From positions 1-24,365 of IMG/VR virus record IMGVR_UViG_3300030085_005257: a stretch of DNA of 24,365 nt. One strand, given 5' to 3'. Position 1 is the stretch's first letter; every line of letters starts with the position of its first letter. This stretch comes from a virus. A model generated the notes under the pieces. That model did no database searches. It saw only the letters and a program-made list of their open reading frames with translations, and was not told where the DNA came from. Positions 1-24,365 of this stretch are shown one piece after another. Both the position numbers and the translations under genes were made by a program.

Positions 1-200
1 GCAGAAATTTCATCTAATAAATCTTCTTCATCATGTACTTCCCACGGTTCACCGAGTACATCATTATACAATTCTTTTTTAGATTCTTCACTTGGTTCAC
101 CATCAAAAGCATCATCAAAATCAAACTCAATTTGTGTGATTTGGAATTGCATTGGTTTGTAGATAGAAAGTTTGCGAAGTTGTGATAAAGTATCAATCAT
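1..200 (-). CDS. Acidic hypothetical protein, C-terminus cut by window edge
   Basis: The reading frame begins at an ATG (198-200) with MIDTLSQLRKLSIYKPMQFQ and runs off the left edge with no stop, giving 66 readable codons. After a short basic N-terminus the protein is very acidic (FDFDDAFDGEPSEESKKE, then EVHDEEDLLDE). No catalytic motif is visible. The ATG overlaps the stop of the upstream nuclease-like gene as ATGA, which suggests translational coupling. A competing frame over bases 14-196 gives a Met- and Asn-rich product of low plausibility and is treated as a shadow. The function is unknown. Confidence 0.75.
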   Translation of the reverse strand, partial: MIDTLSQLRKLSIYKPMQFQITQIEFDFDDAFDGEPSEESKKELYNDVLGEPWEVHDEEDLLDEIS

Positions 201-850
201 GCAGCGCAGAGTTGTAGATACTTACCATTGCGCTGTGGTTTCTTAAACCAACCCCATGCAACTTGCTCCTTAACTGTATCATACTCATCAACGCCAATTA
301 ACAACGACGTGCGAGAATTAGACTGAGTTGCACTACCACGGCGGATCAATTCGATCTGATCAAATACACCGATGAAGATTTCTTCAAGCAACTTTGCATC
401 ACCACTGAAAATGTCGAACACATTGATGTCTTCATTCAGTCCGTATTTGATGCCAATAAAGTCCATTTTGTCATCCTCTTTCTTGGTGGCATGTGTAGAA
501 CCCGTCCAAGAATTCTTGCCGGATGTTCCTTTGATCTCCCAGATACGTCCGTTGATAGTAACGTCACCAGAAGAACTGCGATCCTTCTTTACATCGAAAG
601 AATCACACTTTGCCAGTTGACATGTTAGAACTGACTCAAGAATTCTGCCGAGATAGACAAAAACCTCGTTACGATCTTCCGAACCTAGTTGACGGAATGT
701 GATGCTGTCGTTGTCAATTACACCACAATCTTTCTCGCGCTTGAGATTGCGCAAGATAGGACAGAATCCGATCTCAGTGTTAAGTTCAAAAACGATGTTG
801 GAGACTACAACAGGATCACTGAAATAGTCGCGGACTTGAGAAGAAAGCAT
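197..850 (-). CDS. PD-(D/E)XK nuclease-like protein
   Basis: A 217-residue protein. The core GDVTINGRIWEIKGT carries an Asp (residue 96), then Glu-x-Lys (E105, K107) after a strand-like segment. That is the spacing of the PD-(D/E)XK restriction-like nuclease fold, with E/D/K metal-binding and catalytic residues. An upstream acidic residue of the fold could be one of the Glu residues near 70. ATG 850 is chosen because AAGGGA lies 8 bases before it. ATG 898 and TTG 916 in the same frame would add 16 or 22 residues but lack a ribosome site. Its position after a UvsW-type helicase suggests DNA processing or repair. It could also be an orphan restriction-type nuclease. The nuclease call is an inference from a single motif. 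Confidence 0.7.
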   Translation of the reverse strand: MLSSQVRDYFSDPVVVSNIVFELNTEIGFCPILRNLKREKDCGVIDNDSITFRQLGSEDRNEVFVYLGRILESVLTCQLAKCDSFDVKKDRSSSGDVTINGRIWEIKGTSGKNSWTGSTHATKKEDDKMDFIGIKYGLNEDINVFDIFSGDAKLLEEIFIGVFDQIELIRRGSATQSNSRTSLLIGVDEYDTVKEQVAWGWFKKPQRNGKYLQLCAA

Positions 851-1000
851 AGGACGAATCCCTTGACAAAGTGAATGAATTTGTGTGGAGTTTATCATCA
901 GCAGTAGAGTTGCCAACTGACTCGCTAGGAGTGATGAATGGGTGTCCTGTTCCCCTCCACTTCTATAGAATACAGGTTTTAATCCTGTTTGGTAAATGTA

Positions 1001-1024
1001 TGTGCCACCAATACTTTTGGCACA
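1001..1024 (-). other. Intergenic hairpin, 7-bp stem
   Basis: TGTGCCA (1001-1007) pairs with TGGCACA (1018-1024) across a 10-base loop. It lies just after the small coiled-coil gene, in the 180-base gap before the nuclease-like gene. There is no T-run on the minus strand, so it is not a typical terminator. It could be an RNA-stability or processing hairpin. A second small stem-loop (ACAGG, 7-base loop, CCTGT, 972-988) follows. The rest of the gap, 851-971, shows nothing else convincing. Confidence 0.4.
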
Positions 1025-1030
1025 TATTGT

Positions 1031-1165
1031 TTATATTTTCTCTTGCTCCTCTTTCTGTTCAATCAAGAACGCAATTTGCAAATCAATTTCTTCTATTTCT
1101 TTCTGCAAGCTTGTCTTCCTTAATGATAGCTCAAGGATAGACTTTTCAATGTCATAATCTATCAT
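1031..1165 (-). CDS. Short coiled-coil protein in the uvsW.1 position
   Basis: A 44-residue protein starting MIDYDIEKSILELSLRKTSL. Leu/Ile residues alternate with Glu/Lys/Gln through almost the whole length, as in one amphipathic or coiled-coil helix, ending in an EQKEEQEKI tail. AGAGGTGAT directly precedes the ATG, a good ribosome site. The upstream helicase stop is one base away (TGATATG), so the two are probably co-translated. T4 also has a small ORF, uvsW.1, directly after uvsW. The positional match is notable, but this protein is shorter and homology cannot be shown by eye. It may be a helicase partner. Confidence 0.7.
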   Translation of the reverse strand: MIDYDIEKSILELSLRKTSLQKEIEEIDLQIAFLIEQKEEQEKI

Positions 1166-1166
1166 A

Positions 1167-2336
1167 TCACCTCTTGATTGTAGAAATAGCGGGTTCACCT
1201 TGTTCAAAGACAGTATCAACAACCGCCTGCACTTTTCTACTGGTGGTGATGCCAACCTTGTCAAATACAGGGACGACAACTAAACCAAACTGCTTAGACT
1301 TGTCACCCAATCTGATAACACGTCCGATAGTTTGACTGATACCAATGTAGTCCATGTTTCGCATGAAAAGTACAGCTTCCAGTCCGTTGACGTTGATACC
1401 CTCAGACAAGATGCTATGGTGGATGACAACAAACCGCTTGCCTTTTGTCTTGCCCCATGTATTCAACGTCTCAAAGAATGTCTCACGATCAACCTTCTCA
1501 CCGTCAATAATAGCACCAGTCTTAGATGTGATCATCATCCAAGAATAACCGCGCTGTTGCAACTTAACACAGAAATCAGTTTGTGATACCAACCCGATGA
1601 TCTGTTTAGTAGTACGAGCAGCAATCAGGATCTTATCAACATTCTCATCATTGATCGCATGAAGCATATAGTTTGAATCACGATCGTAGTTCAAACCTTT
1701 CTCTGCCATCTCCATCTCTTTCACTACAACTTTGGGCGGCAAGATGTATCCACCTTCGACTAACTCAGGAGCAGGCACATTGCAGATTGTGTTACCATAA
1801 ATCTCAGGCATGTTCATGCCTGGTTTGAACACTGTGCTACTGTACTTTGGTGTCGCAGTGAAGAAGAACGCTCGCGAATCTGACTGACTAAGTTGCTCTG
1901 TCGGCGCGAAGAAGTTGCGCTTCACACTATTATGCGCTTCGTCAAAGTACGCAGTGTGAATGTCAATCTCAGCATCAACAATCTTCTGCAAACTGTTGTA
2001 AGTAGTGAAGATAAGTTTTCTTCCACGAGTGTACTTACTCCACAGCTTTATCTGCTTTGTTTTAGTTGTGCTGAAGAAATGTGTCTCCCCCGAGTGAACA
2101 TGAAGCACACTGACGTTTGTAATATGCTCCAAGAACTCAGAACATAACTGCTCCGCCAGTAAAATACGCGGAGCAACTACAACAACTGTGCGGTTCACAC
2201 TATCATCGAACGCAGTCAATGTATCCTGAATCATGCACATCGTTTTGCCACCACCTGTGGGGATAATGACAGTGCCCTTTTCATATTTCTGCATTGATTC
2301 ACATGCACGTTGCTGATGTGGACGCAGAGAAAACAT
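1167..2336 (-). CDS. uvsW: SF2 DNA helicase, UvsW-like
   Basis: A 389-residue ATP-dependent helicase with the superfamily 2 motifs in order: a Q-motif-like start (LRPHQQRA, 4-11), Walker A PTGGGKT (26-32), motif Ia APRILLAEQL (55-64), motif II DEAH (132-135), motif III TAT (160-162), motif V region SEGINVNGLEAV (311-322) and motif VI QTIGRVIR (335-342). T4 UvsW unwinds branched DNA and R-loops in recombination-dependent replication; a similar role is inferred here. T4 UvsW is about 500 residues and carries an extra N-terminal domain before the core. This protein starts almost at the Q motif. ATG 2336 has AAAGG upstream, and no nearby in-frame extension was seen. Another UvsW-like SF2 helicase is possible. 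Confidence 0.85.
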   Translation of the reverse strand: MFSLRPHQQRACESMQKYEKGTVIIPTGGGKTMCMIQDTLTAFDDSVNRTVVVVAPRILLAEQLCSEFLEHITNVSVLHVHSGETHFFSTTKTKQIKLWSKYTRGRKLIFTTYNSLQKIVDAEIDIHTAYFDEAHNSVKRNFFAPTEQLSQSDSRAFFFTATPKYSSTVFKPGMNMPEIYGNTICNVPAPELVEGGYILPPKVVVKEMEMAEKGLNYDRDSNYMLHAINDENVDKILIAARTTKQIIGLVSQTDFCVKLQQRGYSWMMITSKTGAIIDGEKVDRETFFETLNTWGKTKGKRFVVIHHSILSEGINVNGLEAVLFMRNMDYIGISQTIGRVIRLGDKSKQFGLVVVPVFDKVGITTSRKVQAVVDTVFEQGEPAISTIKR

Positions 2337-2357
2337 TGAACCTTTGTTGTTGATAAC

Positions 2358-2386
2358 AGTTTACACGAAAAAGGTGTCCCTGGCAA
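2358..2386 (-). promoter_or_regulatory. Possible sigma70-type promoter before the helicase
   Basis: On the minus strand TTGCCA (2381-2386) is followed after 17 bases by TAAACT (2358-2363), 22 bases before the helicase ATG. The -35 matches consensus at 5 of 6 positions and the -10 at 4 of 6. The -35 lies inside the preceding terminator hairpin, a compact terminator-promoter arrangement. This is weak evidence on its own. Confidence 0.3.
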
Positions 2387-2400
2387 TGCAGTGGACACCT
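2368..2400 (-). terminator. Rho-independent terminator
   Basis: Read on the minus strand, AGGTGTCC pairs with GGACACCT (8 perfect pairs). Past one bulged A, the stem continues with CTG/CAG around a CATTGC loop, followed by TTTTT. It lies 4 bases past the stop of the 178-residue gene and before the helicase, so it separates those two units. Confidence 0.85.
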
Positions 2401-2403
2401 CCA

Positions 2404-2940
2404 TCATTGGCACACTAAGAAGTTTTGTTCATAAGAAAGTAGATCTGTTGGTGTGGGAATAATGTTATTGTCAAATGGAACACTTGTTTTCCATTCTCTT
2501 CCTTTTCTATGATACAATTTAATTCCTAAGTGCTTATACTTTTGATCAGTCGGTACATAAACTTTGTAATCAATGCCACGATTATCAGTCAACATACTGA
2601 GTTTCTTATTTTCTTCTTTTGTCACAACAATCGTAGTGCGTGCAATCCAGAATAGATTCTCAAATAAAGTGTAATCATTCAAATAGATTTCAGCATTATC
2701 CATAATCATTCTGCCGATAAATTGAGGCGACAGACAATGATCCTGGGTTCTCTGTTTAGGATTGTTCAGTGCATCTTCACTGATAAATCCATTGTGATCA
2801 TAACCAGAACTGAAAACACTCTCATAAAAAGTACGAGTGATTGGACGGAAATAATCAGGATCTCCCCAAAGTTCAACATTAGCTCTCAAAGAATTGTAAG
2901 CTACTTTGCAGTATTTTTTCCAGTTCTTGACTTTTTTCAT
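2404..2940 (-). CDS. Hypothetical protein, 178 residues
   Basis: The protein starts MKKVKNWKKYCKVAYNSLRA and is rich in aromatic and charged residues. A central segment, QDHCLSPQFIGRMIMDN (residues 66-82), looks constrained and contains His and Cys that could bind a metal or form an active site, but I do not recognise the family. There is no signal peptide or membrane helix. The upstream ATG context is AT-rich with no good ribosome site. A strong terminator follows its stop, so it ends a transcript that starts at or before the 121-residue gene (start 3349). The function is not assigned. Confidence 0.75.
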   Translation of the reverse strand: MKKVKNWKKYCKVAYNSLRANVELWGDPDYFRPITRTFYESVFSSGYDHNGFISEDALNNPKQRTQDHCLSPQFIGRMIMDNAEIYLNDYTLFENLFWIARTTIVVTKEENKKLSMLTDNRGIDYKVYVPTDQKYKHLGIKLYHRKGREWKTSVPFDNNIIPTPTDLLSYEQNFLVCQ

Positions 2941-2983
2941 TGTGATGAATTAAAGTAAAGTTTGTACTGGTGTGGTTAAATTA

Positions 2984-3349
2984 TCACATGTAGAGATAAG
3001 AACCTGCCCAATCTGCCCGCTTGAAACATTTTTCACGGGATTCAATCGAAAGAAGATTGTAACGAACGTGCTTTGCAGGTGATTTCCATGATGCAGCCTT
3101 GTAAACTTCGCCAGTCTTCTTATCAACGAAAGCATGAACACTACGAGAACCTGATTCAGTTTCCATCACCAGTTTGTGATACTTTCGTCCACCTTCTTCG
3201 ATGTAGAACTTGTATTCGAGAGTGTGTCCCTTCTTGTTGAAATCCATCTGGAGTGCATCACACAACATCAGAGTGTACTTTCGCACATTCAGTTGAATTG
3301 TGTTCTTTGCATCTTGAGTTGCAACGAAATCAGCAAATTCAGTAGTCAT
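2984..3349 (-). CDS. Conserved-type phage hypothetical protein, 121 residues
   Basis: The protein starts MTTEFADFVATQDAKNTIQL. Its second half contains VHAFVDKKTGEVYKAASWKS followed by PAKHVRYNLL, a pattern I associate with a hypothetical protein widespread in marine phages. No enzymatic motif is evident; the strand-rich pattern suggests a small mixed alpha/beta fold. The ATG has AAAGGA upstream, inside a 24-base leader that is repeated almost exactly before the gene starting at 7133. Expression is therefore probably controlled by that shared element. The function is unknown. Confidence 0.8.
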   Translation of the reverse strand: MTTEFADFVATQDAKNTIQLNVRKYTLMLCDALQMDFNKKGHTLEYKFYIEEGGRKYHKLVMETESGSRSVHAFVDKKTGEVYKAASWKSPAKHVRYNLLSIESREKCFKRADWAGSYLYM

Positions 3350-3380
3350 GGGTGAATTCCTTTGACTCTTTAATAATACA
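3349..3380 (-). promoter_or_regulatory. Repeated AT-rich leader, copy A
   Basis: On the minus strand TGTATTATTAAAGAGTCAAA then GGAA ends about 9 bases before the ATG at 3349. The same 24 bases occur before the gene at 7133, and a close variant before the gene at 4755. TATTAT could be a -10 box with the ribosome site (AAAGGA) downstream. No TTGACA-like -35 is visible 16-18 bases further up. Confidence 0.55.
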
Positions 3381-3417
3381 CGCTACAGGCGCTCCTGGGT
3401 GCCTCTGGTGGACACTA

Positions 3418-4299
3418 TCAGGATTGTCCCCATGCTTTCATATTGTTGAAGTTTGCGCGAGAAAACTCATAGCGATTGACTAACTTATAGGTGCCAAACT
3501 CATTGCTGCGAACATAACCTTCACCACCACATCGCTTCCAACCAATGTATGCTTTAGGCCCATCATTGCGGCACATAAACAACACATCATCCTTGATAGA
3601 TTTAATCAAGAACCAGAATGAAATCAGCATAGAATTGTCGAATGTATCTGGCACCACATCAATACCTTCACGGATACATTTGTTCAATTCGATTCTAAGT
3701 TTTGCTGCTTCTTTCTCGTCAACAAACTTCACCAGTTGTGCCATCTGACGAGCGAAACCAACAATCTCGCTGAAATCTTCATCAACTTCCCAACACTTTG
3801 GTTGCACCATTTTTACATGTTCAGTGCTTGGGATGTTGAAATACTCCATCGGATGTGCAATAGCATCGCGCAAATCATTCTCACATTCATAGAAAGTATG
3901 AGGTGCTACGATGATATTTTGTGTCACAACATCGTCGAAGACATAAGTGAGTGTGTTAGGAGTGTAAGTATCACTCCCACCGAAACCAATAAAGTCACCC
4001 TGGATGACATTATCTGTAAAAGGAAGATAATCAAAGCAAGCATGAAGGATTTTAGCGACTTCACCTTCATGGTTCTTGTCGATGTCATCATGCGACTCAT
4101 TGATCTTGATTTTTACTTTATTGAAGACAGATTTAGTCCCGACAAAGTGATTACCAGTGGCAGGATTTTTACCCCACACAATAGCTGGCGATCCATCCAT
4201 CTTTACGGAAAGATGTGAAGGAGTCAGGAACCAATCGAGAACGGAAAGATCACCCGAAAGGATAGAATCTTCGGGGTGCTGGAGATGAATGTTTTTCAT
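3418..4299 (-). CDS. Nucleotidyltransferase (DNA/RNA ligase superfamily)-like protein
   Basis: A 293-residue protein with the motifs of covalent nucleotidyltransferases: motif I KMDGSPAI (K33, D35, G36), which would carry the Lys-AMP/GMP intermediate; FVGTKS (52-57); QGDFIGF (100-106), possibly motif III; GGEGYV (258-263) as motif IV; and KLVNR (272-276) as motif V. The order and spacing fit a minimal adenylation domain, with a helical insertion between about 140 and 245. No OB-fold extension is evident after motif V. It may be an unusual phage ligase, an RNA-modifying nucleotidyltransferase, or a family whose substrate is unknown. Terminators lie upstream and a repeated leader downstream, so it is probably its own unit. 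Confidence 0.7.
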   Translation of the reverse strand: MKNIHLQHPEDSILSGDLSVLDWFLTPSHLSVKMDGSPAIVWGKNPATGNHFVGTKSVFNKVKIKINESHDDIDKNHEGEVAKILHACFDYLPFTDNVIQGDFIGFGGSDTYTPNTLTYVFDDVVTQNIIVAPHTFYECENDLRDAIAHPMEYFNIPSTEHVKMVQPKCWEVDEDFSEIVGFARQMAQLVKFVDEKEAAKLRIELNKCIREGIDVVPDTFDNSMLISFWFLIKSIKDDVLFMCRNDGPKAYIGWKRCGGEGYVRSNEFGTYKLVNRYEFSRANFNNMKAWGQS

Positions 4300-4315
4300 G
4301 ATTACATCATGGCAT

Positions 4316-4338
4316 AAAAAAAGGGGTTTGGCAACCCC
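4316..4338 (-). terminator. Rho-independent terminator
   Basis: Minus-strand GGGGTT, loop GCCA, AACCCC, then seven T. It lies about 10 bases past the stop of the 51-residue gene and just before the ligase-like gene. Confidence 0.88.
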
Positions 4339-4349
4339 CCTTGTGACAG

Positions 4350-4505
4350 TTATACTTTTGTCTTTTTTCTCCTGAAATAGTCACTCTCACACTGAAAATA
4401 GATTCGTGTTTGTATGAATTTAGGATCTCTGTATTCGATTGTGATTGGTTTGTTATTGTATGGATTTCTATGGATTAGTATGTGATCGTATTTGTGAGGT
4501 GTCAT
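4350..4505 (-). CDS. Small basic hypothetical protein, 51 residues
   Basis: Codons run from ATG 4505 to TAA 4350: MTPHKYDHILIHRNPYNNKP, with a positively charged tail (RRKKTKV). It has many His, Tyr, Arg and Lys residues, so nucleic-acid binding is possible but unproven. The ATG sits immediately after the T-run of a terminator, and no ribosome site is visible in the few free bases. Translation may therefore depend on read-through RNA or a non-standard start. Its stop is followed by a strong terminator, which supports a transcribed unit. It is the weakest of the small genes in this area. Confidence 0.5.
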   Translation of the reverse strand: MTPHKYDHILIHRNPYNNKPITIEYRDPKFIQTRIYFQCESDYFRRKKTKV

Positions 4506-4540
4506 AAAAACAAATAAGGCACCCTTATTTAGGATGCCTT
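4506..4540 (-). terminator. Rho-independent terminator
   Basis: Minus-strand AAGGCATCC (4532-4540) pairs with GGGTGCCTT (4516-4524), nine pairs including one G-U, around a TAAATAA loop, followed by ATTTGTTTTT. It ends directly at the ATG of the 51-residue frame. Confidence 0.8.
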
Positions 4541-4555
4541 TAATGCTTTTTAGAA

Positions 4556-4578
4556 GTTGTTAGAGTTTCCTCAACAAC
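4556..4578 (-). other. Hairpin with GAAA tetraloop
   Basis: Minus-strand GTTGTTGAG, loop GAAA, CTC, bulged T, AACAAC: nine pairs capped by a GNRA tetraloop, with no T-run after it. It lies between the stop of the 48-residue gene (4609) and the next terminator (4506-4540). It may stabilise an mRNA 3' end or be part of a small RNA. Confidence 0.45.
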
Positions 4579-4608
4579 CGATACAAAGGTATCTATGTAA
4601 GTTGATAA

Positions 4609-4755
4609 TTACACAGTCATATTTGTATCAAGCTCATTACACTCAATGTTCATACCAATGATGTCACCCTGCTCATCAAGAAACTGTTCAATGGATTCAT
4701 CATTCCAATACATCATTTCTTCAACCTGAGGGGTGTCGGTGAACTCGAAAATCAT
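4609..4755 (-). CDS. Small acidic protein, 48 residues
   Basis: ATG 4755 to TAA 4609, beginning MIFEFTDTPQVEEMMYWNDE. It is strongly acidic, with many Glu and Asp and few basic residues, so it could be a small protein that mimics or binds a basic partner; this is speculation. It is preceded by a variant of the repeated leader (TGTATATTAAAAGAGTCAAA) and followed by a GNRA hairpin and a terminator. It therefore looks like a compact single-gene unit. No Shine-Dalgarno match is clear (the upstream bases are CAAACAAACGACATT). Confidence 0.65.
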   Translation of the reverse strand: MIFEFTDTPQVEEMMYWNDESIEQFLDEQGDIIGMNIECNELDTNMTV

Positions 4756-4788
4756 AATGTCGTTTGTTTGACTCTTTTAATATACAGG
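4756..4788 (-). promoter_or_regulatory. Repeated AT-rich leader, copy B (variant)
   Basis: Minus-strand TGTATATTAAAAGAGTCAAA lies at the same distance from its ATG (about 29 bases from the TATATT) as the two closer copies at 3349-3380 and 7134-7165. It lacks the GGAA end and so lacks their ribosome site. Confidence 0.45.
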
Positions 4789-4809
4789 AATTAAGTGGTA
4801 GTGGTTAGA

Positions 4810-4962
4810 TCAGTGGACAGTTAGTTGAACGTCCCTGCCCTCCAGGTTATTCTTTACATGTTCCTCCCAGAACATTGCATCTTCAATCTTATAGAAGACT
4901 GCTTTGTGACAAGCATAACCTTTTTTCTTTGGCTTTTTGTATGAAACTTGATACTTAATCAT
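4810..4962 (-). CDS. Small basic hypothetical protein, 50 residues
   Basis: ATG 4962 to TGA 4810, beginning MIKYQVSYKKPKKKGYACHK. The Lys-rich first 20 residues are followed by a helical segment (YKIEDAMFWEEHVKNNLEG) and a short strand-like end. The codons have an ordinary coding character, and the gene sits 6 bases after the stop of the 86-residue gene, as in an operon. No convincing ribosome site is seen, so translational coupling is likely. The function is unknown. Confidence 0.65.
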   Translation of the reverse strand: MIKYQVSYKKPKKKGYACHKAVFYKIEDAMFWEEHVKNNLEGRDVQLTVH

Positions 4963-4968
4963 GATAAT

Positions 4969-5229
4969 TTACTGGGGATCTGAATACCTACCTACTTGCG
5001 ATTTGTAGGTGTCAATGTTACCTCTTCTGTTCTTAATATACTCTAACTCATGCCAATCCCAATGATGACATACAATTAGAATATGATGGTTCTTGTGCAT
5101 TGGCACTAAATTATCTTCTTTTGGTTTAACACCAACTTCAATCGTTAGGTATTCTTTGTCAACAAAATACACCCAACCTTCAATGCCTCTCCACTTTACA
5201 TAATCGTCAACTCTAGGAATATAATGCAT
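4969..5229 (-). CDS. Conserved-type phage hypothetical protein, 86 residues
   Basis: The protein starts MHYIPRVDDYVKWRGIEGWV and continues with alternating strands (YFVDKEYLTIEVGVKPKE) and a His-rich stretch HKNHHILIVCHHWDWHELEY. The first half resembles a small beta-barrel, SH3-like surface. The pattern is one I associate with cyanophage hypothetical proteins. Its start lies inside the end of the 96-residue gene (17-base overlap), implying coupled translation. The His cluster could bind metal. The function is unknown. Confidence 0.75.
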   Translation of the reverse strand: MHYIPRVDDYVKWRGIEGWVYFVDKEYLTIEVGVKPKEDNLVPMHKNHHILIVCHHWDWHELEYIKNRRGNIDTYKSQVGRYSDPQ

Positions 5230-5503
5230 ATTCGAGTGGGTTTAAGTTCAACTGCATTGCAGTATAGGGGCGAGTATTAGTAATGTCTACCTGATCTCCA
5301 CACTTGGAGAAGTTAATAGGCGCGAAATAGACTCTCTTTTTTGCATTGTAGAATCCCCAGACGGACTTAGGTGCCACATCAGTATAGGAGAACTTACCAT
5401 CATTGACAATGCAAATGCGATGAAGATTGTGTCGGAATTTTTCAACTTCATAATGGTATCCTTTGGGAGGTTCATGAATAAAATCAGATGGAAGTTCAAT
5501 CAT
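5213..5503 (-). CDS. Hypothetical protein, 96 residues
   Basis: The protein starts MIELPSDFIHEPPKGYHYEV. It is a mixed-charge, aromatic-rich protein with strand-like segments around residues 26-66 and no recognisable active site. A second frame over the same bases (5287-5499) gives a lower-quality protein and was rejected. The ATG lies two bases after the TAG of the preceding 82-residue gene (TAGAAATG), and its 3' end overlaps the next gene, so it is an internal member of a tightly packed unit. I do not recognise the family. Confidence 0.75.
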   Translation of the reverse strand: MIELPSDFIHEPPKGYHYEVEKFRHNLHRICIVNDGKFSYTDVAPKSVWGFYNAKKRVYFAPINFSKCGDQVDITNTRPYTAMQLNLNPLEYALYS

Positions 5504-5505
5504 TT

Positions 5506-5754
5506 CTATTCAAATGCCTTGCCATAAGTTTCCGGTGTCATAGGTTCATCATCAATAGATAAACTTTCAAACTCTGGATACATCGTAGTCACAATGTATT
5601 GAGCAAGACTTTGATTTGGTGCTACAACATAAACATCAACGGAATAAAAACTGGACTCGCCAACATCTTCCATCGCAAGTTCAACATTTGCTTTCCAGAT
5701 CAATCCATTCTTAAGATGATCTTTCCAGGTTACAATCATATCAGGTTTGATCAT
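5506..5754 (-). CDS. Hypothetical protein, 82 residues
   Basis: The protein starts MIKPDMIVTWKDHLKNGLIW and continues with strands and a helix (YSVDVYVVAPNQSLAQYIVT), a compact alpha/beta pattern seen in many small phage proteins. It ends in an acidic, Pro-containing tail (SIDDEPMTPETYGKAFE). AAGGG lies 7-8 bases before the ATG, a good ribosome site, and the gap to the preceding stop is 8 bases. The function is unknown. Confidence 0.78.
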   Translation of the reverse strand: MIKPDMIVTWKDHLKNGLIWKANVELAMEDVGESSFYSVDVYVVAPNQSLAQYIVTTMYPEFESLSIDDEPMTPETYGKAFE

Positions 5755-5762
5755 TTCAACCC

Positions 5763-6185
5763 TTACTTACTGTAAGTATCGTATCCTTTCTCATCATCAC
5801 TCTTTTTAATTGCAGCACGAATAGCTTCTTCATCTTGCTGAATTGCAATTTTCTGATTGGCAACTTCGATAGTAGCAACTTCTGGTTTGTGATGATGTGC
5901 TATAAGATCTGGATTAGGTAGACTCGGGACAGTGGGATTGCGATCAAGATTCTTGATGACAATGAAAGCGTCTTTGTTGTACTTACGGGTGCCTTTTACA
6001 GGTGCCCACTTAGTACCAGCGCCATCAATTTCATACACTGAGGTGCCTGCAATCTCTACTGCTACATTATCACCTTGATCCCATCCCATTTTCTCCAGAG
6101 CAATAGCAAGTTGCCCCAACATTCCACCAGGATACATCACACTGTCATCCATAACATGTTCTTCAGGTTCAAGGTTTCCAATCAT
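5763..6185 (-). CDS. Hypothetical protein, 140 residues
   Basis: The protein starts MIGNLEPEEHVMDDSVMYPG. ATG 6185 is preferred over an in-frame GTG at 6194 because it overlaps the upstream stop as ATGA and has GGAG/GGGG just upstream. The middle (WDQGDNVAVEIAGTSVYEID then GAGTKWAPVKG) is strand-rich. The C-terminal 45 residues are a charged, Ala/Glu/Lys-rich helical tail (QQDEEAIRAAIKKSDDEKG). No catalytic motif is recognised. It is the last gene of a five-gene overlapping chain beginning at 7133. Confidence 0.75.
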   Translation of the reverse strand: MIGNLEPEEHVMDDSVMYPGGMLGQLAIALEKMGWDQGDNVAVEIAGTSVYEIDGAGTKWAPVKGTRKYNKDAFIVIKNLDRNPTVPSLPNPDLIAHHHKPEVATIEVANQKIAIQQDEEAIRAAIKKSDDEKGYDTYSK

Positions 6186-6358
6186 TGTCCCCACTCCTGT
6201 CGAACAACGCGCAATCTATCAGGTGAGATACCATCTCTCATGGCATTATCAACCCATTTAATACCATCAGCTTTAGTAAGATGCTGTGCATTTTTATCAT
6301 AAAGAAACCATCCATTGGTTTGCTCGATGATAACTTTGTACTTTTGATCTTCAGTCAT
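6182..6358 (-). CDS. Small hypothetical protein, 58 residues
   Basis: ATG 6358 to TGA 6182, beginning MTEDQKYKVIIEQTNGWFLY and ending RDGISPDRLRVVRQEWGQ. The pattern is two or three strands (YKVIIEQ, GWFLYD) followed by a helix (ADGIKWVDNAMRDG) and a strand, a plausible tiny alpha/beta domain. Its start overlaps the stop of a 25-codon frame as ATGA, and its stop overlaps the next start as ATGA, so it is embedded in a coupled chain. The function is unknown. Confidence 0.75.
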   Translation of the reverse strand: MTEDQKYKVIIEQTNGWFLYDKNAQHLTKADGIKWVDNAMRDGISPDRLRVVRQEWGQ

Positions 6359-6432
6359 GATTGTTCATGTCCATGTTGTTCTGACTCAGGGAATGGTTGT
6401 TGCTCTGACTCAGGGTGATTTTGTTGTGTCAT
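6355..6432 (-). CDS. Micro-ORF, 25 residues with PESEQ repeat
   Basis: The peptide is MTQQNHPESEQQPFPESEQH followed by GHEQS: Gln, Glu, Pro and His only, with PESEQ twice at an 8-residue spacing. It has no hydrophobic core, so it is either an unstructured peptide or a translated spacer. The ATG forms ATGA with the stop of the upstream gene, and its TGA forms ATGA with the downstream start. This makes it a continuous bridge for ribosomes between the two neighbours and is the main reason to call it. Confidence 0.5.
   Translation of the reverse strand: MTQQNHPESEQQPFPESEQHGHEQS
6381..6415. repeat. Direct repeat of 11 bp, 24-bp period
   Basis: CTGACTCAGGG occurs at 6381-6391 and 6405-6415. The flanking GTTGTT tracts extend the similarity. 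The repeat encodes the two PESEQ units of the micro-ORF on the minus strand, in frame. Confidence 0.7.
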
Positions 6433-6554
6433 GATGTGAAAAACTCCTCGATGTAGTAGTCAACAGTTACTTCAAGTTCCTCCGCTTCCTTTTCAACTTC
6501 TTTCCAGAAATCGGTAGCGATGTCTTGCCAATACTTCTTTTCGGTGTCAGTCAT
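6429..6554 (-). CDS. Small acidic helical protein, 41 residues
   Basis: ATG 6554 to TGA 6429, beginning MTDTEKKYWQDIATDFWKEV. It is almost entirely helical and acidic (EKEAEELEVTVDYYIEEFF). A longer frame back to 6710 reads through the preceding 60-residue gene and gives a Cys- and Arg-rich product, so the internal ATG is chosen. It overlaps the preceding gene by 8 bases and forms ATGA with the micro-ORF downstream. It may act as a small binding peptide. The function is unknown. Confidence 0.7.
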   Translation of the reverse strand: MTDTEKKYWQDIATDFWKEVEKEAEELEVTVDYYIEEFFTS

Positions 6555-6729
6555 TGCGCGGATCCGTGAGGTAAAGTTCTTGAAGTTCAATCGTTTCTTT
6601 AATAGAAACAATTTTGTTGTAAAGCAAAGAGACTTTTGGACTTTTGCTATCAGATTTAGGCAACTTCTGGAGGGCGGTTTGCAGCACCTCCAGTTCTTCC
6701 AAATCCACAATCAATGGTGCTTCGATCAT
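6547..6729 (-). CDS. Small helical protein, 60 residues
   Basis: The protein starts MIEAPLIVDLEELEVLQTAL. It is Leu-rich with heptad-like spacing at the N-terminus and again near KIVSIKETIELQELYL, consistent with a two-helix hairpin or coiled coil. The ATG overlaps the stop of the 135-residue gene as ATGA, and its own stop lies 8 bases inside the next gene. It is part of a translationally coupled chain. No known family is recognised. Confidence 0.78.
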   Translation of the reverse strand: MIEAPLIVDLEELEVLQTALQKLPKSDSKSPKVSLLYNKIVSIKETIELQELYLTDPRND

Positions 6730-7133
6730 ACTGCAAGTGCTCCAGAGGGAATTTCAACGATTTCAGGATCGTTGTCATTAAACTCATTCATATCATAACA
6801 TACCCAACCCGCACTCGTAAAGATGTAAGAAAACTCTTCGCCATCAGAGAGAAACTCTTCGCGGGTTTGATCATAGCGAGGAGGGCAATTCTCACCACGG
6901 GCAGAATAATACTCAGGAAAATATACGTCATCAGGAAGTTTCTTGCCCCACACTTCATCACTCCAGCAAGATGACATATCGCCACCGTCAATCAGATCTG
7001 CTGCCTGTTCGCGGGTGTTATAGTGAGTAGTCAGGATGCGTCCCAGCCACTGAGGATAACCGTCCCAGTGGTGATAAGCAGACAGAATAGAACCGTCTTT
7101 GAGTTCGATGCCGATGCGTGAACGAGTTGCCAT
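6726..7133 (-). CDS. Conserved-type phage hypothetical protein, 135 residues
   Basis: The protein starts MATRSRIGIELKDGSILSAY followed by HHWDGYPQWLGRIL. This N-terminal pattern (basic start, IGIEL.DG.I...Y.HWDGYP) is one I recognise from hypothetical proteins in many bacteriophages, although the function is not known. The conserved His, Trp and Asp suggest a ligand- or metal-binding site. The rest is aromatic and acidic. ATG 7133 has AAAGGA within a repeated leader, 9 bases upstream. It heads the coupled chain that runs down to 5763. Confidence 0.82.
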   Translation of the reverse strand: MATRSRIGIELKDGSILSAYHHWDGYPQWLGRILTTHYNTREQAADLIDGGDMSSCWSDEVWGKKLPDDVYFPEYYSARGENCPPRYDQTREEFLSDGEEFSYIFTSAGWVCYDMNEFNDNDPEIVEIPSGALAV

Positions 7134-7165
7134 AGTGTGTTCCTTTGACTCTTTAATAATACATG
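7134..7165 (-). promoter_or_regulatory. Repeated AT-rich leader, copy C
   Basis: Minus-strand TGTATTATTAAAGAGTCAAA then GGAA is identical over 24 bases to the leader at 3349-3380. It begins directly after a terminator, so a transcription start here is likely. TATTAT would be the -10 box and AAAGGA the ribosome site. No standard -35 is visible, because that position falls in the terminator stem. Confidence 0.6.
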
Positions 7166-7189
7166 AAAAAGGGGGGCGCGAAACCCCCC
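7166..7189 (-). terminator. Rho-independent terminator
   Basis: Minus-strand GGGGGG, loop TTTCGCG, CCCCCC, then TTTTT. It lies 20 bases past the stop of the 50-residue gene and immediately before the next leader. Confidence 0.9.
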
Positions 7190-7209
7190 ATGTACCACCT
7201 ATGCAACTG

Positions 7210-7362
7210 TCACTCTGTTTCCTCTTTTAACTGCTCTACCATGTGTGCGGCAAAATCTTCCATTTTATCTGGATGAATTGCACGGATGCCAGACTCACTG
7301 ACTGCAATCTTCATACTATCAATCTCTTGCTTTTTAGGTTTTTTGTCCTTTGGAAGAGTCAT
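7210..7362 (-). CDS. Small hypothetical protein, 50 residues
   Basis: ATG 7362 to TGA 7210, beginning MTLPKDKKPKKQEIDSMKIA. It has a Lys-rich start, then a mixed helical region (HPDKMEDFAAHMVEQLKEET). There is no Cys, membrane segment or known motif. It is flanked by an AT-rich possible promoter upstream and a strong terminator downstream, so it appears to be a single-gene unit. No strong ribosome site is seen. The function is unknown. Confidence 0.68.
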   Translation of the reverse strand: MTLPKDKKPKKQEIDSMKIAVSESGIRAIHPDKMEDFAAHMVEQLKEETE

Positions 7363-7382
7363 AGGCGATCCGAAATTTCTAT

Positions 7383-7430
7383 TATTTTAATACATTTATC
7401 AGTAAATCATAACAAATTTTATATTCTTTT
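7383..7430 (-). promoter_or_regulatory. AT-rich candidate promoter region
   Basis: The 87-base gap before the 50-residue gene contains, on the minus strand, TTGTTA, 17 bases, then TATTAA preceded directly by TG, and an overlapping TATAAA box further up. Both are imperfect matches to sigma70 promoters, so this is only a plausible promoter region. Confidence 0.3.
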
Positions 7431-7449
7431 AAGGGTATTGACACAAATG

Positions 7450-7635
7450 TTAAATGAATGGTTTATCCTCTTTATGTAAGAGAACTCCATCAACTTTGTT
7501 CATCAGATCTAATAGACTACCGTGCATAAGACGGTATCCATATCCAACATAAAGTTGTCCGAAAAATACAGTGAGTGCCATAAATGCCCAGAAGTAATAA
7601 TATGTTCTGGATTTCATTTGTCTAGGAGATTTCAT
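7450..7635 (-). CDS. Small single-pass membrane protein, 61 residues
   Basis: The protein starts MKSPRQMKSRTYYYFWAFMA. Residues 11-33 form one hydrophobic, aromatic-rich membrane helix preceded by five basic residues, so the N-terminus is predicted cytoplasmic. The C-terminal 28 residues are soluble and mixed-charge. It overlaps the preceding gene as ATGA. Inner- or thylakoid-membrane placement in the host is inferred. A role in lysis, superinfection exclusion or host-membrane change is possible, but nothing in the sequence decides it. Confidence 0.75.
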   Translation of the reverse strand: MKSPRQMKSRTYYYFWAFMALTVFFGQLYVGYGYRLMHGSLLDLMNKVDGVLLHKEDKPFI

Positions 7636-7805
7636 CGTCGATTCTGTGGTAGTGGTGTGGCAAATAAAATAGTTGCTGATGGCATGTCAGCCTCAAACAA
7701 TCGTTTTGCTTCTGCTTGACTTGCTGCTTCTACTCTTTTGTTAAATCTTTTGTTACCTGTACTATTGAGTTTGTAAGTAACTTCGTAAGGGTATTGTTTC
7801 ATCAT
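7632..7805 (-). CDS. Small basic hypothetical protein, 57 residues
   Basis: The protein starts MMKQYPYEVTYKLNSTGNKR. ATG 7805 is chosen because it overlaps the HNH gene stop as ATGA with GGAG about 14 bases upstream. An in-frame ATG at 7826 would add seven residues but has no ribosome site. The pattern is strand, basic loop, helix (EAASQAEAKRLFEAD), strand, resembling small phage proteins of ribosome-hibernation-like or nucleic-acid-binding shape. It is basic, with no catalytic motif. The function is unknown. Confidence 0.72.
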   Translation of the reverse strand: MMKQYPYEVTYKLNSTGNKRFNKRVEAASQAEAKRLFEADMPSATILFATPLPQNRR

Positions 7806-8281
7806 ACAAATAAAAACTCCTGCCATTCAGGGACTTGATTGCCAGATAATGAAAATTGTACTTTATTATAGGGTGTAAAAGGTTTTCTTGCAAGTTTCAT
7901 ATTAGTTTGCTCAAGAAGTTTATCGCCCTTCTTAACATTACAAGATGAACATGCAACTACAAGATTATCCCAGGTGTCTTCTCCTCCTTTACTACGAGGA
8001 ATAACATGATCAATAGTAAGTGATCGTGTAGCTCCACAATACTGACACTTGTTGTTATCTCGCTTATAAATCATCGCTCTAGATGGTGTTTGAGCAACAA
8101 TCTTTGCAAATGGGATGCGAATGTAATTAACTAATCTGATGACTCGTTTTGATAATGCTTGTGCTTTTTCTTTTAGAAGAAGAACGATAGCACGTTTCCA
8201 ATTTGTGACATTAATTGGTTCGTAACTATTATTGAGAACTAAAATCTGTGTGTGCGGTTTGATAGGTAACTCATCACTCAT
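7802..8281 (-). CDS. HNH endonuclease
   Basis: A 159-residue protein starting MSDELPIKPHTQILVLNNSY. The HNH nuclease core is clear: C79-x-x-C82, then LTIDHVIPRSKGG (D91, H92), DNLVVAC (N106), C111-x-x-C114 and KKGD. The two CxxC pairs would bind zinc, with His92 and Asn106 forming the metal active site. The N-terminal segment YEPINVTNWKRAIVLLLKEK is typical of HNH proteins common in cyanobacteria and their phages. An upstream ATG at 8347 would add 22 polar residues and overlap the previous gene by 47 bases, so ATG 8281 is preferred, although its ribosome site is poor. No intron or intein context is seen. It may cut DNA during recombination, packaging or host genome breakdown. Confidence 0.9.
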   Translation of the reverse strand: MSDELPIKPHTQILVLNNSYEPINVTNWKRAIVLLLKEKAQALSKRVIRLVNYIRIPFAKIVAQTPSRAMIYKRDNNKCQYCGATRSLTIDHVIPRSKGGEDTWDNLVVACSSCNVKKGDKLLEQTNMKLARKPFTPYNKVQFSLSGNQVPEWQEFLFV

Positions 8282-8300
8282 ACCTGTTTCGCATCTATCA

Positions 8301-8522
8301 CTATGTAGATTTCTTTTTCTTTCCTCTGAATTGATACTTTTCGCCATAACGATTAGAAATTTTCACATCTTTGGGTTTATAGTCGTATCTGTTGAGATAC
8401 TTAACCATGTGTTCTTTACATTCAAAGTGACACACTACATCTTTTAATTCAAGTCTCCATGGAAAGGTTTCATATGGAAATTTTACTGAACCTGATGCAT
8501 CAAGTAAACTAGGACGTTTCAT
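8301..8522 (-). CDS. Small basic hypothetical protein, 73 residues
   Basis: The protein starts MKRPSLLDASGSVKFPYETF. ATG 8522 is preferred to a TTG at 8579, which would overlap the upstream gene. It contains VVCHFECKEHMVKYL (one Cys-His-Cys-His cluster, residues 31-39), suggesting possible metal binding, and ends in a strongly basic tail (RGKKKKST). The combination could fit a small nucleic-acid-binding protein, but the family is not recognised. The gap to the HNH start is 19 bases. Confidence 0.7.
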   Translation of the reverse strand: MKRPSLLDASGSVKFPYETFPWRLELKDVVCHFECKEHMVKYLNRYDYKPKDVKISNRYGEKYQFRGKKKKST

Positions 8523-8556
8523 TTTTGTAGTTGTCAATAATAAATTGAAACCAAAT

Positions 8557-8718
8557 TTATTTCCAGTGGATTTTGCCAAGTTGTTCTTTAATCTTTTGTT
8601 GTAGTTGTTGATGCTTTACTGATGGGTGATCGATTTGCTCACCTCTAGCAATAGTATAAGAACTGGTAGTAGATAAAACATTATACAGATACTTCAACTC
8701 TTCTGATGTAAAATTCAT
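8557..8718 (-). CDS. Small hypothetical protein, 53 residues
   Basis: ATG 8718 to TAA 8557, beginning MNFTSEELKYLYNVLSTTSS. It has an initial helix, a Ser/Thr-rich turn, then a Gln/Lys-rich helix (HQQLQQKIKEQLGKIHWK). Its ATG shares one base with the stop of the oxygenase gene upstream (TAATG), implying coupled translation. It is short but has a sensible composition. The function is unknown. Confidence 0.68.
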   Translation of the reverse strand: MNFTSEELKYLYNVLSTTSSYTIARGEQIDHPSVKHQQLQQKIKEQLGKIHWK

Positions 8719-9281
8719 TACGAATATTTAATAACAGTTGGTAAGTTCAGAGGGAGGCTGGGATAATCTAAATTCATTGCAATAAGTGTTCTTTTTCCAT
8801 TAGTGGGAGGAACTTCATGATAAACATTTGCACCGAAAAGAACTAACATATCATTTTCAGGTTTGATTTCTAACTTAGGTTGAAATTTAATTGGTGAGCA
8901 ATTTTCTTCAATATCAATATAATAACAACAAGAATATTTTACTCCAATATGAGCATGGTTGTCTGTGTAGTCTCCCTTTTCATACATATTTACCCACATA
9001 TCATGCAATAACAATCTATCGTTGGTATTGTTAAAAGAATTCAATATATTATCACATTCATATAATATACGAAGATTTATATTTTCAAAACAGTTAGTTA
9101 AATTATGTGTTTTATAATGAGAGTGCCAGGCTTTTACATTACTTTTATTTGATTTCGGATTTTCTTTACGATATTCAATTATTGTTTCTTTTATATTTCT
9201 AATCTCTTCTGAAGAATGATTTAGAAATGTTGTAAATACTGGGTATTTTTCTTCAATATAATAAACATCAACTTCTTGCAT
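8718..9281 (-). CDS. 2-oxoglutarate/Fe(II) oxygenase-like protein
   Basis: A 187-residue protein starting MQEVDVYYIEEKYPVFTTFL. The double-stranded beta-helix signature is seen in HDMWVNMYEKGDYTDNHAHI (H109-A-H111 in the position of the first metal ligands), YYIDIE, a distal His at VYHEVPP (H155), and GKRTLIAMN with R164 to hold 2-oxoglutarate. The HxH form in place of HxD recurs in the oxygenase at 22042-22659. The likely reaction is hydroxylation of a protein or small molecule with O2 and 2-oxoglutarate. Unlike the other seven oxygenases it lies outside the late module, among small genes, so its target may differ. Confidence 0.82.
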   Translation of the reverse strand: MQEVDVYYIEEKYPVFTTFLNHSSEEIRNIKETIIEYRKENPKSNKSNVKAWHSHYKTHNLTNCFENINLRILYECDNILNSFNNTNDRLLLHDMWVNMYEKGDYTDNHAHIGVKYSCCYYIDIEENCSPIKFQPKLEIKPENDMLVLFGANVYHEVPPTNGKRTLIAMNLDYPSLPLNLPTVIKYS

Positions 9282-9408
9282 TTTTTAATACCGTTAGAAG
9301 GTGCATATTACCGTGTATGTATCCATAGATAATAATACTCAATGCAAATAGTAAACATGCTATGAGAGATAGTATTAAAGGAATCTTTTCATTTGTATGT
9401 TTAACCAT
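9268..9408 (-). CDS. Small single-pass membrane protein, 46 residues
   Basis: ATG 9408 to TGA 9268, beginning MVKHTNEKIPLILSLIACLL. Residues 9-31 form one strongly hydrophobic helix, with Lys and His before it and a short soluble tail (HGNMHLLTVLKNARS) after it. It overlaps the start of the oxygenase by 14 bases. It is a predicted inner-membrane peptide. Many phages carry such proteins next to host-takeover genes; no specific role can be assigned. Confidence 0.65.
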   Translation of the reverse strand: MVKHTNEKIPLILSLIACLLFALSIIIYGYIHGNMHLLTVLKNARS

Positions 9409-9413
9409 GTTCG

Positions 9414-9626
9414 TTATTTAAATCCTTTTGATTTTTTTACATCAAGGATTTCTACATGAGATAAAAATGCTTTTCTATTCCACCAAATTTCTCTTGCTTG
9501 CAACCAGTTATCGACAACGATTGTTTCGCCAGATTTAGATACAATCTTGTAAGTGTGTCGATCATATAATTCACCAGATGTTTCAGTAAAATATTGAGGA
9601 TCTGATGGTTCAATAAGTGCAGTCAT
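9414..9626 (-). CDS. Hypothetical protein, 70 residues
   Basis: The protein starts MTALIEPSDPQYFTETSGEL. ATG 9626 is chosen over an in-frame GTG at 9635: it overlaps the upstream stop as TGATG and has GGTGG just upstream. The pattern is strand (TYKIVSKSG), strand (ETIVVDN), helix (WLQAREIWWNRKAFL), strand (HVEILDVK), a compact alpha/beta domain of a type common in small phage proteins. It has a basic C-terminus. The family is not recognised. Confidence 0.75.
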   Translation of the reverse strand: MTALIEPSDPQYFTETSGELYDRHTYKIVSKSGETIVVDNWLQAREIWWNRKAFLSHVEILDVKKSKGFK

Positions 9627-9823
9627 CAATTCCACCGTTTTGATTTAAGATATTCAAGAATATCAGATCTCACATCCATGAGCTCATGATAACAACGTTG
9701 ATTGTGAGCACATTGGCGCAATGCAGGATCTGGTTTTAGAACAGATTCAATGAACAAATCAAGTCCTCGATTCCATTTGTCTTGCTTAGATTCGTCGTCA
9801 CTGATGCTGTACTGATCCTTCAT
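9626..9823 (-). CDS. Hypothetical protein, 65 residues
   Basis: The protein starts MKDQYSISDDESKQDKWNRG. ATG 9823 has GGAG 9 bases upstream; an ATG at 9841 lacks a site. It is helical and contains two Cys near the middle (RQCAHNQRCYHELMD), a possible CxxxxxC with His residues that could bind a metal. It ends in a basic, aromatic tail (EYLKSKRWN). It overlaps the preceding gene by 26 bases in another frame. The function is unknown. Confidence 0.7.
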   Translation of the reverse strand: MKDQYSISDDESKQDKWNRGLDLFIESVLKPDPALRQCAHNQRCYHELMDVRSDILEYLKSKRWN

Positions 9824-9971
9824 TAAAACACTCCGGTACATAGTTTTTTACTTCATGGATAAGTTCATTGACAGATTCATTACCCATGATTTTACGTTGT
9901 TTTTCCATCCTAGTAATTATAGCACTTGCTTGAGAGCAAGATAAGGATGTATTTAAAAGAAATTCTATCAT
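9798..9971 (-). CDS. Small hypothetical protein, 57 residues
   Basis: ATG 9971 to TGA 9798, beginning MIEFLLNTSLSCSQASAIIT. An N-terminal amphipathic or weakly hydrophobic segment precedes a charged helix (RMEKQRKIMGNESVNELIHE). The ATG overlaps the upstream stop as ATGA, and its 3' end overlaps the next gene by 26 bases. An internal ATG at residue 22 is possible. The coupled position supports a real gene. The function is unknown. Confidence 0.6.
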   Translation of the reverse strand: MIEFLLNTSLSCSQASAIITRMEKQRKIMGNESVNELIHEVKNYVPECFNEGSVQHQ

Positions 9972-10162
9972 GTGATAACTTCCCAGTGATCATCGGATAA
10001 TTCATTTATCCAAAAAAAGTATTTACCACTGATAGATGCAAGGAAAATTTTTCCATTCTCGCGCTTCTCTACTCTGCAAGAATGTAGCAAATCCATCTCA
10101 TTAGCAAAGCGATTCTTAGCCTTGGATGTCTTTGGTTTGACGCAGATAAACTCGGTTTTCAT
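9968..10162 (-). CDS. Small basic hypothetical protein, 64 residues
   Basis: The protein starts MKTEFICVKPKTSKAKNRFA. ATG 10162 is chosen: it has GGAGG about 11 bases upstream, and a strong promoter whose -10 ends at 10187 would leave a leader of roughly 20 bases. A GTG at 10180 would be at or before the transcript start. It is Lys/Arg-rich in the first half, with a strand-rich second half (GKIFLASISGKYFFWINELS). It is the first gene of an early-type operon. The function is unknown. Confidence 0.75.
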   Translation of the reverse strand: MKTEFICVKPKTSKAKNRFANEMDLLHSCRVEKRENGKIFLASISGKYFFWINELSDDHWEVIT

Positions 10163-10186
10163 GGTTTGTACAACCTCCACAAAGGT

Positions 10187-10214
10187 ATTATAGAGAGATT
10201 TAAGAATTTGTCAA
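10187..10214 (-). promoter_or_regulatory. Near-perfect sigma70 promoter
   Basis: Minus-strand TTGACA (10209-10214), 16-base spacer, TATAAT (10187-10192): both hexamers are exact consensus. The -35 lies within the last codons of the upstream metallopeptidase gene and the -10 just past its stop. This should be read by unmodified host RNA polymerase, as expected for an early or constitutive phage promoter, and drives the gene starting at 10162. Confidence 0.88.
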
Positions 10215-10664
10215 GCGGTTGGGGAATGGTGTTCCCTTTCCATGTGATTCAGGGCCTAAACCCAGATAAGAATTGTAGAGTTTAATCTCCATCTCAACTG
10301 CTTCATGCTCCCAGGGTTGATCTGCATAATCAAGATTATCAGCGTTTACATTTTTCCAATGTCGCACACCACGCTTATCGCGAAGTGAACCATTAACATG
10401 CTGATAAACATGCCACAGTTCATGTAGAAGAACAGTGATGTAATCCTGCTCTTTAAGAGTAGTTTCCATTTCAATTAGAAACTCACGGGGGTGATGATCA
10501 CAATCCATAACAGTGCAGAATCCTTGAGCATGTTCTCTCTTGAGTCCTCTGTGAGCGACTGTGATGTCTAGATGATGGTTAGGCATATACTTTGCCTTGA
10601 ACCACTCTACAACCTTCTTACAGCGCCTTTTAGGTGCCTTTCCGGTGATGTCAAGATAAAGCAT
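10200..10664 (-). CDS. SprT-like zinc metallopeptidase
   Basis: A 154-residue protein starting MLYLDITGKAPKRRCKKVVE. The zinc motif HELWH (H81, E82, H85) lies in ITVLLHELWHVYQHVNG, followed by WEHEAVEME (118-126), whose Glu or His may be the third zinc ligand. This is the arrangement of SprT/WSS1-type minimal proteases, which act on DNA-bound or crosslinked proteins. An N-terminal strand region (HLDITVAHRGL) precedes it. The C-terminus ends shortly after the motif, so the usual zinc ribbon is missing. A role in clearing host proteins from DNA is possible. The call as metallopeptidase is firm; the substrate is unknown. Confidence 0.85.
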   Translation of the reverse strand: MLYLDITGKAPKRRCKKVVEWFKAKYMPNHHLDITVAHRGLKREHAQGFCTVMDCDHHPREFLIEMETTLKEQDYITVLLHELWHVYQHVNGSLRDKRGVRHWKNVNADNLDYADQPWEHEAVEMEIKLYNSYLGLGPESHGKGTPFPNRLTNS

Positions 10665-10749
10665 TGATCGCAGCAGAAGTTACACGGGTTCCCCAGTTCA
10701 TTAACCAGAAAAATGATGCAATGAAGACAAGTTTTTCAGTGGCAGTCAT
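10651..10749 (-). CDS. Micro-ORF, 32 residues, hydrophobic
   Basis: ATG 10749 to TGA 10651: MTATEKLVFIASFFWLMNWG followed by TRVTSAAINALS. The core is hydrophobic (LVFIASFFWLMNW), long enough for a short membrane or amphipathic helix. The stop lies 14 bases inside the metallopeptidase gene. GGGGAG stands directly before the ATG, closer than usual for a ribosome site. It could be a real membrane micropeptide or a leader peptide that couples translation to the metallopeptidase. Confidence 0.45.
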   Translation of the reverse strand: MTATEKLVFIASFFWLMNWGTRVTSAAINALS

Positions 10750-10774
10750 CTCCCCTGTGTGAATGCACATAGTA

Positions 10775-10804
10775 TAAAACCCGTCAAGCGAAAACCTGAC
10801 GGGT
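10775..10804 (-). terminator. Rho-independent terminator
   Basis: Minus-strand ACCCGTCA (10797-10804) pairs with TGACGGGT (10779-10786) across a 10-base loop, followed by TTTTAT. It lies 23 bases past the stop of the oxygenase gene at 10827 and closes the long late module. Confidence 0.88.
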
Positions 10805-10826
10805 ATGTGCCACTTTTTAAAGTGTC

Positions 10827-11318
10827 CTAGAAATAATTAAAGTTTACATTGATTCTGCATTTAGTATCAGTGCATGTTGTACTTGTGTGTGGTTTAGAGG
10901 AATCAAAAAGTAACAGGCGATTTTCAATTGATTTAACTTCTACTTTATCTTCAAGAATAGTCACTCCATTATTAGTATTCAGATAAAAAATTGCACCTTT
11001 ATGAGGAAATGGATAATCAACATGATTATCATGTATTATTGTTTCTGGTGTGGATGGATAACAATTTGCTTTGATTCTCATAAGTGCATGACAATCCATC
11101 AAATTAAGAAGTGGCGCAAACATATGAGATACAGGTTCTATATTAAATCCATCCCAAAACATATGCGTAAAGTAAAAAGAGGCATGTGTAGGAAGAACTT
11201 CTTTTTCATTTGTAATAAAAGTTGTCAAATTCCAAGGAAAATATGGGTTTAATATGCTATTTTTAATTTTCTCAAACTCTTCTTGTGGGAGAGCGTTATC
11301 TATGATTTTGTAATTCAT
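10827..11318 (-). CDS. 2-oxoglutarate/Fe(II) oxygenase
   Basis: A 163-residue protein starting MNYKIIDNALPQEEFEKIKN. The metal triad is visible as H99-V-D101 (in IIHDNHVDYPF) and H144 (SSKPHTS), with R155 (KCRINVNF) for 2-oxoglutarate. Between them lie jelly-roll strands (GAIFYLNTNNGVTILED, NRLLLFD). The protein is clearly similar to the one at 11964-12488 (PHK at the same place, then NG.T.L.D, then NR.LLFD), so the two are paralogues. It is the last gene of the late module. It is likely a hydroxylase acting on a protein side chain or sugar; the substrate is not known. Confidence 0.88.
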   Translation of the reverse strand: MNYKIIDNALPQEEFEKIKNSILNPYFPWNLTTFITNEKEVLPTHASFYFTHMFWDGFNIEPVSHMFAPLLNLMDCHALMRIKANCYPSTPETIIHDNHVDYPFPHKGAIFYLNTNNGVTILEDKVEVKSIENRLLLFDSSKPHTSTTCTDTKCRINVNFNYF

Positions 11319-11319
11319 T

Positions 11320-11961
11320 TTAGGAGTAATTTAATGGAGATTCTGATTTCATGCTTAATACATAATCAACATTAAAAGTCTGCCTAATACCTTTTGTTTG
11401 TGGATAAGTTCCATGTGGGATATGAAAAGGAAAAATTAAAACTTTCCCAACTTCGGGTTGTATGTTGTAAATACTAGGACATCCTTGTTTTATAAAATTG
11501 TTTGATGGATCAGTATGTAAAACAAAAACTATATTGTTAAATTTATGTTTCGGTTCGGGTACATTCAAATATAATACGATGGATATTCCGTTTATCGTAC
11601 CATTACAATGATCATGAATTGTATGATAAGAACCTTCTTCGCCTATTACTGTCCAAGCTGTACTTTGTTCCAGTTCAACATTATCAGTTCTTAAAAGAGA
11701 TGCTGCTTTAAGTCTTCCATATATTCCTTCTCTAAATCTTCTTTCTATGTCTTCGTACTCTTTATTTTTATAATAAAAAGGTTTCTTTCCTTTCTTTTGA
11801 ATCCAATATTGTTCTGCATTATCTCCTGTTGTACTAAAACCTTCTTTATCATTATAAAAAAAATTTAAGTGTTTATCAAGAAAGTATTTAATGTCATTTA
11901 GCAACTCATTGTCTAATTGATCTTCAATCAACCAATTATTGCCATATTCAACAACATTCAT
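11320..11961 (-). CDS. 2-oxoglutarate/Fe(II) oxygenase-like protein
   Basis: A 213-residue protein starting MNVVEYGNNWLIEDQLDNEL. ATG 11961 is chosen over a TTG at 11967. The His-rich segment SYHTIHDHCNGTINGISIVL (H113, H116, D117, H118) gives the first metal ligands, although which of them bind is uncertain. FPFHIPHGTYPQTKGIRQTF supplies the distal His (H180 or H183) and Arg (R193). The strands VLYLNVPE and GKVLIFPF fit the jelly roll. It belongs to a different subfamily from its two neighbours. It follows the preceding gene within a few bases and is followed after one base by the next ATG, as one operon. Confidence 0.82.
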   Translation of the reverse strand: MNVVEYGNNWLIEDQLDNELLNDIKYFLDKHLNFFYNDKEGFSTTGDNAEQYWIQKKGKKPFYYKNKEYEDIERRFREGIYGRLKAASLLRTDNVELEQSTAWTVIGEEGSYHTIHDHCNGTINGISIVLYLNVPEPKHKFNNIVFVLHTDPSNNFIKQGCPSIYNIQPEVGKVLIFPFHIPHGTYPQTKGIRQTFNVDYVLSMKSESPLNYS

Positions 11962-11963
11962 AA

Positions 11964-12488
11964 TCAATTATAGTTAATATTAATTACACAGCGAACTTCA
12001 TCGGTAGAAGTCACTGAATGATGTTCTATAGAACCATCAAAAAGTAACATTCTATTTTTAATACACTCTACTTTAGCAGTATCTTTAAGGACTGTCCATC
12101 CATTACAATCAGTCACATAAAATAATGCAACTTTATGAGGTATATTTCTATCAGTATGAAATTCGTGATAGATATGTTTTTTTGTTGGCACTAAAAGATT
12201 TGCTCGAACATCAAACAGTTTTTTGATGTTGAGTTTATTGATAATAGGTTTAACTACAGGATAGTGTCTGTCAAATTTTAGTCCATTATCTGAAGAATAC
12301 AAAGCACGATTATACATCCAATCGTACTCTTCATATCCTGTAGGGCCTAGTTCTGGATCTCTTACGATACCTTTATGATAATTCCAAGCAAAATTGTTTG
12401 GATTGTTAAAATCTTTAGGAAAAAAAGTATTGGTAATATAATCAAGATCTTCTTTTTCAAGAAAATCATCTATAATTTCAAATGTCAT
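11964..12488 (-). CDS. 2-oxoglutarate/Fe(II) oxygenase
   Basis: A 174-residue protein starting MTFEIIDDFLEKEDLDYITN. H111-T-D113 (EFHTDRNIPHK) and H156/H157 (GSIEHHSVT) make the facial triad, and R166 (EVRCVININ) would bind 2-oxoglutarate. The segments ALFYVTDCNGWTVLKD and KNRMLLFDG align by eye with those of the oxygenase at 10827-11318, so these two arose by duplication. It starts three bases after the stop of the possible tail-associated gene, which suggests the modified target could be that protein or its partner. Confidence 0.88.
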   Translation of the reverse strand: MTFEIIDDFLEKEDLDYITNTFFPKDFNNPNNFAWNYHKGIVRDPELGPTGYEEYDWMYNRALYSSDNGLKFDRHYPVVKPIINKLNIKKLFDVRANLLVPTKKHIYHEFHTDRNIPHKVALFYVTDCNGWTVLKDTAKVECIKNRMLLFDGSIEHHSVTSTDEVRCVININYN

Positions 12489-12491
12489 AAA

Positions 12492-13055
12492 TTATGATAA
12501 TGTGTAAACAGCACTCATTCCAGTTGAATCAAATAATGTCTGCAGTTCTGCAAGTTCATCCGTAGAAAATGTAATTCCTGCAAGAATTCCAGTGATTGAT
12601 TCTTGTATTTTAATAGAATTGGCAAAACCTCTCTTTGCATCATCCAGAAGAGCAATAAATTCAGTAAGAAGAGTATTTGCTGCTAATGCTGAAGATGCTG
12701 CTGTCTTCATTGTAGTATATACATCAGTACTTAACAAATTAGTCCAAAAAGCATCATAGTTAACAGAAAATAGTTTTGTATCATCTGAAAGTTCTGTTGC
12801 ATCAAATACTCTTGTTTCACTATTCCATACATAGGAATTGCTGAAAAATGCTGCTCCATATGTTTCATAGGAAGGCATACTAACCTTTTTCCAACCAAGA
12901 GCAACTAATTCATCATCGGTTTTATCAGGAAGATCAGTTCTTAATGTATCTTCAGGATTATCTTTCCACTGATCTGGGAGCATTTGGGGAGCTGCTCCAT
13001 TAGGAGGACTCCACATACCTCTTGCTTCTGTAGCAGCAAAATCTGTATAAGCCAT
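12492..13055 (-). CDS. Possible tail-associated protein
   Basis: A 187-residue protein starting MAYTDFAATEARGMWSPPNG. Residues 35-57 (EDTLRTDLPDKTDDELVALG then WKK) contain the TDDEL..LGWKKV type of motif seen in phage tail-fibre-associated and assembly proteins. The following part is strand-rich and aromatic (YETYGAAFFSNSYVWNSETR), and the C-terminal 80 residues are Ala/Leu/Thr-rich and helical. It has its own late-type octamer upstream, and its reading frame differs in style from the enzymes around it. The tail connection is an inference from that short motif. It could instead be a chaperone for the adhesins. Confidence 0.6.
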   Translation of the reverse strand: MAYTDFAATEARGMWSPPNGAAPQMLPDQWKDNPEDTLRTDLPDKTDDELVALGWKKVSMPSYETYGAAFFSNSYVWNSETRVFDATELSDDTKLFSVNYDAFWTNLLSTDVYTTMKTAASSALAANTLLTEFIALLDDAKRGFANSIKIQESITGILAGITFSTDELAELQTLFDSTGMSAVYTLS

Positions 13056-13086
13056 GTTTGCGGGAGTTCTAGTTTATCCTTCGCTT

Positions 13087-13446
13087 TTATTTATGAATTT
13101 TTACCTCCCTATATGACGAATCAAATTTTTCATTGATTTCTTTTTTAATTGAAGATCTTTTATCATTATTAATATAAACATTTCTTGCAAGATTTACAAA
13201 AGAATCACTAAAATCCTTTGATTTTTCATGAACTCTTAATTCATCTTCTATTTTCCAAAGTTTTTGATTGACTTCTAAAAGCTGATCAAAATATTTAAAA
13301 TCAAAAACTTTATTTTCTTTTGCAATTTCAATAAGACTATCTAATTCTTTATGTACATATACATTATCTGTGTATAGGGACTTGATTTGAAGAATAGAAA
13401 TCTTATCAAGAAGTTCTCCAACAGAAATAGGAATTGTTATTTTCAA
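13087..13446 (-). CDS. DUF6165-type protein
   Basis: A 119-residue protein starting MKITIPISVGELLDKISILQ, then LWKIEDELRVHEKSKDF, ARNVYINNDKRSSIKKEINE and a final Ser-Tyr-Arg-Glu-Val. This matches the DUF6165 pattern as I remember it (IPIS.GEL.DK..IL..K; N..LW.IED.R; FV.LAR.VY..ND.R..IK..IN). The family is found beside surface-polysaccharide and glycosyltransferase genes, but its activity is unknown. The start is TTG, overlapping the upstream stop as TTGA. No closer ATG would preserve the conserved N-terminus. It is largely helical and probably a partner protein rather than an enzyme. Confidence 0.85.
   Translation of the reverse strand: MKITIPISVGELLDKISILQIKSLYTDNVYVHKELDSLIEIAKENKVFDFKYFDQLLEVNQKLWKIEDELRVHEKSKDFSDSFVNLARNVYINNDKRSSIKKEINEKFDSSYREVKIHK
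13088..13095 (-). promoter_or_regulatory. Late-type promoter octamer CATAAATA
   Basis: Minus-strand CATAAATA lies 32 bases before ATG 13055 and matches the T4 late promoter core (TATAAATA) at 7 of 8 positions. It overlaps the stop codon of the DUF6165-type gene, so the next unit starts within the previous one. Confidence 0.6.
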
Positions 13447-14210
13447 TTGTATAGCACTCCTTTGATTTCTTTTTGTTCTATAATCTTCCTATTAAACACA
13501 ATACGTAATAAAATTCTGGGATTATCTTTGGTAAATTCTTGAGTTATATTAGGAGAATGAAATAAATTTGCAGGATAAACAATTGCTTGATTGGGTTTGT
13601 ATTCTATCTCCTTAATTAATTTTATATGTGAATCTTGTTTGTTATTTAAAAAAGTTTTAAATTCATTTTTTGTTATTTGCACTTCACGGTAATAATCCAT
13701 CAACTCCTTTTTTTTATTTTTTAAATATTCTTCCCATTCTTCAAGTATTTCACTACTACAGTATTCTTGATTTTTATATGCAAAAAACTTTGTTGATACT
13801 GGAATGTCATTCAAGTTAACTAAACATATGTATTGTAGGATGTTTTTAAATTGAACTTGATCTATGTGTGGATATGAATTAGATAACGTCCATATTGGTT
13901 TTGATTCATGCTCGAAAAAGTAATTGCATGTCATTTTATAAGAATTTAAATCATCAATTATATTATTATCTACAGCATATTTTTCCACTAAAGATTTTCC
14001 AACCCAGTTAGGAAAAATACTTTCATATCCTGGTTTAGCATTTTCTTGATATGCAATACAATTCCATTTATCTGTGCCTACAAAAAATTTTTTTGCAGAC
14101 TTAAAATTTTCAAAAAAATTATCAATCAATGTGATATTATCAGTTATTTTTGTATAACTTTCACATTTAGGTTTGCAAGATTTATTATAAAATTCGTTTA
14201 ATGTCTTCAT
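13443..14210 (-). CDS. 2-oxoglutarate/Fe(II) oxygenase-like protein (DUF6445-like)
   Basis: A 255-residue protein starting MKTLNEFYNKSCKPKCESYT. SYPHIDQVQFKNILQYICL contains H115-I-D117. After a roughly 60-residue charged insertion (EEWEEYLKNKKKELMDYYRE), EYKPNQAIVYPANLFHSPNI gives H218, and DNPRILLRIVFN gives R232 or R236. The layout (PH.D.....YI.LV, then F.Y, then P.LFHS) recalls the DUF6445 proteins often linked with glycan or natural-product clusters. The DNA is notably A/T-rich. Its stop overlaps the start of the DUF6165-type gene, so the two are co-translated. Confidence 0.8.
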   Translation of the reverse strand: MKTLNEFYNKSCKPKCESYTKITDNITLIDNFFENFKSAKKFFVGTDKWNCIAYQENAKPGYESIFPNWVGKSLVEKYAVDNNIIDDLNSYKMTCNYFFEHESKPIWTLSNSYPHIDQVQFKNILQYICLVNLNDIPVSTKFFAYKNQEYCSSEILEEWEEYLKNKKKELMDYYREVQITKNEFKTFLNNKQDSHIKLIKEIEYKPNQAIVYPANLFHSPNITQEFTKDNPRILLRIVFNRKIIEQKEIKGVLYN

Positions 14211-14231
14211 TTTATTTGTGAAGTGTTATTT

Positions 14232-15230
14232 TCAATTATAAAATACCTTGCTATTTTTATTCTTCGGCGATTTTTCTTCAATATTTGCTACAATTTCGCT
14301 AGGCGATAATGCTTGTGATTTTCCTTCAATATTTTCTATAATTTCGCGATATGCTTTTTCTATTTCTTCTTGAGTAAAGTCAATTCTTGGTTCATTTAAT
14401 CTTGATGCCATATGCGATTGAAATCCAGATATTCTCATGTTATCAGGATAGAAAGGAACATCTCTTTCAATTATATGAAAATCATCATAAGTCGTATTAG
14501 TTTTATGAGTTCCTGCAATCATAACAGACGCTTTTTTATCAAATGCTTTACACATATGTTGTCCGCAACTATCACAACCAATAAAGTAATCTGCTGCTCC
14601 TATAATTGCAGCCCAAGATCTTAAATCCGGATCTGGATCTGGTTTATATGTTCTAACATCATGAAAGTCTTTTGCTCCCATGTAAATTAGATTATAATTC
14701 TTTGAAAGATTATCAATAAAATAATCTAACATTTTTTGGGGCATTGATCTCAAACTATCATCAAAAATTCCAGATGGATGTGGTGTTGCTGTAGATCCAT
14801 ATGGTTGTATGACAATTGTTTTCCCCTTGGGATGCTTTTTCTTTGATCTTTTAATAATATCATATGCATTTCTTTTTTCTTGCATTGATAAGTTAAGTTG
14901 CATCGGTGGCAAGTCACTATGATCTTCTGAATCATTGATACAAACATCAAATGCTTCTCTCAGTGAAATTTCGTTTCGATAGTATGCAGGGAGGCGATAA
15001 GGTTCTGGTGAGATAACTCTATATGCTTTCCAAAACAAATTAAACGTACCTTTTGCTTCAGGACTAAATGTTCTTTCTTGCAGTTCTGGAAATCCCCATG
15101 TTATAAATTCCCATCCAGGAATTGTTATATACCATTCTTCATCGGGGTGATTTTTATGATATTTTAAAAGTGCTGGAATTGCTGTGATAATTCGTCCAAG
15201 TCCACCGTCTAATGATATGATTGTAGTCAT
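14232..15230 (-). CDS. GT9 (heptosyltransferase-type) glycosyltransferase
   Basis: A 332-residue protein starting MTTIISLDGGLGRIITAIPA. The G-rich loop GGLGRIITAIPALL (9-22) and the C-terminal half with IVIQPYGS (139-146), LIYMGAKD (181-188) and IGAADYFIGCDSCGQHMCKA (210-229) followed by A-S-V-M-I-A-G are the hallmarks of family 9, GT-B fold transferases. Those move ADP-heptose or similar nucleotide sugars onto LPS core or protein acceptors. In the phage it may glycosylate a structural protein or change host LPS. The last 50 residues are an extra charged tail with a duplicated element, beyond the usual fold. It overlaps its upstream neighbour as ATGA. Confidence 0.85.
   Translation of the reverse strand: MTTIISLDGGLGRIITAIPALLKYHKNHPDEEWYITIPGWEFITWGFPELQERTFSPEAKGTFNLFWKAYRVISPEPYRLPAYYRNEISLREAFDVCINDSEDHSDLPPMQLNLSMQEKRNAYDIIKRSKKKHPKGKTIVIQPYGSTATPHPSGIFDDSLRSMPQKMLDYFIDNLSKNYNLIYMGAKDFHDVRTYKPDPDPDLRSWAAIIGAADYFIGCDSCGQHMCKAFDKKASVMIAGTHKTNTTYDDFHIIERDVPFYPDNMRISGFQSHMASRLNEPRIDFTQEEIEKAYREIIENIEGKSQALSPSEIVANIEEKSPKNKNSKVFYN
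14269..14348 (-). repeat. In-frame tandem repeat in GT9 tail, 48-bp period
   Basis: Two copies of about 32 bases (14269-14300 and 14317-14348) start 48 bases apart, exactly 16 codons. They encode EIIENIEGKS and EIVANIEEKS near the C-terminus of the glycosyltransferase. The pattern suggests slippage or a duplicated docking peptide. Confidence 0.7.
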
Positions 15231-15997
15231 TTATAATTTAGAGATACTGATTGTTTTTGTTTTTTGTCCTCATATGATCTATTCATAACTTGTTTCCAAT
15301 CTATGATAGGACTTAAATGATTAAAATCGCAGTGTGTGCTCCAGCCAGGTATTGATGATATTAAAAATCTTTCACGATCTTTCAGTTCATAAAACTTGTC
15401 ATAGTCTTTAGAGAAATGAAATCCATCTTCTTCTTTGATAGCTTTTTCTGATGAATATTTTTTATGAATATCCAGATCTTCTAAAAGAGTTTTATATCTG
15501 CAGGCATAAGTATTTGTTGTTGCGGGAGTTGCTCTCCAATGAGTGCTTTTAGTGAAAAATATTTCACTTAAAAATCCTTTACCAATAAAAAAATCAAAAT
15601 CATATAAGGTTACATATGAAGAATTGATTGTAAATCCTTCTAATAATATATCACACCAACCAGGACGATGTAGATAATCATCTTCTAAAAAGTAAATGAT
15701 TTGATCATCATCAAAGTTTCTTGACTGTACGTGATCAAGAGTTGAAAGAAAACTTTCACATTCACTTCCGTGATTGACTATCTTAACATTTTTTTCCTGT
15801 GCAAGAAATGTTTTATCAATACCTCCATAAAACTCATCATAGATAATTGTATAGTTTACAAGATCAGGATCTAAGGTATTTTTAAAATTTTCAAATACTT
15901 TAATTTTGTTAAACCACTCAGGCCTTGTGCGATCTGGAAGTTCTTGTAGTTTTGAATAGTAACAATGTCTTAAAAAGACTTCAATTGGTTTTTTCAT
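15227..15997 (-). CDS. GT-A-type glycosyltransferase-like protein
   Basis: A 256-residue protein starting MKKPIEVFLRHCYYSKLQEL. YFLEDDYLHRPGWCDILLEG (102-121) contains an EDD metal/nucleotide-sugar motif after a hydrophobic strand, as in family 2-type GT-A transferases. YTIIYDEFYGG (49-59) and VKIVNHGSECESFLSTLDHV (71-90) fit the N-terminal Rossmann-like half. The same EDDYLH occurs in the protein at 18277-19092, so the two are related, although the rest differs. ATGA overlaps link it to its neighbours on both sides. Donor and acceptor are unknown. Confidence 0.78.
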   Translation of the reverse strand: MKKPIEVFLRHCYYSKLQELPDRTRPEWFNKIKVFENFKNTLDPDLVNYTIIYDEFYGGIDKTFLAQEKNVKIVNHGSECESFLSTLDHVQSRNFDDDQIIYFLEDDYLHRPGWCDILLEGFTINSSYVTLYDFDFFIGKGFLSEIFFTKSTHWRATPATTNTYACRYKTLLEDLDIHKKYSSEKAIKEEDGFHFSKDYDKFYELKDRERFLISSIPGWSTHCDFNHLSPIIDWKQVMNRSYEDKKQKQSVSLNYK

Positions 15998-16614
15998 TGA
16001 TAAGTAATTTTATTTTCTTTTTTAAATTCAGATGATACTCGTGTTCCCAATCCCATCATAGGCCTTTTGTCATATTTATGATCTGCATAAGGCCCTTTTG
16101 CATTTACATAATGAAGAAAACATTGCATTTGCATTTCTCCTTGATATAGATCTCTCCAATGTTCTAGTTCGCATCCAGAATATACACACATATCGCCAGG
16201 ATTTAACTTGATTACTTTATCCTCTCCATGTCTATCTTTAATGTGAAAATCCCAAATATCAGTGCTATCTATACATAAAGTTGTTGAATATTCACAACTA
16301 GGCCTATCTATATGTGGTTTAAGAATTGCACCTTTATAATAAATTCTGGCATAAGTGTAAGTTGGAATTAATTTAAAATTTGTGATTTCTGACATTCGAT
16401 CATTTAAATTAATTGCAAGAGATTCAAAAAATGGAGCACCATAAACGCTGAAACTATTCGGCGATTGAGGATCACCAAAAGCAAAATTATTTGTTTCACC
16501 TGTTTTAAAAAAATGTAAATCTCTCTTTATTTGAAATTCAGTTTTTAAATGACATAACAGATCTTTTGTGATTACACTCCTAACAACTTCGTATCCATTT
16601 TTAGAAAACGACAT
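15994..16614 (-). CDS. 2-oxoglutarate/Fe(II) oxygenase
   Basis: A 206-residue protein starting MSFSKNGYEVVRSVITKDLL. YARIYYKGAILKPHIDRPSC holds H101-I-D103, and GCELEHWRDLYQGEMQMQCF gives H152. Either R154 or another basic residue holds 2-oxoglutarate. KGxxLxPHxDRPxCEYS with a later ExHWR is a pattern common among phage and bacterial hydroxylases of this size. It starts four bases after the previous stop and overlaps the next gene as ATGA. Its position between a prolyl-hydroxylase-like enzyme and a glycosyltransferase suggests hydroxylation followed by glycosylation of one target. Confidence 0.88.
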   Translation of the reverse strand: MSFSKNGYEVVRSVITKDLLCHLKTEFQIKRDLHFFKTGETNNFAFGDPQSPNSFSVYGAPFFESLAINLNDRMSEITNFKLIPTYTYARIYYKGAILKPHIDRPSCEYSTTLCIDSTDIWDFHIKDRHGEDKVIKLNPGDMCVYSGCELEHWRDLYQGEMQMQCFLHYVNAKGPYADHKYDKRPMMGLGTRVSSEFKKENKITYQ

Positions 16615-16618
16615 ATTT

Positions 16619-17263
16619 CTATCTCAAATTAGGGCCTTGCACCCAACTTACCAATGAATGCCTTACACCTTTAGTAACTGATGTTACTTCATGAAGAATG
16701 TCAGATTCAAAAAATACAATTGTACCTTTTGATTTTGGTGCTTTTTTTTCTTTTTCATCAATATAAAAAATTAATTCTCCACCTTCATATTCATTTTCAT
16801 CTGTTAGTTGTATAGTAAAGGATAGTTTTCTAATATCAACATAATTATCTAAAGATTTTTTTGATCCACAATCACGATGCTTTGTATAAAATCCTCTTTT
16901 TTCTTCAGTATATTCTGAAAATTGTAAATCTTCTACAAATTTTAATTGCAAATCAAAATTTTTACCATTTACATCAATTATCTCATCAATAATTTTTTTA
17001 AATAACCAATTCGTATTTTCATTAAGTGTAAACCATTTTATATCAGTAATTCTTTTTCTAGGAACAACACCTATATTTGGATCTTTTATGTGATAATCTA
17101 ATGTAAATTCTTTTTTTTCATTTTCTTCTTGTCCTCCAACTTTTGCATCTTGTAATGTAAGTGTCTTTGCATATGTTTTAATTTTTTCAATTTCATCATT
17201 AGTTAAAAAATTATCCACCCAATAAACTGGGTAGTATTCTTTTTTAGATCTCAATAAATTCAT
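16619..17263 (-). CDS. Prolyl 4-hydroxylase-like 2-oxoglutarate/Fe(II) oxygenase
   Basis: A 214-residue protein starting MNLLRSKKEYYPVYWVDNFL. FYTKHRDCGS holds H129-R-D131, then KLSFTIQLTDENEYEGGELI, then KGTIVFFESDILHEVTSVTK with H191, and GVRHSLVSWV with R201. The run L..P.EY.GGEL.F....K..G....F.S...HEV..V..G.R.S...W is the P4H/PKHD-type pattern, so a protein side chain is a plausible substrate. It is A/T-rich and overlaps the preceding small gene as ATGA. This is the most confidently placed hydroxylase of the set. Confidence 0.92.
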   Translation of the reverse strand: MNLLRSKKEYYPVYWVDNFLTNDEIEKIKTYAKTLTLQDAKVGGQEENEKKEFTLDYHIKDPNIGVVPRKRITDIKWFTLNENTNWLFKKIIDEIIDVNGKNFDLQLKFVEDLQFSEYTEEKRGFYTKHRDCGSKKSLDNYVDIRKLSFTIQLTDENEYEGGELIFYIDEKEKKAPKSKGTIVFFESDILHEVTSVTKGVRHSLVSWVQGPNLR

Positions 17264-17544
17264 ACATTTTCCTCTTCATCAAGTAATTTTTTTGCCTCTC
17301 TTTCTATCTCATGATAATGCAATTCTGCAATCCCTTCATCTCCAATTTTTTGACGCAATTTCATATAACCTTTTGGGACGCACTCCAGTTTAAAAAACTG
17401 TCCAACCTCTTCCCAAACAGGATTATCGGTTTGAAGTCTAATATCCAACAAGTCTAAAATTTTCTTAACATCATCAAGTGTTTCTAATTCATCAACACTA
17501 AGTTTAAATCTTCTAACTTTTGGATGATTTGCTGCTTCGCTCAT
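17260..17544 (-). CDS. Hypothetical protein, 94 residues
   Basis: The protein starts MSEAANHPKVRRFKLSVDEL. ATG 17544 is chosen over a TTG at 17556, because GAG lies at a suitable distance before it and the short extension adds nothing. It has an N-terminal basic strand (VRRFKLSV), a helix (ELETLDDVKKILDLLDIRLQ) and an acidic C-terminal helix (EIEREAKKLLDEEENV). There is no catalytic motif, and it may be a partner of the hydroxylase that follows with an ATGA overlap. A late-type octamer lies 28 bases upstream, making it the first gene of its unit. The function is unknown. Confidence 0.75.
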   Translation of the reverse strand: MSEAANHPKVRRFKLSVDELETLDDVKKILDLLDIRLQTDNPVWEEVGQFFKLECVPKGYMKLRQKIGDEGIAELHYHEIEREAKKLLDEEENV

Positions 17545-17572
17545 AATTAATCTCAATTTATTAATCTTGGTG

Positions 17573-17580
17573 TATTTATT
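17573..17580 (-). promoter_or_regulatory. Late-type promoter octamer AATAAATA
   Basis: Minus-strand AATAAATA, 28 bases before ATG 17544, differs from the T4 late core TATAAATA only at the first base. It overlaps the last codons and stop of the upstream gene (17576-18280). Confidence 0.65.
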
Positions 17581-18280
17581 CTTTTATGAGAACACCTGCC
17601 GGAGCCCAATATCCTTCAACTCCCATGACACCGATTGTCTTAACAATTTTTTTCTTCAAATGCTTGTAAAGTAAATGTTCGATATCAGCTTGCTTTCTTG
17701 TTTTTGATGCGTATAAAACATCTTTTTTCATTTTACCAAATGTTTTAATGATTTCTGACAATAAACTACTATCAAAACTCCAACATCGTGTCATATATTG
17801 CATCATTGTTGCTTTTACATCAGATCTATAAATGCAATCACTTAAACGCGGTTGAAGTATGACAACTTTATCCTTTGCTTCAAGATGTGTTGAATAATTA
17901 AACTTTGAATTTAATTTATACCTACCACTAATTTTAAAAATTCTCTCATAAGAACCTGTCATATTTTTTAAATATTCTTCTATTTTCATAATTTCTAATA
18001 TTGCTTTTGCAATTATACCTGGATTAATATCATCACAGGTTGTTAGAAATTCATGAAGATGATATTGTATCTCTTCATGATTTGCATAATTGATAACTTC
18101 GCAGTCAAACATATCATTATCTACAGATTTATTACCACCATCAATGATGACAACAGATGAATCTGGAGCATGAGTTTTTATCGATTCTAATGTTTCTCTT
18201 GTTTGTTCAATACGATCTTTTGTAACACATTCCCCATAATCAGTGTGTATTGCAGAGGTTACTATGAAGAGTGAAGTCAT
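17576..18280 (-). CDS. Possible glycosyltransferase
   Basis: A 234-residue protein starting MTSLFIVTSAIHTDYGECVT. An N-terminal Rossmann-like strand is followed by RIEQTRETLESIKTHAPDSS then VVIIDGG, the opening of many nucleotide-sugar transferases. RIFKISGRYKLNSKFNYSTH (113-132) resembles the FK.SGRY.L motif of WavE-like LPS biosynthesis proteins. No DxD motif is obvious, so the assignment is tentative. It overlaps the neighbouring EDDYLH transferase as ATGA. Its stop overlaps a late-type octamer, so the transcription unit probably ends or is re-started here. Confidence 0.6.
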   Translation of the reverse strand: MTSLFIVTSAIHTDYGECVTKDRIEQTRETLESIKTHAPDSSVVIIDGGNKSVDNDMFDCEVINYANHEEIQYHLHEFLTTCDDINPGIIAKAILEIMKIEEYLKNMTGSYERIFKISGRYKLNSKFNYSTHLEAKDKVVILQPRLSDCIYRSDVKATMMQYMTRCWSFDSSLLSEIIKTFGKMKKDVLYASKTRKQADIEHLLYKHLKKKIVKTIGVMGVEGYWAPAGVLIKE

Positions 18281-19092
18281 TGATATTGAAATGTATTTCT
18301 TATTTTCGTGTACTTATTCCACCAACTCATGTGATCAATATGAGGATCTTTTTGCTTCTCAAATTGAACATGCAAAGCTAATGATGGAATAGGATTCACT
18401 CTCACCACATGATGTTCCCATATATCACTAATAGTATTTCCTTCATGAACTAATTCATCTATAGGATCAATCCCATTCCAAGGAGTATATTGTGATGCTA
18501 ATTTTTCAAAAGTTGGCCAATAATCTTGAAAAACTTTAGGAGTAGTCATCATAGTGAAAGTAGTCCATATGCCCTCTTTCCAGTGCCTTTTAGGCGTTCT
18601 AAACACTCTTCCAGGAAATACATACCCATACTCATAATCTTCTACATTATCGAATGGATAAATGCACAATTCCTTGGATATGTGATAATATTCTTTTAAA
18701 TATTTGTAGGTACTCAACATTTCTTGCAGTGCTTCAGTGCAATGTAAGTAATCGTCCTCTACAGAATAAACTAAATCTGCAGAGGAATTTTTACAATGTT
18801 CAAATTGTTTTAAACCACTGTGGTGAAATCCAGGAATTTTTAGATCAATAATTTGATAAGAGTGTTTTGAGTATGAAAATGCATCATGAATTTTTTTAAT
18901 ACAATCTTCTGTACATCTATCATTTAAAATAACGAAATTTATTTCTACACTTTTAGCAAAGTTTGCAGAATTAATCAAAGAAGTTAAACATCCTACTATC
19001 AAATCTTTTTTGGGAACATCAATATATCTTGGTTTTCCATTACCATGAATATTTTGTCCATCGTGAATTCTAATAATAATATCAAGTTTCAT
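18277..19092 (-). CDS. GT-A-type glycosyltransferase-like protein
   Basis: A 271-residue protein starting MKLDIIIRIHDGQNIHGNGK. After INFVILNDRCTEDCIKKIHD (51-70), ADLVYSVEDDYLHCTEALQE (105-124) carries the EDD metal/nucleotide-sugar site, followed by aromatic segments (RHWKEGIWTTFTMMTTPKVF) and a C-terminal His/Trp-rich part (HIDHMSWWNKYTK). The opening DIIIRIHDG and NDRC resemble family 2 transferases. It shares EDDYLH with the protein at 15227-15997. ATGA overlaps join it to the genes on both sides. Donor and acceptor are unknown. Confidence 0.78.
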   Translation of the reverse strand: MKLDIIIRIHDGQNIHGNGKPRYIDVPKKDLIVGCLTSLINSANFAKSVEINFVILNDRCTEDCIKKIHDAFSYSKHSYQIIDLKIPGFHHSGLKQFEHCKNSSADLVYSVEDDYLHCTEALQEMLSTYKYLKEYYHISKELCIYPFDNVEDYEYGYVFPGRVFRTPKRHWKEGIWTTFTMMTTPKVFQDYWPTFEKLASQYTPWNGIDPIDELVHEGNTISDIWEHHVVRVNPIPSLALHVQFEKQKDPHIDHMSWWNKYTKIRNTFQYQ

Positions 19093-19697
19093 GAGTACTC
19101 AAATAATGATTGTTTTTTATAATTAAAGTTTTTATAATCAATATTATAAATTTCATATAACTTCATTTTGGAATTTTTTGAAAGTTGTATTACTTTATCA
19201 TCTTCTATTTTAGATGAGTTTAGTTTTTGAATATTTTCTATACTAATCTTACTTAAATCTTCTTGTAAGTTTTCAAATCTTACATAATAATCTATTTCTA
19301 TTTCATTACTTTTATTTAAAATTATAAAGGTTTGAGGAATATTCCAACGATTAAATTCTTTGGAATTTTTATAGAGATATGATGTATATTCATTAATGTC
19401 CATTTTATTACATAGTTCATAATGAGTATGTTTTTCTAATCCCTCTTCTCCTGTTGCAGAGAACCACCCACTTTCTTTCATTCTTGCAAATTTATATGCA
19501 GAGATAAATCTATCAATCGGATCACGAATCACTGTAAACTTTTTGTACTTATCCCAATATTCACTATAGTATTCTTTATATTCTTCAATAGTTTTATCCA
19601 TGTACATATTCTCAACTCCCATTGCTTTAATGACAGAAGTCCCCGCATTTTTGGGAATATGAATGAATATTAACCTTCTTTCGTGGCAGATTGTCAT
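19089..19697 (-). CDS. Sulfotransferase (Sulfotransfer_2-like)
   Basis: A 202-residue protein starting MTICHERRLIFIHIPKNAGT. FIHIPKNAGTSVIKAMG (11-27) is the 5'-phosphosulfate loop for PAPS, and FTVIRDPIDRFISAYKFARM (54-73) carries the Arg and Ser of the 3'-phosphate site. This is the pattern of Golgi-type carbohydrate sulfotransferases and their bacterial and phage relatives, so the acceptor is probably a sugar. PAPS would come from the host. The C-terminal third is Asn/Lys-rich and variable. It overlaps the carbamoyltransferase stop as ATGA and is not closely related to the sulfotransferase at 21232-22038. Confidence 0.9.
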   Translation of the reverse strand: MTICHERRLIFIHIPKNAGTSVIKAMGVENMYMDKTIEEYKEYYSEYWDKYKKFTVIRDPIDRFISAYKFARMKESGWFSATGEEGLEKHTHYELCNKMDINEYTSYLYKNSKEFNRWNIPQTFIILNKSNEIEIDYYVRFENLQEDLSKISIENIQKLNSSKIEDDKVIQLSKNSKMKLYEIYNIDYKNFNYKKQSLFEYS

Positions 19698-21235
19698 TGA
19701 TACAATAATTTTTTATTCTTAACTGTAACCAAAGTTTCTATTTCGGGAAGATAAAGATATTCTATCATACTATTCTTAAGAGTTTTGATTGCATGATCAA
19801 ATGTCTCTACTAATGGTTCTCCTCCAAGATTGAAACTTGTATTCATCAACATTGGAACACCAGTTTTTTCAAAAAAACAAGAAATCAAATTGTAAAAGTG
19901 ATGATTTTGTTCCTGAGTCACAGTTTGTATTCTACAAGTATTATCCGCATGAATTATAGCAGGAACTTGTTCTATTGCATTTTTATAAGCATCAATTGCA
20001 TACTGCATATACGGACTTTCTTTTAATGAAAGCATGTCAAACCATTTATGTGCTTCCTCCTGCAAAACACTTCCAGCAAATGGACGAAAGTTTTCTCTTT
20101 GTTTAATTTCATTGACTATATCCTTTCCATTAGAAACTCTTGGATCAAAAAGTAATGATCTATTTCCAAGGGCTCTTTGTCCTGCTTCAGATTTGCCTTG
20201 AAGTAATGCAACTACATTTTTCTGAAGTAGTAACTTCACAATGTCATCATAAGAAACTTTTTTTGTTTCCAAATTTGATAAGTCATAAGTTTCCTCTTTA
20301 TACCCAATATATGCGTTTTGAAGTGGTTTAATTTTAGATTTGTCTGCAGTATGATAATATGCTGATCCAATAGCAATTCCAGCATCAAAACATATCGGAT
20401 CGACATAAAGATTAATATCTTTTAGTTGCTTAAGATAATGATAATTAGCAACACAATTTAATCCATAACCACCGGAGATTACAACATTTTTAATTCCAGT
20501 TTCTTCTGTATATTTTTTAATTAATGAGAGGATGTGATTTTGAGTTTCTTGTTGTAAATCATGTGCTTGATCAACTCTTTGTTTCCATTCTTTTGAATTG
20601 TATGGATACTGAAGTTTTTCTTTGTAATTTTTATATTGTGCAAGTCCCATAATTTTTCCTGCACCATCAATCGCATCATATCCAAACAATTCCGAATATT
20701 TGCAAAATTTTTCACCAACACTTAAATTTTTTTCATCAATAGAAGAAATATATTTCCAGAAACTATTGTTTACTTTTATTGTTCTAAATTTTCTGGTTCT
20801 TTGATGAAGTTGAATTTCCTCTTGATTTTTTCTTAAATGATAAATTGATTCAATTTCAATATCTCCACTATTTAAAATTGCACCTGATGCATCAACCGAA
20901 AAACAAATTGCTTCATCAAATCCAGAATTATAAAATCCCGAATATGCATGATATAAATGATGTATTTCACTTTCAATAATCAACTTATCATATGAAATAT
21001 TTTGAATCTTTTCTTTTATTTTTTCTAATGGATATGTATAATTTTCAAGAAACTGTGAAGTAATAATAATCTTATCAAAAAAAGTATCTTCTAAGTTATC
21101 TAATATCAGTTCAGAGTGTCTATCATGCTTTTTCCTAGAGAATCTTTCTTCCATCTGATAAGAAGTAATCGCACCATCCTCTAAGATGCAGATAGATGTA
21201 TCGTGTGCTAATCGTGGTATAGTTAAGATTTTCAT
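19694..21235 (-). CDS. NodU/CmcH-family O-carbamoyltransferase
   Basis: A 513-residue protein starting MKILTIPRLAHDTSICILED. It transfers a carbamoyl group from carbamoyl phosphate (via carbamoyl-adenylate) to a hydroxyl. The N-terminal Kae1-like domain shows HDTSICILEDG (11-21), IHHLYHAYSGFYNSGFDEAI (91-110), whose His residues bind metal, and FSVDASGA (112-119). VVISGGYGLNCVANY (251-265) is the second phosphate/nucleotide region. The C-terminal domain has QGKSEAGQRALGNRSLLFDP (346-365) and RENFRPFAGSVL (380-391), both family hallmarks. The full length is present. Carbamoylated sugars occur on LPS, Nod factors and antibiotics, so a sugar on phage or host surface is the likely acceptor. It lies between two sulfotransferase genes with 4-base overlaps. 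Confidence 0.94.
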   Translation of the reverse strand: MKILTIPRLAHDTSICILEDGAITSYQMEERFSRKKHDRHSELILDNLEDTFFDKIIITSQFLENYTYPLEKIKEKIQNISYDKLIIESEIHHLYHAYSGFYNSGFDEAICFSVDASGAILNSGDIEIESIYHLRKNQEEIQLHQRTRKFRTIKVNNSFWKYISSIDEKNLSVGEKFCKYSELFGYDAIDGAGKIMGLAQYKNYKEKLQYPYNSKEWKQRVDQAHDLQQETQNHILSLIKKYTEETGIKNVVISGGYGLNCVANYHYLKQLKDINLYVDPICFDAGIAIGSAYYHTADKSKIKPLQNAYIGYKEETYDLSNLETKKVSYDDIVKLLLQKNVVALLQGKSEAGQRALGNRSLLFDPRVSNGKDIVNEIKQRENFRPFAGSVLQEEAHKWFDMLSLKESPYMQYAIDAYKNAIEQVPAIIHADNTCRIQTVTQEQNHHFYNLISCFFEKTGVPMLMNTSFNLGGEPLVETFDHAIKTLKNSMIEYLYLPEIETLVTVKNKKLLYQ

Positions 21236-22038
21236 TTATATTCAATAATATCTGGATTAATTTTATTATTTTTTCTCCAAAATTCCATATTCATTTTCTT
21301 ATATTTTTGAACAATTTCTGAAGGAAGAACACATCTTGGTGGTTTGTATTCCACTTTTCTTCTAACCGTATGTAAATCTTTAACATTACAAGCCTTATCA
21401 AAGTTTTCATTTGAATATTCTATGTCCTCAAAATTATGAGAATAATAAGGTTTTTCAAGAAACTTATAAATTTCTCTCACCGTTTTTTCCGGATCTTTAC
21501 AAAGGTTCTCATATTCAATAAAATGAATCATTTCGGGGTTAAGTGCGTAACCTTCTTGAAGAAAGGTATGATACTTAATCACTTCTCTTTCAAAAATTTC
21601 TTGAGTTCTTATGAAGATATTATCAGAAAATACTTTTTCGCTGATTTGTTTGGTATTAAAACAATTTTTATTTAAAAGAACTTCAAAAGAATTTAAAATT
21701 GAAACAATATCTCTTACAGGACATAATATTTTCGTATAAGGAAATAGTGCTTGAAGTAAATTAGTTTTTTTCGTCCAACTTCTTGAAGTATCAAAAATTA
21801 TAGGATTTTCTATGTGCTGATAATAACCGTTAAAGATTCCGTGTAATAAATTTTTTCTTTGAGTTTCAATAACAGTAAGATTACTTTCAGCACCAGTAAT
21901 AATATCAATAGAAGTTCCTGTAAGTGCTTCTACTGGTGATGCAATATCAGCATAAAAATCTGGATTCTGTTTCAGAATTGCAGACAATAATGTAGAACCT
22001 GAACGAGGTAGTCCAGAGATAAAATAATATTGTTTCAC
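21232..22038 (-). CDS. Sulfotransferase family protein
   Basis: A 268-residue protein starting MKQYYFISGLPRSGSTLLSA. GLPRSGSTLLS (9-19) is the 5'-phosphosulfate loop for PAPS. LCPVRDIVSILNSFEVLLNK (105-124) carries the Arg and Ser of the 3'-phosphate site. MIHFIEYENLCKDPEKTVRE matches the F..YE.L..DP..T...I pattern of this family. It is distinct from the other sulfotransferase and closer to the broad tyrosylprotein/carbohydrate group, so either a sugar or a tyrosine could be sulfated. Its stop overlaps the carbamoyltransferase start as ATGA. Confidence 0.92.
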   Translation of the reverse strand: MKQYYFISGLPRSGSTLLSAILKQNPDFYADIASPVEALTGTSIDIITGAESNLTVIETQRKNLLHGIFNGYYQHIENPIIFDTSRSWTKKTNLLQALFPYTKILCPVRDIVSILNSFEVLLNKNCFNTKQISEKVFSDNIFIRTQEIFEREVIKYHTFLQEGYALNPEMIHFIEYENLCKDPEKTVREIYKFLEKPYYSHNFEDIEYSNENFDKACNVKDLHTVRRKVEYKPPRCVLPSEIVQKYKKMNMEFWRKNNKINPDIIEYK

Positions 22039-22041
22039 AAA

Positions 22042-22659
22042 TTATGATTGAAGTTTTTGAATAGAGCCTTTAGGAAGTGCAATTATATTAAACGAAATTG
22101 AAATACGTTCTTCGTCATGATCATTAGTTTCTACTGAATGAGGAAGATAAGAAGGGAAAAGAATGATATTACCTTCTACTGGTTCAATACGAATACTTTC
22201 TCCCGTAAATTGATTTTTTTGCGATACTAATTGACTACCTTTCCACATTCTATTAATCCCTGGATTTACTAAAGAAAGTTTTCCACTACCCTCTGGAGCT
22301 TGAAGATAAAAAACACCAGAGAATACGTCACCATGAATATGTTCACTATTCATACACTGACGACTGTCATTGACATTCAACCATGCTTCAGTAACAGCAA
22401 TATCACAATCCACAAAATCTAAATCTGCAACTGCCTTATATCCAAGCTGGCAGATATATTCAAAGAGTGGACGAAGTTCTCCTAATTGTTGAAGTGTGCT
22501 TGGAGATTGATAACCAGCAATATTTGATCGCGGTGTTTCTTTTGTTGGAGTTTGTTCTTTAAATTCTTTAACGGCACTGAGAAAGATTTCCTTATGTTCT
22601 TCAAACTCTGGGTACTCTGATTGCCACAGTGGAGTGGAATAAATTGGCATCAAGTTCAT
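22042..22659 (-). CDS. 2OG-Fe(II) oxygenase, 2OG-FeII_Oxy_5-like
   Basis: A 205-residue protein starting MNLMPIYSTPLWQSEYPEFE. It opens with the P.Y.TPLW segment typical of this family. EAWLNVNDSRQCMNSEHIHG (H107-I-H109) and FSGVFYLQAPEGSGKLSLVN follow, then GNIILFPSYLPHSVETND (H174) and EERISISFNI (R185). The W.NV......EH.H....SGV.Y...P.GSG.L pattern is well known in marine phages and bacteria. It is the first gene after the terminator at 22719-22746 and has a late-type octamer upstream, so it heads the VV-type unit of five downstream transferases. Three bases separate it from the next gene. Confidence 0.92.
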   Translation of the reverse strand: MNLMPIYSTPLWQSEYPEFEEHKEIFLSAVKEFKEQTPTKETPRSNIAGYQSPSTLQQLGELRPLFEYICQLGYKAVADLDFVDCDIAVTEAWLNVNDSRQCMNSEHIHGDVFSGVFYLQAPEGSGKLSLVNPGINRMWKGSQLVSQKNQFTGESIRIEPVEGNIILFPSYLPHSVETNDHDEERISISFNIIALPKGSIQKLQS

Positions 22660-22692
22660 AGTGAATTCAGTTATTTTTTTTAAATTCTACCA

Positions 22693-22700
22693 TATTTAGA
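22693..22700 (-). promoter_or_regulatory. Late-type promoter octamer TCTAAATA
   Basis: Minus-strand TCTAAATA, 33 bases before ATG 22659, differs from TATAAATA at one position. It follows the adhesin terminator, the correct place to restart transcription. Confidence 0.55.
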
Positions 22701-22718
22701 TAAACTTTCAACACTCAT

Positions 22719-22746
22719 TAAAAAACCCTCACATTGCTGCGAGGGT
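22719..22746 (-). terminator. Rho-independent terminator, GCAA tetraloop
   Basis: Minus-strand ACCCTCGCA (22738-22746) pairs with TGTGAGGGT (22725-22733), nine pairs with one G-U, around GCAA, followed by a run of T. It lies 27 bases past the adhesin stop and isolates it from the tailoring operon. Confidence 0.92.
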
Positions 22747-22773
22747 ACAAAGTACAGTATCGAAGTACAAGGT

Positions 22774-23937
22774 TCAATAAGAAACACATCTGAAGGCACG
22801 GACACAATTATCAACTGTTTTATTGCCAGTATAAGCTGAGCCATTATTCATGTCTATGTATCTCGCCAATTGTTGTACATTATTGTCTGTATAAGAAGTT
22901 TGGTGGGTGGGCGAGGCTACGTGTTGTGTATTACTCCAATAATCTCTAGTATTGTACGAATCCCAATATTGTCTACATTGATATCCTGGGTTCTGAAGTT
23001 GCGTGCAACTAGGAATAAACCAATCACCACATGCAGCATTAGCATTGGCGGTTGTTACAGCATGACTTCTTTCGTACCAACATCTACGAACTTCAGTACT
23101 TGATGGTGCTACAACCCAATATATACTTGATGCACAGCACATGAGGTATCCACCTTCACCTCCTGCTCCTAAAGATGGCCATCCAGCTTCTGCAGTAAAG
23201 TTATAAGTATTGATTATTGCATTAGCTGAGTCTGAATCACCATCAGTATTAGTGAAGCATCCTGCATCAACTACTACATAAATATCTTCTAATTCATTAA
23301 GATCAGATGGTGGATTAATGGTTGCTTGTGCGCCAGAAACAGATACGGCACCAGATGTTACGTCAATAGTCTGTCTTATAGTTCCTGATGCACTTCCTGC
23401 TCTTAAGGTGATATTACCACTTCCTTTTGCAATGTTATTACTAAAAGTAATGACGATATTAGTGTCAACGGCCTGATCAACAGCACCATCAGATGGACTG
23501 AAGGATGATACTGTGATGGGCCCTGTGGTGAAATTATAAGTATCAATTAAATCATTTCCACTATTTAATGAAGGACTTGTAACTACACCTTCATCAACTA
23601 CAACATAGATGTCTTTACCAGCCGGCAAAGTCCCAATAGGTGGGTTAATTAATAACTCTCCAGAAGAAACTGTAACAGCTCCTGATGAAACTGCAATGGT
23701 TTCAATAACAGTTCCCGATGCACTTCCCTCTCTTAAAGTAATATTTCCACTACCTTTAGTTACATTACTATTAAATAAAATAGAAATGTTATTTGTTAAT
23801 GATACATCAGTTGCTCCATCATTAGGACTAAAATTAAGAACTGTTGGTGGAACATCTACAGATGTTGCTGTCAGGACACCTACATTAAGATTTCTTTCGT
23901 TATCAATTACGTTTACACCAGAAACTTGAATAGCCAT
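22774..23937 (-). CDS. Adhesin/tail-fibre-type protein with two Ig-like repeats
   Basis: A 387-residue protein starting MAIQVSGVNVIDNERNLNVG. Residues 32-139 and 144-250 are two copies of a bacterial Ig-like (SbsA/Big_5-type) domain, each with FSP.DGA.D......I...F...., KGSGNITLR.GSASGT and I.TYNFT. Residues 251-387 form a Cys-rich domain: W.SL..GGEGGYL, STEVRRCWY, AACGDWFIPS (301-310), YWDSYNTRDYWS and a final CVRAFRCVSY. That layout recalls the DUF1566/C-type-lectin-like fold used in phage receptor-binding tips. There is no signal peptide, as expected of a virion part. A late-type octamer precedes it and a terminator follows. Confidence 0.82.
   Translation of the reverse strand: MAIQVSGVNVIDNERNLNVGVLTATSVDVPPTVLNFSPNDGATDVSLTNNISILFNSNVTKGSGNITLREGSASGTVIETIAVSSGAVTVSSGELLINPPIGTLPAGKDIYVVVDEGVVTSPSLNSGNDLIDTYNFTTGPITVSSFSPSDGAVDQAVDTNIVITFSNNIAKGSGNITLRAGSASGTIRQTIDVTSGAVSVSGAQATINPPSDLNELEDIYVVVDAGCFTNTDGDSDSANAIINTYNFTAEAGWPSLGAGGEGGYLMCCASSIYWVVAPSSTEVRRCWYERSHAVTTANANAACGDWFIPSCTQLQNPGYQCRQYWDSYNTRDYWSNTQHVASPTHQTSYTDNNVQQLARYIDMNNGSAYTGNKTVDNCVRAFRCVSY
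23278..23855 (-). repeat. Tandem duplication encoding two Ig-like domains
   Basis: Two adjacent coding segments of about 320-335 bases within the adhesin gene (roughly residues 32-139 and 144-250) are visibly related. For example, KGSGNITLR.GSASGT occurs at residues 61-76 and 171-186. The DNA is related but clearly diverged, so this is an old rather than recent duplication. Confidence 0.7.
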
Positions 23938-23967
23938 TTTCGTATTCTACTAGGCGTTTGCTTTAGT

Positions 23968-23975
23968 TATTTATT
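23968..23975 (-). promoter_or_regulatory. Late-type promoter octamer AATAAATA
   Basis: Minus-strand AATAAATA, 30 bases before ATG 23937, lies in the 58-base gap between the two adhesin genes. One base differs from the T4 late core. Confidence 0.65.
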
Positions 23976-23995
23976 GATAATCTTTGTTTAATAAA

Positions 23996-24365
23996 TCAAT
24001 AAGATGCACATCTGAAGGCACGGACACAGTAAATATTCGGCTTGGAGTTGTTATGATGACTTCCAGTAGAGAAGTTTACGCGCCTACCGGTGTGTCCATT
24101 GTACTGTGTATCACTCCAGTAGGACGTGGAGTTATATGAATCCCAATAAGTTCTACAAGTATATCCTGGATTCTTGAGTTGAGCACCAGAGGGTATAAAC
24201 CAATCACCACATGCAGCATTATTATTTGCGGTTAATGTGGCATCATTCCTATTGTACCAATTTCTACTGATTTCTGTTGATGATGGTGCTACAATCCATA
24301 AATTACTTGATGCCATACAAATAAGATATCCACCTTCACCTTGTCCTCCTAAAGTTGGCCAATCT
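23996..24365 (-). CDS. Adhesin/tail-fibre-type protein, C-terminal part only
   Basis: The frame runs off the right edge, so the N-terminus is missing; 122 codons before the stop can be read. An internal ATG at 24316 is not the start, because the upstream codons (DWPTLGGQGEGGYLIC) continue the homology to the next gene. The domain repeats the C-terminal one of the 387-residue adhesin: WPTLG..GEGGYL, VAPSSTEISRNWYNR, AACGDWFIPSGAQLKNPGYT, YWDSYNSTSYWSDTQ and CVRAFRCASY. Only the segment between YWSDTQ and CVRAFRC differs strongly in sequence and length. It is probably another receptor-binding tip or a partner of the downstream adhesin. Confidence 0.85.
   Translation of the reverse strand, partial: DWPTLGGQGEGGYLICMASSNLWIVAPSSTEISRNWYNRNDATLTANNNAACGDWFIPSGAQLKNPGYTCRTYWDSYNSTSYWSDTQYNGHTGRRVNFSTGSHHNNSKPNIYCVRAFRCASY

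Follow-up and report, generated by a model that had tools for sequence, protein, structure and literature searches.

A mosaic operon of oxygenases, glycosyltransferases, sulfotransferases and a carbamoyltransferase at a cyanophage tail-fibre locus, possibly tailoring tail adhesins

Seventeen successive genes of a cyanobacterial virus form an operon. We consider it, with a probability of about 0.55, to be an "adhesin-tailoring" cassette, mosaic in content, that belongs to the tail-fibre locus of a T4-like cyanophage; its enzymes would decorate tail adhesins or fibres by hydroxylation, glycosylation, sulfation or carbamoylation. The enzyme families and folds, the operon structure, its ordered linkage to tail adhesins and the diversification of these adhesins by DGR in relatives are established.

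The window, i.e. the whole stretch of DNA that was analysed, is the IMG/VR record IMGVR_UViG_3300030085_005257, a fragment of 24,365 nt. ORF calling on its minus strand, which carries the operon, the adhesin genes and the terminators described below, gives 17 ORFs in succession, head to tail, at positions 10827–22659. The 16 junctions are all tight: nine are 4-base overlaps (seven ATGA, two TTGA) and seven are gaps of 1–31 nt. One intrinsic terminator (22725–22746, a 9-pair stem followed by TTTTTT) separates the operon from the adhesin gene, and another one (10779–10804, an 11-pair stem with a TTTAT tail) comes after its last gene. The preliminary description of this DNA, which placed 17 consecutive genes, with 4-base overlaps, between two terminators, is thus exact on these points; because a terminator separates them, adhesin and operon are probably not co-transcribed. 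The late-type octamers that it also claimed did not hold: ATAAATA is found five times for 13.2 expected by chance, so that late promoters deduced from these octamers were rejected and late expression gains no support from them. Besides, the window contains a helicase gene, and PADLOC found no match to known anti-phage defence systems for 10 proteins.

The cassette recurs in 24 lineages of environmental contigs, where 316 of 322 gene pairs conserve its core order, and this ordered recurrence makes it more than a product of chance. The co-occurrence with the same adhesin domain, which had been proposed as a check, is strongly positive: in 23 of the 24 lineages OX7, the first gene of the operon, has an Lcl_C/C-type-lectin-like adhesin at most 3 kb upstream, and all 24 have one somewhere in the locus, in a set to which the adhesin itself, used as a query, brought only three loci. 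Upstream sequence totalling 67 kb contains 30 adhesin ORFs, 348 kb of other sequence only 8, and tail-fibre ORFs are located farther upstream in related loci. Four further lineages, found by the OX7 query alone, also have the adhesin in their loci or records. The Lcl_C domain is absent from the 76 carbamoyltransferase loci (0/76) and from the complete isolates S-SRM01, S-SSM7 and S-CAM1; homologous operons lacking this domain, which had been thought to speak against the link if they also lacked a glycan context, therefore do exist, but their glycan context is still present. As these cassettes without Lcl_C also adjoin tail fibres, the general partner is better described as a tail adhesin or fibre than as the Lcl_C domain. 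No fusion of an enzyme to an adhesin or tail protein appeared with the five profiles that we built, which is a partial test. Hydroxylation of collagen was rejected as a general role: among 34 contigs, collagen-like repeats occur only in L004/L005, L011 and L017, where they are of the G-A/V-Q type, not rich in Pro or Lys.

In the window the gene next to the operon (22774–23937) encodes an adhesin with two Big_5 Ig-like domains (Pfam 1.8e-21) and an Lcl_C-type C-terminal domain (0.008), and a second C-terminal domain of the Lcl_C/DUF1566 type, whose 5' end is lost at the contig end, lies at 23996–24364 (weak Pfam Lcl_C match, 0.0037). While these single-sequence Pfam matches stay below cut-off, a profile of the adhesin domain from 21 relatives matches the C-terminal domain of Legionella Lcl (PDB 8q4e) with an E of 1.9e-10. 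The latter is trimeric, lectin-like and binds sulphated glycosaminoglycan; the phage domain is its homologue by profile. This match to a glycan-binding domain, together with the DGR diversification in relatives, strengthens the initial adhesin reading.

Seven proteins of the operon had been described as 2-oxoglutarate/Fe(II) oxygenases, and profiles for four of them together with motifs in all seven bear this out. The 2OG profiles of Pfam exceed their cut-offs for OX7 (22042–22659; PF13759 2.7e-22, with TIGR02466 also above cut-off; 24/24 lineages), for the PKHD/YbiX-like OX6 (16619–17263; PF13640 1.4e-14, the PKHD models of NCBIfam staying below cut-off) and for OX2 (11320–11967; PF13759 3.4e-10); the oxygenase-like DUF6445 protein (13443–14210) exceeds the cut-off of its own family (PF20043 3e-8) and reads HID...H...R. 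OX5 (15994–16614; PHROG 2954, 3e-57), OX3 (11964–12488; PHROG 274) and OX1, the last gene of the operon (10827–11318; PHROG 274, 2e-42), are below the Pfam cut-offs, yet HID...H, HTD...H...R and HVD...H...R respectively are legible by direct reading. The HxD/H...H...R facial triad can thus be read in 7/7 oxygenases, the C-terminal residue being less clear in OX5. The names attached to PHROG 274 and 2954 (DNA endonuclease V and ferrochelatase) are misleading, ferrochelatase being a misnomer of PHROG 2954.

The glycosyltransferases required structural comparison: the profiles of EDDY1, EDDY2, the GT9-like protein and the protein at 17576–18280 gave nothing useful in a search of PDB sequences, so that folds were needed for the EDDY and GT9 assignments. 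The protein at 14232–15230, present in 24/24 lineages, shows no GT9 among its Pfam matches up to an E of 1 nor with its profile against PDB sequences, but the fold of its model (pLDDT 82.5) is clearly that of the GT9 transferase initially claimed, and heptosyltransferase-like: VIA gives a Z of 20.8 to the Veillonella GT9 3tov (277 residues, 3.7 A), 19.8 to WaaF and 18.9 to TibC, against 11.4 and below for other GT-B folds. Gly12-Arg13, invariant in 17 sequences, falls at the place of Asp13 of WaaC in a motif alignment made by eye (the profile alignment missed the N-terminus); this suggests Arg (GxGR) where WaaC has its catalytic Asp (MGD), so that the chemistry of this protein may differ. The two "EDDYLH transferases" of the preliminary description are indeed mutually related, and the modelled one is GT-A-like. 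EDDY2 (18277–19092; conserved DDYLH; AlphaFold pLDDT 79.8) retrieves SpsA by Foldseek (3e-8), reaches in VIA a Z of 14.0 with K4 chondroitin polymerase, and its alignment holds an invariant acidic metal motif, D113-D114, so that both the GT-A fold and the motif are found. EDDY1 (15227–15997) aligns to it by hhalign at 95%, has EDDYxH invariant in 18 sequences and no bacterial relative in a scan of 84,980 genomes. As for the possible further transferase (17576–18280), a conserved protein is there, aligned with 9 relatives, but no family was found, i.e. no significant match in Pfam, PHROG or NCBIfam, and a kinship with EDDY2 was rejected (hhalign 0.1%).

GT9 and GT-A enzymes often construct surface glycans, which is in favor of the main rival of our reading, already raised as remodelling of LPS: during infection the enzymes would modify the cell's precursors of LPS or EPS, so as to exclude superinfection or to free the progeny from debris that bears receptors, and they would simply accompany the tail genes within a single host-range module. 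The linkage to tail genes could stem from a co-transfer of such modules. The gene content is shuffled and mosaic like that of O-antigen loci, other glycosyltransferases of the relatives match LPS or capsule families (Glyco_transf_25, Caps_synth), and the EDDY1 homologue of Mel-JY01 lies in a glycosyltransferase cluster distant from annotated tail genes. On the other hand no operon protein has a hydrophobic segment of transmembrane strength, so that neither the membrane flippase nor the membrane glycosyltransferase of a Gtr-type system is found, and the operon includes a protein resembling tail-fibre assembly proteins. The LPS of cyanobacteria as a rule contains no heptose (PMC4515613), and that of marine Synechococcus lacks it, though S-CAM1 pairs its GT9 with ADP-heptose genes. 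We thus hold such a remodelling of the host surface to be less likely than the tailoring of adhesins or fibres.

The tail-assembly-like protein (12492–13055) had been noticed as possibly tail-associated, which can now be sharpened: while it directly matches a PHROG of unknown function, hhalign relates it (99.7%, E 4e-26) to the family of L015:1468–1938, which matches the PHROG of tail fibre assembly; it is thus related to assembly or chaperone proteins. In about ten other lineages a gene of its family directly precedes that of the adhesin. Of the other small genes, the DUF6165-like protein (13087–13446; 13/24 lineages) does match PF19662 as announced (1e-5), but with a score of 25.7, just under the cut-off of 27; a conserved cassette protein of 98 aa (17260–17556; 13/24 lineages) has no assigned role.

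The two sulfotransferases and the carbamoyltransferase first described all exceed their family cut-offs. ST3 (21232–22038; PAPS sulfotransferase, Sulfotransfer_3, PF13469 8.6e-20; 20/24 lineages) and ST2 (19089–19697; Sulfotransfer_2, PF03567 1e-12) display by direct reading the 5'-PSB motifs GLPRSGSTLL and HIPKNAGTS. CARB (19694–21235) has an N-terminal Kae1-like and a C-terminal carbamoyltransferase domain (PF02543 8.4e-17; PF16861 2.7e-57), finds 7xb6, the novobiocin carbamoyltransferase, GdmN and TobZ as solved relatives, resembles NodU, TobZ and NovN, and is predicted from its sequence to be an O-carbamoyltransferase of the NodU/TobZ (NodU/CmcH) type. The clusters of 2OG oxygenases and carbamoyltransferases, common in cyanophages, have been published as genes of DNA repair and pyrimidine synthesis (PMC9146016; pyrBI, PMC10436341). 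The operon could accordingly be a set of such ordinary auxiliary genes, and a helicase gene occurs in the same window, as it does near the island of S-CAM8; but CARB has no match to an aspartate-carbamoyltransferase domain, and the oxygenases share their operon with glycosyltransferases and sulfotransferases and are linked to adhesins, which renders this explanation quite improbable.

The similarity of CARB to antibiotic and Nod-factor enzymes also evokes a small molecule, or a glycan free or attached to the virion, e.g. a receptor mimic or decoy, that is not joined to the adhesin. Relatives carry halogenase, radical SAM and aminotransferase-like genes; but no scaffold-building or export enzyme was found among the operon proteins, and the linkage to tail adhesins is consistent, so we regard such a product as unlikely. 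Some phages pair TET-type oxygenases with glycosyltransferases and carbamoyltransferases acting on DNA, and in S-RIM44 the carbamoyltransferase adjoins thymidylate synthase. A hypermodification of the phage DNA, with bases oxidised, glycosylated and carbamoylated, appears nevertheless very improbable here: among the operon proteins none matches TET/JBP, a cytosine methyltransferase or a base hydroxymethylase, and the operon is linked to the tail locus with a tail-assembly-like member.

Partial equivalents exist in cultured phages. The island of S-CAM8 (NC_021530) comprises tail fibres, a Nol-like carbamoyltransferase and several 2OG oxygenases, among them homologues of OX2, OX5, OX6 and OX7, but its carbamoyltransferase is on the opposite strand and no sulfotransferase or GT9/EDDYLH homologue was detected in the region. 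In the tail-locus clusters of S-CAM1 and S-SSM7 a GT9 homologue adjoins the carbamoyltransferase beside tail fibres (in S-CAM1 between tail-fibre genes, with an epimerase 40% identical to E. coli RfaD); unlike the present operon, these clusters have their own ADP-heptose supply genes, fewer oxygenases and no Lcl_C adhesin. S-SRM01 (Serangoonvirus) has a 2OG oxygenase, a sulfotransferase and homologues of EDDY1 and the DUF6165 protein after long tail fibre genes, but RCC1-like proteins replace the Lcl_C adhesin and no GT9-like or carbamoyltransferase homologue was detected in the region. TibC offers a precedent for the glycosylation of an adhesin by a GT9-fold enzyme; it shares the fold of the phage protein but only about 10% identity, its substrate is a bacterial autotransporter and, by the same alignment, the phage family differs by its GxGR. 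Mycobacteriophages encode glycosyltransferases that glycosylate virion proteins, but without the set for hydroxylation, sulfation and carbamoylation and without a link to lectin-like adhesins.

In three related lineages (L004/L005, L006 and L166) a reverse transcriptase lies between the adhesin and OX7 (RVT_1 4e-15 in L006; bAvd 2.5e-18 in L004). The TR/VR mismatches fall on template adenines in 22 of 24 cases in L004/L005 (Fisher p 1.5e-10) and in 18 of 19 in L006 (p 2.6e-9); the signal is weak in L166 (6 adenine against 3 other mismatches, p 0.009). A third candidate TR of L006 (15812–15933), with 5 non-adenine mismatches, resembles an ordinary tail-fibre repeat and was discarded. In these relatives a lectin-fold adhesin is thus accompanied by TR/VR, RT and Avd, as are the C-type-lectin tail proteins diversified by DGR, BPP-1 Mtd and others (PMC8144416); the relatives differ in that the DGR precedes a tailoring cassette, and the 24-kb window, a fragment, contains neither RT nor TR.

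In the tailoring that we favor, the infected cell would synthesise the adhesin, which has the C-type-lectin-like Lcl_C domain, or fibre proteins encoded nearby, or both, and the protein at 12492–13055 would take part in their folding; the oxygenases would introduce hydroxyls on side chains or on sugars, the enzymes of GT9 and GT-A fold would assemble a short glycan, the PAPS sulfotransferases and the O-carbamoyltransferase would cap hydroxyls, and the finished protein would be mounted on the virion. We infer the adhesin or fibre as substrate, as well as the order of the steps (a strict layering), the sugar donors, for which the 24-kb fragment contains no gene, and the benefit, which might be an altered binding to the receptor, protection or stability. 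For auxiliary genes so far unexplained, their conserved linkage with adhesins and with a tail-assembly-like protein provides a hypothesis, the modification of virion proteins, that can be tested in cultured phages. If it is true, the recognition of the host would involve an additional layer, made of sulfated or carbamoylated glycan, which predictions of host range from sequences do not see. More tentatively, phages might have a dedicated post-translational system for the hydroxylation, glycosylation, sulfation and carbamoylation of lectin-like tail adhesins, also diversified by DGR in some relatives. In that case this group of phages would diversify one and the same receptor-binding protein both genetically and chemically.

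Apart from the promoters, the layout given in the preliminary description was recovered. The window, a virus record of 24,365 bases, is AT-rich (34% GC) and its DNA matches only Synechococcus phages. All 17 operon genes lie on the minus strand (10827-22659), 9 of the 16 junctions being 4-base overlaps and the largest gap not exceeding 31 nt. A terminator, formed by a hairpin followed by a T tail, stands on both sides of the run, the upstream one between the operon and the adhesin gene (22774-23937). The claimed late-type octamers fared differently: their core ATAAATA was found 5 times versus 13 expected, and the promoter argument is therefore without support. Beyond the operon, 8718-9281 encodes an eighth 2OG/Fe(II) oxygenase, and 10200-10664 a 154-aa protein with a zinc-protease-like HExxH motif (HELWH), also found after the cassette in the related contigs L031, L035, L044 and L065.

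By Pfam, PHROG and NCBIfam, the operon clearly encodes three 2OG oxygenases (OX2, 11320-11967; OX6, 16619-17263; OX7, 22042-22659), one DUF6445 protein (13443-14210), two PAPS-type sulfotransferases (ST2, 19089-19697; ST3, 21232-22038) and a two-domain NodU-type carbamoyltransferase (19694-21235), while 17576-18280 found no family there. OX1 (10827-11318), OX3 (11964-12488) and OX5 (15994-16614) were identified through PHROGs 274 and 2954 and readable HxD...H motifs; weak matches to PHROG 274 came from OX2, OX6 and OX7 as well, and both OX5 and OX6 hit PHROG 3531. PHROGs 274 and 2954 bear the library names DNA endonuclease V and ferrochelatase, which look like misnomers for families of oxygenases. 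Oxygenase and carbamoyltransferase genes of this kind are published as serving DNA repair and pyrimidine synthesis, which the families seen in the operon do not support. The 14232-15230 protein has no Pfam GT9 match, but its AlphaFold model aligns with GT9 enzymes at Z 18-21, the next folds reaching 11.4 except plant NDH-complex chains (Z 17); in a motif alignment by eye, its family appears to carry GxGR at the place of the WaaC GD. The model of EDDY2 (18277-19092), one of two "EDDYLH" proteins, has a GT-A-like fold, and EDDY1 (15227-15997) is its homologue. No operon protein contains a segment of transmembrane strength.

When IMG/VR was scanned with cassette and adhesin proteins, contigs were found to share one ordered block: tail-fibre ORFs, Lcl_C adhesin, OX7, ST3, a variable block, EDDY1, GT9, DUF6165 (13087-13446 in the window), tail-assembly-like protein, OX3, OX2 and OX1. 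Among 24 lineages (loci dereplicated at 95% OX7 identity), OX7 and GT9 occur in 24, ST3 in 20, EDDY1 in 18, the carbamoyltransferase in 6, ST2 in 5 and OX6 in 3. Core order is kept in 316 of 322 gene pairs; as pairs are phylogenetically non-independent and loci were picked by cassette genes, such counts describe linkage rather than a formal probability. The window is thus one mosaic among many. Tryptophan-halogenase and radical SAM genes in related cassettes (L042:15477-17039, L146:3367-4257, L009:478-1680) hint at further chemistries.

The co-occurrence with the adhesin domain, proposed as a check, was borne out: an Lcl_C-type ORF lies no more than 3 kb upstream of OX7 in 23/24 lineages and inside the locus in 24/24. 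Four further lineages came from an independent OX7 query, and each carries the domain in its locus or record. None of 76 loci found through distant homologues of the carbamoyltransferase has the domain, yet 58 of them encode a protein homologous to the S-SSM7 tail fibre and 72 a GT9 homologue, so that the modifying genes accompany tail adhesins of differing kinds. The profile of the domain matches the C-terminal domain of the Legionella collagen-like protein (PDB 8q4e), a trimeric, lectin-like binder of sulphated glycosaminoglycans (PMC11162425). Three tandem lectin-domain adhesin genes were seen in L031:38-3505 and L017:6726-8244, some copies sharing near-identical stretches, which points to duplication or gene conversion.

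Operon and virion are linked most directly by the 12492-13055 protein, which belongs (hhalign, 99.7%) to a family whose other members match PHROGs for tail-fibre assembly and tail-assembly chaperone. The family gene directly precedes the adhesin in about ten lineages and lies inside the operon in others, including the window.

In some relatives (L004/L005, L006, L166) the adhesin and OX7 are separated by a reverse transcriptase, as part of a diversity-generating retroelement in L004:5707-7563, which also has a bAvd protein, and L006:2654-4523; in L166 its ORF is upstream of OX7. Differences between template and variable repeats fall at template adenines in 22 cases against 2 elsewhere (L004) and 18 against 1 (L006), a pattern that marks the adhesin in these relatives as a retroelement target. 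The 24,365 bases of the window contain neither reverse transcriptase nor template; L021 has a decayed reverse transcriptase fragment (9216-9389). The retroelement contigs are cyanophage-like, and the element has a lectin-like tail adhesin on one side and the tailoring cassette on the other.

Cultured phages S-CAM8, S-SSM7, S-CAM1 and S-SRM01 carry related clusters at their tail loci. In S-CAM1 (L151 11980-17333), a GT9 homologue and a carbamoyltransferase are followed by heptose-phosphate adenylyltransferase-like, kinase-like and epimerase genes (the epimerase has 40% identity to E. coli RfaD), with tail-fibre genes around; a product annotated as phosphoheptose isomerase seems closer to a HAD phosphatase. 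In a Woesearchaeota MAG (L154 8001-11317), a GT9 homologue, a carbamoyltransferase and a HAD-like gene are consecutive, next to a large protein that looks secreted. The strongest rival explanation is that the cassette enzymes remodel the host surface. Heptose is absent from marine Synechococcus LPS (PMC4515613), so a heptose from genes like those of S-CAM1 has no obvious place there, which favours a phage-specific glycan but is no proof of one. The best-supported account of the cassette is that it chemically tailors tail adhesins or fibres; its substrate and order of steps we infer.
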